Virus record (IMG/VR): IMGVR_UViG_3300043774_001230
Location: 1 to 42,504 of that record
From: a virus
Strand: one strand, 5' to 3'
DNA length: 42,504 nt
A program made the translations under genes and the position numbers. Under the pieces are notes generated by a model, which had not been told where the DNA came from, made no database searches, and saw only the letters and a program-made list of their open reading frames with translations. This document shows positions 1-42,504 of the stretch, piece by piece. Numbering within the stretch: position 1 is the stretch's first letter; each line of letters opens with the position of its first letter.

Positions 1-2
1 AT

Positions 3-89
3 AGTCAGGTGGCGGAATTGGTAGACGCTGTTTCCTCCCGATGTGCACCGTCTCTGCTACGGTTACAGGTTCGAATCCTGTCCTGACTA
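3..89 (+). tRNA. tRNA-Leu-like element A with abnormal anticodon region
   Basis: The 7-bp acceptor stem (AGTCAGG at 3-9 with CCTGACT at 82-88), the Leu-type D arm (GCG/CGC, 12-28) and the T arm (ACAGG-TTCGAAT-CCTGT, 65-81) are all perfect. The 36 bases between D and T arms have the length expected of a class II tRNA. They end in a clean variable arm (ACCGT-CTCTGCT-ACGGT, 47-63), but the anticodon stem (30-34 with 42-46) scarcely pairs. The loop at 35-41, CTCCCGA, would give anticodon CCC. Alternatively the perfect 5-bp, 7-base hairpin at 47-63 is the anticodon arm (CUG). No CCA is encoded. The outer arms are shared almost exactly with elements B, C and D. It is clearly tRNA-derived; whether it decodes is uncertain. 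Confidence 0.55.
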
Positions 90-106
90 CTAATAAAAAT
101 AGAGCT

Positions 107-313
107 ATGAAAAATAAAGTTTGGCACAAAGTCGTAATCGCAACTGAAGAGCAGAACGTTGATGTATATCCAACCGAGGGGTTCAATGGAATTATCGTGG
201 AAACCAAGGAGTTAGACGACAAGACTGGAAGTTCAAGGATGTATCTCAATAAGGATGAGATGGAATTGCTGATTCTTAAGATGCGTGAGATGATGGATTA
301 CGTAAGTAAGTAA
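107..313 (+). CDS. small hypothetical protein between tRNA-like elements A and B
   Basis: A 68-residue soluble protein starting at ATG 107 (MKNKVWHKVV). The reading frame stays open upstream into element A, but that part is tRNA sequence, so the ATG just after the element is preferred. The protein has mixed beta-strand and charged helix character and ends with a helix containing EMELLILKMREMM. No family recognised. It begins 17 bases after element A and ends 6 bases before element B, so the gene is framed by two tRNA-like structures that could be used to trim its transcript. There is no Shine-Dalgarno sequence; the leader is AT-rich. Confidence 0.6.
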   Translation: MKNKVWHKVVIATEEQNVDVYPTEGFNGIIVETKELDDKTGSSRMYLNKDEMELLILKMREMMDYVSK

Positions 314-319
314 AACAAT

Positions 320-431
320 AGTCAGGTGGCGGAACTGGTAGACGCTCCATCTAATGGACTCCTTAAGAAATAAAATGAACTCGAGATAGTTTTATTTTGG
401 AGATTTACAGGTTCGAATCCTGTCCTGACTA
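320..431 (+). tRNA. tRNA-Leu-like element B with a large central insert
   Basis: The acceptor stem (320-326 with 424-430), D arm (329-345) and T arm (407-423, loop TTCGAAT) are identical or nearly identical to element A. The 61-base centre has no ordinary anticodon arm at the expected place. CTCCA (345-349) pairs with TGGAG (398-402), leaving 48 bases where a 7-base loop should be; inside, AAATAAAA and TTTTATTT form an 8-bp stem. A weaker alternative arm (344-360) would show the loop ATCTAAT, with an amber-type CUA anticodon. No CCA encoded. It belongs to the same family as A, C and D. Confidence 0.5.
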
Positions 432-458
432 CTAAACAAATTAACTTAAACAAAAAAC

Positions 459-500
459 ATGATACAAGGCAATGAAGCATGGTGGTATGAGTCCCACTAA
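459..500 (+). CDS. possible 13-residue micro-ORF
   Basis: ATG at 459 opens a 13-codon frame (MIQGNEAWWYESH) ending in TAA at 500, exactly between tRNA-like elements B and C. The leader AACTTAAACAAAAAAC resembles the AT-rich leaders of neighbouring genes, and the neighbouring gaps A-B and C-D each hold a small gene in the same arrangement. That positional argument is the only support; so short a frame could easily be chance. Confidence 0.2.
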   Translation: MIQGNEAWWYESH

Positions 501-507
501 ACAACAT

Positions 508-609
508 AGTCAGGTGGCGGAATGGTAGACGCAGGATCCCGCAAAGTTCCACGTAAGATGCAGCGAAAGCTTTGACCATCTCATACAGGTTCGAATCCTG
601 TCCTGACTA
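508..609 (+). tRNA. tRNA-like element C, possible GCA anticodon
   Basis: The same outer arms as A and B: acceptor 508-514 with 602-608, D arm 517-532, T arm 585-601. Here an anticodon arm can be placed at the correct position: GGATC (534-538) with GTTCC (546-550), one U-U mismatch. The loop is CCGCAAA (539-545), giving anticodon GCA with A37, as for Cys; but position 33 is C instead of the near-universal U. The extra region (551-584) is long and contains AGATG...CATCT enclosing a GAAA tetraloop stem. The Leu-type body with a Cys-type anticodon is contradictory, so its amino acid is left open. Confidence 0.5.
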
Positions 610-625
610 CTAAAACAACAATGTT

Positions 626-757
626 ATGATTGAAGCATTAAAAGTTCTTTTGTTATTTAAAAAACCTACATGGGATGATTTTAGATTACCATACATATTT
701 TTTGGAATAATTGCATGGTTAGAAATTGTAGCCATTGTAATTGGAATGATAAAGTAA
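626..757 (+). CDS. small single-span membrane protein
   Basis: A 43-residue protein starting at ATG 626 (MIEALKVLLLFKK). The N-terminal half is a short amphipathic segment followed by the charged stretch KKPTWDDFR; residues 22-41 form one strongly hydrophobic helix (IFFGIIAWLEIVAIVIGMI). It fills the gap between tRNA-like elements C and D, beginning 16 bases after C and ending 6 bases before D. The family is unknown; small phage membrane proteins of this kind often act on the host envelope, but nothing here shows that. Confidence 0.55.
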   Translation: MIEALKVLLLFKKPTWDDFRLPYIFFGIIAWLEIVAIVIGMIK

Positions 758-763
758 ACAAAT

Positions 764-900
764 AGTCAGGTGGCGGAATGGTAACGTCATTTGGGTAAAA
801 CAGTTTAGCACGAGATGCGACCTCACACAAAGCCTGATAATAACCAAATGGAGTGCGAAGCACAGTAACACTTATGCAGGTTCGATTCCTGTCCTGACTA
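764..900 (+). tRNA. tRNA-Leu-like element D with a 49-base central insert
   Basis: The acceptor stem is the same as in A-C (764-770 with 893-899); T arm 876-892 with loop TTCGATT. CATTTGG (788-794) pairs perfectly with CCAAATG (844-850) where the anticodon stem should be, enclosing 49 bases instead of 7. It is followed by a good variable arm, GTGC-GAA-GCAC (853-863). An alternative local arm, 789-805, has loop GGTAAAA, anticodon UAA (Leu) and A37, but G at position 33. No CCA encoded. At 137 nt it is far longer than a normal class II tRNA. Confidence 0.5.
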
Positions 901-1110
901 CAAATGGAAAACAGCTAACATAGGACGGATTAGCACCGTTGAAAGAGAACCCGGCTCTCAGAGGATCGCAACCTTAACGGAGAGTAATCATGCCCCGGGT
1001 TGTTATGTAGGAGATCCTGCTCTGCTGTGCACGGCATCAGGTGATGGGGAACCAACCATCAATCAATTCTTGACCATATCGACGCGTATGGTAGCCAAGT
1101 TTTCCATCAT
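901..1110 (+). ncRNA. structured non-coding stretch, possible RNA gene
   Basis: No convincing gene lies between element D and tRNA-Leu. Several pairings are visible on the + strand: AACCCGG with CCGGGTT (7 bp, roughly 948-1000), CTCTC with GAGAG inside it, and CCGTT with AACGG crossing that pair, which would be a pseudoknot. Downstream are GATGG...CCATC and ACCATA-TCGACGCG-TATGGT. The stretch is richer in G+C than the flanking coding DNA, which fits structured RNA. No known RNA family is recognised, and some pairings may be chance. Confidence 0.35.
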
Positions 1111-1188
1111 GCCCCTTTGGCGGAATCGGTAGACGCGCTAGACTTAGGATCTAGTCTTCGGGTGAGAGTTCGAGTCTCTCAGGGGGTA
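1111..1188 (+). tRNA. tRNA-Leu (UAG)
   Basis: A complete class II tRNA. Acceptor GCCCCTT (1111-1117) pairs with AGGGGGT (1181-1187) with two G-U pairs; the D arm is Leu-type; the anticodon arm CTAGA-CTTAGGA-TCTAG has a perfect stem and a U33-UAG-G37 loop. A short variable arm and the T arm GAGAG-TTCGAGT-CTCTC follow, then discriminator A at 1188. It decodes CUA leucine codons. CCA is not encoded and would be added after transcription. It is the only element of the cluster with an entirely normal fold and serves as the local reference for the abnormal ones. Confidence 0.93.
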
Positions 1189-1190
1189 CG

Positions 1191-1299
1191 AAACACATAA
1201 ACTCAAGTACCCATACCGCGAGCGACGGGCTAAGTAAGATACAATTTCGTGCTACGCATTTGTGTAGGGGCGGGAAGTAGAATGCTTGAGAGTGTGTTT
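1191..1299 (+). ncRNA. putative structured RNA closed by a long terminal stem
   Basis: AAACACA (1191-1197) and CTCAAG (1202-1207) pair in order with TGTGTTT (1293-1299) and CTTGAG (1285-1290). This makes a 13-bp terminal helix with a small internal loop. Inside, CTAC/GTAG (1252-1267) and CCG/CGG (within about 1210-1230) form further hairpins. There is no open reading frame of note. It lies directly between tRNA-Leu and tRNA-like element E, without T-arm or D-arm signatures of its own. The family is unknown. Confidence 0.4.
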
Positions 1300-1306
1300 T
1301 ACATAT

Positions 1307-1405
1307 GCTCAAGTGGCGGAAGCGAGGTAATCATGTAGTACCCGATAGTAGACGCTAAGGTAACGAGTTCGAAGGAACGTATTGGTGCAAGTCCAATCTT
1401 GAGCA
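1307..1405 (+). tRNA. tRNA-like element E with enlarged D loop and no anticodon arm
   Basis: Acceptor GCTCAAG (1307-1313) pairs with CTTGAGC (1398-1404); T arm ATTGG-TGCAAGT-CCAAT (1381-1397); D stem GCG/CGC (1316-1318, 1353-1355). The D loop is 34 bases instead of about 10 and contains its own hairpin, GGTA...TACC. The 24 bases between D and T arms hold a variable-arm-like hairpin GTTC-GAAG-GAAC and no room for an anticodon arm. It shares only the D-arm wording with A-D. A tRNA-like RNA is more likely than a working tRNA. Confidence 0.42.
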
Positions 1406-1451
1406 CAATTTTTTGATTTACTCCGTAGTAAAATCCTTCTCAAATACTGGA

Positions 1452-1458
1452 GTATAAT
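1452..1458 (+). promoter_or_regulatory. GTATAAT promoter-like motif
   Basis: GTATAAT ending 16 bases before the ATG at 1475, after a run of RNA genes and at the start of a gene series. The same heptamer recurs before several other genes in the window. No clear -35 box is seen. Confidence 0.4.
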
Positions 1459-1474
1459 ATAAAAAGAAAGCAAC

Positions 1475-1675
1475 ATGAGTAACATTAAGTTTTACACAAA
1501 TCGTCAAGTGGCCCTGCAGATGGCCATGGAAGAGACGAAGAGAACTATGGGAATACATGGGGGTACGAAAACTGTATTACGGGCGGCTGACGAATTTTAT
1601 GAGTGGCTGCAGGGAGCATCGATGAAGGACGAAGACCATAAGGAATTTATTTTTAGAAACAAAACGGATATTTGA
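1475..1675 (+). CDS. small hypothetical protein
   Basis: 66 residues, starting MSNIKFYTNRQ at the ATG 16 bases after a GTATAAT motif. The sequence is mostly helical and charged (QMAMEETKRTM, ADEFYEWLQG) with no membrane segment or metal-binding pattern. No family recognised. The stop codon overlaps the next start as TGATG, so it is the first gene of a tightly coupled series (1475-2248). Base composition here is richer in G+C than in the virion genes to the right. Confidence 0.7.
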   Translation: MSNIKFYTNRQVALQMAMEETKRTMGIHGGTKTVLRAADEFYEWLQGASMKDEDHKEFIFRNKTDI

Positions 1676-2034
1676 TGCAGGGCACCATGCAAAAACATCC
1701 GAGCAGAGGTTGGGAGATCTCGTACGTCGATGATAGTGGATCCACATTCTGCGTGGACCTACATCCTCAGGAAAGGGCAGACCTGGCTGAACTCGACAGG
1801 ATCTTCGATAACCTTGATGCCAGGATACTAGCCGAACCCAATGTGGAATTTGAGTTGGTGCATGTTGGAGGGAGGCCGTTTGCCGCCATCAAGCATAACA
1901 TTCGTCTCCTGAACCAAAACGGTCGAGACGTCAGGTCTCACGTAACATCAATCGGCAGCGATCTTGAACCGGACAGCGAATGGACGCCGCAATACTTTAA
2001 TCATGCACCCGATGAAAACGATAATCCACGTTAA
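1675..2034 (+). CDS. hypothetical protein
   Basis: 119 residues from the ATG at 1675, which overlaps the previous stop (TGATG); a TTG one codon earlier is less likely. The protein is soluble and acidic, with a beta-rich start (GWEISYVDDSGSTFCVDL) and a helix with regularly spaced charges (ERADLAELDRIFDNLDARI). No family recognised. The last 23 bases overlap the next gene. Codon use is clearly more G+C-rich than in the virion genes. Confidence 0.7.
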   Translation: MQGTMQKHPSRGWEISYVDDSGSTFCVDLHPQERADLAELDRIFDNLDARILAEPNVEFELVHVGGRPFAAIKHNIRLLNQNGRDVRSHVTSIGSDLEPDSEWTPQYFNHAPDENDNPR

Positions 2035-2248
2035 TCAGCATAATATCAAGGCGAACTCCAAGGACGAGGAGAATCGACCCGTGCTTACTTGTAAAACATA
2101 TAAGTCAAATGAGTACGGTCACCAGGCAATAGTGTATGATGAGAATGGCAAGGAAGCCTGCAGGATAATCTACTCTCCGGATAAACCGCTAAGTTGTGGT
2201 GCTAAGGTTTGGATTGAGACCCAAAATAAAGTCCAGATCCTGGAGTAA
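2012..2248 (+). CDS. small hypothetical protein
   Basis: About 78 residues if started at ATG 2012 (MKTIIHVNQHN); the frame is open further upstream, but there it overlaps the previous gene heavily, so the later ATG is chosen. The protein is beta-rich, with the segments VLTCKTYKSNEYGHQAIVYD and KEACRIIYSPDKPLSCGAKVWI, suggesting a small barrel or sandwich. Three cysteines show no zinc-finger spacing. Translation is probably coupled to the gene before it. No family recognised. Confidence 0.6.
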   Translation: MKTIIHVNQHNIKANSKDEENRPVLTCKTYKSNEYGHQAIVYDENGKEACRIIYSPDKPLSCGAKVWIETQNKVQILE

Positions 2249-2264
2249 ATTCCCAAGGATCTTA

Positions 2265-2271
2265 GTATAAT
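2265..2271 (+). promoter_or_regulatory. GTATAAT promoter-like motif
   Basis: TTAGTATAATAG ends 18 bases before the ATG of the membrane-protein gene at 2290, in a 41-base gap. It matches the heptamer seen before 1475, 23944 and several minus-strand genes. Confidence 0.4.
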
Positions 2272-2289
2272 AGAAAAAATAAAACTGAT

Positions 2290-2496
2290 ATGAAAACTAG
2301 AAAATTAAGAGGAGTTCTGGCCCTGATCACGATCTCGATCTTTTCGATAGCTGCCATCTGCATCTTTGTGTCTCCGATCTATTTTGCATTCCAAAAGTAT
2401 GACGCCATTCAGATGTTGGCACTTTTAGTTACTTGGATCCCAGCCTTCTTTGTGTTCTATGTTGGAGTATTTTTAACAGCATTAATCGATGGATAA
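2290..2496 (+). CDS. small two-span membrane protein
   Basis: 68 residues with a short basic N-terminus (MKTRKLRG) and two hydrophobic helices, about residues 8-32 and 41-65, joined by a short loop (FQKYDAIQ). The arrangement puts both ends on the cytoplasmic side by the positive-inside rule. It begins a second small operon after its own promoter-like motif and overlaps the next gene by 8 bases. No family recognised. Confidence 0.65.
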   Translation: MKTRKLRGVLALITISIFSIAAICIFVSPIYFAFQKYDAIQMLALLVTWIPAFFVFYVGVFLTALIDG

Positions 2497-2719
2497 GGAA
2501 ATAAACAGATGGGAGTGGGAACTCTACTATTGGAGCATCGGCACGGCCGGTAGCTTCCACACAAGCTTGGTAAACACTTTCATGTTAGCGGACACTCAAA
2601 ACTCCTCGCGCATGCTCACCGCTTTTCCGGATGAACTTGGGCCGGTACATAGGTACCGACATGAGTCGGGTTACTGGGAAGGTCTGAGGGCTAGGATAAA
2701 AAATAATCAATCTAGATGA
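2489..2719 (+). CDS. small hypothetical protein
   Basis: 76 residues rich in aromatic residues (NRWEWELYYWSIG at the start, YRHESGYWEGLRARI near the end). It is soluble, with no metal motif and no membrane helix. It overlaps the gene before by 8 bases and the phosphatase gene after by 4 (ATGA), so the three are translated together. No family recognised. Confidence 0.62.
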   Translation: MDKEINRWEWELYYWSIGTAGSFHTSLVNTFMLADTQNSSRMLTAFPDELGPVHRYRHESGYWEGLRARIKNNQSR

Positions 2720-3459
2720 AAACAATATTCATAGGCGATATCCACGGCAGATCTATTTGGAAGGAGATTGTGGAGAAGGAAAATGCGGATCATGTGGTCT
2801 TCGTCGGCGACTACTTTGACAGCTTTGACATAGGCACGACCGAACAGCTACATAATTTCAAGGAGATCATTGAGTACAAGGAGACTTCATTTACTGATGA
2901 AGGTACGGACACTCAACGCAAGACCCAAGTTATCATGCTCATAGGTAATCACGATTACCATTACTATCCAGGCGGAGAGACCTATTCGGGTTATCAGCAC
3001 GGTGCTGCGCCAGTAATACGACAGTTGCTTGAGGAAAACTCTCACCATTTACAAATGTGCTATCAGTTGGACGACATCATCTGTTCGCATGCAGGAATCG
3101 GTCATTCGTGGTTGGTAACTCAAAATGGGTATGATGAGACTGGTGAGCAGAGCATCTCCGATTTCGTGAACGACCTTTGGAAATACAGGCCTGCTAAATT
3201 TACCTTTAATGGTTGGGATCCTTATGGAGATTCAAAAACTCAAACCCCCATCTGGATACGTCCTGCGAGCTTGATGAGTGGGAACCGGGACACCTTCCTA
3301 AAGGAGAAGCATATCCAAATAGCCGGACACACCGGTGTACGTAAGATCGACATAGAAGGAAAGTCAACAGGCAATCGCTATTACTTCATAGACGCTCTTG
3401 AGGAAAAACAGTATCTCGTTTACGAGAATGGAGAATTTACTTTAGGTAAAATTTCCTAA
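2716..3459 (+). CDS. calcineurin-like metallophosphatase
   Basis: A 247-residue protein with the metallophosphoesterase motifs in order: GDIHGR at residues 7-12, GDYFDSFD near 31, GNHDYHYYPGG near 77, a SHAG motif near 116, and AGHTG near 202. This is the binuclear-metal core of serine/threonine-phosphatase-like enzymes. The full set of metal ligands is present, so it should be active on a phosphoester. The substrate is unknown; relatives act on phosphoproteins, nucleotides or diadenosine polyphosphates. It is the last gene of the 2290-3459 operon and is followed by a large stem-loop. Confidence 0.82.
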   Translation: MKTIFIGDIHGRSIWKEIVEKENADHVVFVGDYFDSFDIGTTEQLHNFKEIIEYKETSFTDEGTDTQRKTQVIMLIGNHDYHYYPGGETYSGYQHGAAPVIRQLLEENSHHLQMCYQLDDIICSHAGIGHSWLVTQNGYDETGEQSISDFVNDLWKYRPAKFTFNGWDPYGDSKTQTPIWIRPASLMSGNRDTFLKEKHIQIAGHTGVRKIDIEGKSTGNRYYFIDALEEKQYLVYENGEFTLGKIS

Positions 3460-3474
3460 AATAATTTAAACTAA

Positions 3475-3519
3475 AAGGTCAGCTCGTGAAATACCACACG
3501 GATAGAGAAGCTGACCTTT
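3475..3519 (+). terminator. long stem-loop after the phosphatase gene
   Basis: AAGGTCAGCT pairs with AGCTGACCTT (10 bp); the loop contains a second small hairpin CGTG/CACG. A short T-rich tail (TTTGC) follows. It could end the 2290-3459 operon or form the 5' processing border of the tRNA-Arg transcript that starts 9 bases later. Confidence 0.5.
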
Positions 3520-3527
3520 GCTTATTT

Positions 3528-3602
3528 GGGTCCATAGTTAAATGGATATAACAGTAGCCTTCTAAGCTTCTATTCCAGGTTCGATTCCTGGTGGACCTAC
3601 CA
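3528..3602 (+). tRNA. tRNA-Arg (UCU), CCA encoded
   Basis: Acceptor GGGTCCA pairs with TGGACCT with one G-U pair; D arm GTTA/TAAC; anticodon arm GTAGC-CTTCTAA-GCTTC with a single U-U mismatch and anticodon UCU; T arm CCAGG-TTCGATT-CCTGG. Discriminator A is followed by CCA in the DNA, unlike the tRNA-like elements at 3-1405. It reads AGA, a frequent arginine codon in this AT-rich genome, which is the usual reason for phages to carry it. Confidence 0.93.
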
Positions 3603-3835
3603 CTCAGTGGAGAGACCTCGATAAAAACACAGCGTTTTTAGATTGCACCGACGTCTCTTCACTTTTCTCGTATAAATAGTTATACCTAGCTTATTTGATT
3701 GTTTTCGTGTTCACCTCTCTGGTGAAATTGAACCTAAGAGTTCAACGTCCTTTGCTTCTGAGCTCTTGCTCTATGTTAGAATATGTGCATCCACGTGGAT
3801 GAAGGTTAGCTTGAAATGCAGATCATTTCAATAAT
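3603..3835 (+). ncRNA. gene-free stretch with a train of hairpins
   Basis: No gene lies between tRNA-Arg and the protease. At least five stem-loops follow one another. GTGGAGAGAC with GTCTCTTCAC is 10 bp with one G-U and encloses AAAAAC/GTTTTT. Then come TTCACC-TCTCT-GGTGAA, TTGAAC-CTAAGA-GTTCAA, CATCC-ACGT-GGATG and GAAATG-CAGAT-CATTTC. Such density is unusual for a simple leader and suggests one or more small RNAs, or a structured 5' leader of the protease mRNA. No known family is recognised. Confidence 0.4.
3671..3678 (+). promoter_or_regulatory. TATAAATA late-promoter-like octamer
   Basis: TATAAATA, identical to the T4 late promoter core, lies inside the hairpin region 180 bases before the protease start. 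If used, the transcript would begin with the last hairpins as leader. Confidence 0.35.
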
Positions 3836-3857
3836 TCAATAAAAATATTCTATATAA

Positions 3858-6095
3858 ATGAAATTACTATTATCACTAGTGTTGGGTCTTATCATCTCAG
3901 CACAGGCATTTGCACAAGATCTTTTTGCAAATGCTGAACGTCAGCTCATCGTTGTTCCGGTAAAGGGACAGGAAAGTACCACACAATCTTTCTTTGAGCT
4001 TAACCGCTTAAAAATTGTAAAGGAATACTCAGCTTTAGGCTGGTATCTAGTCGAAGTAGCAGCAGATCTTCAAATCTCTGATATTGAATTAGAGTTGACT
4101 CGTAAGAGTTTTATTGAAAAAGTGTATCGTGATGAGGTTATGGATTACGAACATGACTACATTCCAAACGATACTGAATTTTCCCAATGTTGGCATCTTT
4201 CCCAATCTACTGATCGTGATATAGATGCACCCGAAGCATGGGATGCTCTGCCTCAAAATAATCCATGGGTTTCAGTCGCGATGTTTGACGGAGGCTTAGA
4301 CCTAACTCACCCTGACTTGGCTGGGAACATAGACAGTCCATATAATGCAGTAAATGGTTCAAGCTCGATACCTTATGCAAATGCATATGATAATCATGGA
4401 ACTGCATGTTCAGGCACAATTGCAGCAGTTACTAACAATGGACTTGGAGTTAGTAGTGTCGGCAATAACTTCGTGAAGGTTATGCCAATTAACATAATGT
4501 CTGCTGTATATGCAGGTGGTTCCTTTTCAACCACATCTTCTATACAAATCGCGGCAGTTAATGCAGCTATGTCTAATCCTAATTGCGTTGCCATTGCCAT
4601 GTCATATGGAGGAAGCAGCTATTCTGCTGCATTGGACGCTGCCTTCCAGTCAGCCAGAACAAATGGAAGAGGCGGTAAGGGAATGATGGTGTTTGCATCT
4701 TCTGGGAACGGATACTCTGGCACAGCTGCGCAATATCCTGCAAATTATTCAGCAGTATGGGGAGTAGGTGCAACTACGTCGTTGGACTTTAGATCATCCT
4801 TCTCAAATTATGGCCAAATCTGTGATATTTCTGCGCCCGGCAGTTCTATAAGAACGACTGACCGTGTAGGAGTTGACGGATATGGGATTGAAAACTACAG
4901 GAGCGTAAGCGGAACTTCATTCTCATGTCCAATAACAGCAGCTGCCTCCGCAATTATCGCATATAAAAATTGGGAATTGACAGACGATGAAATACTTCAA
5001 ATACTTTCCATGTCATGCGATAAAGTTGGCGGATATGTTTACTCAAATAATGCAGCATGGCCATATGGAACCAGGAGCAATGAACTGGGTTATGGTAGAA
5101 TAAATCTACACTCGGCTGTGTTGATGACTCCTGGTCCAGGTACTCCTCCACCTCCACCGCCTGCTCCAAAACATAATTTTACAGTTAGTGGATTGGCTCT
5201 TTCTCCTGCCATGTTGAACATAGGTGACACGCTAGCTATTTCATTTAATGCAGTAACTTCACAACCTACTCTGGAAGAAGTTAGCGTTCTTGTGCAAACT
5301 AGATACTCGACTAATACGATATGGGGAGACTCGGATGACACCATACTTTCTACCGATACTGTAGAGTTAGGTGCAAATTTGGCAAGTTCACCAGTTTCTA
5401 TGCAACGTACAGTAAGCGGTCCACAGGGAACAAAATATGTGCTAGTTAAAATAAACTATGATTTAGGATACTCTGACGATATCCAATCTGATAATGTTGC
5501 CCTTTCACAATTCATAGTAAATGATCCGCTATTTGTAGGAACCGACGTTAGCGTAGAATTAGCTATGCCAACTTCAAATCCTTTAACGACTTCCTCTCAA
5601 ATAGTTAACGTACGATGGAGAATAACTAATCAAGGAACCACTCCGATCACTAGCCTTTCATATTATAGAAAGTGGCTGACTTGTACGTCAGCGTTTGGAT
5701 GCTCAGTCACTGTAAATTGGTCAGGTAATCTTTTACCCGGACAGTCTACTTTTTTGCCTGGACCAAACAGTTATATTAGTTTAAATCTTTGCGGAAGTAC
5801 TAACAACTGTGCCGTTCCAGTTGGCTCGACAAATACATATCAACTAAAAATTATGACAGTAAATGGTTTCACGGATGATGGAAATACTTCAAATAATACT
5901 GTTGATTTTATTGTAAATAGAATTGCAACAAATGAAATTCTAAATAATGAAGTACTTGAGACTCCATCTTATATTTTCTATACGGTGACTGGCGTAAAAT
6001 TAAACATCGATAATTTCGCTGATCTACCCAGTGGTATGTATATCGTCAAAGAAGTTTATTCTGATCGCTTTGAAGTCTATAAAATATACAAGTAA
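3858..6095 (+). CDS. secreted subtilisin-like (S8) serine protease with T9SS-type C-terminus
   Basis: 745 residues. Residues 1-20 are a signal peptide (MKLLLSLVLGLIISAQAFAQ). The S8 catalytic triad is complete: D144 in AMFDGG, H180 in DNHGTAC, S354 in SGTSFSCP, with oxyanion N284 in SSGNG. A proline-rich linker (about 425-435) leads to beta-sandwich regions resembling CARDB-type adhesion domains. The last 55 residues (YTVTG..., LPSGMYIVKE..., ending KIYK) match the look of a type A sorting domain for the type IX secretion system. I infer export to the cell surface or medium of the host. A promoter-like octamer lies upstream and a strong terminator follows, so it is probably its own transcription unit. 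Confidence 0.85.
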   Translation: MKLLLSLVLGLIISAQAFAQDLFANAERQLIVVPVKGQESTTQSFFELNRLKIVKEYSALGWYLVEVAADLQISDIELELTRKSFIEKVYRDEVMDYEHDYIPNDTEFSQCWHLSQSTDRDIDAPEAWDALPQNNPWVSVAMFDGGLDLTHPDLAGNIDSPYNAVNGSSSIPYANAYDNHGTACSGTIAAVTNNGLGVSSVGNNFVKVMPINIMSAVYAGGSFSTTSSIQIAAVNAAMSNPNCVAIAMSYGGSSYSAALDAAFQSARTNGRGGKGMMVFASSGNGYSGTAAQYPANYSAVWGVGATTSLDFRSSFSNYGQICDISAPGSSIRTTDRVGVDGYGIENYRSVSGTSFSCPITAAASAIIAYKNWELTDDEILQILSMSCDKVGGYVYSNNAAWPYGTRSNELGYGRINLHSAVLMTPGPGTPPPPPPAPKHNFTVSGLALSPAMLNIGDTLAISFNAVTSQPTLEEVSVLVQTRYSTNTIWGDSDDTILSTDTVELGANLASSPVSMQRTVSGPQGTKYVLVKINYDLGYSDDIQSDNVALSQFIVNDPLFVGTDVSVELAMPTSNPLTTSSQIVNVRWRITNQGTTPITSLSYYRKWLTCTSAFGCSVTVNWSGNLLPGQSTFLPGPNSYISLNLCGSTNNCAVPVGSTNTYQLKIMTVNGFTDDGNTSNNTVDFIVNRIATNEILNNEVLETPSYIFYTVTGVKLNIDNFADLPSGMYIVKEVYSDRFEVYKIYK

Positions 6096-6114
6096 GTTAT
6101 CAAAGAGTAATTTA

Positions 6115-6143
6115 AAAGGCCGGAAAACTCCGGCCTTTCTTTT
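6115..6143 (+). terminator. rho-independent terminator after the protease
   Basis: AAAGGCCGGA-AAAC-TCCGGCCTTT makes a perfect 10-bp stem with a 4-base loop, followed by CTTTTG. It lies 20 bases after the protease stop codon. Confidence 0.9.
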
Positions 6144-6145
6144 GA

Positions 6146-6153
6146 TATAAATA
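6146..6153 (+). promoter_or_regulatory. TATAAATA late-promoter-like octamer
   Basis: TATAAATA lies directly after the terminator and 7 bases before the ATG at 6161, the head of the fibre gene series. It is identical to the T4 late promoter core. Confidence 0.5.
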
Positions 6154-6160
6154 CTAGTAT

Positions 6161-6364
6161 ATGAACAAAATATTTAAGAGATTTACACTAAGTGTGTATT
6201 TACACCGAACATTTAGTTTTGAGGATAGTTTTTATCAGATTACGCCTATTCCAAGCCCAGTATTTGTTTTAAATCGTAATGGGTTTAGGGGAACTAATAT
6301 GGTGATGGGGCTCAATTTTCTTATATGGGATGCGGGCCTTATCGTAACTCTACCGAATAAATAA
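6161..6364 (+). CDS. small hypothetical protein before the fibre genes
   Basis: 67 residues, basic at the start (MNKIFKRF), aromatic and beta-rich in the middle, ending with FLIWDAGLIVTLPNK. It starts 7 bases after a TATAAATA octamer and ends 19 bases before the first INWG-tagged gene. No family recognised. By position it may be a small virion or fibre-associated protein. Confidence 0.5.
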   Translation: MNKIFKRFTLSVYLHRTFSFEDSFYQITPIPSPVFVLNRNGFRGTNMVMGLNFLIWDAGLIVTLPNK

Positions 6365-6383
6365 AATAAAATAAACACAAAAT

Positions 6384-8117
6384 ATGTCATTTATCAATTG
6401 GGGACATGAAACTCCTGAACAGAAGGAAATGAGAAGAAGATTTGAGGAGCAGGAAGCCATCCGTCAAATGATGGCTAGAAAAATGTTCGAAGCTCAAAAA
6501 ATTAGTGAGCAATCAGCTTCTTCAATTTCAGGTGCAGGGCCGGGGAGTTTCGGAGTAACTGTTCAAGGAAGTATTATAACTGGAGCCGTTGTAAAGATAG
6601 GTTGGGAACAAAATACTTCGTATGTAAATAGCGAAGGCAATACAATAGTATTAGATGAGTCTCAGTTGGGTACAGAGTACGCAACCACTGATTCTACTGG
6701 CGTAGCAAACTTTACTAAGTTTAATCCTCAATGGGTGTTGTATGACTATTCTACTGGGAATCTGATTAAGCGATACGCTCCAATATACGCAGTTGGTGGA
6801 GGCGCTGATTTAGGATACACGCCTGCTCCAATGAGCTCAAATGTTTCAGTAAATCACGTAAATCAAATAACGACAATACTGTCATCTGCTCCAAACTTAA
6901 TAGCAGACACATCATTTAAAGATTATTCTGAGTGGGAAAGCACTCTTAATATTTTTAGTGAATTGTTAGAATATGAGTTCAGCGAAGAAGATTCTGACCG
7001 AATAAAAAGAGACGGATATGTTCCGACCGATGCATACCAATCATTAATAACTCCTATACGGAAGGCAGAGTATTTATTAGAGTCAGCTGGCGTTGAGAAT
7101 GATACGATACTGGACAGTGATATTGAGTTTGCTGGAACAAGCAGAACAGCATTAGCTCTATCTCTTACACTAGGTCAAGTTGACTTGAATGAATACTTTG
7201 CGTTACGTAAAGCAGGAGAAGTTGAAGCAAACACCATAAAACAGTTAGTCTCTCAAAATTTACCTACTTCTAGTAGATTGAGCATTCTTCTAGTTGATTA
7301 CACAATAGGTTCAACTGATTTCATAGCAGATGTTGTTGAAAAGTTATATGATGATACTTCTGATGTTGCAGTATTCGATACTCTTTTTGAAACGTATTCA
7401 GCTGATGTTTATCCAGGTGATGGTGGCGGAGTCAAGCCTCCAGCAGACAACATTGTATCAATAATTGAAGCTGATCCATACACTGGATATTTTAAGTTTA
7501 AGGTTACTGGTGATTCAATAATCGGAAGTACCGTAAAGCTCTCTTCAACTAATGATGGGTGGACACCGGCGATAACACTAGTTCTTTCGGACTCAGGAAA
7601 TAATACATATGACTTCACAGTTTCACCATGGTCGGAGACACCAGATGACACATATGGAGAGCAGACATTTCGCATAGAAGCTGATCTTACTACTAATAGA
7701 CTACAGAATTCACAAGACGTTATTTATGTAGTTGGACCCGACGACACTAGCGCATTCCAATCAGTGTTAGACGGATCCGTACTTCCTGGAACAACAGTAC
7801 ATCCTAAACCAAAGACTGGCCAGTTAAGAGTGTTCGACGACCAGGACAGGCAATTATTTGTGGCTGACGCGAATCTACCAGATAAAATATTTAATATTAA
7901 CTATTGGACAGCGTCGTATGACTGGTTTGGAAACGGTGAAGAGAGTGTCTACATATATTATAATGGAGCCAACTGGGTTATCGATAATGACGGAACTCCT
8001 AAGGAAATAATAGCAGTCGGTCCAAAAGATATTGGAAAGCCTACTGGAGTATTTGCGAATGCTAATTCTGGTCAATACTCCGAAGTGTCTAAATATTTCT
8101 TAGTAACTGAATTTTAA
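6384..8117 (+). CDS. INWG-tagged fibre or virion surface protein 1
   Basis: 577 residues. Residues 1-38 (MSFINWGHETPEQKEMRRRF...) are a charged helical tag shared with the proteins at 8134 and 9435. A small-residue linker (about 44-58: SASSISGAGPGS) follows, then a long beta-rich body. The body looks modular: a first beta domain (60-150), a mainly helical part (155-350) and Ig-like stretches (360-460). I infer a phage appendage protein with a conserved attachment end and a variable outer part. There is no signal peptide. The leader is AT-rich (AAATAAAATAAACAC) without a Shine-Dalgarno sequence. Confidence 0.6.
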   Translation: MSFINWGHETPEQKEMRRRFEEQEAIRQMMARKMFEAQKISEQSASSISGAGPGSFGVTVQGSIITGAVVKIGWEQNTSYVNSEGNTIVLDESQLGTEYATTDSTGVANFTKFNPQWVLYDYSTGNLIKRYAPIYAVGGGADLGYTPAPMSSNVSVNHVNQITTILSSAPNLIADTSFKDYSEWESTLNIFSELLEYEFSEEDSDRIKRDGYVPTDAYQSLITPIRKAEYLLESAGVENDTILDSDIEFAGTSRTALALSLTLGQVDLNEYFALRKAGEVEANTIKQLVSQNLPTSSRLSILLVDYTIGSTDFIADVVEKLYDDTSDVAVFDTLFETYSADVYPGDGGGVKPPADNIVSIIEADPYTGYFKFKVTGDSIIGSTVKLSSTNDGWTPAITLVLSDSGNNTYDFTVSPWSETPDDTYGEQTFRIEADLTTNRLQNSQDVIYVVGPDDTSAFQSVLDGSVLPGTTVHPKPKTGQLRVFDDQDRQLFVADANLPDKIFNINYWTASYDWFGNGEESVYIYYNGANWVIDNDGTPKEIIAVGPKDIGKPTGVFANANSGQYSEVSKYFLVTEF

Positions 8118-8133
8118 AAAATAAACAAGTAAT

Positions 8134-8724
8134 ATGCCATTTATCAATTGGGGAGATGAGACTCCTGAACAAAAGGAAATTCGTAAAAAGTTGGAAGAGC
8201 ATGATTCTCATCAGCTAATGTTAAGAAAAGTATTTGAAGCAAGGTCTGGAGTTTCTAGCGCTTCTGCAAGTGGAGCAGGTTCAGGTGGACCAGCTACACC
8301 TTCATTTACCATAACGCCTACCTCATTCACAGGAGTATCTCCTTGGGACACAATAACTCCAGTAGAGCAAGGCGACACTTACGGATTTGATGTAGCTGAA
8401 TCCGAGAATCTTATCATGGCATACGAAGGAACTGGTGTTACCCAGGAGCTTGAAGATAGCATAATGGCAATTCACCCAAGTAGCGGAAGTACTGGATATG
8501 TCTACAATGTTGTTTGGGCTGAGGGTAGCGCAGTAAGCAGCGGACTAGCTAAATTCGCATATTACTCAAATTTGAATAAATTTAGAGTTTTACCAATCGA
8601 TCCATCTGACCCAGATTGGATGCTAAATGACGATACTGCCGGAACTCCATTAGGTGGAACCTTCTTGTTTCCTGCTAAATTTACCTTGTATACTCCAGTA
8701 ATCGATAAGAACTCTTGGTGTTAA
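8134..8724 (+). CDS. INWG-tagged fibre protein 2 (short)
   Basis: 196 residues with the shared N-terminal tag (MPFINWGDETPEQKEIRKK), a Ser/Ala/Gly linker (SSASASGAGSGG, about 47-58) and a single beta-rich domain. The part with DTYGFDVAESENLIMAYEG resembles GETFGFETANIENTCPQLV in the 9435 protein, and both proteins end in Trp-Cys. It therefore looks like a short paralogue of the 9435 protein. Probably a virion attachment or decoration protein; the receptor is unknown. Confidence 0.6.
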   Translation: MPFINWGDETPEQKEIRKKLEEHDSHQLMLRKVFEARSGVSSASASGAGSGGPATPSFTITPTSFTGVSPWDTITPVEQGDTYGFDVAESENLIMAYEGTGVTQELEDSIMAIHPSSGSTGYVYNVVWAEGSAVSSGLAKFAYYSNLNKFRVLPIDPSDPDWMLNDDTAGTPLGGTFLFPAKFTLYTPVIDKNSWC

Positions 8725-8731
8725 TCAAAGT

Positions 8732-9403
8732 ATGATAATACACAGACCGCATCACACTAGAGGAAATCCTAGAGCAAGTTGGATAAATTCATATAGAACA
8801 TTCAGCTTTCCAGGGTATTATGACCCTGCCTACATGAATTTTGGTCATCTTCAGACCATTAACGATGATCGAGTTGAACCAAATGGTCATGTTCCATGGC
8901 ACGAACATAACAACATGGAAATATTTGGATACGTAGTTAAAGGGAAGTGCAGACATACTGATAGTCATGGAAACAATATGGATATTCCAGCAGGCGCAGT
9001 TCAACGAATGAGCGCTGGAAAAAGCATATGGCACACTGAAGGAAACTCAACTGATGAACAAAATAGATACTTACAACTGTGGATTCAGCCAAATGTCACC
9101 GAAACTGAATCTGAGTATGCATGGTACCAATTTACAAGGGAAGATAAGTTAAATCGTTTTTGCAATATTACTGAAAAACTTCCCATCAAGCAGGACGCTA
9201 GACTTCTTGCTGGAATCTTTACTCAAGATTTTACTTTTGAATTAGACTCTTCGCGTAGATATTACTTGTATGTTGTGCTAGGTGAAGCAACAGTAAATGG
9301 ACTTTCCCTGATTGAGGGAGATGGTCTTAGTTATACTGAGGAGAGCAAGATAGAGATCGTAACGAGCTCAGAAGCAGAGATTATTCTATTTGATCTAGTT
9401 TAG
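8732..9403 (+). CDS. pirin-family bicupin
   Basis: 223 residues, the usual length for bacterial pirins such as E. coli YhhW. The N-terminal cupin carries the metal ligands H57, H59, H101 and E103 (HVPWHEHNNMEIFGYVVKG and IWHTEG). The typical pirin opening with FSFPGYYDP and NFGHLQTINDD is present. Family members bind iron or another divalent metal, and some oxidise quercetin. It lies 7 bases after one fibre gene and 31 before another, in the same direction. Its role in a phage is unclear: a metabolic gene, or a cupin recruited as a structural or modifying factor. It ends with TAG. Confidence 0.87.
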   Translation: MIIHRPHHTRGNPRASWINSYRTFSFPGYYDPAYMNFGHLQTINDDRVEPNGHVPWHEHNNMEIFGYVVKGKCRHTDSHGNNMDIPAGAVQRMSAGKSIWHTEGNSTDEQNRYLQLWIQPNVTETESEYAWYQFTREDKLNRFCNITEKLPIKQDARLLAGIFTQDFTFELDSSRRYYLYVVLGEATVNGLSLIEGDGLSYTEESKIEIVTSSEAEIILFDLV

Positions 9404-9434
9404 TCTAAATAAATAACTAAAATAAAAGTACTTT

Positions 9435-11489
9435 ATGTCATTTATTAACTGGGGACATGAGACTCCTGAACAGAAGGAGATTAGAAAGCGTATCGAAGAA
9501 GATATGATGAATCAGCTAATCTCTAAGAAGATCTTTGAAGCTCGAGGAGCTACTAGCGCATCAGCTGCAGCCGGAGTAGGTTCAGGAAAACCCAAAAATC
9601 CTAAATCGATTGTTGCATTTGCTCCAGTAATTTTTCATGCTGGCTTTCTTCAAGAAAACGGCCATGTTGGAATAACAGTAGCTAAAACAACAGATACTTC
9701 GAATTTCGCATTTAGTGAAATTCTTGATTTGGGAGAAGAAACAGTCGACACTGACTATCTATACTTTAGACTCTTGCATAATGGAGGAACAATACTAATT
9801 GGAGGAAGATATAGCGATTATTATAACTGGGCTGCGTTCGTTGATGCTGGAGGAAATTTACTTGAATTTATTCCATGGAAGGATAATCTCAGCACATTCA
9901 GCTCAGACGGAAAAGCAGTAGGTCTTTCTTTTCAAGTTAGAGAAACTGTCACCAAATTCTATTGGTGGATGGGAGAAGAGGTATTTAGCAGATCTATTGA
10001 AAATTCAATACAGGACGTGAGTACTGGAGAGTTTAACTGGGATACTTCATCCGACGGTACTCTTAATGTCAGCGTATATGACGGTTCTCAAACGAGAGTA
10101 TTTCTAGCCAGACCTAATGGAAATCTAATAGACATTACTGATCTTCTCGAAGATGCAGGCAACTATCATCATAGCAGTAGAAATCATCCAACTTCTAACT
10201 GTATACCCTTATTCTTTGAAGACGAGAATGGCTATTTTTACAAACTTCGAGTAATTCAACTGGACGGAACGTTTGCTGATTACTCTTTAACTGAAATCTC
10301 TGACGCAGATGGCCTAAATTCTTTCTCATATGGTACATCTAAATTTGGTTTTATGCTAACTAATGGTTCTAGTGAGAGCGTTATTTACGCATACGATAAT
10401 CTTGCAAGAACGCTTGCCGTTTCTAACGTAATTGATAGATCTGTTTATCCATTTTGGGATAGCTATTATTCTCGATTAGATCCAACGGAGAATTATTTCA
10501 ATTCATTAAATGGATTTGAAAATTTAATGTTTCTTTTCTACTCGAATAGCACATACGATGGAAAAATGGATAGGTACACTGCTTTTACGACAATCACTTT
10601 ATTTGGAGGAGAAACTGAATTCGTTGAGTGGAGTCCTTCTTTAGCTGAAGGCGAAACATTTGGATTTGAAACTGCCAATATTGAGAACACGTGTCCTCAG
10701 TTAGTAATAAATGCATCTGAAAGTACGACTTCAGTAGACTTATTAACCCTTAGAAAGGATGCTGCTCCAGTATATGAAGACATCATGGCGTACGCCGATT
10801 ATGCAGGGATTAATCTTATGGTGTGTGGTGATGTTACAATACTTGTGTTGAATACGGGTAGCTATTTAGTTGTAAATGGAGAGACTGGCTCAACTGAGCT
10901 TGCGGTAAATGGAATAATTCCAGCTCAATATGACGTAAATTGGAATACTTTTTGGTTATCGGATATTGATAACGGAACTCTACACTTTTATTGTCCTACT
11001 GGAGGAGACAGCGTTGCTGGAACAGTTACTAAAGTTATACATGATTCGTATTTTTGGAATAACAATTCTTCTTCAGCCCAATGGAAAGACATAAATGGTC
11101 ACACTGCAGGTGTTACTTATTTTGAATTTGACGATAACACTGCAAGACTACTTAGTCCTGCTGGAATGTCAGAAGCTTTTGAATACTCAATTGGATACGT
11201 CAGACTATACGTATCTGCAAATATGGTAATGCATATTTGGCAAAATACGAATTGGTTTATTGATGTGTATGATATTTATGGAGCACGCTTGAATTCAATT
11301 GATACTGGATATCCGATTGAAGATGTTGTCTCTTATCGATTAGTATCTGACCGTTTCTTTATGGTCTCTGGTGACGCAACCTCTTACTTGACAGTGACGC
11401 CAGATGGAACTCCATACTATTTAAGCGACGAGAACTTTGTGAGAGACTACTCAATGCCTAACGATTATACATTCTATAACTGGTGCTAA
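9435..11489 (+). CDS. INWG-tagged fibre protein 3, propeller-like body
   Basis: 684 residues. The N-terminal tag (MSFINWGHETPEQKEIRKR) and linker (ATSASAAAGVGSG, about 40-53) match those at 6384 and 8134. The body consists of many short beta stretches with aromatic residues and turn motifs (WWMGEEVF, DTSSDGTL, YDGSQTRVF), as in beta-propeller or beta-helix receptor-binding proteins. The C-terminus ends YNWC, comparable with NSWC in the 8134 protein. Likely the main host-contact fibre of the set. TAAATAAATA lies 20-30 bases upstream of the start. Confidence 0.6.
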   Translation: MSFINWGHETPEQKEIRKRIEEDMMNQLISKKIFEARGATSASAAAGVGSGKPKNPKSIVAFAPVIFHAGFLQENGHVGITVAKTTDTSNFAFSEILDLGEETVDTDYLYFRLLHNGGTILIGGRYSDYYNWAAFVDAGGNLLEFIPWKDNLSTFSSDGKAVGLSFQVRETVTKFYWWMGEEVFSRSIENSIQDVSTGEFNWDTSSDGTLNVSVYDGSQTRVFLARPNGNLIDITDLLEDAGNYHHSSRNHPTSNCIPLFFEDENGYFYKLRVIQLDGTFADYSLTEISDADGLNSFSYGTSKFGFMLTNGSSESVIYAYDNLARTLAVSNVIDRSVYPFWDSYYSRLDPTENYFNSLNGFENLMFLFYSNSTYDGKMDRYTAFTTITLFGGETEFVEWSPSLAEGETFGFETANIENTCPQLVINASESTTSVDLLTLRKDAAPVYEDIMAYADYAGINLMVCGDVTILVLNTGSYLVVNGETGSTELAVNGIIPAQYDVNWNTFWLSDIDNGTLHFYCPTGGDSVAGTVTKVIHDSYFWNNNSSSAQWKDINGHTAGVTYFEFDDNTARLLSPAGMSEAFEYSIGYVRLYVSANMVMHIWQNTNWFIDVYDIYGARLNSIDTGYPIEDVVSYRLVSDRFFMVSGDATSYLTVTPDGTPYYLSDENFVRDYSMPNDYTFYNWC

Positions 11490-11506
11490 AATAAAAAATA
11501 AAAATT

Positions 11507-11785
11507 ATGAAATACGATATAACACTAATTGTCATAAATAAGGATGAGATTTCTCCAGAAAGAGAAAAACTAACGATCCACTCTGAAACTGCTTTAACTT
11601 GCGTACAAGCTAAGTCACAGGCATTTGCTGCATGTAAATTCGATTCAGCAAAGTATGAAAAAGAGAGCGATGAACTTTGGACAAAAATGAGTATTGTAAA
11701 GCCAGCCGCTTTGGAAGATGCAGTTAACTTGTCTGAGAAGATTCATTCTAGACTTGAGTATTACTTAACTCTTAAAAAGAAGTAA
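11507..11785 (+). CDS. small hypothetical protein after fibre 3
   Basis: 92 residues, soluble, with a beta-strand start (MKYDITLIVINKDE) followed by two charged helices. It lies 17 bases after fibre 3 and immediately before a terminator, so it is the last gene of the fibre transcript. It may be a fibre chaperone or a small structural protein, but only its position supports that. Confidence 0.6.
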   Translation: MKYDITLIVINKDEISPEREKLTIHSETALTCVQAKSQAFAACKFDSAKYEKESDELWTKMSIVKPAALEDAVNLSEKIHSRLEYYLTLKKK

Positions 11786-11804
11786 TACTTATCTTAATAA
11801 TTAA

Positions 11805-11830
11805 AAAGGGACCTACTGGTCCCTTTCTTA
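11805..11830. terminator. bidirectional terminator between converging operons
   Basis: AAAGGGACC-TACT-GGTCCCTTT, a 9-bp stem with A-rich and T-rich flanks on either side. It ends the + strand fibre operon and can also serve the minus-strand NAD operon that converges on it. Confidence 0.85.
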
Positions 11831-11892
11831 GTTTAATCTGATTTACTAGCTATCTTAACGTATTGAGTATCCCAGAAGGCTAGCTATGTCTT

Positions 11893-12078
11893 CTAGTCAT
11901 CCTCTTCGTATGCTCCATCCGGTCCTATCTGAAAATTATCAGATATTTTTGGATCCGAGTTCCTAATGGATTCTGCTAACTGATCTCCGTGCCATTTCAA
12001 CCATTCGTCATACGTCCAATGTGAATGCTCTGGATTTTTCTGCAGGTGCAATTTGTATTGTGATTCAAGTAGAGCCAT
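11893..12078 (-). CDS. small hypothetical protein, last gene of the NAD operon
   Basis: 61 residues, rich in charged residues and tryptophan (HSHWTYDEWLKWHGDQLAESI), with an acidic end. It starts 1 base after the Prs stop codon and is therefore translationally coupled to it. It ends with TAG. No family recognised. Confidence 0.6.
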   Translation of the reverse strand: MALLESQYKLHLQKNPEHSHWTYDEWLKWHGDQLAESIRNSDPKISDNFQIGPDGAYEEDD

Positions 12079-12079
12079 C

Positions 12080-12958
12080 TTAGAATATATTGAATTGCAT
12101 TAGGAAGTCCTTACTTACTGTATAGTCGCTGTGGCTTTCAACATCAATATCTGAGTAACTATTAGTTGAGTACATCTTAGTAAAGTGTCTACTCAATTCC
12201 AAGAAGCTATTACTAAATATTCCATGTGTCACAATTGCATATACTTTTGCTGAAGGGTGTGCTTGCTTGATTACCTTTGAGGCTTCAATAAAAGTTCTGC
12301 CTCCATCACAGATGTCGTCAACGATAACGAATGCGTGGTTATCAGAATACTTTTCCAACTCCGGCACAACAGTTTCAGTTATCTTACCAGTCGCAATATC
12401 CCTGTGCTTAGATGCTGTGATCAAGTTGCTAATTTTGAAATGCTCAGCTACCTTGTAAATCTTCTTTAGCGCACCAGCGTCTGGCGATACTATGACGATT
12501 CGATCACGAGCATCATTTCGGTTATCAATATCTGTAAGAGCAAACTTGACTAAGTTGATATTATCTATCAATCGATAGTTTTCTAGGCAGGCTTCCAGCA
12601 CATCCGAATGAGGGTCCATCACAGTAACCGAATGGTACTTTTGAGAATTAACAATAGGACAGATTACTTCCTTCAAGTAGTTTGCTTCCCAATCATTAAA
12701 TCGACGATCTGACCTAGCGCCCAAGAAGTAGGGAACATACAGAGAAATTTTGGAGTAACCTATATTTCTTAAAGCAGCCGTTGCGCAAATAACTAATTCA
12801 AGATCCCTAAATGTTTTGAGTCTACTTACTATCTGAACCTCAACATCCAAGTATCCCCAAGTTGTGTTTAAGGTGATGCTTTGTTGGCCGTCAGGAAACC
12901 TATTGATCTTATACTTAATATCTGATTTTTCAGGATATTCTAAATTTAATTGACTCAT
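12080..12958 (-). CDS. prs: ribose-phosphate pyrophosphokinase
   Basis: 292 residues, close to family length. Visible family features are FPDGQ near the N-terminus, PYFLGARSDR, DPHSD, the VSPDAGALKK segment, KHRD, and the PRPP-binding loop VIVDDICDGGRTF. The enzyme makes PRPP from ribose 5-phosphate and ATP. It is encoded directly after Nampt, 4 bases apart, so the operon supplies both PRPP and the enzyme that uses it. In the published phage NAD+ reconstitution pathway 1 (NARP1) the same pair rebuilds NAD+ from ADP-ribose-derived PRPP and nicotinamide. Phage versions of Prs there act on ADP-ribose; I cannot tell the substrate from sequence alone. Confidence 0.92.
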   Translation of the reverse strand: MSQLNLEYPEKSDIKYKINRFPDGQQSITLNTTWGYLDVEVQIVSRLKTFRDLELVICATAALRNIGYSKISLYVPYFLGARSDRRFNDWEANYLKEVICPIVNSQKYHSVTVMDPHSDVLEACLENYRLIDNINLVKFALTDIDNRNDARDRIVIVSPDAGALKKIYKVAEHFKISNLITASKHRDIATGKITETVVPELEKYSDNHAFVIVDDICDGGRTFIEASKVIKQAHPSAKVYAIVTHGIFSNSFLELSRHFTKMYSTNSYSDIDVESHSDYTVSKDFLMQFNIF

Positions 12959-12962
12959 GTAA

Positions 12963-14483
12963 TTATCTTAATTTTTTTCGGATATCTTCTAATGATGTAA
13001 CGTTATATTGCTGGCCGTCTTTATAGATAAGTTGAAGTACGCCAGTGTCTTCTGTATTCCAAGATACTTTATCGTATAACTTAATTTCACCATCTAACTC
13101 CTCAACACACAACAGACCAGTTGCTGATTTCTTTGTTCCATCATCAGTGATCGGGTCTTTAAAAATCTCACGACCTTCAATTGCAAACACTGGGATTCCT
13201 GATTCTACTTGGTGTTTAACTTCTACGTAAGTGGCTTTCATTGCAAACCCAAATGTATCACGAGTATTGTATTGGTAAGTGAATGAACCGATACCTAACA
13301 CTACGTTTGTTGATGCGAATCCTTTTGCTTCTAAACGTCTGCAAATCTCATCTGCTCTGTCAATTGTGATTGAGTCACCGTAAATAGCTCCAATATGTGA
13401 GTCAAGAACTTTGTATCCTTGTTCGTTTACTGTTCCTCCAAATACATCCCAAAGTAATTCGATAACTCCTTTTTCAGATGGATTTGCTTTACTTAATGTT
13501 CCATCAGCTTTTTCCGTTTCGTATTCTTCTTTATTATCAAAACGAATAGAACCACATAAAATATCTACTGGGTCACCTGAGTCAGGGCGAATAACTAACT
13601 TACCATCACGAGCCATAATTTCTTCTTTCAAAGTAACCACATGTTCGGTACAAACTTTCCAAAGATCCCATGTATCAGATACTACTGAAAGGATTCCTTT
13701 CGGATATGTCTCTAACAATCTGCGGAACGTTTCAACCTCGTCTTCCTTACCGCCTGCGCACATCACCGAATGCTCTGTAGCTGGAACTGAACCTGCAACA
13801 AACTCGCTAGCTCCATAGAACTTTCTAGCACCATGAATAGCTGGTAGAGAATCGGAACCTAGAAAGGAAGTTAGGTGACCTAAGCCTGAACTAACGACTG
13901 CCTCGACTGAGTCCATGCCTCGCATTGAAAAGTCATGCCCTTGCCAATCCACAAACCATGCTCTTTCTTTATCTGTCTTTTCCATCCAACATGTCAATAC
14001 CTTTCTGTACTGATGGGCGATAGTAGCTGACGTCATTGGTTTCCACAGCAAGTTGGAAAGAATTGTTTCAAGATAATTTGTGATCCAATAGAAGTCAGGA
14101 TGTGTGTTGTAAATAGTCAACACTGGAACCTTAATTGGTGCCTTAGTACCTTCCGGCAATGCTTTAACTGCAATTGGAAGATAGCCTAAATCATGCAACG
14201 CCTCAAAGTGGCTAACATCATAATCTGTACCTAGATATGCTGAAAGTTCTCTTTTCATTTCTCCGCAAACCAGATCCTTAGGTCGATCAAAAAAGTCTCT
14301 TTGAAACATTTCGTCCAATTGCATCATAACCATTTGAGGTCCGAATACTACAACTGCATCACATCCCTTAGGAGCGTACTTGTTTGAACGTGGTGTGAAG
14401 TTAGAATACACTAAAGTCGTGCCTTTAGGATACTGTTGGTGATGGCCAGTCTTGTAGCCGTCTGTTAATAGTAGAGGATTCAT
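12963..14483 (-). CDS. nampt: nicotinamide phosphoribosyltransferase
   Basis: 506 residues, matching the roughly 490-residue family. Characteristic segments are DGYKTGHHQQYPKG at the start, HGARKF near 218, SVPATEHSV with the catalytic His at 238, D270, VIRPDSGDP with R299 and D301, and the glycine-rich GIGSFTYQ stretch. The enzyme joins nicotinamide to PRPP to give NMN, the first step of NAD+ salvage. It is first of the tightly packed pair with prs. A likely role is refilling NAD+ after host defence NADases act, or supporting phage metabolism. The active-site residues I can see are intact. Confidence 0.95.
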   Translation of the reverse strand: MNPLLLTDGYKTGHHQQYPKGTTLVYSNFTPRSNKYAPKGCDAVVVFGPQMVMMQLDEMFQRDFFDRPKDLVCGEMKRELSAYLGTDYDVSHFEALHDLGYLPIAVKALPEGTKAPIKVPVLTIYNTHPDFYWITNYLETILSNLLWKPMTSATIAHQYRKVLTCWMEKTDKERAWFVDWQGHDFSMRGMDSVEAVVSSGLGHLTSFLGSDSLPAIHGARKFYGASEFVAGSVPATEHSVMCAGGKEDEVETFRRLLETYPKGILSVVSDTWDLWKVCTEHVVTLKEEIMARDGKLVIRPDSGDPVDILCGSIRFDNKEEYETEKADGTLSKANPSEKGVIELLWDVFGGTVNEQGYKVLDSHIGAIYGDSITIDRADEICRRLEAKGFASTNVVLGIGSFTYQYNTRDTFGFAMKATYVEVKHQVESGIPVFAIEGREIFKDPITDDGTKKSATGLLCVEELDGEIKLYDKVSWNTEDTGVLQLIYKDGQQYNVTSLEDIRKKLR

Positions 14484-14487
14484 CTAG

Positions 14488-14973
14488 TTAAATGGTTTCA
14501 AGTTTAGTTCGTAGAGCACCAATTGCTGCAGTAAGATCAGTAAACACTTGGATGTTTTGTCTAGTGCAGAAAATATCAACGTTTCCTTTTCTCCAGAAAC
14601 CTTCAGGGCAGCACACTATCATTTTATTATGATGACCATATGCTCCCAATTCAAGTAAAGAGATAGGGCTCTTTGTTCCTGGAATAAAGTTCATAAAGAC
14701 AATATCACATGAGTCTAAATGATTCAACTCCCAGTTTACTTGATGATTGAACTGTGGATTAGATTGTGCTTGTTCCCACGAAGAATCCCAAGCATCTCTT
14801 CTAGGATTAAAGAAAGTGACTTCATCTTTCTCATCAAATGAATTGATGACTTTCGTTTGCCAGTCCTCAGCTTCTCCCATTTCAATTGAGCCAGCTAGGA
14901 AAACAGTCGCGTACGATCTAAAATAATCTTCCGATTCTTGTTCTTCTGATTCTGGTGTTATTGTTCTTCTCAT
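14488..14973 (-). CDS. nucleoside 2-deoxyribosyltransferase-like protein
   Basis: 161 residues with the pattern of that family: FLAGSIEMGEAEDWQ near residue 30, NPRRDAWD near 58, QVNWELNHLDSCDIVFMNF and the SLLELGAYG segment that holds the expected catalytic Glu. Family members cleave or exchange the base of (deoxy)nucleosides. It lies 4 bases upstream of nampt, so it belongs to the same operon. That placing suggests a part in nucleotide or NAD-derivative salvage, though the substrate is not shown by the sequence. Confidence 0.8.
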   Translation of the reverse strand: MRRTITPESEEQESEDYFRSYATVFLAGSIEMGEAEDWQTKVINSFDEKDEVTFFNPRRDAWDSSWEQAQSNPQFNHQVNWELNHLDSCDIVFMNFIPGTKSPISLLELGAYGHHNKMIVCCPEGFWRKGNVDIFCTRQNIQVFTDLTAAIGALRTKLETI

Positions 14974-14979
14974 CAGTTC

Positions 14980-15150
14980 TTATTTAAAAAGAATATAAAT
15001 TCCATTAGCTATGAATATCCCTACTGCAAATGCAGACAATATCATTGCAACGATTCTGCTAATTTTTTTGTTTTTCATCGTCCATGGAATTATCCATGAA
15101 GCGACTAATGCTACCCAACCAATAGCCATGCAAAGTGAAAATGCTGTCAT
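14980..15150 (-). CDS. small two-span membrane protein
   Basis: A 56-residue reading frame starting MTAFSLCMAIGWVALVASW, with two hydrophobic helices (about 2-22 and 34-54) around a basic turn (TMKNKKISR). It ends 6 bases before the deoxyribosyltransferase start, in the same direction. The frame on the opposite strand over the same bases lacks such a pattern and runs into the terminator, so the minus-strand gene is preferred. No family recognised. Confidence 0.62.
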   Translation of the reverse strand: MTAFSLCMAIGWVALVASWIIPWTMKNKKISRIVAMILSAFAVGIFIANGIYILFK

Positions 15151-15165
15151 ATATTTAAAGAATAA

Positions 15166-15187
15166 AGAGGAGCACTGCTGCTCCTCT
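15166..15187 (-). terminator. stem-loop between SPFH gene and NAD operon
   Basis: AGAGGAGCA-CTGC-TGCTCCTCT, a perfect 9-bp stem with a 4-base loop, lies 12 bases beyond the SPFH stop codon on the minus strand. The trailing sequence is only partly T-rich (TTTATTCTTT). Confidence 0.75.
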
Positions 15188-15198
15188 AGTTTATATTT

Positions 15199-15975
15199 TT
15201 AGTTTTGATTTAGGAGAACTGGTGTTTTTCCGTCAGTTATGATGATTCTATTATTGCTCCAGCGTAACGCATCTATATAGCGCTCCATTAAGATTTCCTT
15301 CGTCAACCCTTGAGATTTGATACGATTAGTTTCTTGTTCGATTTGCGCTTTCTCCTTTTGCATGCGAGCAACTTCCAACTCGTTCTTTACTTGCTCTGCC
15401 ATTTGCTTTTGATTATTACGTTGCTCAATTGCTTGCGCCATTGAAGCAGGTGGAGTTAGACCAGAAGTTAATGAGTTAAGCTTAAAGAACTTTATCTCAA
15501 ATTCCTGCTTTAATCTCTCCTGTACTCTAGATTCAAATGCATTTAAGTTATTCATTAGGGAGTCCGTTGTAAAATTGCGAGCTTCCTCTCTGAATGCGTT
15601 TACTACTATTGGATTGAGGATCATGTTCTCCAAGTTGTCCATGTTATCGTCAAAGCCAGTATGCTTATAGTTGAACACAACATCGATCCCCTTACCTCTA
15701 ATGGCTTCGTAAGTGAATGAAGGATCTACTGTGAATACACCTGCGTCCTTTGCAGTAATACTAACTTGCTGTGGATCGGCTGTTTGCTCGTACATAGGTA
15801 CCTGATACAGTTCTGTTCCCGGACCCAACATTCCCTGATTACCAGTAACGATTGTGAAATCTTGTACTCCGTTTCGTCCGTAATTTTGCATTAAGACTCC
15901 CTCAAAGTTCGGTTGAACTGAGTTACATGCAGCGAATACCACTGCAATAAGGCTAAAGTAAATAGCTTTTTTCAT
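15199..15975 (-). CDS. SPFH/band-7-like lipoprotein
   Basis: 258 residues. A lipoprotein signal peptide with lipobox VVFAAC (Cys16) is followed by a beta-rich segment and then a long charged helix (about 165-225: MAQAIEQRNNQKQMAEQVKNE...), the usual shape of prohibitin or band-7 proteins. These form ring-like assemblies on membranes. Here the lipid anchor replaces the usual membrane helix, so the protein should sit in the periplasm on the inner or outer membrane. Its role may be protection of the envelope or blocking of superinfection, but that is conjecture. It follows the 15990 gene in the same direction. Confidence 0.75.
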   Translation of the reverse strand: MKKAIYFSLIAVVFAACNSVQPNFEGVLMQNYGRNGVQDFTIVTGNQGMLGPGTELYQVPMYEQTADPQQVSITAKDAGVFTVDPSFTYEAIRGKGIDVVFNYKHTGFDDNMDNLENMILNPIVVNAFREEARNFTTDSLMNNLNAFESRVQERLKQEFEIKFFKLNSLTSGLTPPASMAQAIEQRNNQKQMAEQVKNELEVARMQKEKAQIEQETNRIKSQGLTKEILMERYIDALRWSNNRIIITDGKTPVLLNQN

Positions 15976-15989
15976 TTTGATTTTTGGAT

Positions 15990-16160
15990 TTATTGTTTAA
16001 ACATTTTTGAATAAGGCAAGTTGAATAGAACGAAGATGTGAGTTACTACTCCGATCCATGCTGCCCAAGGAATTGCTGATCGAAATACGATCGTCCATAA
16101 CCATAGCAAGCCTGTGTTTGCTACGATAAACAGAAGTGATGTGAAAAGTATTTTATTCAT
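15990..16160 (-). CDS. small two-span membrane protein
   Basis: 56 residues (MNKILFTSLLFIVANTG...). Two hydrophobic helices (about 3-25 and 31-48) flank an arginine; the C-terminus is basic (YSKMFKQ). A perfect GTATAAT motif stands 6 bases before its ATG, which argues that the small frame is a real transcription start. It ends 14 bases before the SPFH gene, so the two probably form one operon. No family recognised. Confidence 0.68.
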   Translation of the reverse strand: MNKILFTSLLFIVANTGLLWLWTIVFRSAIPWAAWIGVVTHIFVLFNLPYSKMFKQ

Positions 16161-16166
16161 GTGATT

Positions 16167-16173
16167 ATTATAC
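16167..16173 (-). promoter_or_regulatory. GTATAAT promoter 6 bases before a start codon
   Basis: Read on the minus strand: TATAGTATAAT, six bases, ATG. With the usual spacing from a -10 box, transcription would start at or next to the A of the ATG, giving a leaderless mRNA. Confidence 0.55.
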
Positions 16174-16201
16174 TATATTTTTGAAAAGATTTAATAAAAA
16201 T

Positions 16202-17320
16202 TTATATTTTCCATGTTCGCTTTGATCTTTTTTCAAAGCGTTTTATGATTTTTTCAGAAACCACTTGCGTTGAATTCAAAAGAATTTGATTGAAAATATT
16301 AATTTGATTTGAATCTTCAAGAAGATAATGAGAACCTGCATTAACGTTTAGATTAAAATCGCTCAACCTAGTTCCCAAAATAGCGGTTCTACTTATAAAA
16401 TAATCGAGGGATAGACATTTATAATGTAGCATAATAAGATCCAAATTGCTCTCTTTAACGTTAAGATTGATTCCTACTGGATAATTAATGTGGCATCCTG
16501 GAGAATATCCTATCTCAAATATCATATTTGGTCTAAACAAAATTCTCTTATTTAACCCAGCGTGGGGTCTTCCATTCAATACTTGTTGAATTATTGATTC
16601 TGATTGATTTGGAAAAACCTCAGAAATCATTTCAAAACCGGTTGGTGTAAAAACGTCTATGTCTGTATTATTAGAAAGATATTCAAGAATATCATACTCA
16701 CTAGCTAAAAATTCATCAGAATCGCAAACAATTACATACTCAGATGGATCTGATTTCCAGCAATTATTTTTTATCTCGAGGTATTTACGATCGTCTATCT
16801 TATTATTAGTAGAATATGAAATAATCTCAACGCTACATTCATTAAACTCTTGAATGATCTTAATAGAATCATCAGTCGACTCGTTATCAAATATTATTAT
16901 TTTATCTACGAATTTAGAATAATGCTGTAAGAAAAAAGGCAATATCTTTTCTTCATTCCAGCAAATTGAATACAATGTTATTCTTGGCTTGATTATGTTA
17001 ATGCTCCCATTTTCTTCTAAATTACTCAAAGTATTAATATACTTGTCTTTTTGAAAAACTGATGATATTTCTATTTCGAAAAAACCAATCGTCCTTTTAA
17101 GAATTACATAAAATACGTCTTGCTGTTTTATTGTATACTCTTTAAAACATATAGAATTTATTTGTATAGATATTTTGTATTCAATATTGATGTCATGTGG
17201 AAAGAATACTATTGCTACGTCATTTGGAGAATGTTCTACTGCAAGTAATGCAAGTTTTCCTGAATCAAATTCAGTAAACTTTTCTAAATTAATTTTTACT
17301 TTACTATTTTCGAAAAACAT
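16202..17320 (-). CDS. glycosyltransferase, GT2-like (Glyco_tranf_2_4 type)
   Basis: 372 residues. The N-terminal 110 residues are a beta-rich domain of unknown type. The catalytic part begins near 115 (ITLYSICWNEEKILPFFLQHY), continues with DKIIIFDNESTDDS and holds a DSDE motif (VIVCDSDEFLAS), the metal-binding site of such enzymes. C-terminal features include HAGLNKR and LHYKCLS. It probably transfers a sugar from a nucleotide-sugar. It is the last gene of the 16202-21824 cluster, 5 bases after the phosphoesterase gene. Acceptor unknown. Confidence 0.78.
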   Translation of the reverse strand: MFFENSKVKINLEKFTEFDSGKLALLAVEHSPNDVAIVFFPHDINIEYKISIQINSICFKEYTIKQQDVFYVILKRTIGFFEIEISSVFQKDKYINTLSNLEENGSINIIKPRITLYSICWNEEKILPFFLQHYSKFVDKIIIFDNESTDDSIKIIQEFNECSVEIISYSTNNKIDDRKYLEIKNNCWKSDPSEYVIVCDSDEFLASEYDILEYLSNNTDIDVFTPTGFEMISEVFPNQSESIIQQVLNGRPHAGLNKRILFRPNMIFEIGYSPGCHINYPVGINLNVKESNLDLIMLHYKCLSLDYFISRTAILGTRLSDFNLNVNAGSHYLLEDSNQINIFNQILLNSTQVVSEKIIKRFEKRSKRTWKI

Positions 17321-17325
17321 ACAGA

Positions 17326-17982
17326 CTATATTCTTTTTTCATGATGATCTTTTGGAAGAGCCAATTTAGCGATTGGTCGCTTGTTCATTATTCGAAGAAC
17401 CTCTTCCATGCTAATTGGCTCTAAGTTATTTCCATCAACGCCAACATCCATAGCTTTACCATCAGCTACTCTAAGGTGATTAGGTAAGTGAACGTGTCCA
17501 TGTAAGTGAATGGCTCCGTTGTTCATATTGTTCCAACTAGCAATCGGATAGTGCATACAAACAAAAGCGAATCGATCTATCGCATCCTTCTTAGTAGTAC
17601 CAGGACGTTTAACTTCCAAGTACAAGTATTCGTGCACTGAGCTGAATAAGCTTTGTACATCGTCCTTGTTTCGTTGGATATGGTGATCGTGGTTACCTAG
17701 TACTAGGTGTACGTTCTGGCATACAATACGATCCCTAAATGCTTTGATGCTTTCAAATCCGCCAAATGACCAGTCACCTAGATGAATTAGAATATCGTCC
17801 TGCTCTACACGGTGATTAATCCAAAAAACTAGTTCATCATTCATTCTCTCCAAGGAGCTAAATTTACGAGTTAAGTTATCTGCGCCTACCCACCGTGTAG
17901 TAGCACTACATATGTTTGCATGATTATAGTGAGTATCGCTTGTGAACCACAGTCGCTGATCTTTCTTTAATTCTATTTTCAT
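17326..17982 (-). CDS. calcineurin-like metallophosphoesterase
   Basis: 218 residues with the metal motifs FTSDTHYNHAN near 13, LIHLGDWSF near 65, VLGNHDHH near 93, CMHYP near 140 and LHGHVH near 157. This spacing is typical of the small phage and bacterial phosphoesterases of this superfamily. The substrate is unknown; within the glycan cluster it could remove a phosphate from a sugar or lipid intermediate. The start overlaps the end of the GDPD-like gene by 4 bases. It ends with TAG. Confidence 0.82.
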   Translation of the reverse strand: MKIELKKDQRLWFTSDTHYNHANICSATTRWVGADNLTRKFSSLERMNDELVFWINHRVEQDDILIHLGDWSFGGFESIKAFRDRIVCQNVHLVLGNHDHHIQRNKDDVQSLFSSVHEYLYLEVKRPGTTKKDAIDRFAFVCMHYPIASWNNMNNGAIHLHGHVHLPNHLRVADGKAMDVGVDGNNLEPISMEEVLRIMNKRPIAKLALPKDHHEKRI

Positions 17983-18431
17983 ATACTTCTATAATTTGTT
18001 ATAAAATCACTGCATACTCCATAACATTTAGAGACGTCATCACCGTTGATTTCGGGCAAAACTGCTATGCTATTTAAAATAGGCTGCTTTCCGGGATATG
18101 CCCATATATTGCCTTTACTTGTTAGAGCCATTACATCATTTTCATGCCAAAAGTAATGTAGATGTGTTCCATTCGGATCTAATTCGTTAAACTTTTCGAT
18201 GACTTCAATTTCCTTACAATGTAACCATAATTTTGAATAATATTTTTCTAAAAAGTTAATACTTAATTCAAATTGTGGTTCATCATGACCTAGAAATAAT
18301 TTATTATTTCTTATTCTCACATCTACTTCCACATCAAAGCCTAGAGTTATTGCAGTTTCAATATACTCTGGACTATTCTCTAATTCTTGAATGGGTCCAC
18401 GAATGTTACCTCTATGAGATATTAGTTTCAT
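17979..18431 (-). CDS. glycerophosphodiester phosphodiesterase-like (PI-PLC superfamily) protein
   Basis: 150 residues, shorter than full GDPD enzymes (about 240). The N-terminal signature is clear: ISHRGN at 4-9, an ENSPEYIETA stretch, and GFDVEVDVR with LGHDEP, which carry the catalytic His and metal ligands. The C-terminal barrel strands are only partly present (LHYFWHENDVMAL). Related short versions occur next to sugar nucleotidyltransferases and glycosyltransferases in capsule loci. It overlaps both neighbours by 4 bases (ATGA type), so the cluster is one transcript. Confidence 0.72.
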   Translation of the reverse strand: MKLISHRGNIRGPIQELENSPEYIETAITLGFDVEVDVRIRNNKLFLGHDEPQFELSINFLEKYYSKLWLHCKEIEVIEKFNELDPNGTHLHYFWHENDVMALTSKGNIWAYPGKQPILNSIAVLPEINGDDVSKCYGVCSDFITNYRSI

Positions 18432-19018
18432 TTTCTATAAAATATCAAATTAGCTTCAGCCGATGTTCCATCTGGATGTATTTCAACTGTGAATCCATGT
18501 GTTTCTAACCATGGCTTTACGTAATTGATATGGTTATTTGTGTCTTTATACAATTCTAAATTTAAGGCGACTTCGCATCTACCCTCAACGACTAAATTGA
18601 TTTTATCCTTCAACGATAACAAACAATTAAAGTCATTACCTTGAGCGTCAATCCAGAGATAATCTATTTTTGTAATATTATAAAGATTACAAAAATCGAA
18701 TAATGTTATTTTAGGCACTTGATAAGTATGAGTTACGTGAAAATCTTCTCTTTCCCATTGGCCAGAAAAATCATGTAAACTACTGCAGCCCCAGTCCCAA
18801 TGGCCTGCGACTTTAAATGTAGCAAATCCGTTCTCAGTATCAACTGCAAACGGCAATATTTTGACATTATTATTTTCTTTAAACCTATCCCACAGAGTGT
18901 TCAATAGTTCATGAGTAGGTTCAAACGCATATACGATAGAACCATCGCTCGCTAGTAATTCAGTGTCGACGCCGCTATTCGCGCCAACTTCAATTTTAGT
19001 TTTTCCCATAATTTTCAA
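18428..19018 (-). CDS. FkbM-family methyltransferase
   Basis: 196 residues. The SAM-binding motif is IEVGANSGVDTELL near the N-terminus. It is followed by VYAFEPTHELLNTL (acidic ribose-binding residue), ILPFAVDTENGFATF and the FkbM-typical LWIDAQGNDFNCLLSL segment. Such enzymes O-methylate sugars or small molecules. An alternative start three codons downstream (MGKTKIEVG) would reduce the overlap with the fusion gene from 23 to 14 bases. Likely a capping or decorating step in the glycan pathway. Confidence 0.83.
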   Translation of the reverse strand: MKIMGKTKIEVGANSGVDTELLASDGSIVYAFEPTHELLNTLWDRFKENNNVKILPFAVDTENGFATFKVAGHWDWGCSSLHDFSGQWEREDFHVTHTYQVPKITLFDFCNLYNITKIDYLWIDAQGNDFNCLLSLKDKINLVVEGRCEVALNLELYKDTNNHINYVKPWLETHGFTVEIHPDGTSAEANLIFYRK

Positions 19019-20369
19019 TATAATATTTTAAATCTTCAGGCGTTCCTAAGCCCCACATTTTGTCTGCAGTAAACGTGCGTATTTTTTTATTATCTTCAAT
19101 AGCTTGATTGAAGACTGGACATACATAGAACTCATTATTTACTCTAATGTTTTTTTCTATCATACGTTCCGCATACTTAACAAAATCTGAACCTATTTTC
19201 CAGTAGTAATAGCCGACTGTTGCGTCGTCCGATATTGGATTTTTTTCAGCAACTTCAGTTACGCAGCCTGTCTCTAAATCTATTTTAGCAAAGGACCATT
19301 TTGGATGAGCCGCTTTAAAAGTAACTATTCCTCCGTCTGCATTAGTTTCATTCATTTTATACATAAACTCATTTGAGTCCCATTCAACAAATTGATCTGA
19401 ATTTGCAAAGAATAATGGTGAGTCATTATCAATGTGTTCTTTAGCTAAAAGCGCTGTACATGCGGCTCCTTGTGTTAGTCGGTCAGTTTCGACAATTTTG
19501 CAGCCCGGCGCAATTAAAGATAGCATAGTATCTAAATTATATTTTTCTCTGTGCTCTTTTTGAACAACGAATATGTAATTTGCGTCAATATTCAAATTCT
19601 CAATTACTACTTGTATCATAGGCTTCCCATTTACGTCGATAAGAGGTTTTGGAAAAGTATAACCAGCTTGCTCGAATCTACTTCCTGCACCAGCCATCGG
19701 AACGAGTATATTTAGTTTTTCATCTTTCCATTTAGGTGTTATCATAATACTTCCTGTGCTTATTTCATTTATTTTTTTACGTAAACTATCATACGTTACT
19801 TCATTCGGATGCGTGACTCTTAGAATATTAGCTTTAGCCCTAGATGCTGCTAATAGTCCATACGGCGAATCCTCAACTATTAGTGTCTCCTCAGGTAAAC
19901 AACTCATCATTGAAATAGCTTTCCAGTACATTTCAGGATGAGGTTTTGAATTTTTAACATCTTCATTAGATATAATCAAATCCATGTATTCAATTATACC
20001 TAATTTAGATAAAACAGTTAAAACGGTTTTTCGTATACTGTTTGAACAGACTGCTATTTTATAACCATCACTAGCAAGAGAGAACATACACTCTCGAAGG
20101 CGATCAGATTCTCCTACTTTACTTAGAGAAGCTAACGTGTATTTTTGTTTTTCTTCCCAAATACGCTTGAAATTTTCCCTAGGCAGTCCTTTACGATCAT
20201 GTAACATTTCTAATTTTTGACTAGTTTTTAATCCATCATAAATTGATAAGTGTTCATCCCAGTCAATAGCGTATTCGCCTAGAGCTAGATTTAATGAATC
20301 AAAATGTATATTCTTTGCATCAATTAGAACACCGTCTAAATCAAAGATAATTAGTTTAATTTTTTTCAT
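18996..20369 (-). CDS. fusion of HAD phosphatase and sugar nucleotidyltransferase
   Basis: 457 residues with two domains. Residues 1-205 are a HAD hydrolase of the beta-phosphoglucomutase type: FDLDGVLID at 9-17, VCSNS, and K-P-H-P-E with VEDSPYG. Residues 220-457 are a nucleotidyltransferase: LVPMAGAGSRFEQAGYTFPKPLIDVNGKPM, then FANSDQFVEW and GTPEDL near the end. The enzyme would both dephosphorylate or isomerise a sugar phosphate and activate a sugar with a nucleotide. Similar fusions are known in bacterial capsule loci. All signature residues look intact. It overlaps the next upstream gene by 4 bases. Confidence 0.86.
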   Translation of the reverse strand: MKKIKLIIFDLDGVLIDAKNIHFDSLNLALGEYAIDWDEHLSIYDGLKTSQKLEMLHDRKGLPRENFKRIWEEKQKYTLASLSKVGESDRLRECMFSLASDGYKIAVCSNSIRKTVLTVLSKLGIIEYMDLIISNEDVKNSKPHPEMYWKAISMMSCLPEETLIVEDSPYGLLAASRAKANILRVTHPNEVTYDSLRKKINEISTGSIMITPKWKDEKLNILVPMAGAGSRFEQAGYTFPKPLIDVNGKPMIQVVIENLNIDANYIFVVQKEHREKYNLDTMLSLIAPGCKIVETDRLTQGAACTALLAKEHIDNDSPLFFANSDQFVEWDSNEFMYKMNETNADGGIVTFKAAHPKWSFAKIDLETGCVTEVAEKNPISDDATVGYYYWKIGSDFVKYAERMIEKNIRVNNEFYVCPVFNQAIEDNKKIRTFTADKMWGLGTPEDLKYYIENYGKN

Positions 20370-21064
20370 ATTGTATATGTCCCGTCTCTTAAACTATAGA
20401 AAGTATATTTGAAATTATCATTAAGTGTAATATGCGGTAACGATTTTTTTAAGTATTGAAATAAAATATGCTCAGCATCTTTCAACTTTGCTAGATTTTC
20501 AATAGATTCCTGCATCATCCAGTCGAAGCAGTTCGATGCAATATCCATGACATAACTGTTTCCACCATACATCATATCATAAAAAGAAGATTCTCCTTTA
20601 TTTTTTATGTACATTGACGTGTCTAATCTATTAAAAGTAATGCTGTCTAATTTAGTATCGAATCTGTATCTAAAAACAAAATCATATTTGAAATTATTGT
20701 CAATTTCATATTGCTTTTTTAGATCATTCGCTTGTTTTATTTTATAAAACATTGATGCAACATTTCTAATAATAACACCAGAATAAGTCAAAGCATCGCC
20801 AAATTTATTCTTTATATTTTCTATGCAGGTGTCGTCTGATATTATAATTGATTTAGGATTATACTTATTCAATATATCATTAATATTCGCAGACGTTGTA
20901 TCGACATGATCAAAAAAATGATAAGCGATTGGGTTGTCTATCGTATGTACTGGTCGATATCCATCTTGTTTATATGTTGATATAAAGTAATCAGCATCCA
21001 ATTCGGGCAACATTATTTCATTAAAGTACCGACTATGACCTGATAAACAAACAGCAATTCTCAT
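20366..21064 (-). CDS. transferase-like protein of the glycan cluster, copy 2
   Basis: 232 residues, starting MRIAVCLSGHSRYF. It is a tandem paralogue of the 21066 gene: both share the opening strand, a DYFIST/DYFISS segment, DILNKYNPK, YDFVFRYRFD / YDFVIRSRFD near 135 and a shared region ending in an AEHILFQYL / AENILFHYV helix. The R-x-R-x-D motif and the fold pattern suggest a GT-A-type glycosyltransferase. No established family is named with confidence. Its place between the other transferase genes supports a role in sugar addition. Confidence 0.65.
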   Translation of the reverse strand: MRIAVCLSGHSRYFNEIMLPELDADYFISTYKQDGYRPVHTIDNPIAYHFFDHVDTTSANINDILNKYNPKSIIISDDTCIENIKNKFGDALTYSGVIIRNVASMFYKIKQANDLKKQYEIDNNFKYDFVFRYRFDTKLDSITFNRLDTSMYIKNKGESSFYDMMYGGNSYVMDIASNCFDWMMQESIENLAKLKDAEHILFQYLKKSLPHITLNDNFKYTFYSLRDGTYTI

Positions 21065-21065
21065 T

Positions 21066-21824
21066 TTATAAAATATTTAGGTCATCAAGAAATACATGAT
21101 TATCTTGATCGAAGGACTTCATTAAACCATTTTTGATTATGCTATATTGCACTGGATAGTCTTTATTGAAAGTTATTGTAAACGTGTTCAACATAGGCTG
21201 ATTCAATTTTAAATTACAAACATAGTGAAAAAGAATATTTTCAGCATTATTGAACGATTGAAGATAGTCTGGACTCTGTTGTATAAACCATAGATAGCAG
21301 TTACATATTGAATCAATTATATATGATTTACCTGCAAAGAATAGATCTAGAATCCCATCTGGACCCTTCAACATATACAAATAATTTTGATCAAATTCAA
21401 ATGAATTAACTTTAACATCGAATCTACTTCTAATCACGAAATCATATGTGAAGTTATACGATCTTTCATGTTCAGATTTTAACACATTTGCCCTATAGAT
21501 ACGATAAAACATCATAGCAATATGATGTAAATAACTGTTATTTTTTGTTTTTAGACCAATATATCTTTCAACTTCAGCAGGTATAGTAGTATCATATAAA
21601 AATTCCCAAGCTTTCGGATTATACTTTGTAAGTATATCATTCAAATTAGCTAACTCTGTTCTAACATTATTTTGTGAATGATATGATATGAAAGATTGGG
21701 TGTGTATATTAGGTAACCCAGATTCCATACACGAAGAGATAAAATAATCAACTTCAAATGGAAAGTTTGGTACGTTTTGTAGATAATTTCTACTATGACC
21801 TGATAAACAGACAGCTATTCTCAT
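21066..21824 (-). CDS. transferase-like protein of the glycan cluster, copy 1
   Basis: 252 residues (MRIAVCLSGHSRNYL...), first gene of the 16202-21824 minus-strand cluster. It is clearly related to the following gene along the whole length, so the pair arose by tandem duplication followed by strong divergence. Features are the N-terminal beta-alpha unit, DILTKYNPKAWEF, and the YDFVIRSRFD motif. AGTAAAAGATAAG stands before its ATG and may be a weak promoter. Probably a glycosyltransferase; donor and acceptor unknown. Confidence 0.65.
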   Translation of the reverse strand: MRIAVCLSGHSRNYLQNVPNFPFEVDYFISSCMESGLPNIHTQSFISYHSQNNVRTELANLNDILTKYNPKAWEFLYDTTIPAEVERYIGLKTKNNSYLHHIAMMFYRIYRANVLKSEHERSYNFTYDFVIRSRFDVKVNSFEFDQNYLYMLKGPDGILDLFFAGKSYIIDSICNCYLWFIQQSPDYLQSFNNAENILFHYVCNLKLNQPMLNTFTITFNKDYPVQYSIIKNGLMKSFDQDNHVFLDDLNIL

Positions 21825-21881
21825 CTACTTATCTTTTACTTTTAAAATTCGTCAGGTTTTAATACTTGCAAAAGTGTAAGT

Positions 21882-22223
21882 TCACAATTCACTGCCTTTT
21901 ACGTATTTTACTGAATCCCCAAGTTGAGCAAAAGTAGGTCGAACTAGATGAGAACATATCTCTATCTTATGCGAAGTTACTTTGATTTTAAGTATTGGAA
22001 TTCTATTTTCATCAATGAGACTAAACTGAAGATCTTCCAAAGAAACTTTTTCAGATATTTCTAAGATAACGCATTCATGATCAACTGACTTAACAGTCCA
22101 ATCTAACAAACTTATTTTGCGGAGACTTGTTGAATTATCGTGAAGTTGCCGCATAGAGTTATTGTGTACACATTGTTCTGAGTCAATGGAATATTGTGAT
22201 TCTCTTGAGTAAAAGTTATGCAT
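21882..22223 (-). CDS. second frame of a possibly frameshifted membrane-anchored protein
   Basis: 113-codon frame. Its first 37 codons overlap the previous gene (22112-22387) in another frame and look unnatural there (MHNFYSRESQYSIDSEQ...). From about 22115 on it is a convincing beta-rich protein (SLLDWTVKSVDHECVILEISEKVSLEDLQ...). A -1 shift at the AAAA run (22115-22118) joins it in frame to the preceding protein just before that protein's stop codon, giving 168 residues. So it is probably the C-terminal part of one protein, or an independent gene with an internal start, or the result of a mutation. Confidence 0.5.
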   Translation of the reverse strand: MHNFYSRESQYSIDSEQCVHNNSMRQLHDNSTSLRKISLLDWTVKSVDHECVILEISEKVSLEDLQFSLIDENRIPILKIKVTSHKIEICSHLVRPTFAQLGDSVKYVKGSEL

Positions 22224-22387
22224 CCATCTTTCTCAGAATACGAATTAGTGTAATAGTACTGTTTGTCCTGAGCAATTATTTTATAAAGAGAAGACCTTGT
22301 ATTTCTTTCAGATAAGAACATTAGTATACTTGTTGTAAAAACTACAATCAGTATTAACACAATACTTATTCTAACTTTGCTAATCAT
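22112..22387 (-). CDS. membrane-anchored hypothetical protein, N-terminal part
   Basis: 91 residues. The N-terminal hydrophobic helix (VRISIVLILIVVFTTSILMFL, 5-25) looks like an uncleaved anchor; the rest is a beta-rich outer domain. The frame stops at 22112 right after an AAAA run; a -1 shift there continues into the 21882-22223 frame. The stop falls inside what looks like a beta domain, which is why a joined product is favoured. No family recognised. Confidence 0.6.
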   Translation of the reverse strand: MISKVRISIVLILIVVFTTSILMFLSERNTRSSLYKIIAQDKQYYYTNSYSEKDGCITFTQENHNIPLTQNNVYTITLCGNFTIIQQVSAK

Positions 22388-22419
22388 AACTATTTTTTAC
22401 TAGGAATTTATCTAAAGTT

Positions 22420-23001
22420 TTAAGGAATATACAAGATTGTTGGATTATCTTTATGTATGTCGAGCTCAGAGTATTTTTGCTTAAATTCATCAAGCCTAAA
22501 TGGAGAACAGATAAGATGATGACCGTGCTTAGTAGGAATATTTGCAATAACTTTCGCTCCAATTGGTTGCAAGCTTGCAATGTACATCTGAACTTCTCGG
22601 TCAAAGATCTCATCGAAATTATCAATATCGATAATCCATTTCTTTTCAGGATCAGCTGAGTATTCTCCACACACCGACTCGTACGCCTTTCGAGCTGACT
22701 TAAAATCCTTGTTCATGATCTGATCAGTTACTTTCTTTAGAACGTGAAACGCTATTCTCTCAAAGGATCTTCTATTCAAGTTTATGCATGCTCGTGCATT
22801 ATTAAACTCGCAAAGATTTACTATCTCTGGAAATAGCTTTTCTAGATGAGATTCGGATGTGATATAATAAGTCTTTATCACATATGAATTTGATCCTATT
22901 TCTGGATTTTCCTTCTTTCGCTTGATTATCTGTAAATGATAAAAATCATCCTCACTTCTAAATTGAAGTATGCTCTTTATTAGTTCAAAGTTATTTACCA
23001 T
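22420..23001 (-). CDS. hypothetical protein with primase-polymerase-like motifs
   Basis: 193 residues. Three segments recall archaeo-eukaryotic primases: ARACINLNRRSFE near 70, the D-x-D pair in WIIDIDNFDE near 126, and KHGHHLICSPF near 161, in the place of the S-x-H motif. The order and spacing are right but the protein is short and the third acidic motif is not obvious. It may be a nucleotidyl-transfer enzyme or a degenerate relative. It is co-directional with and 1 base after the 23003 gene. A 96-codon frame inside it is a shadow. Confidence 0.55.
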   Translation of the reverse strand: MVNNFELIKSILQFRSEDDFYHLQIIKRKKENPEIGSNSYVIKTYYITSESHLEKLFPEIVNLCEFNNARACINLNRRSFERIAFHVLKKVTDQIMNKDFKSARKAYESVCGEYSADPEKKWIIDIDNFDEIFDREVQMYIASLQPIGAKVIANIPTKHGHHLICSPFRLDEFKQKYSELDIHKDNPTILYIP

Positions 23002-23002
23002 G

Positions 23003-23302
23003 TTATATCAATTCTCCTTTTTCAATTTCTTCTTTACGATTAAGAAGCTCTACTTTATTGCTTATCCTACTGAACCACCAACTTTTTGAAAGGTCGATGT
23101 CGTTAGAATCTGCATAGATTCTAAAAACTTCTCTTGGAACTTCCTTCTCCAATTTTGGACCGAATATCCACCACTTTCGATATGTGACAATTTTAGTCCC
23201 TTCGTAAAAAATTGTCACCGGTTCTGATCCGATATCTTCGCCATATGATTCCCACCAAGTTTCGTATTGGAAGGTTCTTCCTGCTATTGTTATGCTTTTC
23301 AT
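23003..23302 (-). CDS. small hypothetical protein
   Basis: About 99 residues from ATG at 23302 (MKSITIAGRTFQY), which overlaps the upstream stop as ATGA; a longer frame start lies inside the HAD gene and is rejected. The protein is rich in Trp and Tyr (YETWWESYGED, YRKWWIFGP, SKSWWFSR), suggesting a compact beta protein. No family recognised. Confidence 0.65.
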   Translation of the reverse strand: MKSITIAGRTFQYETWWESYGEDIGSEPVTIFYEGTKIVTYRKWWIFGPKLEKEVPREVFRIYADSNDIDLSKSWWFSRISNKVELLNRKEEIEKGELI

Positions 23303-23868
23303 ATTCCGTATGTTTGTTCTGTTACTGTCCAACTAAGTATTTGCATGCCTTTTACATAATGATCGCGGTCAAATCCACGAGTGTTTCTCGGTGAAGGTAG
23401 CACATGCAAAAAGTTATGTCTTTGGCTGTAGAGCATATCACTATCATCATCAATAATCAAATAGTTTTCAATGCCAGATTTTTGAATGTTTTCGTTCTGC
23501 GCGTCACGGCTCCAATTAATATGATGAAAGCCATTGTCTCTTAACCACTTCTCAATTTCACATCCTCGAGGTACAGTATAGCCATTGATGTCTCCTCTAA
23601 AGTTTGGGGTAAGTCCAATGATTTCGCCAGGCATACCTTCAAGTTCCCAAACCTTTTTCATATATTCAATGCCTGAATGCCTCCAAGTAGAGCTGATGAC
23701 GATCTTTGCCTCACTTTCAGCAATCAGCTTATTCAACCATTCTTTGCTCCATGAGCAAAAAGCTTGATGTTGATCCCCATTAGTCCATTCAACATATTCG
23801 CATTCACCGGCAGCATACGCATCCTGGCAATTCAGCACACCGTCAATATCCAAAAAGATTATTTTCAT
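23299..23868 (-). CDS. HAD-superfamily hydrolase
   Basis: 189 residues. FLDIDGVLNC at residues 5-14 holds the nucleophile Asp and the second Asp; KIVISSTWR carries the motif II Ser/Thr; LIIDDDSDML holds the acidic motif. The layout matches the small HAD proteins common in phages (annotated as HAD domain in Swiss Army Knife RNA repair proteins). A role in nucleic-acid end repair or nucleotide dephosphorylation is possible but not shown. A GTATAAT motif stands 6 bases before the ATG, so it heads the 22420-23868 unit. Confidence 0.8.
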   Translation of the reverse strand: MKIIFLDIDGVLNCQDAYAAGECEYVEWTNGDQHQAFCSWSKEWLNKLIAESEAKIVISSTWRHSGIEYMKKVWELEGMPGEIIGLTPNFRGDINGYTVPRGCEIEKWLRDNGFHHINWSRDAQNENIQKSGIENYLIIDDDSDMLYSQRHNFLHVLPSPRNTRGFDRDHYVKGMQILSWTVTEQTYGI

Positions 23869-23874
23869 GTATCA

Positions 23875-23881
23875 ATTATAC
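23875..23881 (-). promoter_or_regulatory. GTATAAT promoter 6 bases before a start codon
   Basis: Minus strand: TTAGTATAAT, TGATAC, ATG. The spacing of six bases predicts a leaderless mRNA for the HAD gene. Together with the next entry it makes a divergent promoter pair in a 75-base gap. Confidence 0.55.
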
Positions 23882-23930
23882 TAAATTTCAAAAAAATGTT
23901 ATAACTATTTTTAAATGTTTCAAATATTGA

Positions 23931-23937
23931 GTATAAT
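23931..23937 (+). promoter_or_regulatory. GTATAAT promoter 6 bases before a start codon
   Basis: Plus strand: TGAGTATAAT, TTTACT, ATG at 23944. Same motif and same spacing as on the opposite strand of this gap. Confidence 0.55.
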
Positions 23938-23943
23938 TTTACT

Positions 23944-24186
23944 ATGGCAGATTTTTGTACTAAATGCGCAAATCATATGTTTGGCGAAGACGTTAAACCG
24001 GACATTGACATACGTGAGATATTTGAATCTTTAAATGACGGTTACATGCAATCCGGATTCATTTGTGAAGGTTGTGGTTTGGCTGCGATCTCTAAAGTAG
24101 ATAATGAGCTTACTTTATGGAGAATGGATTACGTAGACGGCGAAGGCGAACTGATTGAAGTTAAAGCTTCAATAGACGATTATTAA
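23944..24186 (+). CDS. small zinc-ribbon-like protein
   Basis: 80 residues with two cysteine pairs, FCTKCANHMFG (C5, C8) and FICEGCGLAAI (about C42, C45), spaced as in a zinc ribbon. The second half is acidic and beta-rich (LTLWRMDYVDGEGELIEVKA). Its start is fixed by the GTATAAT motif 6 bases upstream. Possibly a regulatory or nucleic-acid-binding protein; no family named. Confidence 0.68.
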   Translation: MADFCTKCANHMFGEDVKPDIDIREIFESLNDGYMQSGFICEGCGLAAISKVDNELTLWRMDYVDGEGELIEVKASIDDY

Positions 24187-24210
24187 AAATAAATAGCATA
24201 AACGCGAATC

Positions 24211-24846
24211 ATGAAGTTTATGCTACTTACTCTTGGGATCGTATTACAACTACTTTCCTTTTCTCAAGATACGATAATCGATCGAGGAATTTATCAATCT
24301 TATTACTCATACTCTTTACAGCAACCAATGTATGTAAAGTATGTTCTTTGGAAAGGAGGAGGAGAATGTAGTCGATCGAAATTTAGATTTATAAATGATA
24401 CTGAATTAGCAATGGTTGATAATTCGGAGTACACTAGATCTGGTTTTGACAGAGGACATTTAGCAAATGCTGAGGATTTTGCATATGATTGCGTTAAAGA
24501 TGAATTGACATTTAGATACTATAACTGTCTACCGCAGACTCCGAACCTAAACCGAGGTCCTTGGAAAGTCTGGGAAACAACAATTAGACAGGAATCTCAA
24601 AAAGACTCCTTATTGATAATAACTGGAGGAATTTGGACAGGAACTATTGAGAAAGGAATACAAGTTCCAACATATTGTTGGAAAGTTGTACAATCACTAT
24701 CGACCCTGAAAGTTACGCATGTTCTACTGTTTACTAATAAAATAAACGACTCAGTCGGAAAGGAGATAACGTTAGCTGAACTTGAAAAGATGCTAAAGTA
24801 TCAAGTACCGATCCGTAAAAAGAAAATCATTAAAACTAAAAAATAA
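24211..24846 (+). CDS. exported DNA/RNA non-specific endonuclease
   Basis: 211 residues. A signal peptide (MKFMLLTLGIVLQLLSFSQ) is followed by a beta-beta-alpha-metal nuclease domain: DRGH at 80-83 with the general-base His83, then YNCLPQTPNLNRGPW (about 104-118), with the metal-binding Asn, and E122. Four to five lysines end the protein. It resembles Serratia-type nucleases, although it lacks their larger C-terminal part. Export suggests it works in the periplasm or outside: degrading host DNA set free on lysis, or DNA of competing phages. TAAAAATAAATA lies before the start. Confidence 0.85.
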   Translation: MKFMLLTLGIVLQLLSFSQDTIIDRGIYQSYYSYSLQQPMYVKYVLWKGGGECSRSKFRFINDTELAMVDNSEYTRSGFDRGHLANAEDFAYDCVKDELTFRYYNCLPQTPNLNRGPWKVWETTIRQESQKDSLLIITGGIWTGTIEKGIQVPTYCWKVVQSLSTLKVTHVLLFTNKINDSVGKEITLAELEKMLKYQVPIRKKKIIKTKK

Positions 24847-25230
24847 ATGAAAAACCAGCAATTAATCGATCGTTTAGATCAATTGCCTGCACAAATCGCA
24901 GAAGTGTCAACTCAATTAATGGAGTTGCAACAAAAGAGTCAAGACTTAAAAAATGAGCAAGTTGATCTTGAGTTACAGATCAAGATGAACATCTTGACCG
25001 AAGTTGATGACAATGGAAAGAAAGTGTATTCAAACGCTGAGTCTCGTGATGCTGCTCTTTCTGAAAGAGCGAAGGCGCATCCGCAACTATGTGAGATTGC
25101 AGCAAGCTTGGGTGATTTAGACAAGCAAATTCAAATGATTAAGATCAACCTTGAGAAACTTGCAAACGAGCAGAGAAACATCAGAAGCATCATGGCATTC
25201 ATTGCATCTGGCTCGGCAAATGACCTATAA
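24847..25230 (+). CDS. coiled-coil hypothetical protein
   Basis: 127 residues, almost wholly helical with heptad character in two stretches (about 1-45: LIDRLDQLPAQIAEVSTQLM..., and 80-115: ASLGDLDKQIQMIKINLEKL). The helices could form a hairpin. It starts directly at the end of the nuclease gene (TAAATG), so the two are co-expressed. No family recognised. Confidence 0.65.
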   Translation: MKNQQLIDRLDQLPAQIAEVSTQLMELQQKSQDLKNEQVDLELQIKMNILTEVDDNGKKVYSNAESRDAALSERAKAHPQLCEIAASLGDLDKQIQMIKINLEKLANEQRNIRSIMAFIASGSANDL

Positions 25231-25231
25231 C

Positions 25232-25666
25232 TTAGGCAAAGTTTATTGTGACTTCTCTTTTATCTAGGTGAATTTCAATATCATTTATTGAAATTTGTCC
25301 AAATTTAGAGCTATCAAATTCCAACTGATATGTCCATCCTTCGTCCTCACTAGAGTCAGCGAAGTTGATGGACATTTCTATTGGTATTGTCCGGTCGTAG
25401 TCTGTTTCTTCAGACCATACATCAAGTACTGCTTCTCCAACAATTGAATTGATGTTGATTTCAGCCCCAAATATTCCTTCTTTGCCTATTCTAAGGTCAG
25501 CTGTCCACGTAACGGTTAGCTTGTCACGTATTTCAAAGTAAATATCTTGAATCTTTGGATCATACTGTGGAAAATCAGAATATCCAAAGTCCCTACCCAA
25601 TTTAGGTTCGCCATACACACTTACGTCAGAAGATCGTAATTTTGTAGTAAATTGAAGTGTCTCCAT
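25232..25666 (-). CDS. hypothetical beta-rich protein
   Basis: 144 residues from ATG 25666 (METLQFTTKLRSS); a start six codons earlier would overlap the upstream gene, and TAATAAATAAAG immediately before the chosen ATG fits the local leader type. The protein is acidic and made of alternating strands (IYFEIRDKLTVTWTADLRIG, YQLEFDSSKFGQISINDIEIHL). It converges with the coiled-coil gene, 1 base between stops. No family recognised. Confidence 0.65.
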   Translation of the reverse strand: METLQFTTKLRSSDVSVYGEPKLGRDFGYSDFPQYDPKIQDIYFEIRDKLTVTWTADLRIGKEGIFGAEININSIVGEAVLDVWSEETDYDRTIPIEMSINFADSSEDEGWTYQLEFDSSKFGQISINDIEIHLDKREVTINFA

Positions 25667-25670
25667 ATCT

Positions 25671-26042
25671 TTATTTATTAGCAAAGATCGATTCTAATAA
25701 TATCGAGATTGTGAAAGTTAGGCAAAAAGTTACCACGATAGCCAGCAATATTACCCATAAATATGAAAGCGTTCTTCTATATCTAGCAAAAGCTTCATCA
25801 AGAATTATAGCATCTTCTGCCGATTGTCCATATTCTTTAGTTAGATTCTTAACTACCTTCTCTCTTATTCTATTTAGAAAATATATTTCGAAACAGTCAA
25901 ATGCGATTAGTTGAATGACTATGCTCAGAATAAGACTGTTGTTTAGTTTGAATACACGCAATATTGAATATATTATGCATATTATAAACCATGATAGTAA
26001 TGGATATTTTGGAGCATCGAAGAAGAATAAAACTTTTTTCAT
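25671..26042 (-). CDS. membrane protein, hypothetical
   Basis: 123 residues with three hydrophobic helices: about 13-30 (YPLLSWFIICIIYSILRV), 34-52 and 92-118. The loop between the second and third is charged (RIREKVVKNLTKEYGQSAEDAIILDEAF). The start overlaps the stop of the 26039 gene as ATGA. No family recognised. Confidence 0.65.
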   Translation of the reverse strand: MKKVLFFFDAPKYPLLSWFIICIIYSILRVFKLNNSLILSIVIQLIAFDCFEIYFLNRIREKVVKNLTKEYGQSAEDAIILDEAFARYRRTLSYLWVILLAIVVTFCLTFTISILLESIFANK

Positions 26043-26191
26043 TTTTTTGAAGAAAATATTTCTATGTACACACCGACTCTAGAATCAGCAATTTCTTGAG
26101 AAAATTTTCTTTGTTTCTCCTTATTTCCATTTGGGTAGCATTCTCTAAATTTTGCGTAAAGTAATTCTCTATCGTGTTTATCGTAATTCAT
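26039..26191 (-). CDS. small basic hypothetical protein
   Basis: 50 residues (MNYDKHDRELLYAKFRE...), strongly charged, with the stretch NKEKQRKFSQEIADSRVG. It overlaps the membrane-protein gene by 4 bases (ATGA) and heads that unit. The leader AGTAAAAATTAAC before its ATG resembles a degenerate GTATAAT element at the same spacing. No family recognised. Confidence 0.55.
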   Translation of the reverse strand: MNYDKHDRELLYAKFRECYPNGNKEKQRKFSQEIADSRVGVYIEIFSSKK

Positions 26192-26225
26192 GTTAATTTT
26201 TACTCAGGTTTCCATGATAGTTCTC

Positions 26226-26233
26226 TATAAATA
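26226..26233 (+). promoter_or_regulatory. TATAAATA late-promoter-like octamer
   Basis: TATAAATA stands 4 bases before the ATG at 26238, just upstream of the block of virion-like genes that runs to 36149. Identical to the T4 late promoter core. Confidence 0.5.
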
Positions 26234-26237
26234 AAGT

Positions 26238-26339
26238 ATGAGATCTTTAAAATTAGCAATAGCTGTGTCAGTTTGGTGTCTATTTGCATGGACAAGTTGG
26301 TTCTTCTCAAAGATAAGCCATCTTTTTAAAAATAAATAA
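26238..26339 (+). CDS. tiny single-span membrane protein
   Basis: 33 residues: MRSLKLAIAVSVWCLFAW, then TSWFFSKISHLFKNK. One hydrophobic helix (5-23) lies between a short basic start and a basic tail. The TATAAATA octamer just before the ATG supports a real start. It lies 24 bases before the tagged hydrolase gene; it may be a lysis accessory or envelope peptide, which is only a guess. Confidence 0.45.
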   Translation: MRSLKLAIAVSVWCLFAWTSWFFSKISHLFKNK

Positions 26340-26363
26340 TCAAAAGCTAAACTTTTAACTATA

Positions 26364-28124
26364 ATGCTCAAATCATTTAGTCAATATTTAAAGGAGAAAG
26401 AAAATCCAGATCAACTTATACAAAAATTTGCAACAGCTGTTGCACAAAACAGTAAAGTTAAAGAAACTCCAGCTGGCTCAAATAATTCTCCAGAGATTAA
26501 GAAGATGTTGAGTAACGTTGGTATAAATTCTCCAGCGGCATGGTGTGCAGCTTTTGTTTCATGGATATTTGATTTAGCTTTCTCTGAAAATCCTCCATTC
26601 AAGACAAGTGCATCTGTGTTAAGCATGTGGAAAAATTCACCAGAATCTATGAAGATTAATATAGATTCTGCTAGAAAAAATACATCATTAATTTTACCTG
26701 GGATGATCTTTATTAAAAGCAGAGGAGGCGCTGCTTCTGGAAAGGGACATACTGGTATTGTACTTGGTTTTGAAAACGATCAACTAAAAACGATTGAAGG
26801 AAACACAAACGATGAACTTAGCGGAGAAGGTCATAGAGTTGGTTTGAATATTGAAAGGGGTCGTAAATTATCTGACTCTGAATTACTTGGATTCATTGAT
26901 CCTTTTTTAGAATATAGATCTGAACCTGGATTTAATCAAAAATTAACAGAAACAGTAAATGCAGCTCTTAGAAACGTTGGTGTTTCTTCAAATATTGATG
27001 CACCAGAGTCGACTACGAGTACTCAAATTGATCCAGCAGCCAGCATACAATCCGTAACTGATCCTAAGGTTACTGATACTATACCTGCTGCGACCACTGA
27101 AGAGATTAAATCAAATCCCATAATGAGAAACATGATTATGGGAATAACTAAAATGGCACTAGCTCCAGTAATAGCTCAATTGTCTAAAGCACAGGATGAT
27201 ACGGCTATTGCTCAAGAACTAGATAAATTTTGCAAAGACACTCAAAAAGATCCCAAGCAAGTTGCAAATAGCGTAATCGGATCACTAAAGACGTTAGATA
27301 AAGTAGGATTAGATTCTAATAAGATCGCAGCAGAATTTGGATTAGATCCATTGGTTCTTGAGAAAATAGTAAAATACTTGAATACACTAGTTCCGGATAA
27401 TACTTTAGAAATGAAGTCTGGAACTCCTTCATTTAATGCAATAAATCAATGGAGCCCAAGCTTATCTACTGCAGCTGTTTCAAAAGATTTAACTGACTTC
27501 ATAGAAATAACTAAGCTTGTTATAGCAAAGCTTGAAGGAGGTTATTACCATCCAGATATGTTGAAGGACGGTCGTGTAAAAGATACTCGTTATTCCGGAA
27601 GCGGTGAAACTATGTATGGATTAGATAGATTTGCAGGACATGGTCTATATTACTCTACTCCTAGAAAGGGTAAAGATCCAATCGATGATCTGCAGTATTT
27701 AGATAGCTATGAATACAAGACGCCAGCAGCTAAAGAATTCTGGGAAACTATTGATTCTCAAAACGCTAGATCTACTTGGAAATGGGGAGAAAAGGGACCT
27801 TCTGCAATTCAACCCAGACTATTGGAATTAGCTGCGCAAATAATTAAGCCCGAATATGAAAGGCTTGCTCAAAAATATCTTTCACCAGAAGCATTAGCTC
27901 TAGTAAATTCAGACGGCCGTCTTCTATTTAATTTCATATATGCTACGTGGAACGGAAGTGGATGGTTCCAGAAATTTGCTAATAAACTAAATGATGCAGT
28001 TAAATCTGGAATAAAGGTAACTGACCAGCTTGTTCAAGTTGTGTTAGATGCAAGAGTAAATAGTGGAAATAGCTTAGTTGCACAAGGTGGCAAAAAGATA
28101 GCAAATTTAGTAGGATTCGCATAA
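26364..28124 (+). CDS. capsid-tagged cell-wall hydrolase, CHAP plus lysozyme-like domains
   Basis: 586 residues. Residues 1-12 (MLKSFSQYLKEK) carry the capsid-targeting-like tag FSQYLKE. Residues 55-165 look like a CHAP amidase/peptidase: C61 in AAWCAAF, H129 in GKGHTGIVLG, and EGNTND at 145-150. A linker of about 200 residues, rich in Thr, Ala and helical segments, follows. Residues 385-586 hold a lysozyme-like domain beginning IAKLEGGYYHP with GETMYGLDRFAGHG, recalling GH108-type muramidases. The two activities would cut peptide and glycan of the wall. The tag suggests packaging in the head, so use at entry is as plausible as use at lysis. Confidence 0.72.
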   Translation: MLKSFSQYLKEKENPDQLIQKFATAVAQNSKVKETPAGSNNSPEIKKMLSNVGINSPAAWCAAFVSWIFDLAFSENPPFKTSASVLSMWKNSPESMKINIDSARKNTSLILPGMIFIKSRGGAASGKGHTGIVLGFENDQLKTIEGNTNDELSGEGHRVGLNIERGRKLSDSELLGFIDPFLEYRSEPGFNQKLTETVNAALRNVGVSSNIDAPESTTSTQIDPAASIQSVTDPKVTDTIPAATTEEIKSNPIMRNMIMGITKMALAPVIAQLSKAQDDTAIAQELDKFCKDTQKDPKQVANSVIGSLKTLDKVGLDSNKIAAEFGLDPLVLEKIVKYLNTLVPDNTLEMKSGTPSFNAINQWSPSLSTAAVSKDLTDFIEITKLVIAKLEGGYYHPDMLKDGRVKDTRYSGSGETMYGLDRFAGHGLYYSTPRKGKDPIDDLQYLDSYEYKTPAAKEFWETIDSQNARSTWKWGEKGPSAIQPRLLELAAQIIKPEYERLAQKYLSPEALALVNSDGRLLFNFIYATWNGSGWFQKFANKLNDAVKSGIKVTDQLVQVVLDARVNSGNSLVAQGGKKIANLVGFA

Positions 28125-28151
28125 TACTGCTGATCTTAAATAAATAATATC

Positions 28152-28886
28152 ATGAAATTACATAGCTTTTCAAAATTCATCTCAGAGAAAGTAGAATATC
28201 ACCGTGAACTCTGTCCAAAGGTATGGAATAACATGCAAATGGATGAAGCACTTAGAGAAAAGTTGCTTGCAATTGCAAATGATTTTTGGGAATCATTAAA
28301 GCTAGATATTGAATTATATGATATTCAATTGACCGGTTCCCTAGCAAATTACAATTGGACGAATGCATCTGACTTAGATGTGCACCTTATAATTGATTTT
28401 GGACAAATCAATCAAGATCAGGATCTTGTTAGAAAAGCATTGGACGGTCAGAGGTTTATCTGGAACCAACGCCATGCTCTTCAATTAAGAGGACATGATG
28501 TTGAATGTTATGTTCAACATAAAGACGAACAACACGTAGCGTCGGGTCTATTTTCAATACTTAAGAATCAGTGGATAATTACGCCTACCTGGAAAGAACC
28601 TAAGGTCGACGAGAGGGACGTTACTGAAAAGGTGAGAGTAATTAAATCAGAGATGTCTGAGATCATGGATCGCCTCAAGAAGGCAGATTCAGAAGAAGCT
28701 CAAGAATTATATGACTATATTGGTAGATTTAGAAAAAAGATACAAAACGATCGCAAGGAAGGTCTTGCGAAAGATGGAGAATTTTCAATAGAGAATCTAG
28801 CTTTCAAGGAATTACGACGAGACGGTTCAATAGAGAAGATCATAAACGCTCAGCAGGATGCGTATCGATTAATCTACGAAGAATAA
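28152..28886 (+). CDS. capsid-tagged nucleotidyltransferase
   Basis: 244 residues. Tag: FSKFISE in MKLHSFSKFISEK. Residues 55-140 form a Pol-beta-type nucleotidyltransferase: the GS at 62-63 (QLTGSLANYNW), then DLDVHLI with D74 and D76, and a third acidic strand HDVECYVQ near 118. The C-terminal third is a charged helical bundle. All three catalytic acidic positions appear present. It may modify a host RNA, protein or small molecule after ejection; no target is indicated. TTAAATAAATA lies just before the start. Confidence 0.74.
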   Translation: MKLHSFSKFISEKVEYHRELCPKVWNNMQMDEALREKLLAIANDFWESLKLDIELYDIQLTGSLANYNWTNASDLDVHLIIDFGQINQDQDLVRKALDGQRFIWNQRHALQLRGHDVECYVQHKDEQHVASGLFSILKNQWIITPTWKEPKVDERDVTEKVRVIKSEMSEIMDRLKKADSEEAQELYDYIGRFRKKIQNDRKEGLAKDGEFSIENLAFKELRRDGSIEKIINAQQDAYRLIYEE

Positions 28887-28905
28887 ATAAAAAAAAGAAA
28901 ATAGG

Positions 28906-29826
28906 ATGTACAAATACCTAAATTTTAATAAGATATACGAAGATGCAGCAATTCAACAAACTGCACAAGATCTTGCATTACAAAATGGAGTAAACTTGAA
29001 CTTACAAATATCTGCTCAAAATATTGCTAACTTAAAGAATGAATTCCAAAGTGTCGATGATTCATTAGTAGTGTATGCAATAGATCCTAATCAGTCAGAC
29101 GCTAAGAAACAATCAAAAACAATCAAAGTATACTTTGATGAGGATGTTCCTACTGTTTCAATGAATGCGGAGGCAGTTAGTGATTCATATATTCTTCCTT
29201 TAACCTCCGCTCAAATTGATGAATTAGCTTCTGGAAAACAATTGATCGACTTAATCTTAAGAGCGCCAGATGATCCTTCAAAAGCAGCAGTAGCTGACGT
29301 AAACGGACAATTGACTCCTGTTAAAATTAATGTTGCTCAACAGGGAATTCAAACAACTGCTCAGCCTGAAATGCAAGCTCAACCTTCTGAGCCAATGATG
29401 AATGAACCTAGTGAAATTCCAACAGATGCTGAACTTTTACCGGGAATAGCAACAGAAGGCAAGATAGCAACATTTGATGCTTTCATGGCGGTTCAAGAAG
29501 CTAAGAAAAATAAGCAATGGATTAAAGATATTGATATGAAGAAAGGCGCTCTTAAAAAACAATTAGGAGATGACGATCTTACGTTTGCAGATATTGAAAA
29601 GGCTGAGAAAAAATTAAAGAAAAAGGACAAAGACCCTAAGAAAAAAGGTCTTCAACTTGGAAAAAAGGATTCTACTTTGCATAAGAGATTAACTTTAGCT
29701 AAGAATTTAATGAATGCCAGTGGAGTTAATGAATCAAAATCTGAGCAGATCGCAAAGATTAAGAATGTATTGGTTGAGATCCATAAAGCAGTTGAGGAAG
29801 CTATTAAAAAAACTACTAAAAAATAA
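28906..29826 (+). CDS. capsid-tagged, basic-tailed virion protein
   Basis: 306 residues in three parts. 1-135: a tag-like start (MYKYLNFNKIYED) and a beta/alpha domain. 140-185: a Gln/Pro/Met-rich linker. 186-306: a very basic part that opens with a second tag-like motif, TFDAFMAVQEA, continues with QWIKDIDMKKGALKKQLG and ends in Lys-rich helices. The W-I-x4-K-K-x-G-A-L wording is familiar from small basic phage virion proteins thought to bind DNA. A likely head-internal protein that condenses or accompanies DNA; an internal cut at the second tag would free the basic part. Confidence 0.62.
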   Translation: MYKYLNFNKIYEDAAIQQTAQDLALQNGVNLNLQISAQNIANLKNEFQSVDDSLVVYAIDPNQSDAKKQSKTIKVYFDEDVPTVSMNAEAVSDSYILPLTSAQIDELASGKQLIDLILRAPDDPSKAAVADVNGQLTPVKINVAQQGIQTTAQPEMQAQPSEPMMNEPSEIPTDAELLPGIATEGKIATFDAFMAVQEAKKNKQWIKDIDMKKGALKKQLGDDDLTFADIEKAEKKLKKKDKDPKKKGLQLGKKDSTLHKRLTLAKNLMNASGVNESKSEQIAKIKNVLVEIHKAVEEAIKKTTKK

Positions 29827-30089
29827 TGACCGAATCTACACAAATGTTCTTGTCAAACCTTGATTCGATGGCTAGACACATTGAAGAGCTAAGACGAATC
29901 AACCCGAACCAATTAGACGCTATTTTACAAGAGCATGCATGGGCAGAAGACCATATTGCAACAAGCAAAGATGACTTGCAGGAAGTTACTGAATTTATGC
30001 TTTCATACACTCAAAATACACTAACTCACCATGGAATTAATGGTCGAATTCATACGTATGAAAGTTGGTCACATGACTTGAAAAAATAA
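29826..30089 (+). CDS. small hypothetical protein in the virion cluster
   Basis: 87 residues, helical and acidic (MARHIEELRRINPNQLDAILQEHAWAEDH), with several His residues in the second half. It starts within the stop codon of the gene before (TAATGA). Unlike most neighbours it has no N-terminal aromatic tag. No family recognised. Confidence 0.62.
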   Translation: MTESTQMFLSNLDSMARHIEELRRINPNQLDAILQEHAWAEDHIATSKDDLQEVTEFMLSYTQNTLTHHGINGRIHTYESWSHDLKK

Positions 30090-30099
30090 TAAGTAGAAG

Positions 30100-30354
30100 A
30101 TGAAATTGCACAATTTCAATAGTTTCGTTAATGAAGCTAAAAAGAACAAAAAGAATTACTTGGATGAATTTTTCGCCGATGAAGAAACTCAAGTAAAGAT
30201 GCCAAAAAAGAAACCTGCTAAAAAAGCAACTAAGAAAATTGACCAGGATGGAGATGGAGATTCAGATTTCGCTGATGCTAAAATGGCTCAATACAAAGCA
30301 GGTGGAATGGATAAGAAAAAAGCCTTTAAAAAGTCTAGAAAGTTTAACAAATAA
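30100..30354 (+). CDS. capsid-tagged small basic protein with EF-hand-like loop
   Basis: 84 residues. Tag FNSFVNE in MKLHNFNSFVNEAKK. A Lys-rich segment (KMPKKKPAKKATKK, about 34-47) resembles a DNA-binding tail. Then DQDGDGDSDFADAK matches a calcium-binding D-x-D-G-D-x-D loop. The end is again Lys/Phe-rich. A head-internal DNA-binding protein is the simplest reading; calcium binding is a suggestion from the motif only. Confidence 0.65.
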   Translation: MKLHNFNSFVNEAKKNKKNYLDEFFADEETQVKMPKKKPAKKATKKIDQDGDGDSDFADAKMAQYKAGGMDKKKAFKKSRKFNK

Positions 30355-30368
30355 CCCGCATAAGAGAG

Positions 30369-30509
30369 ATGGCCAAAACTAAAACACAAACAACTAGTGC
30401 ATTCAAGAGTAAACCCAAGAAGAAGAGACCTGGGATTCATGCTAAGACTAAACAGTCAAGCAATAAGAATGCTAAGTTGTACAAGAAACCTTACGCAGGT
30501 CAAGGTTAA
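30369..30509 (+). CDS. tiny highly basic protein
   Basis: 46 residues with 15 Lys and 1 Arg: MAKTKTQTTSAFKSKPKKK, then RPGIHAKTKQSSNKNAKLYKK, ending PYAGQG. It has no tag, no membrane helix and very few hydrophobic residues. The wording K-R-P-G-I-H-A-K-T-K followed by a K/S/N-rich stretch and a Y-K-K-x-Y tail is reminiscent of small basic proteins in other large phages. Located 14 bases after the EF-hand-like gene. Probably binds nucleic acid. Confidence 0.65.
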   Translation: MAKTKTQTTSAFKSKPKKKRPGIHAKTKQSSNKNAKLYKKPYAGQG

Positions 30510-30512
30510 TCA

Positions 30513-30815
30513 CTAAGAGTTTGCTAGTTTTAGCAAAACGTCTCCATGACATGACTTAGGATGACACCAACAACCTAATGTTTTTCCTCTTAACTCGTGA
30601 AGGTCAGCTAATAAATGCTGACCTTCTCCTTTTAAGATATATTCCTCGTACTTTGCAACAGCTTCATCCCTATTGCTCACAATGTATTTTGCGGCAGTCC
30701 TACGGTCATCGATATGAGTGAAAGGATTTCCCCATTTAGAAGGACGTCCTATATACACATCACATGGTTCTTTTTTAAAGTGAACTACTCGTGGTGTATT
30801 AGATTCCATCTGCAT
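30513..30815 (-). CDS. DUF4326 family protein
   Basis: 100 residues (98 if the second ATG is used). The family pattern is clear: VYIGRPSKWGNPF near 20, a central helix (RDEAVAKYEEYIL), then LRGKTLGCWCHPKSCHGDVLL with Cys and His residues that could bind a metal. The function of the family is unknown, though it is widespread in phages. The start overlaps the end of the 30799 gene. It converges with the tiny basic gene, 3 bases between stops. Confidence 0.82.
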   Translation of the reverse strand: MQMESNTPRVVHFKKEPCDVYIGRPSKWGNPFTHIDDRRTAAKYIVSNRDEAVAKYEEYILKGEGQHLLADLHELRGKTLGCWCHPKSCHGDVLLKLANS

Positions 30816-31119
30816 TTGGGAAGTTTTTCTGAAATGAAATGGTGTACGCCATTGCTGGTGAAAGTGAAGGATCGTTTCTCATCTCAATCAACGAATCATG
30901 GATAACTTTACTTATGTTCTCCTTAGGTAATTCACGATTAACTCGGTTGATCCATGAGGTTTCACAACTTTCATCCTCAGTAAAATCATAAAGATCTGCC
31001 ATCTGTGAGGCTTCCTCCTCAGTCAATCTGTGAATGTTTGATACCCAGCCCGGTTCTCCATTTGAATCGAACCATGCAAGTCTCTTTGGCAACTCTACGG
31101 TCACTGTTTCGCTCGTCAT
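30799..31119 (-). CDS. hypothetical protein
   Basis: 106 residues, acidic in the first two thirds (LTEEEASQMADLYDFTEDESCE), with a helical second half. No metal, membrane or catalytic motif is seen. It overlaps the DUF4326 gene by 17 bases and reads away from the tagged gene at 31195; the divergent gap between them holds a perfect inverted repeat. No family recognised. Confidence 0.62.
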   Translation of the reverse strand: MTSETVTVELPKRLAWFDSNGEPGWVSNIHRLTEEEASQMADLYDFTEDESCETSWINRVNRELPKENISKVIHDSLIEMRNDPSLSPAMAYTISFQKNFPNADGI

Positions 31120-31152
31120 ATTTTATTCTATTTGTTTTTACTAATATACAAT

Positions 31153-31172
31153 TTTTAAGAGCTCTCTTAAAA
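31153..31172. promoter_or_regulatory. perfect inverted repeat in a divergent gap
   Basis: TTTTAAGAG-CT-CTCTTAAAA: a 9-base inverted repeat with a 2-base centre, in the 75-base gap between the genes at 31119 (-) and 31195 (+). The right arm runs into AATAAATAAA, a late-type element. The symmetry suits a dimeric regulator; as RNA it would form a weak hairpin. Confidence 0.35.
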
Positions 31173-31194
31173 TAAATAAAAAGAAAGAACGACT

Positions 31195-31656
31195 ATGTCT
31201 GCTTTTGCGAGTTTTAATTCATTTTTGAAGGAAAGTAGTAAATACATTCCTACACAGCCTAAGGAAGGGTCAAGACAAAGGATTAGAGTTCCTAAAGATT
31301 CTACTGATGTTCCAACTATTACTTTTAGAGTACTTCATAAAATTTATCAATCTGGGTATGAAGGGATAAGATATACAGATATTGTAAAGTTTATAGTGGA
31401 AGACGTTAAGGGAGGGAAATATCAACATAAATTCGATCGAGGCCATTGGGCTACTAACTTAACGCAAGCTAAATATGGATGGTACGGAGGCGAATACCGA
31501 GGAGGTATACTAACGAACTATTGCACTAAGACTGATCAGGGACGTTGGATTCTAACTAACAAGGAATTGATAGCTTACTTTAATTCTCTAGATTCAGGTG
31601 ATATTATGGATCCTGAATTAATGGACACGTTCATAAACATAATAAATCACTTATAA
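31195..31656 (+). CDS. capsid-tagged protein with winged-helix-like body
   Basis: 153 residues. Tag FNSFLKE in MSAFASFNSFLKESS. The body from about 40 (ITFRVLHKIYQSGYEGIRYTDIVKFIVED) has the helix-helix-strand order of a winged-helix domain. It then has an aromatic, Gly-rich part (YGWYGGEYRGGILTNY) and a helical end. DNA binding is plausible but not certain. The start follows AATAAATAAAAAG. Probably a head-internal protein. Confidence 0.65.
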   Translation: MSAFASFNSFLKESSKYIPTQPKEGSRQRIRVPKDSTDVPTITFRVLHKIYQSGYEGIRYTDIVKFIVEDVKGGKYQHKFDRGHWATNLTQAKYGWYGGEYRGGILTNYCTKTDQGRWILTNKELIAYFNSLDSGDIMDPELMDTFINIINHL

Positions 31657-31669
31657 AATAACAAATAAC

Positions 31670-32218
31670 ATGGCAGGAAGAGTTTTAAACTTTGCTGAAT
31701 TCTCATCGAAATTTTCGAAGGATTCTGAACAAAATACCGCTGCAAGCTTTGATACATTCTCGCATAGTGCAGATAATTTCAAAGAAGGTTTCGATAAGGA
31801 AACATATGGTTCGCCTGAACCAAAACCAAATCGCCCTATCTCAACTAGCGATGAGCCTACTCCTCCTCAACCTGGAGAAAACGGAGCCCCTAAATTCAAT
31901 TCATCAGCTGCTGATTCAACTAAACTAGAGAAACCAGAATCTTCTGAGTCTTCTGAAGAAGATGAGACACCTGAACCAGAAATGGGAGCAAATCCTAAGA
32001 AAAAAACAAATGAGTCTTTAGAATGGTTGCTGGAGAGGTATGATGATTGCGACGATTGTATGGATGATTCTATACTACTTGATAAAGAATATGCGGACGC
32101 TGGTCCGATTGTAATTTGTTCAAGTTGCGGAACTCAAAAAGCAATGGATGCAGAAGTTCCTGAAGAGGATCCATGGTATTCTCAAGAATTTGGCATGCAG
32201 TGTGGCTGCAACATGTAA
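31670..32218 (+). CDS. capsid-tagged acidic protein with Cys-rich C-terminus
   Basis: 182 residues. The start (MAGRVLNFAEFSSKF) has the aromatic spacing of the tag but lacks the Glu. Residues 35-115 are low-complexity, rich in Pro, Glu and Ser. The end contains CDDCMDD, CSSCGTQ and QCGCNM: six cysteines in pairs, which suggests zinc binding. The acidic middle could be a scaffold or decoy for DNA-binding proteins. No family recognised. Confidence 0.6.
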   Translation: MAGRVLNFAEFSSKFSKDSEQNTAASFDTFSHSADNFKEGFDKETYGSPEPKPNRPISTSDEPTPPQPGENGAPKFNSSAADSTKLEKPESSESSEEDETPEPEMGANPKKKTNESLEWLLERYDDCDDCMDDSILLDKEYADAGPIVICSSCGTQKAMDAEVPEEDPWYSQEFGMQCGCNM

Positions 32219-32228
32219 TCCTTAAATA

Positions 32229-32849
32229 ATGCAGATAACTAAGGAAATGATGGAGATTGGTATTGCTTTTATTACTGGTGTTTTAGGACCAGTTCTCATT
32301 CTATTTGTAAAGTCTTACTTGGAAAAGAATAATAAGAAAGTAGACTTGTTAACTGAAGCTGTTGAGCATTCAGATGTTGTAAATTCAATGTTAGATGGAA
32401 TACTTGCAGATAAGAGCGTCGATCGTGCATGGATACTTCAATTTCATAACGGAGGACACTATTATCCTACTGGAAAATCAATACAAAAATTTAGCATGTT
32501 CTTTGAAGTAGTTAGACATGCAAAAGATTCAGTTAGATTGCAATACCAAAATATACCAGTTAATCTTTTTAGTAAATCTCTATCGCAAATAGTAAAAACA
32601 GGAGAAGTAATAATTCCAGACTATCGAGATGAGGAAACTGCAACATATGGCTTGAAATATATTGCTGAAGAAAATGGAACTAGAAGTTCTTACCTCTTTG
32701 CTATAAAAAACCCAGAAGGTAGAATAATTGGGGTTTTAGGAATTGAATATACTGGTCGTAAGAAAGAACTTGAACATGCAACTATTCAAGAACTAAAATT
32801 TAGTGCAGCAACATTGGGTGGAGTATTGATGAATCACCTAAAAAAATAA
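32229..32849 (+). CDS. membrane-anchored GAF-like protein
   Basis: 206 residues. One hydrophobic helix (about 11-30: IAFITGVLGPVLILFVKSYL) is followed by a charged helix and a domain with the look of a GAF sensor fold (AWILQFHNGGHYYPTG, SYLFAIKNPEGRIIGVLGIEYTG). GAF domains bind small ligands such as nucleotides. It has no capsid tag although it sits among tagged genes. TTAAATA directly precedes its ATG. The ligand and role are unknown. Confidence 0.6.
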   Translation: MQITKEMMEIGIAFITGVLGPVLILFVKSYLEKNNKKVDLLTEAVEHSDVVNSMLDGILADKSVDRAWILQFHNGGHYYPTGKSIQKFSMFFEVVRHAKDSVRLQYQNIPVNLFSKSLSQIVKTGEVIIPDYRDEETATYGLKYIAEENGTRSSYLFAIKNPEGRIIGVLGIEYTGRKKELEHATIQELKFSAATLGGVLMNHLKK

Positions 32850-32854
32850 GAGAT

Positions 32855-33463
32855 ATGAAAAATCACATACATACTTTTAATTCTTTTTCATCAAAATTAG
32901 ATGAGAATAGAAAGCATACTTCAAAAAGACAAGAACTTGAGGAAAGAATTCTTGATCTAAAAGATGAGATGAGAGAAGTATTTGCTGAGATGGAAGCTGA
33001 AGCTGGAATGGCTGGTGAAAACTGGACAGATGACGATGCTAATAGATATGGTGATGAATTAAACAGAATTGAAGACGAAATTGCTAAAATCCGTATGCGT
33101 ATTAATAAAATGGATGAAAGCTATCTTGATTTTCAACAAGCTGCTAGTGTAGCTCAAGATACAGAAGGCGCCCAAAGATATGAATACGGATCTAATCCAA
33201 ATCAAATGGAAATGGAGTTTCCAAAAGATCGTAGATTTGAGGAAGAACCAGAAGAAGATTTCGAAGACCCTGAAGTTTTTAGAAAACATATGGAAAGCCC
33301 TACTCGAAAGCTTGATTCTATTATGACAATGGCAGAGATTATGAAAGGTTTAGTCTCTAAACGAGGAAAGAATAACAAACAACATCCGTATGTTTTAGCT
33401 AATTTGGAAGATGCGTACATGTCGTTGAGGACGGCTTACTTGAGAAGTCAAGACGGATTTTAA
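32855..33463 (+). CDS. capsid-tagged coiled-coil acidic protein
   Basis: 202 residues. Start MKNHIHTFNSFSSKLDE, with aromatic pair F8/F11 and Glu at 17. Residues 20-90 form a long charged helix, probably coiled coil (RQELEERILDLKDEMREVFAEME...), and 120-150 are Glu-rich (EEEPEEDFEDPEVF). The last 50 residues are helical and more basic. The composition resembles scaffold or core proteins of T4-like heads, but no homology is claimed. Confidence 0.62.
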   Translation: MKNHIHTFNSFSSKLDENRKHTSKRQELEERILDLKDEMREVFAEMEAEAGMAGENWTDDDANRYGDELNRIEDEIAKIRMRINKMDESYLDFQQAASVAQDTEGAQRYEYGSNPNQMEMEFPKDRRFEEEPEEDFEDPEVFRKHMESPTRKLDSIMTMAEIMKGLVSKRGKNNKQHPYVLANLEDAYMSLRTAYLRSQDGF

Positions 33464-33636
33464 TCTTCCCAATTAAGAAGTACATCACCTAAATCGTCGG
33501 CTACCATTATTAACATTTGAAAATACTCAGGAGAGTCTATTCCTTTTTCAGAAATTATTGAGTTCTGTATGGCTTCTAGCTTTTGAAGTATCTCCTTCTT
33601 AAGTTCTTTTTTTAATAACTCTTGTTCTTTTGTCAT
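33460..33636 (-). CDS. small acidic helical protein
   Basis: 58 residues (MTKEQELLKKELKKEILQK...), one long charged helix and an acidic end (MVADDLGDVLLNWED). It overlaps tail-to-tail with the + strand gene by 4 bases. GTATAAG stands 5 bases before its ATG, the same arrangement as at other leaderless-type starts, which makes this short frame credible. An isolated minus-strand gene inside a + strand block. No family recognised. Confidence 0.6.
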   Translation of the reverse strand: MTKEQELLKKELKKEILQKLEAIQNSIISEKGIDSPEYFQMLIMVADDLGDVLLNWED

Positions 33637-33641
33637 GTTAT

Positions 33642-33648
33642 CTTATAC
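33642..33648 (-). promoter_or_regulatory. GTATAAG promoter-like motif
   Basis: Minus strand: TAAGTATAAG, ATAAC, ATG. One base differs from the GTATAAT consensus of the window; the spacing of five bases predicts a leaderless mRNA. Confidence 0.45.
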
Positions 33649-33700
33649 TTAGATAATTGGATTTCGATCTCGAATAAATAATAAAAAAGATCTGTAAAAG

Positions 33701-34066
33701 ATGAAGAATTATAAGAAATTGAATCGCATGTATGAATCAGTAGAAATGCCAGAACTTTCTCAAGAAATTGCAAATTGTGGACTTTCTGAATTTATGACAA
33801 AGCTCGAAGCATGTTGTGCAAACGACGCAAGTTTATCTGATAAATTAGATTCATTAAAGACATTAGTTTCAGATATTTGTGCGCAACCTGCAGTGATGAC
33901 TGCATTTAGCCCAGAAGCTGAGCCTGTGATGGAGCCTACAATGGAACCTACAATGGAGCCAACTTCTCAAGCTGAACCTACTTTATCTGAGCCAGTTCCA
34001 ACATTTGGAGAATTTACTCAAGGTTCACCTAATCAAGAATATAACGTACCGACATTTGGAGCATAA
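33701..34066 (+). CDS. capsid-tagged-like small acidic protein with Pro-Met-Glu repeats
   Basis: 121 residues. Start MKNYKKLNRMYESVE, a weak tag variant (L7, Y11, E12). A helical cysteine-containing part (25-65) is followed by repeats of EPTMEPTM type (about 73-85), encoded by a 12-base DNA repeat, and two PTFG(E/A) motifs. The end is Pro-rich. It overlaps the next start by 1 base (TAATG). Possibly a spacer or bridging protein in the head; no family recognised. Confidence 0.55.
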   Translation: MKNYKKLNRMYESVEMPELSQEIANCGLSEFMTKLEACCANDASLSDKLDSLKTLVSDICAQPAVMTAFSPEAEPVMEPTMEPTMEPTSQAEPTLSEPVPTFGEFTQGSPNQEYNVPTFGA

Positions 34067-34314
34067 TGACTAAGAACTTTTCTCAATATCTAGTCGAGTA
34101 TTACTCTTTGCCTCAGCCAGATGACTATAGACCAAATAAAGTCACAATGTACGCTAGAGGGTCAGGTCAACCGCCATCTCATTGGAATAATTCACCATTC
34201 TTGGCAGGTTCGCCAGCAGTTAGCGCATTTGGAAGAAATCCAAAGGCTACTAAAAAAAAGAAAGCATTAAGCTATAAGGAATTTATGAATGCTTTAAAAA
34301 AAATAAACAAGTAA
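34066..34314 (+). CDS. capsid-tagged small basic protein
   Basis: 82 residues. Tag FSQYLVE in MTKNFSQYLVEYY. The middle is Pro/Gly/Asn-rich and flexible; the end has KATKKKKALSYKEFMNALKK, basic, and YKEFMNA recalls the tag motif near the C-terminus. It overlaps its neighbours by 1 base at each end (TAATG), so it is translationally coupled. Probably a head-internal protein. Confidence 0.58.
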   Translation: MTKNFSQYLVEYYSLPQPDDYRPNKVTMYARGSGQPPSHWNNSPFLAGSPAVSAFGRNPKATKKKKALSYKEFMNALKKINK

Positions 34315-34583
34315 TGGCATACTTAAATGACTATGATACTTTTAAAAATTTGAAAGTTAGCGAACAGGCGACCGGAGAAGGGGATATTGCAGGCTTGAAA
34401 CAGAAGATGGAAACTGCTTTGACTACCAAGAACAATGCTCAAAATGCATTAACATTAGCGGATAAAGCATATCAAGAAGCTCAAAGGCAATATAATGACG
34501 CATTAGCAGCTAGCGTAAATGCACAGAATCAAAAAGCAGCAGCTGAAGCAGAGGCCGCTAAAAACATACAACCGACTGCATAA
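34314..34583 (+). CDS. capsid-tagged-like coiled-coil protein
   Basis: 89 residues. Start MAYLNDYDTFKNLKVSEQA: aromatic pair Y7/F10 and Glu at 17. From 25 to 85 it is one Ala/Gln-rich helix (MTT-free heptads such as LTLADKAYQEAQRQYNDALAA), a likely coiled coil. Overlaps both neighbours by 1 base. It looks like a small core or scaffold-type protein; no family recognised. Confidence 0.55.
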   Translation: MAYLNDYDTFKNLKVSEQATGEGDIAGLKQKMETALTTKNNAQNALTLADKAYQEAQRQYNDALAASVNAQNQKAAAEAEAAKNIQPTA

Positions 34584-35026
34584 TGAAAGATCATTTAGAT
34601 TCATTTGATGATTTTATCTTTGAAAAGAAGAATCAAGTGTATGTCACCAACTATACTGGAATGGCACAATCGGCTATTGCTGGCATTTATACTTCAGTTC
34701 TTGCAATAGCTCAGCAAATAGCTAATGAGAAGGCAGTTAGAAATCCAAATAGACATAACGGAAAAATAGAGGAAGTAGATATTACAAGAGCAATGAATTT
34801 AATATTTCATAGCGATTGGAAGAAGAAGATGAAGCAACAGTTAGTCGGCCAAATGATGAACAATGCTGCTGAACGTGCCGGTAAACAAGATAAAGTATCA
34901 GCTAAGAAGAATCAAAGAGCAATGGGAAGAAATTTAGGAGATGAAAAATTCAATGTAGACATCGATAAATCCAGCGTTAGATTTAGTGATGATCGAACTG
35001 GATTTGGACCAGGATCAAATCAATAA
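34583..35026 (+). CDS. capsid-tagged protein with helical body
   Basis: 147 residues. Tag FDDFIFE in MKDHLDSFDDFIFEKK. The body is helical: an Ala-rich helix (MAQSAIAGIYTSVLAIAQQIA), then a basic region (WKKKMKQQLVGQMMNNAAERAGKQ). It ends Asp/Arg-rich with RFSDDRTGFGPGSNQ. It is the last tagged gene of the block. Likely head-internal; no family recognised. Confidence 0.6.
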   Translation: MKDHLDSFDDFIFEKKNQVYVTNYTGMAQSAIAGIYTSVLAIAQQIANEKAVRNPNRHNGKIEEVDITRAMNLIFHSDWKKKMKQQLVGQMMNNAAERAGKQDKVSAKKNQRAMGRNLGDEKFNVDIDKSSVRFSDDRTGFGPGSNQ

Positions 35027-35031
35027 TTAAC

Positions 35032-35766
35032 ATGACTGAAAGAGAACTATTAGAAGATATTAATAATGAGATCACCTTTTCCGGAATGATTCCATATTCT
35101 TTGCCCGACAAAGAATTAAAGAGGATTCTGGAAAATGATACTAAATATTTTTATGATAACTGGAGGCACGCAGTAGAACCACAGTACATACTATTGCCTA
35201 CTGCTCTTTTTGGTGATCCTGCTTTTAAAGCAAATCGTCAGATTACTCTTCCGGACTGTGTGCAAGCAGTTATTGAGTTTAAGGAAACTCGAGGAAATTC
35301 AATATTAGGAACAATTGACCGAGATTTCGGAGAGCAAAAGTTTATAGGATCAGAAGTTTACTTGACTCCATTCATTGGCGAATCTATAATGTATCGTACA
35401 ACAATCTTTTCTTTTCTTGACCTAACTAAAGCATTTGTTTTGGACACAGTCTCATATGACTTTAATAAGAACAGCAAGAAGTTGACAGTTGTCGGTAGAT
35501 CTCCAAAAGTAGATGCAGTTATTAAAGTTTTAAAAAAATTAGATAAAGAATATTTGTACAAGGACGAACTTTTCCAAAGATATGTTCGTGCGCATTCTAA
35601 GGTTAGACTTGCACAAATGCTACAAACATTTAACTATACTCTTCCTGGAGAAATAACTTTAAACTATCAAACAATTACTCAGGCAGCTACTGCTGAAATG
35701 ACTGAAGTAACTACTATGATGGCTAAAGAGAACACTCCAGATTGGTTGTTCTTAACTAGACAATAA
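35032..35766 (+). CDS. virion structural protein, possibly neck or head-tail connector
   Basis: 244 residues, mixed alpha/beta, without tag, signal or catalytic motif. The opening (LLEDINNEITFSGMIPYSLPDKELKRILENDTKYFYDNW) recalls the helical start of neck or adaptor proteins. It lies 5 bases before the gp25-like gene and 5 after the tagged block, between head and baseplate functions. Assignment is by position and general look only; a baseplate protein is also possible. Confidence 0.5.
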   Translation: MTERELLEDINNEITFSGMIPYSLPDKELKRILENDTKYFYDNWRHAVEPQYILLPTALFGDPAFKANRQITLPDCVQAVIEFKETRGNSILGTIDRDFGEQKFIGSEVYLTPFIGESIMYRTTIFSFLDLTKAFVLDTVSYDFNKNSKKLTVVGRSPKVDAVIKVLKKLDKEYLYKDELFQRYVRAHSKVRLAQMLQTFNYTLPGEITLNYQTITQAATAEMTEVTTMMAKENTPDWLFLTRQ

Positions 35767-35771
35767 TTACT

Positions 35772-36149
35772 ATGGCAAACGTTAGAGATTTCTATATGCG
35801 TCCTGAAGAGGATCCTAGATACATACCAGATCAGATCGAGGTGTATGATCCATTGGAAGCAATTCTTACTCAAGTTAAAATGACTCTATTAACTTCTAAG
35901 GGAGACGTTTTAGGAGAACCTAATTTTGGATTGAATATCGAAGGTAGATTGTTTGAATACCAGATCGATATTGAACAGTTTACTGAAGAGGCAAATAATC
36001 AGATAACTGCGTTTGTTCCTGAAAGTTCAAATAGAAGAATAACAGCTTCTTCTCAAGTATTTGAGTTAGGACAGTCACATAGAATTGGAGCTATGTTGAA
36101 CATCAATATTGATGGATCGACTAGCGCTTTCTCAGTTCTATACGATTAA
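35772..36149 (+). CDS. gp25-like baseplate wedge protein
   Basis: 125 residues, family length about 130. Family features are the leading DPLEAILTQVKMTLLTSKGDVLGEPNFGLNIE, with the L-x-T-x-x-G-D-x-L-x-x-P-x-F-G pattern, and a helix with FTEEANNQITAFVPES. The protein belongs to the inner wedge that joins sheath and baseplate in contractile tails, so the phage should be a myovirus. It is the last gene of the + strand virion block; its final 4 bases overlap the oxygenase gene. Confidence 0.85.
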   Translation: MANVRDFYMRPEEDPRYIPDQIEVYDPLEAILTQVKMTLLTSKGDVLGEPNFGLNIEGRLFEYQIDIEQFTEEANNQITAFVPESSNRRITASSQVFELGQSHRIGAMLNINIDGSTSAFSVLYD

Positions 36150-36730
36150 CGATAGCTACATCCACCTAGCCACATTACTAAACTCCTACGCGTCCCTCTA
36201 GTTACTGGTGAAACCCTATGTAGTAAGAATGAAGGAAATACTAAAACAGTCCCTTTACCTTTTGGCAAAATCTCCTCGTTTCTTCCACGCAATATTCCAA
36301 AATCTCCTCCATCGTATTCTGATGGATCTGAGAGTTGGACAGTTATGCTTAATTTTCGAGTAGCTGCAACACCTTGACCAACGTCTATATGAAAATCGTA
36401 GTGGCCTCCACCTTCATGATATTCAGTATATTGAATTGACTCAAACGATGGAAGCATAATATATCCATACTGATTTTCGTTAGCTTCATTTGCCATGCCA
36501 ATAATCTTTTCATATAACCAATTGGTAACATGATCTCTAAATATCCAGGAAATTTCACTTTTTCGGTATGATTCAATTGCATCAACTGAGCTCAACAATT
36601 TTCCAGAAGATTTTTCTAGATGTGATGCAAATTCAATGACTCGCTGTATCTCTTCGTTTGAAAAACCATGTTCAAACCAATACCAATTAGTTGGATCGTT
36701 TGAGATAAGTCGGCTGTTTGTATAGTTCAT
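36146..36730 (-). CDS. 2-oxoglutarate/Fe(II)-dependent oxygenase
   Basis: 194 residues, of the prolyl-hydroxylase-like group. Iron ligands are H and D in HYDFHIDVGQG near 114 and H in FLLHRVSPV near 170; the 2OG-binding Arg is in RGTRRSLVMW. The central LSITVQLSDPSEYDGGDFGI and KGKGTVLVFPSF are typical. Such proteins are frequent in large phages and hydroxylate an unknown target. CTAAATAAA precedes its start. It converges with the gp25-like gene by a 4-base overlap. Confidence 0.87.
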   Translation of the reverse strand: MNYTNSRLISNDPTNWYWFEHGFSNEEIQRVIEFASHLEKSSGKLLSSVDAIESYRKSEISWIFRDHVTNWLYEKIIGMANEANENQYGYIMLPSFESIQYTEYHEGGGHYDFHIDVGQGVAATRKLSITVQLSDPSEYDGGDFGILRGRNEEILPKGKGTVLVFPSFLLHRVSPVTRGTRRSLVMWLGGCSYR

Positions 36731-36740
36731 TTGTTTTTAT

Positions 36741-37379
36741 TTAGTCCCACCAACCACGAATGTCAGTTCCATCAAGTTTCTTGTAAAAATCTTCACCTGA
36801 TTCTCGGATTGCATCATAATCAGGTCCTTTGATGATGTAACATAACTCTTCCCAATATTCTTTTTGAAGTTCGTGGGCTCTAGTTATTATTTTATGATTA
36901 TGTTCTTTTTCTTCAGGTGTATCCTTATCGACCAGTTCATATAATTTTTCATTCTCTTCTCCGAGTGGATTATTAATAGTCTCATCATCAATCTCCTTGA
37001 ATTCCCAATCATGTAAAATCATCTTCATTCCCAACTCCTTTTCAGCGTCTTCAATGAATGTGTCGTGAACACAAACATCGATAAGATATGATAGTCGTTT
37101 CATCTTTGCAACTTTCTTCATACGACTCTCATCAACTTCGTGTCCGTGTTTTTCAATCCTCCAGGACATATCGTCAACTGCCGTTTTTACCCAAGGCAGG
37201 ATAGAACCGTCCCCATTATACCAAGTGTGGTTCCATAAGTTCTTACGGAATATCCAGAGATTGCGGAAAAAGTTTGGTATGTCGTATCTAAACAAGTCCC
37301 AAGTTTTCCAATACCATTTTTGTCGGTTTACCATTCTTTTGAAACTATCAAAAAAAGTATCTGCAAATTTTGTCTTCAT
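36741..37379 (-). CDS. hypothetical protein, Trp-rich
   Basis: 212 residues. The N-terminal third is basic and Trp/Phe-rich (WYWKTWDLFRYDIPNFFRNLWIFRKNLWNHTW), the rest acidic and helical with no known motif. Very similar wording occurs in hypothetical proteins of other large phages, as far as I recall; no function is known. It lies 10 bases before the oxygenase gene in the same direction. Confidence 0.7.
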   Translation of the reverse strand: MKTKFADTFFDSFKRMVNRQKWYWKTWDLFRYDIPNFFRNLWIFRKNLWNHTWYNGDGSILPWVKTAVDDMSWRIEKHGHEVDESRMKKVAKMKRLSYLIDVCVHDTFIEDAEKELGMKMILHDWEFKEIDDETINNPLGEENEKLYELVDKDTPEEKEHNHKIITRAHELQKEYWEELCYIIKGPDYDAIRESGEDFYKKLDGTDIRGWWD

Positions 37380-37457
37380 ATCTTCTTAATCTTTTGGTTC
37401 TTCTTAGGGATTAACTTATTCAAAGTGAGAGGTCTGGTGCCTACTTACTTCAATAAC

Positions 37458-37565
37458 TTAAAATAAATCGTCTAATTCTTCAGGGCACCTGTCGCATATG
37501 TACTTTCGCACAAATTGATCAACAGTACTTCTTATGTAGTTCTTCAATCTTTTCAATATCTTCAT
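37458..37565 (-). CDS. tiny protein with CxxC motif
   Basis: 35 residues: MKILKRLKNYIRSTVDQFVR followed by KYICDRCPEELDDLF. The start lies inside the end of the 37519 gene in another frame. A basic amphipathic first half, one C-x-x-C pair and an acidic end give it protein-like character, and it would be translated by coupling to the gene before. Only these features support it. Confidence 0.4.
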   Translation of the reverse strand: MKILKRLKNYIRSTVDQFVRKYICDRCPEELDDLF

Positions 37566-37797
37566 TACTCATTGAATAATATTTTGAAGAGAGGCTCGAC
37601 AATTTACTTATGAATTCGCCCTCATGTAGAGAAACAGTATCTGATTCGACTAGAGAATCAGTATTAAGATGACCTTCTTCTTTCAAAGCTTTAATGAGAT
37701 CTTTAATATCAGATTGTGTGCACTTAGATAAGAGCTCATCAACTGTAACATCAATATCTACATAAACTTCGACATATCGTTCTGTAAAACGTGGCAT
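37519..37797 (-). CDS. small acidic helical protein
   Basis: 92 residues. A beta-strand start (RYVEVYVDIDVTVDELL) is followed by acidic helices (KDLIKALKEEGHLNTD..., NEDIEKIEELHKKYC). No family recognised. It follows the SET gene by 11 bases; CACTAAATAAAAAAT precedes its ATG, the late-type leader of this genome. Confidence 0.62.
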   Translation of the reverse strand: MPRFTERYVEVYVDIDVTVDELLSKCTQSDIKDLIKALKEEGHLNTDSLVESDTVSLHEGEFISKLSSLSSKYYSMSNEDIEKIEELHKKYC

Positions 37798-37808
37798 ATA
37801 TTTTTTAT

Positions 37809-38195
37809 TTAGTGGTTTTTAAAACTGTAAGCATACTGGTCTCCATAAGAAACAGTTATCTCTTCGCCAGCACTAATCTTTCTAATTGACCTAAAAATTA
37901 ATGTTCTATTTTCTAAGTTGTGAGACCATGCAGCATTTGGAGAATCACTATGGTTGTATAACGAAGAAAAACCAAAGCCGACTACTAATTCTGAATATGG
38001 TTCTCGAGTAGGCCATAAAAATCTATAATCTTCTAAGAGGTTACCTACTGTATTTGGAGAGTAATCTGCTATTTTTGCAATCGGTGCTTCTTCAAGAAGA
38101 CAATATGCTTCAATATCGCCAGTTGCAAAGACTCCCCATCCGTGAATAGAACTTTCCATAATCTTTAACTTTGGAGAAGTGTAAAGTCTTTTCAT
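37809..38195 (-). CDS. SET-domain protein, putative protein lysine methyltransferase
   Basis: 128 residues from ATG 38195 (MKRLYTSPKLKIMESS). An ATG five codons earlier falls inside the promoter, so the later one is chosen. The SET pattern is complete for a small member: HGWGVFATGDIEAYCLLEEAP, LYNHSDSPNAAWSH (the N-H-S-x-x-P-N motif) and ISAGEEITVSYGDQY. It lacks separate pre- and post-SET modules, like viral SET proteins. It would methylate a lysine of a phage or host protein. GTATAAT stands 6 bases before the start and a terminator for the portal operon just before that. Confidence 0.83.
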   Translation of the reverse strand: MKRLYTSPKLKIMESSIHGWGVFATGDIEAYCLLEEAPIAKIADYSPNTVGNLLEDYRFLWPTREPYSELVVGFGFSSLYNHSDSPNAAWSHNLENRTLIFRSIRKISAGEEITVSYGDQYAYSFKNH

Positions 38196-38201
38196 GAAAC
38201 T

Positions 38202-38208
38202 ATTATAC
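38202..38208 (-). promoter_or_regulatory. GTATAAT promoter 6 bases before a start codon
   Basis: Minus strand: TTGTATAAT, AGTTTC, ATG. It lies directly after the portal-operon terminator, so the SET gene begins a new, probably leaderless, transcript. Confidence 0.58.
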
Positions 38209-38214
38209 AATAAA

Positions 38215-38239
38215 AAACCGCTAGGATCTCTAGCGGTTT
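38215..38239 (-). terminator. rho-independent terminator of the portal operon
   Basis: Minus strand: AAACCGCTAG-AGATC-CTAGCGGTTT, a 10-bp stem with a 5-base loop, followed by TTTATTG. It lies about 20 bases after the portal stop codon. Confidence 0.92.
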
Positions 38240-38258
38240 TAATTTTTATGAATATTTT

Positions 38259-39962
38259 TTATAGAGCGCCAGTACCTTTGGTCTCTCCGCCCTCGATTGT
38301 TTCAGAGCCGGCTGCTGCTTCTGGTGCGGCTGGGGCTGGGGCAGCTCCTCCTCCAGCTGGAGGAGCGGGTGCTTCGCCGCCTTCGCCAGCAACAGGTTCG
38401 TCTTTTGCTGATTCCAGCCATCGATTATTTGAATCAATTTCGTCTTGAGTCAATCGCAATTCAGTTCGAATCAAGTATTCTGTCGAGAAATAAGGAGTTC
38501 CGTCATCTTTCATTATTCCTTTCTTAGCAGTAAATGAAGCGATACGTTTTGCATCTAAATCATTCTTCTTCATCTCCTCAAACACGTTATCGTCGTTGTA
38601 CATGATTCCCATTGCAGTATTGAACTTATGATCTTCTGCCAATTCAGGATAAGTAAGACACATCTGTAGATACCATGGTTTTACAAGTAATTCAGAAAAA
38701 GCCGAACGTAGTCTTCTAATAAATTTTTGGTATCTGATTTCTTCCCTTGTAATACCTTCAGCGTTTAATGTGAATGCTCCCATTCCAGATTGACCTTCCC
38801 ATCTTGAGTAAGGAATCTTTGAATCCATCTTCAATTTCTTATAGAAATAATTTAGGAGCTCTGATCCAGACAAGTTTGGTCCAGGCATTTGTAAAGGCTC
38901 AATCTTAACTGATTGATTCTGATCATTTACTGGAGTCACATAATTCTTATAGAACAATATATTTGGTTTACCGTCAACTTGAACTTCACCAGTGTCTCCA
39001 TTAAATTGAACGTCTTCTTTCAATAAGTTCATGAATTCTTTTACGTCCTCTTGCGCCTTTTGGAAACTCTTAGATCCGATAGGCACGCTTGTTTGCAAAC
39101 GTATTGGAGCATTCATTACGTGCCAAATCACCTTACTATGTTCAATGACTCTAAGCAAATTGAATGATCTTATCAAACGTTCAACGAATGAAACGCGCTT
39201 TGTTTTAAAGTGGTTCGAATACGATATGTAGATTACTTGAGAATCAGTCAACGTCCTAGTTGAACCAGTAGTTGGGTCATATTGATTCCAAACAAGATAT
39301 AATTTACCCTTAGCGTCCTTTGTTAATTGAGGAGCTAAGCTCGCTGGATCAAGCTCCTTAAACCCGATAATCTCAGTAGGCTTTTCCAAATTATCGTAAA
39401 TGATTTCAAAGGAAAGATGACCTTCTATCAAAAATTGAAAAGCGTATTGCCATGCAGATATTCCCTCAGTAAATCCCCAAGTTGAATATATTTTGTTGAA
39501 AGTATCTGAATAATTCTTGGTTACTGATTCTTGGAAATTTAAGCGCTGTTGTTTATTCGATCCTCTATATAAGATCTTTCCAGTAATATCGTTCGGATAA
39601 CAGAATCTATTATCTTCTCCATAAACGATCATATCATCTGTGATAGTGTCTAATACAAATTCTATTTCTCCATTTGCTGCAACATCTCGTAATCTCTCTC
39701 TTTTAGTAGTATACTCCAATTGAAAGAATGCAATTGCCTTGCTTCTAAGATTAGAAGTAGTATCTGAAAGAGCCATTGAATATCTTAAAAGATCGTCGCC
39801 AGCTCCATTTCGACCAAGTCGAGATTGCATTTGACCCTCAACGAAACCTATCGCCTGAGAGTTTCTAAGAAGAAGATCTTCATACCTGTTCCCGAATTTG
39901 CTGAGCGCTGAGAACTTTGAACCTCCTCTTCCTAAGCCATTTGTATCTAAAAAACCAGCCAT
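38259..39962 (-). CDS. portal vertex protein, gp20-like
   Basis: 567 residues, similar to the T4 gp20 length of 524. The order of features fits: an N-terminal region, the core with YGEDNRFCYPND and WQYAFQFLIEGHLSFEIIYDN, then the conserved stretch IPYSRWEGQSGMGAFTLN with YQKFIRRLRSAFSELLVKPW. The last 40 residues are an Ala/Pro/Gly-rich tail not seen in T4. Twelve copies should form the ring for DNA packaging and head-tail joining. It is the last gene of the operon primase - 41157 - gp4 - 39962 - portal; the start overlaps the previous stop by one base (TAATG). Confidence 0.87.
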   Translation of the reverse strand: MAGFLDTNGLGRGGSKFSALSKFGNRYEDLLLRNSQAIGFVEGQMQSRLGRNGAGDDLLRYSMALSDTTSNLRSKAIAFFQLEYTTKRERLRDVAANGEIEFVLDTITDDMIVYGEDNRFCYPNDITGKILYRGSNKQQRLNFQESVTKNYSDTFNKIYSTWGFTEGISAWQYAFQFLIEGHLSFEIIYDNLEKPTEIIGFKELDPASLAPQLTKDAKGKLYLVWNQYDPTTGSTRTLTDSQVIYISYSNHFKTKRVSFVERLIRSFNLLRVIEHSKVIWHVMNAPIRLQTSVPIGSKSFQKAQEDVKEFMNLLKEDVQFNGDTGEVQVDGKPNILFYKNYVTPVNDQNQSVKIEPLQMPGPNLSGSELLNYFYKKLKMDSKIPYSRWEGQSGMGAFTLNAEGITREEIRYQKFIRRLRSAFSELLVKPWYLQMCLTYPELAEDHKFNTAMGIMYNDDNVFEEMKKNDLDAKRIASFTAKKGIMKDDGTPYFSTEYLIRTELRLTQDEIDSNNRWLESAKDEPVAGEGGEAPAPPAGGGAAPAPAAPEAAAGSETIEGGETKGTGAL

Positions 39963-40633
39963 TAACTTTGTTGTTTTTGTTCGAATCTATCAAAAATATC
40001 CGCAATGCTTCCTATATTGGGTGCAGTCATCATTGCTCTAGAATCGATTGCTGCAAATGGAAGCTCTCCAAATTTGTCCCAATCTAGGATTCTAGCATTC
40101 CTAACAGCTTCTAAATTATATTTATTTATTGAATAGTTTAAATTTAAACCACTAGCTGCCTGCAGCATGTCTTGGGATATGCCATAAAATGGCAGATGAC
40201 GAGTTCCTCTCTCCTTGAATGGAAGTAGTTTTTCAACCTCATTTCCATCTACCCTTTCAGAATAGTAAAGCTTTTCAATTAGTGGTCTAGCTAAAGTATA
40301 GTAGACTGCTAATAATTTAGCTCGATAGATTGGTGGGATAGGTTTTAAGTTCACAAGTATAGAGAATTCTCTCCATCGCTCATGATGTAGCATTAGACCG
40401 CATGGATTAAGGTCAAAATACTGTTTTTCAGTTATGTAACCTTCTGGGTTCTCTCTGTACTCTTGAGTACTTCTAGGAATCCATGATTCATTTATATTTG
40501 GAATCTCAATAGATAGTGAATAAAAGTATGCAGGAATCAACTCTCCTCGATTGACTGAAGTCCCACTTTGTTCAAAAACTTGAGAAATTGTTCTCTCAGC
40601 TCGGTTAGAAATAATGTCCTCAAACTTTTTCAT
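39962..40633 (-). CDS. hypothetical protein between gp4-like and portal genes
   Basis: 223 residues, mixed alpha/beta, without signal, membrane helix or catalytic motif. Notable segments are LIPAYFYSLSIEIPNINESWIPRS and a central MLHHERWREFSILVNLKPIPPIYRAKLLAVYYTL. It overlaps the portal start by one base. Position suggests a head or baseplate assembly protein, but no T4 counterpart is recognised. Confidence 0.68.
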   Translation of the reverse strand: MKKFEDIISNRAERTISQVFEQSGTSVNRGELIPAYFYSLSIEIPNINESWIPRSTQEYRENPEGYITEKQYFDLNPCGLMLHHERWREFSILVNLKPIPPIYRAKLLAVYYTLARPLIEKLYYSERVDGNEVEKLLPFKERGTRHLPFYGISQDMLQAASGLNLNYSINKYNLEAVRNARILDWDKFGELPFAAIDSRAMMTAPNIGSIADIFDRFEQKQQS

Positions 40634-40643
40634 CTAGTATCTT

Positions 40644-41147
40644 TTACGCCTTGTTAAACAGAAAGTTTTCAGTAATTATCCCGAACTCCATGTTATTCTT
40701 ACGAGCGTACACCTTTGCTGCTTTGAATTTAGCATCATTGATGATATATGCTTTTGCATGACGCACATAGTTTAATGTCTGTTTCTCAGTAAGTCTCTTC
40801 GGAGACTCGGGAGGATTTAGATATTTGTTTGGCTTGATCTCAATCAGCCACTTCTTTATCGATCCATCGAGCTGCCTGGTTGCCATATAGCAGTCTACCC
40901 AATAAGTACTTTCCTTTTTTAGAATAGGGTTCCAGTATGGGATCCCAGTAGGTTCAGATGCGTATTCAACAACTAGTTCGTTTTGATCACAATAATCTAA
41001 AAACTTAAATTCCCAACTAGATCTGTAAATTACTTTGGTCGGATCACCCTTGTATTTTTGAGGATTTTTAGGCACAAAGTATCCCTGACGAACTCTGCCG
41101 TTTTGGGGTTTTAGAAAGTCATGAATATCTCTTTCTTTCTTTGCCAT
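40644..41147 (-). CDS. gp4-like head completion protein (nuclease fold)
   Basis: 167 residues, near the T4 gp4 length of about 150. It matches the T4 gp4 wording in several places: VPKNPQKYKGDPTKVIYRSSWEFKFLDY, GIPYWNP, YWVDCYM, KWLIEIKPNKY and PPESPKRLT. The D...E-x-K core is that of a PD-(D/E)xK nuclease. Gp4 completes the filled head and protects the DNA end before tail joining. It lies between the unknown 39962 gene and the small acidic gene. Confidence 0.87.
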   Translation of the reverse strand: MAKKERDIHDFLKPQNGRVRQGYFVPKNPQKYKGDPTKVIYRSSWEFKFLDYCDQNELVVEYASEPTGIPYWNPILKKESTYWVDCYMATRQLDGSIKKWLIEIKPNKYLNPPESPKRLTEKQTLNYVRHAKAYIINDAKFKAAKVYARKNNMEFGIITENFLFNKA

Positions 41148-41156
41148 TATGTAGTA

Positions 41157-41423
41157 TTAGTCGAGATTCTCTGAAATGAATGCATCAGCATCTTCAGGAC
41201 CAATCTTTCCTAACTCAACTAATTTAACTACTAATGCAGCAAGAGCTAGTTTTTCAGGAACACTACCTTCCTGATATTCTGTCTCGCCTTCTTCGAAAGC
41301 TTTTAATAAATCGTCATGAGCAGCTTCAGCAGCCATCTCCACATCCTCTTCAGAACCGACCAAGTCGATGAGTTTTTCCAATGCTTCTTCTGAGAGATTG
41401 TATTCTGTTTCTTCATTTGCCAT
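41157..41423 (-). CDS. small acidic helical protein
   Basis: 88 residues, with more than a quarter Glu/Asp and almost no basic residues (NLSEEALEKLIDLVGSEEDVEMAAEAAHDDLL...). It is entirely helical. The place between primase and gp4 and the acidic composition would suit a small scaffold or DNA-mimicking protein, but there is no sequence proof. AATAAATAGT lies upstream, at the end of the primase gene. Confidence 0.65.
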   Translation of the reverse strand: MANEETEYNLSEEALEKLIDLVGSEEDVEMAAEAAHDDLLKAFEEGETEYQEGSVPEKLALAALVVKLVELGKIGPEDADAFISENLD

Positions 41424-41446
41424 TTGTTTAGCCTTTTTACTATTTA

Positions 41447-42504
41447 TTAGATAAAGATAAGGTCGAAGGCTGTCTCTGAGAAATACTGTTCGATTACTAC
41501 ATTGAATTTTTGGTAATCCATCGAGCTATCATATTCTGATAAAAAACGATATAGATCATTAATATCTTTAATAAGATCAATCTCTTTCGATTTTCCCATA
41601 TGTTTTAGTCGAAGATCATACGTTAGTTTATTCCAAAGAAAAACTTTGTAGCCTTGCTTTATTAGATCAATCATTTCACCTTTACCTGCAGAGTCACGAT
41701 CAAATAAGATTCTTGCATTCTTCTTGCTAACAATGGTTCCCAAGATCTTCTTGCTCTTAGTTACTCCAGTAGTTGCTATGCTATTGTTTAGAAACATTGA
41801 GTCGATTTGACCTTCAGTTATCATAATAGGTTTTGAAAAGTCAACGTTTAAAATATTAAAGAAATTGTTTACTGAATTTATTTTTTCTAAAAACTCATCG
41901 CTAATACTTCGAACTAATCCGCTCTTCTGCAATTCCGAATAGTTTCGGATATCGTATCTTGGCCCCTTCCAATCATTACTAATTCGACGAATAGCAAATC
42001 CTAATATTTTACCGGATGAATTATCTAAATTAAAAAGATAGATTTTGTCTTCTCTAGAATCAAAGTAACAGCTTTTCTCAAAAGCGGGTAGATGATTTAA
42101 CTTACGGTTAGTAATGTATTCATATATCGGAGAATCAATTTCCGCTTCAGCACAAGGCGTTAGAGAAAATCGAGAAGCTACTTGTTCTATGCTTAATAAT
42201 GAATCTCCGATTCGCCTATCTACTAAAAACTCTATGATGTTTAGTTCTCGTTCTTTAGTTTTTGAAGTATCAACAGTTCTTTGAAGCTCGAGATCAGGGA
42301 TACTTAATGCATATTTACTTGCAAAATTAGAAATGAAGGTCTTTAATGGAACCCATTTCATGCAACCATCATTAAAACACTTGTAGGTTTTGGTGGTCAA
42401 GTAGAGATTACCTCTCTTCTTGTTCTGATCCTTTTCAGAATCTCCACAGTATGGACATGCGAAATTGATTTTATCAGGATCCTCATCGTTTATCTCTTGC
42501 TTTA
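41447..42504 (-). CDS. DnaG-type DNA primase (gp61-like), partial at the window edge
   Basis: The frame is open at the right edge, so the N-terminus lies outside; a TTG at 42400 is not the true start. The visible 351 residues begin with a zinc-binding part (FACPYCGDSEKD ... YKCFNDGCMKW: C-x2-C and C-x4-C pairs), as in primases. A Toprim core follows: MITEGQIDSMF holds the first Glu, and ILFDRDSAGKGE the D-x-D pair. It should synthesise RNA primers with the phage helicase. First visible gene of the minus-strand operon that ends with the portal gene; a shift from replication to head genes within one operon is unusual compared with T4. Confidence 0.86.
   Translation of the reverse strand, partial: KQEINDEDPDKINFACPYCGDSEKDQNKKRGNLYLTTKTYKCFNDGCMKWVPLKTFISNFASKYALSIPDLELQRTVDTSKTKERELNIIEFLVDRRIGDSLLSIEQVASRFSLTPCAEAEIDSPIYEYITNRKLNHLPAFEKSCYFDSREDKIYLFNLDNSSGKILGFAIRRISNDWKGPRYDIRNYSELQKSGLVRSISDEFLEKINSVNNFFNILNVDFSKPIMITEGQIDSMFLNNSIATTGVTKSKKILGTIVSKKNARILFDRDSAGKGEMIDLIKQGYKVFLWNKLTYDLRLKHMGKSKEIDLIKDINDLYRFLSEYDSSMDYQKFNVVIEQYFSETAFDLIFI

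Follow-up and report, generated by a model that had tools for sequence, protein, structure and literature searches.

Phage-encoded cargo of the type IX secretion system (T9SS) is already known. Cryophage, described in 2020, carries genes with T9SS type A sorting domains that were interpreted as hijacking host secretion (PMC7468147), and one crAss-BACON ORF also has a T9SS sorting domain (PMC6949934). Riemerella SspA and Tannerella mirolase (KLIKK proteases) are subtilases delivered by the T9SS too, but they are encoded by bacteria, and the C-terminal domains (CTDs) of KLIKK proteases have little sequence in common with the classical type (PMC5445135). In Flavobacterium columnare, phage-exposed isolates often carry gld or spr mutations that give resistance to the ancestral phage (PMC9233685), so that surface features tied to the T9SS are relevant to phages of this species. 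Here we describe an S8 protease gene at 3858..6095 (+) of the 42.5-kb virus record IMGVR_UViG_3300043774_001230, the whole 42,504 nt of which constitute the window analysed. We consider it likely that the gene encodes a pre-pro-subtilase made for export, by Sec and then probably by the host T9SS, to the cell surface or the medium. Our literature search, conducted outside subscription papers and preprints, showed no phage type B signals and no phage proteases of this kind in the papers that it listed.

The gene starts with ATG and encodes 745 amino acids arranged as a pre-pro-subtilase. Residues 1-19 (3858..3914, +) read as a Sec signal peptide, MKLLLSLVLGLIISAQAFA, which ends in AFA directly before Q20. 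Both K2 and Q20 are invariant in the alignment of all eight phage homologues, and the same signal peptide-Gln pattern recurs in the further N-termini listed for the family. According to the Bacteroidetes Q-rule, Gln directly follows the signal peptidase I cleavage site (PMC5837995), and the window protease, read by eye, is a predicted Bacteroidota Sec/SPI substrate by this rule, in agreement with the cleavable-type signal peptide noted in the first-pass annotation. The following propeptide (residues 20-100; 3915..4157, +) was delimited from the AlphaFold model as strand-helix-strand-strand-helix-strand, with pLDDT mostly 75-87 over residues 31-90. It has no Pfam match, and its topology alone suggests that it may be I9-like. 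This first full-length model had a mean pLDDT of 54 and a poor catalytic domain, and only its propeptide and CARDB parts were used.

The S8 catalytic domain (residues 101-425; 4158..5132, +) was assigned from a Pfam match and conserved catalytic residues, PF00082 (Peptidase_S8) covering residues 138-413 with an E-value of 3.1e-31 and 109.2 bits against a cut-off of 21.8. The triad named in the first-pass annotation is present, with D144 in FDGG (4287-4289, +), H180 in NHGT (4395-4397, +) and S354 in GTSFSCP (4917-4919, +); to these we add the oxyanion residue N284 in SSGN (4707-4709, +), and all four are unchanged across the eight aligned phage homologues. By sequence, the product is a member of the peptidase S8 (subtilase) family with predicted proteolytic activity. 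PDB sequence matches of the domain include thermitase, subtilisins and mirolase (8ehe), while a search of the phage collection with the window protease gave distant S8 matches only.

Downstream of the catalytic domain, the protein continues with a proline-rich linker read from the sequence (residues 426-436; 5133..5165, +; GTPPPPPPAP), in which P431-P435 are invariant in the eight phage homologues. Two CARDB-like beta-sandwiches follow. The first (residues 437-557; 5166..5528, +) was assigned by its fold match to CARDB structure 3idu, its best alignment (Z 11.8, 3.1 A over 109 residues, model residues 434-557). The second (residues 560-689; 5535..5924, +), delimited by the model and a fold search, has pLDDT mostly 70-92 and matches many Ig-like structures at Z 8-9, including CARDB 3idu at Z 8.4. 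Neither the window nor any of the three phage homologues scanned has a Pfam match to PF07705 (CARDB); the cellular homologue L009 matches this family at 35 bits. Linker and beta-sandwich regions had both been noted before, and the earlier reading of ORF, domains and motifs holds up overall. A variable linker (residues 690-703; 5925..5966, +), recognised by its low identity to homologues, leads to the C-terminal tail, and a probable intrinsic terminator, read from the sequence as a GGCCGG / CCGGCC stem followed by TTTCTTTT, lies at 6116..6143 (+).

The tail (42 residues, 704-745; 5967..6092, +; LPSGMYIVKEVYSDRFEVYKIYK) was defined as CTD-like by profile comparisons, alignment and the model. It carries a motif-B Gly (G712), a motif D (PSGMYIV, residues 724-730) and the end K742-I-Y-K745. 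The first-pass annotation had proposed searching the window's own C-terminus against TIGR04183 and PF18962; taken literally, this check is negative, as the HMM searches gave no match to either family. All six phage homologues in the seven-member tail alignment (6/6) do match TIGR04183 (best E 4.9e-5), over only the C-terminal part of the profile and ending at position 71 of 72; the best homologue scores 20.7 bits, below the cut-off of 23, which is reached only with neighbours in the frame. Profile-profile comparison of the phage tails with 14 flavobacterial CTDs (hhalign) returned a probability of 93.7 and an E-value of 2e-7. Against a profile of 14 CTD sequences the window tail scored 8.7 bits, a value exceeded by 2 of 1000 shuffled versions of that tail; single-sequence scoring was therefore judged too weak alone, and ranking among the C-termini of 515 ORFs, taken from the window together with 10 related loci, was used. 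The type A profile for this ranking combined type A CTDs of cellular proteins with complete ones from phages and contained no protease tail. It placed the window tail 8th (E 0.023), ahead of all other C-termini of the window, and the first nine places went to two complete type A cargo proteins and seven phage protease tails. The pattern P.G.Y[IVLMA] occurs in the last 30 residues of 9 of the 515 C-termini, each belonging either to this protease family or to complete type A cargo, and in 62 of 103,000 shuffled C-termini.

In alignment A5, which joins phage protease tails and true CTDs, G712, L723, G726 and Y728 are invariant and K742 is nearly so, while motif A (LxPNP) and the first strands are absent from the window and from every phage protease tail aligned. 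The lysines at the end are spaced KxxK (K742-I-Y-K745), compared with KxxxK in motif E, and the tail is modelled with three longer strands (pLDDT about 83-91), compared with the seven-strand Ig-like sandwich that serves as the type A criterion. Fold searches of both models listed no T9SS CTD, but the lists were filled by the CARDB region and say nothing about the tail. Given the partial family matches, the shared CTD columns and the absence of motif A, we regard the window tail, as judged from its sequence, as a type A signal relative that is truncated rather than as a canonical member. The type A sorting-domain C-terminus of the first-pass annotation is supported in part, through the homologues, the profile-profile comparison and the ranking, and falls short in the missing window match and motif A; the absence of the N-terminal part with LxPNP had been overlooked. 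The predicted T9SS link is supported by the protease family rather than by the window sequence alone.

Two forms of the tail can be distinguished, PSG[MI]Y[IL]...K..K in the window and in L001-L006, L008, L093 and L116, and a EKGLNVIHIHYSDGTVEIKKI-like form in many others. Tails of this second phage group have drifted further, and they could have lost their function. A well-folded whole CTD is important for RgpB secretion (PMC11285876). We weighed a Sec-exported periplasmic or envelope protease whose tail, the remnant of a type A CTD in decay, is no longer read by the T9SS. Such a protease would have its site of action in the periplasm or on the outer membrane, where it could, for instance late in infection, weaken the envelope or clear periplasmic proteins. 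The missing sorting-domain match of the window, the loss of motif A in all phage tails and the further drift of the second group speak for this reading, which we nevertheless regard as unlikely, its proposed role included. Those residues that vary least among CTDs are retained in the tail, which also shows higher conservation than the preceding linker (43-50% identity to homologues, compared with 29-43% for the linker and 62-82% for S8), and nearby phage genes in relatives carry complete T9SS signals. As a side observation, the protease tails of L002, L003 and L004 show a synonymous divergence of about 0.12 in the last 45 codons versus 0.5-0.6 over the whole gene, at few sites.

We then considered the genome that carries the gene. 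The window encodes a T4-type portal, whose nearest matches in the phage collection are huge uncultured phages and Prevotella Lak phages, and a Shine-Dalgarno-like site precedes 1 of 35 window genes checked. Scarce Shine-Dalgarno sites are expected of Bacteroidota translation. The window is, on these sequence features, probably part of a large virus of Bacteroidota, the predicted host group. T4-type late promoters (TATAAATA) number 3 in the window versus 4.7 expected, a count below expectation that gives no sign of late expression. Besides, several other elements were seen. Four tRNA-like units of 87 to 137 nt at 3-900 have a common acceptor and T-arm and differing middles; Rfam scores all four as tRNA (4/4), ARAGORN only the first. 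A match to the freshwater-1 RNA family RF02979 lies at 1006-1067 (72.1 bits, gathering score 72). A phage pirin/cupin gene (PF02678, E 1.9e-25) occupies 8732-9403, PRPP-synthetase-like and nicotinamide phosphoribosyltransferase genes, a NAD-salvage pair found in many phages, adjoin at 12080-14483, and a related record (G005) has a tandem pair of portal-like frames at 147511-150686.

Searching with the protein found 8 viral loci with the protease, and searching with an alignment found 38 viral (IMG/VR) loci, in two of which (L110 and L117) the protease frame ends early through a frameshift or an assembly error. The S8-domain tree unites 17 phage rows in one clade (support 100/99), which adjoins Flavobacteriales and Saprospiraceae proteins, the nearest cellular relatives being Bacteroidota. 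Among cellular proteins, a chromosomal Flavobacteriales protease (L009) combines S8, CARDB and a complete CTD in the same layout as the window protease; its CTD exceeds the cut-offs (TIGR04183 32.2 bits, PF18962 41.5 bits), and its neighbours are purL-, dtd- and recG-like as read from their sequences. That the closest cellular relatives are Bacteroidota could also mean a host gene, or a chimeric contig in which bacterial sequence was wrongly joined to phage. We hold this to be extremely improbable, as the 38 viral loci with the protease form one clade apart from cellular genes, several records hold a portal related to that of the window (G005, G006 and G031, 34-44% identity), and the window, L003, L004 and L008 share a metallophosphatase gene in the vicinity of the protease. 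Tree and gene layout fit a single acquisition from Bacteroidota, after which the signal would have become shorter, a direction that we infer from sequence comparison.

The first-pass annotation had also suggested that the gene may have been acquired from a host and kept for virion use. Acquisition agrees with the tree and with L009, while virion use is less likely, given that the signal peptide and the Q-rule residue are kept throughout the protease family. A virion-associated protease, used at entry or against matrix, with export features inherited from a host ancestor, would suit the portal-like gene found within roughly 10 kb of the protease in several second-group records, as well as the best phage family of the window protease, PHROG 3677 'protease'. 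It would likewise suit the downstream genes beginning at 6384, 8134 and 9435, which could be structural: their three products (6384-8117, 8134-8724 and 9435-11489) have the common N-terminus M[SP]FINWG[HD]ETPEQKE and no family matches, and are perhaps parts docking on one structure. A signal peptide with Q20 kept across the family would nonetheless be unexpected in a protein assembled in the cytoplasm, and no virion-attachment domain was found in the protease, so we give this reading little credence.

Export by the T9SS, the reading that we prefer, is set in a wider context by other genes of the related phages. Complete type A signals were found in other genes of G002-G006, G009, G022, G031 and G032, and in L002, L003, L004 and L006 a gene near the protease encodes a complete type A CTD over the cut-off; the type A cargo protein of L003 had no match in the phage collection. 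Type B signals are present in 11 records, in 10 of them over the cut-off. Altogether, at least one other gene with a type A or type B T9SS signal is present in 16 of the 32 related phage records, although some of these records are near-copies and the figure does not represent 16 independent cases. The window itself, a fragment of a genome, holds no T9SS-signal gene besides the protease. With further proteins carrying complete T9SS signals in the relatives, these viruses probably use the host to place enzymes outside the cell.

Four loci (L145, L146, L141, which is L003 5521-5862, and L147) encode proteins of about 111-113 aa with little beyond a signal peptide and a type B signal. Type B matches in eight flavobacterial genomes are nearly all in frames of at least several hundred residues, and the short type B frames there are mostly fragments, with one frame of 114 aa. 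The tiny phage proteins could serve as decoys: by occupying the export route, they would keep T9SS-dependent adhesins, which some phages require for infection, away from the surface. As a tentative joint reading, to which we attach a rather low probability, large Bacteroidota phages would devote several genes to the host T9SS, the set comprising proteases, long passenger proteins whose type A signals are complete, type B-signal proteins and tiny type B proteins, decoys and a surface-remodelling protease among them.

For the protease, we propose the following course. Host Sec and signal peptidase I would very probably deliver it to the periplasm, cutting before Q20. The propeptide would, as in other subtilases, fold the protease and keep it inactive until removed. 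In the central step, the host T9SS would recognise the tail, which keeps the motif B Gly, motif D and a Lys-containing end and has lost motif A, and the protease would reach the cell surface or the medium. There, we speculate, it might cut host surface or matrix proteins, so that progeny leave or further phages cannot adsorb; removal of surface features, release and matrix breakdown could each be its task, none favoured over the others. If this is true, viruses routinely use the main Bacteroidota protein-export machine to place enzymes outside the infected cell, and that cell could alter its own surface and surroundings before death. Since the phage family, though diverged, has kept only the C-terminal part of the type A domain, it also offers a natural test of the minimal T9SS signal.

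Compared with the systems described so far, the protease differs in its cargo, its signal and its distribution. Cryophage cargo comprises an endoglucanase, a GH39 hydrolase and a PA14 protein, whose genes were described as variable (PMC7468147). The S8 protease described here, in contrast, has a truncated tail and makes up a single conserved clade in many large phages, and some of the same phage records hold type B signals. The crAss-BACON ORF is a phage ORF as well, but has BACON repeats and no protease. The chromosomal flavobacterial protease L009 shows the same order of subtilase, CARDB-like domains and C-terminal sorting region, and its CTD is complete and over the cut-off, whereas the phage proteases have only the C-terminal part.

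Follow-up and report, generated by a model that had tools for sequence, protein, structure and literature searches.

The closest described counterparts of the genes considered here are the internal head proteins IPI, IPII and IPIII of phage T4. In the capsid-targeting tag (CTS) of IPIII, experiments assigned positions 4 and 7 to targeting and positions 8 and 10 to processing (PMC9026906). T4 gp22 and gp67 undergo processing of the same kind (PMC9026906), and all three internal proteins turned out to be counter-defence factors (PMC12373910). In the giant phages phiKZ and SPN3US, a gp21-related protease processes head proteins after Glu, and many of these proteins are ejected (PMC5694885).

The window analysed here, a stretch of 42,504 nucleotides, is a fragment of the genome of a large phage that probably infects Bacteroidota. 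Between positions 26364 and 35026, six genes open with the strict motif [F]xx[F/Y][I/L/V]xE (FSQYLKE, FSKFISE, FNSFVNE, FNSFLKE, FSQYLVE and FDDFIFE), at the same starts as in a previous sequence-only reading, which had described an eleven-gene set bearing T4-type capsid-targeting tags. All 67 ORFs of the window were scanned for [FYW]xx[FYW][ILVM]xE in residues 2-22, and six were positive, where internal segments predict 0.09 and shuffled N-termini 0.17 (Poisson P ~3e-8). The six are among the 16 ORFs of the interval, while none of the other 51 has the strict motif in its first 22 residues (Fisher P 8e-5). A second tag form, [FYW]xx[FYWLIM]x[KR]hxE, was observed twice in the window (28906 and 33701) against 0.0 expected and is also enriched in three relatives. 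With both forms counted, there are eight tagged genes inside the interval and none outside (Fisher P 2e-6). A spaced FxxF...hxE pattern showed weak enrichment (4 observed, 1.4 expected).

It is hardly credible that the tags arose by chance or from the compositional bias of AT-rich N-termini. Only four positions are constrained, and lone cases in large genomes, such as T4 gp61.4, are at chance level. However, shuffled N-termini gave at most 2 hits in the window (mean 0.17) and 8 in the 462-kb relative LR756500 (mean 2.5), where 6 and 22 strict-tagged proteins were observed, and the tag is conserved in homologues. Chance is therefore refuted for the six strict genes; it could still account for the resemblance in 31670, 32855 and 34314.

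The four fixed positions of the tag coincide with positions 4, 7, 8 and 10 of the IPIII CTS. As in IPI, IPII and IPIII, which have N-terminal leaders of 10-19 residues with aromatics at 4 and 7, a hydrophobic residue at 8 and Glu at 10, the leader is all that otherwise unrelated bodies have in common, and it occurs together with a T4-type portal in the window and with a T4-type capsid protein and protease in related contigs. The tags are 10-14 residues long, and the family matches of the bodies differ or are absent. The aromatics at CTS positions 4 and 7 are found in the six strict and two second-form genes, and a hydrophobic-x-Glu site ends the leader in the six strict genes, 28906 and 33701, but not in 31670. 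Small residues (S/A/T/G) predominate after the tag Glu, a preference shared with T4 cut sites. Among seven T4 head proteins (gp21, gp22, gp23, gp24, gp67, gp68 and Alt), the strict motif occurs only in gp23, as FGSFLTE/AEIGG, the known cleavage site. In contrast to T4, more tagged proteins are present per genome, the bodies include enzymes and leucine-rich-repeat (LRR) proteins, and a second tag form exists. In profile comparisons, no PHROG or Pfam match linked the window bodies to the T-even IPI, IPII or IPIII families. Processing at Glu by a gp21-related protease, predicted for the present proteins, is known from giant-phage head proteins; the propeptides of SPN3US head proteins, however, are mostly long, four of them exceeding 100 residues.

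The first tagged gene (26364..28124, plus strand, as are all genes of the set; 586 aa) has its strict tag, FSQYLKE, at 26376..26396, followed by a CHAP amidase/endopeptidase-type domain at residues 57-150. It matched the endolysin family phrog_9589 (1.1e-10) and CHAP (2.3e-5, just below the cut-off). Its C-terminal region contains an ExGGYY motif and may be a muramidase; this half had no match in the PDB or among phage proteins. Peptidoglycan hydrolases of the T7 gp16 type are likewise carried inside the head and ejected from it, the location being suggested here by the tag alone. The assembly systems differ, and to our knowledge there is no homology between the two hydrolases. The second gene (28152..28886, 244 aa; strict tag FSKFISE at 28167..28187) encodes a polymerase-beta-like nucleotidyltransferase (GS...SDLDV; phrog_36119, 9.5e-37). 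Its tag is kept as Fxx[WF][ILV]xE in 14 related nucleotidyltransferase loci. Against the head-protein reading, no clear tag was seen in the homologues from Lak, cyanophage S-H34 and Maribacter phage Molly, although the last two have S77 proteases.

The third gene (28906..29826, 306 aa) encodes a two-module protein with the second-form tag YLNFNKIYE (28915..28941, plus strand), represented in homologues by FDFKKIFE, FNFAKIFE and IDYKKIFE. At the module junction lies an internal tag-like site, FDAFMAVQE (29473..29499, plus strand), and relative L002 carries the downstream module as a gene of its own, starting MSVIKNFSQFLNEAKK. The fourth (30100..30354, 84 aa) encodes a Lys-rich protein with a DxDGDGDSD sequence and the strict tag FNSFVNE (30115..30135); in relatives, including LR756501, its body is fused to the homologue of the 29826 product. 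The fifth (31195..31656, 153 aa; strict tag FNSFLKE at 31213..31233) has no family match and appears winged-helix-like by eye. An alignment of eight sequences of this family, among them an L020 homologue starting MERSVLTYQEFIAES, has only 17 invariant columns, which include F10 and E13 of the tag.

Three further tagged genes lie downstream. The 33701..34066 gene (121 aa) has the second-form tag YKKLNRMYE (33710..33736), and a homologue search with its product gave none. The 34066..34314 gene (82 aa) has the strict tag FSQYLVE (34078..34098); among 49 related loci, some have a strict tag and others a short MKRL[VF]EG-type start. The last (34583..35026, 147 aa) encodes a helical protein with the strict tag FDDFIFE (34604..34624). 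In its family of 58 loci, overlapping ones included, the consensus K-T-Y-x-x-F-I-N-E can be set against KTYQEFIAE of T4, and E14 and the aromatics at 8 and 11 were each present in 28/28 sequences. Profile searches with this protein gave nothing. Its AlphaFold model (pLDDT 67) matched mostly histone folds in the PDB, all with E >1.8, and the histone fold was set aside as a lead only.

The putative tag is thus under purifying selection in homologues. It also moves along with the N-terminus, as in the LR756501 fusion, the split module of L002 and the wall-hydrolase homologues, in which the first and second tag forms are swapped.

Five of the eleven genes had been credited with looser versions of the motif. 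Two of these, 28906 and 33701, hold as carriers of the recurrent second form, and the other three were rejected. The N-terminus of 31670 (31670..32218), whose C-terminus is zinc-ribbon-like, is a strongly conserved FxxF sequence, RVLNFxEFxxKYS, in ~30 homologues, and a hydrophobic-x-Glu site is absent from it. The candidates FNSFSSKLDE of 32855 (32855..33463) and YDTFKNLKVSE of 34314 (34314..34583) show the spaced FxxF...hxE arrangement of T4 IPI. This pattern is only weakly enriched; it is not kept in homologues of 32855, and no homologues of 34314 were found. Since these three are unproven, the set as judged from sequence contains eight tagged genes, not eleven.

Late and head genes adjoin the interval: an Ad2-like head-tail adaptor gene (35032..35766, plus strand, phrog_211), a gp25-like baseplate wedge gene (35772..36149, plus strand, phrog_43), a gp20-type portal protein (38259..39962, minus strand, phrog_213, 2e-58) and a gp4-type head-closure protein (40644..41147, minus strand, phrog_218). 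The gp21-like protease that the earlier reading had asked for was not found in the 42.5-kb fragment, nor was a scaffold. A gp21-type protease (Peptidase_S77) and a gp23-type capsid protein (Gp23) are present in 12/16 longer related contigs; in G001, ~40 kb separates the protease from the portal. The catalytic His and Ser are conserved, since H82 and S137/S138 of this protease in the relatives fall on the HPP and SSR motifs when aligned to T4 gp21, and the capsid protein has a conserved hxE site, TPWLAE/YAHNH, in 9/9 distinct N-termini listed, where cleavage is predicted. In 6/7 phages analysed, protease and scaffold form one fusion protein, in which the motif (for example YSEYIAE) recurs in 9-14 tandem units of 14 residues; the scaffold of LR756500 has four degenerate units only. 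T4 gp22, in contrast, has 16 [LI]xE sites and no strict motif, and for SPN3US no gp22-type scaffold had been confirmed (PMC5694885), whereas a scaffold is evident here. A model of the fusion, with the array as one long helix, had a pLDDT of 42 and was set aside.

The motif might instead be an uncut address for another compartment, such as membrane prohead initiation, the tail or a host partner, as would suit a short, amphipathic helix-like peptide. This seems quite improbable: the last-position Glu is invariant while neighbouring positions vary, small residues follow it as at T4 cut sites, and the motif recurs both in the scaffold array and where T4 itself is cut, in gp23.

The four relatives encode 9, 9, 7 and 22 tagged proteins (expected 1.5, 1.1, 1.0 and 2.7), and their repertoires differ strongly. 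The tagged bodies include CHAP wall hydrolase, nucleotidyltransferase, Nudix, leucine-rich-repeat, metallopeptidase/VWA and DUF2201 proteins. One alternative is that the protease processes the tagged proteins for assembly, as members of the scaffold core or of the head structure comparable to T4 gp67 and gp68 or minor capsid proteins, and that they are not delivered into the host. T4 gp22 and gp67 are processed in that way (PMC9026906), and the 34583 family, highly conserved, present in most portal loci and adjoining the Ad2 adaptor gene, behaves as expected of an assembly factor. Enzymes (nucleotidyltransferase, CHAP, Nudix, DUF2201), LRR proteins and differing repertoires fit delivered cargo better. 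We consider a structural role unlikely for the set as a whole, though the 34583 and 34066 families may yet prove to have one.

Taken together, these features suggest, with a probability of roughly 0.83, that the tagged genes encode T4-type internal head proteins. The N-terminal [F/Y]xx[F/Y/W]hxE peptide would bring each protein into the scaffold core inside the prohead, and a gp21-type protease would cleave after Glu, releasing the tag. The freed body would remain with the DNA and probably enter the host by ejection, and some bodies may then act there in early takeover, counter-defence or envelope crossing. The idea that unrelated bodies share T4-type tags has good support from the CTS position match, the selection on the tag, the relatives' gp21-type protease and gp23-type capsid protein, and the look-alike scaffold repeats. 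For the full set the support is partial, because three of its eleven genes fail, 29826 and 32229 inside the interval have no tag, the protease is not in the fragment, and we infer targeting and packaging, cleavage after Glu, ejection and functions in the host. No virion proteomics or N-terminal mapping was found for this lineage, nor, in the open literature searched, any description of its tag or scaffold array.

Since the middle of the scaffold is a tandem motif array at 14-residue spacing, the cargo tag resembles one repeat that has come loose from it. We tentatively propose, at somewhat less than even odds, that the CTS mimics the scaffold: cargo would carry one detached unit, [FY]xx[YH][LIV]AE..., slot into the array and be cut by the same protease. 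Scaffold repeats favour Tyr-Tyr and cargo tags Phe; a matrix trained on the repeats recovered only some tags because scaffold units prefer Tyr, and was rejected as a tag caller.

The tag offers a route, from sequence only, to listing the probable protein cargo, most of it unannotated, that uncultured jumbo and huge phages bring into the cell. For the question of how the core is recognised by a CTS of ten residues, the scaffold array offers a concrete answer that can be tested. If the mimicry is true, huge T4-type phages would have an open, programmable loading system in which each virion takes up 10-20 or more cargo proteins, among them wall hydrolases and enzymes that modify RNA or nucleotides.

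Genes for a gp20-type portal, a gp4-type head-closure protein, a gp25-like baseplate protein and an Ad2-like adaptor mark the 42,504-base viral contig as a fragment of a T4-type myovirus. The closest match to its portal was found in a 462-kb uncultured phage (40% identity), the next-nearest being other phages of 540-735 kb, including the Prevotella Lak phages, and Tenacibaculum and Chryseobacterium phages. These relationships point to a large phage of Bacteroidota as the source. Judged by eye, the product of a subtilase gene (3858-6095, + strand) has an apparent signal peptide and ends in what looks like a type IX secretion signal, which suggests that the protease is secreted and that the host is a member of Bacteroidota. 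On the - strand (12080-14483), a phosphoribosyl-pyrophosphate-synthetase-like gene adjoins a nicotinamide-phosphoribosyltransferase-like gene, a pair that resembles phage NAD-salvage (NARP-type) operons.

The ORFs were scanned within residues 2-22 for [FYW]xx[FYW][ILVM]xE, the strict form of the T4-type capsid-targeting sequence (CTS). The pattern was present in 6 of the 67 window ORFs, where internal segments predict 0.09 and shuffled N-termini 0.17, and all six lie in the candidate cluster (26364-35026), exactly where the sequence-only reading had placed six strict motifs. That reading had also credited five genes with looser tags. A second form, [FYW]xx[FYWLIM]x[KR]hxE, describes the tags of two of these, starting at 28906 and 33701 (2 observed, none expected in the window). 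It was defined after inspection of the window and its homologues, but three related contigs are enriched in it as well. The looser tags at 31670, 32855 and 34314 found no support. Spaced forms of the tag can be real, since T4 IPI begins with one (MKTFKEFTSTTTPVSTITEA). A DUF4326 gene and its neighbour (30513-30815 and 30799-31119, - strand) lie within the cluster on the opposite strand and are untagged.

In T4 IPIII, targeting is governed by CTS positions 4 and 7 and processing by positions 8 and 10, and gp21 cleaves after [L/I]-x-E (PMC9026906). Positions 4, 7, 8 and 10 are exactly the four constrained positions of the window tag. The family of gene 34583 (28 homologues) has the consensus K-[TS]-Y-x-[DQE]-[FY]-[IV]-N-E, followed mostly by S, A or T, to be compared with KTYQEFIAE/A of T4; all 28 retain the Glu and both aromatics, while the intervening positions vary. 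Of the 17 invariant columns in the 31195 family (eight sequences), two are the second aromatic and the Glu, and one homologue begins with MERSVLTYQEFIAES. For the nucleotidyltransferase (gene 28152), Fxx[WF][ILV]xE is kept in 14 of 14 related loci, where the reading begins at a non-ATG codon (apparently TTG). The AlphaFold model of the 34583-35026 protein shows a long helix, a short one and, at the C-terminus, a second long one. Histone folds (E above 1.8) made up most of its weak PDB matches, and its relatives have a loop, GTIEEVDITRAM, that resembles the archaeal histone KTIKAEDIELAV. Since profile searches of this protein gave no match, a histone fold is only a lead.

Strict tags also exceeded expectation in the related contigs G001 (9 vs 1.5), G002 (9 vs 1.1), G008 (7 vs 1.0) and LR756500 (22 vs 2.7). 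The tagged bodies in relatives include Nudix (PF00293), PG_binding_1, LRR proteins and a DUF2201 metallopeptidase/VWA protein, and most gave no family match. The nucleotidyltransferase homologues of Lak, S-H34 and Molly are untagged, although S77 proteases are present in S-H34 and Molly; tagging is therefore a lineage choice. In T4, the same strict scan retrieved IPII, IPIII, gp61.1 (MKTFKEFIKED) and gp61.4, the last at chance level. Gp61.1 (gene 61.1, NC_000866 18966-19130, - strand, locus L147), annotated as hypothetical, matches the CTS in full and may represent an additional internal protein of T4. Three ORFs together make up a topoisomerase-II-like subunit gene of G008 (12131-14906, locus L127), the interruption apparently being due to insertion of an intein or homing-type element.

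The tag itself behaves as a mobile module. The LR756501 nucleotidyltransferase sits C-terminal to another domain in a fusion protein that begins with MLKYNSFIKEEF. Gene 28906 has a second module that stands as a gene of its own in relative L002, starting with MSVIKNFSQFLNEAKK, and FDAFMAVQEAKK occupies exactly the same place in the fused window protein. The wall hydrolase of the window (gene 26364) bears the first tag form, and its homologues in G001 and G008 bear the second. Two large G002 proteins (68205 and 70866, locus L120; 655 and 514 aa) have near-identical N-termini, LLNYKNWRALYES and LLNYNKWRALYES, which loosely match the second form. A different shared N-terminal module, M[SP]FINWGxETPEQKE followed by a GSG-rich linker, begins three different window proteins (6384-8117, 8134-8724 and 9435-11489, + strand).

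The gp21-like protease expected from the sequence-only reading is missing from the window, as no Peptidase_S77 was found within its 42.5 kb, and is present in relatives: 12 of 16 long related contigs encode both Peptidase_S77 and a Gp23-type capsid protein. In G001 these genes lie about 40 kb from the portal, outside the reach of the window fragment. The relatives' protease resembles T4 gp21 (PF03420, 1e-10; PDB 5JBL, 4e-6), with His and Ser conserved, and its ORF runs on into a scaffold in which a 14-residue unit is repeated 9-14 times in tandem, e.g. YSEYIAENLDKNIA (in G001, G002, G008, LR756501, LR756502 and LR756504). Only four units, all degenerate, can be recognised in the LR756500 scaffold, and the protease-scaffold fusion of Lak lacks the array. 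Over 70 units, position 1 is Y/F/H, position 4 is Y/H, position 5 is nearly always L/I/V, and position 7 is E in 68. The units favour Tyr where the tags favour Phe, so the likeness concerns the four determinants without full identity. In contrast to this protease-fused array of tag-like units, T4 gp22 has 16 [LI]xE sites and no strict motif was found in it. A single strict site, FGSFLTE/A, occurs in the T4 capsid protein gp23 and is its known cut site.

Through its likeness to the scaffold unit, the tag would enter the scaffold core, and the protease would cleave it after the Glu. The bodies would stay with the DNA and then be ejected, by analogy with T4 IPs, which remain with the DNA and are ejected (PMC9026906; PMC12373910). 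The conserved members 34583 and 34066 may instead have a role in head assembly. For T-even phages, both the principle of the CTS and the variability of IP repertoires are already known. In the open library, 'capsid targeting sequence' occurs in 15 papers, which to judge from their titles and abstracts deal with T4 and T4-based platforms, P1, P22 and SPN3US, and in no case with this phage lineage. What is new here is the extension of the CTS to far-diverged huge T4-type phages, together with enzyme-rich tagged repertoires, a second tag form and a protease-scaffold fusion carrying a tag-like array.
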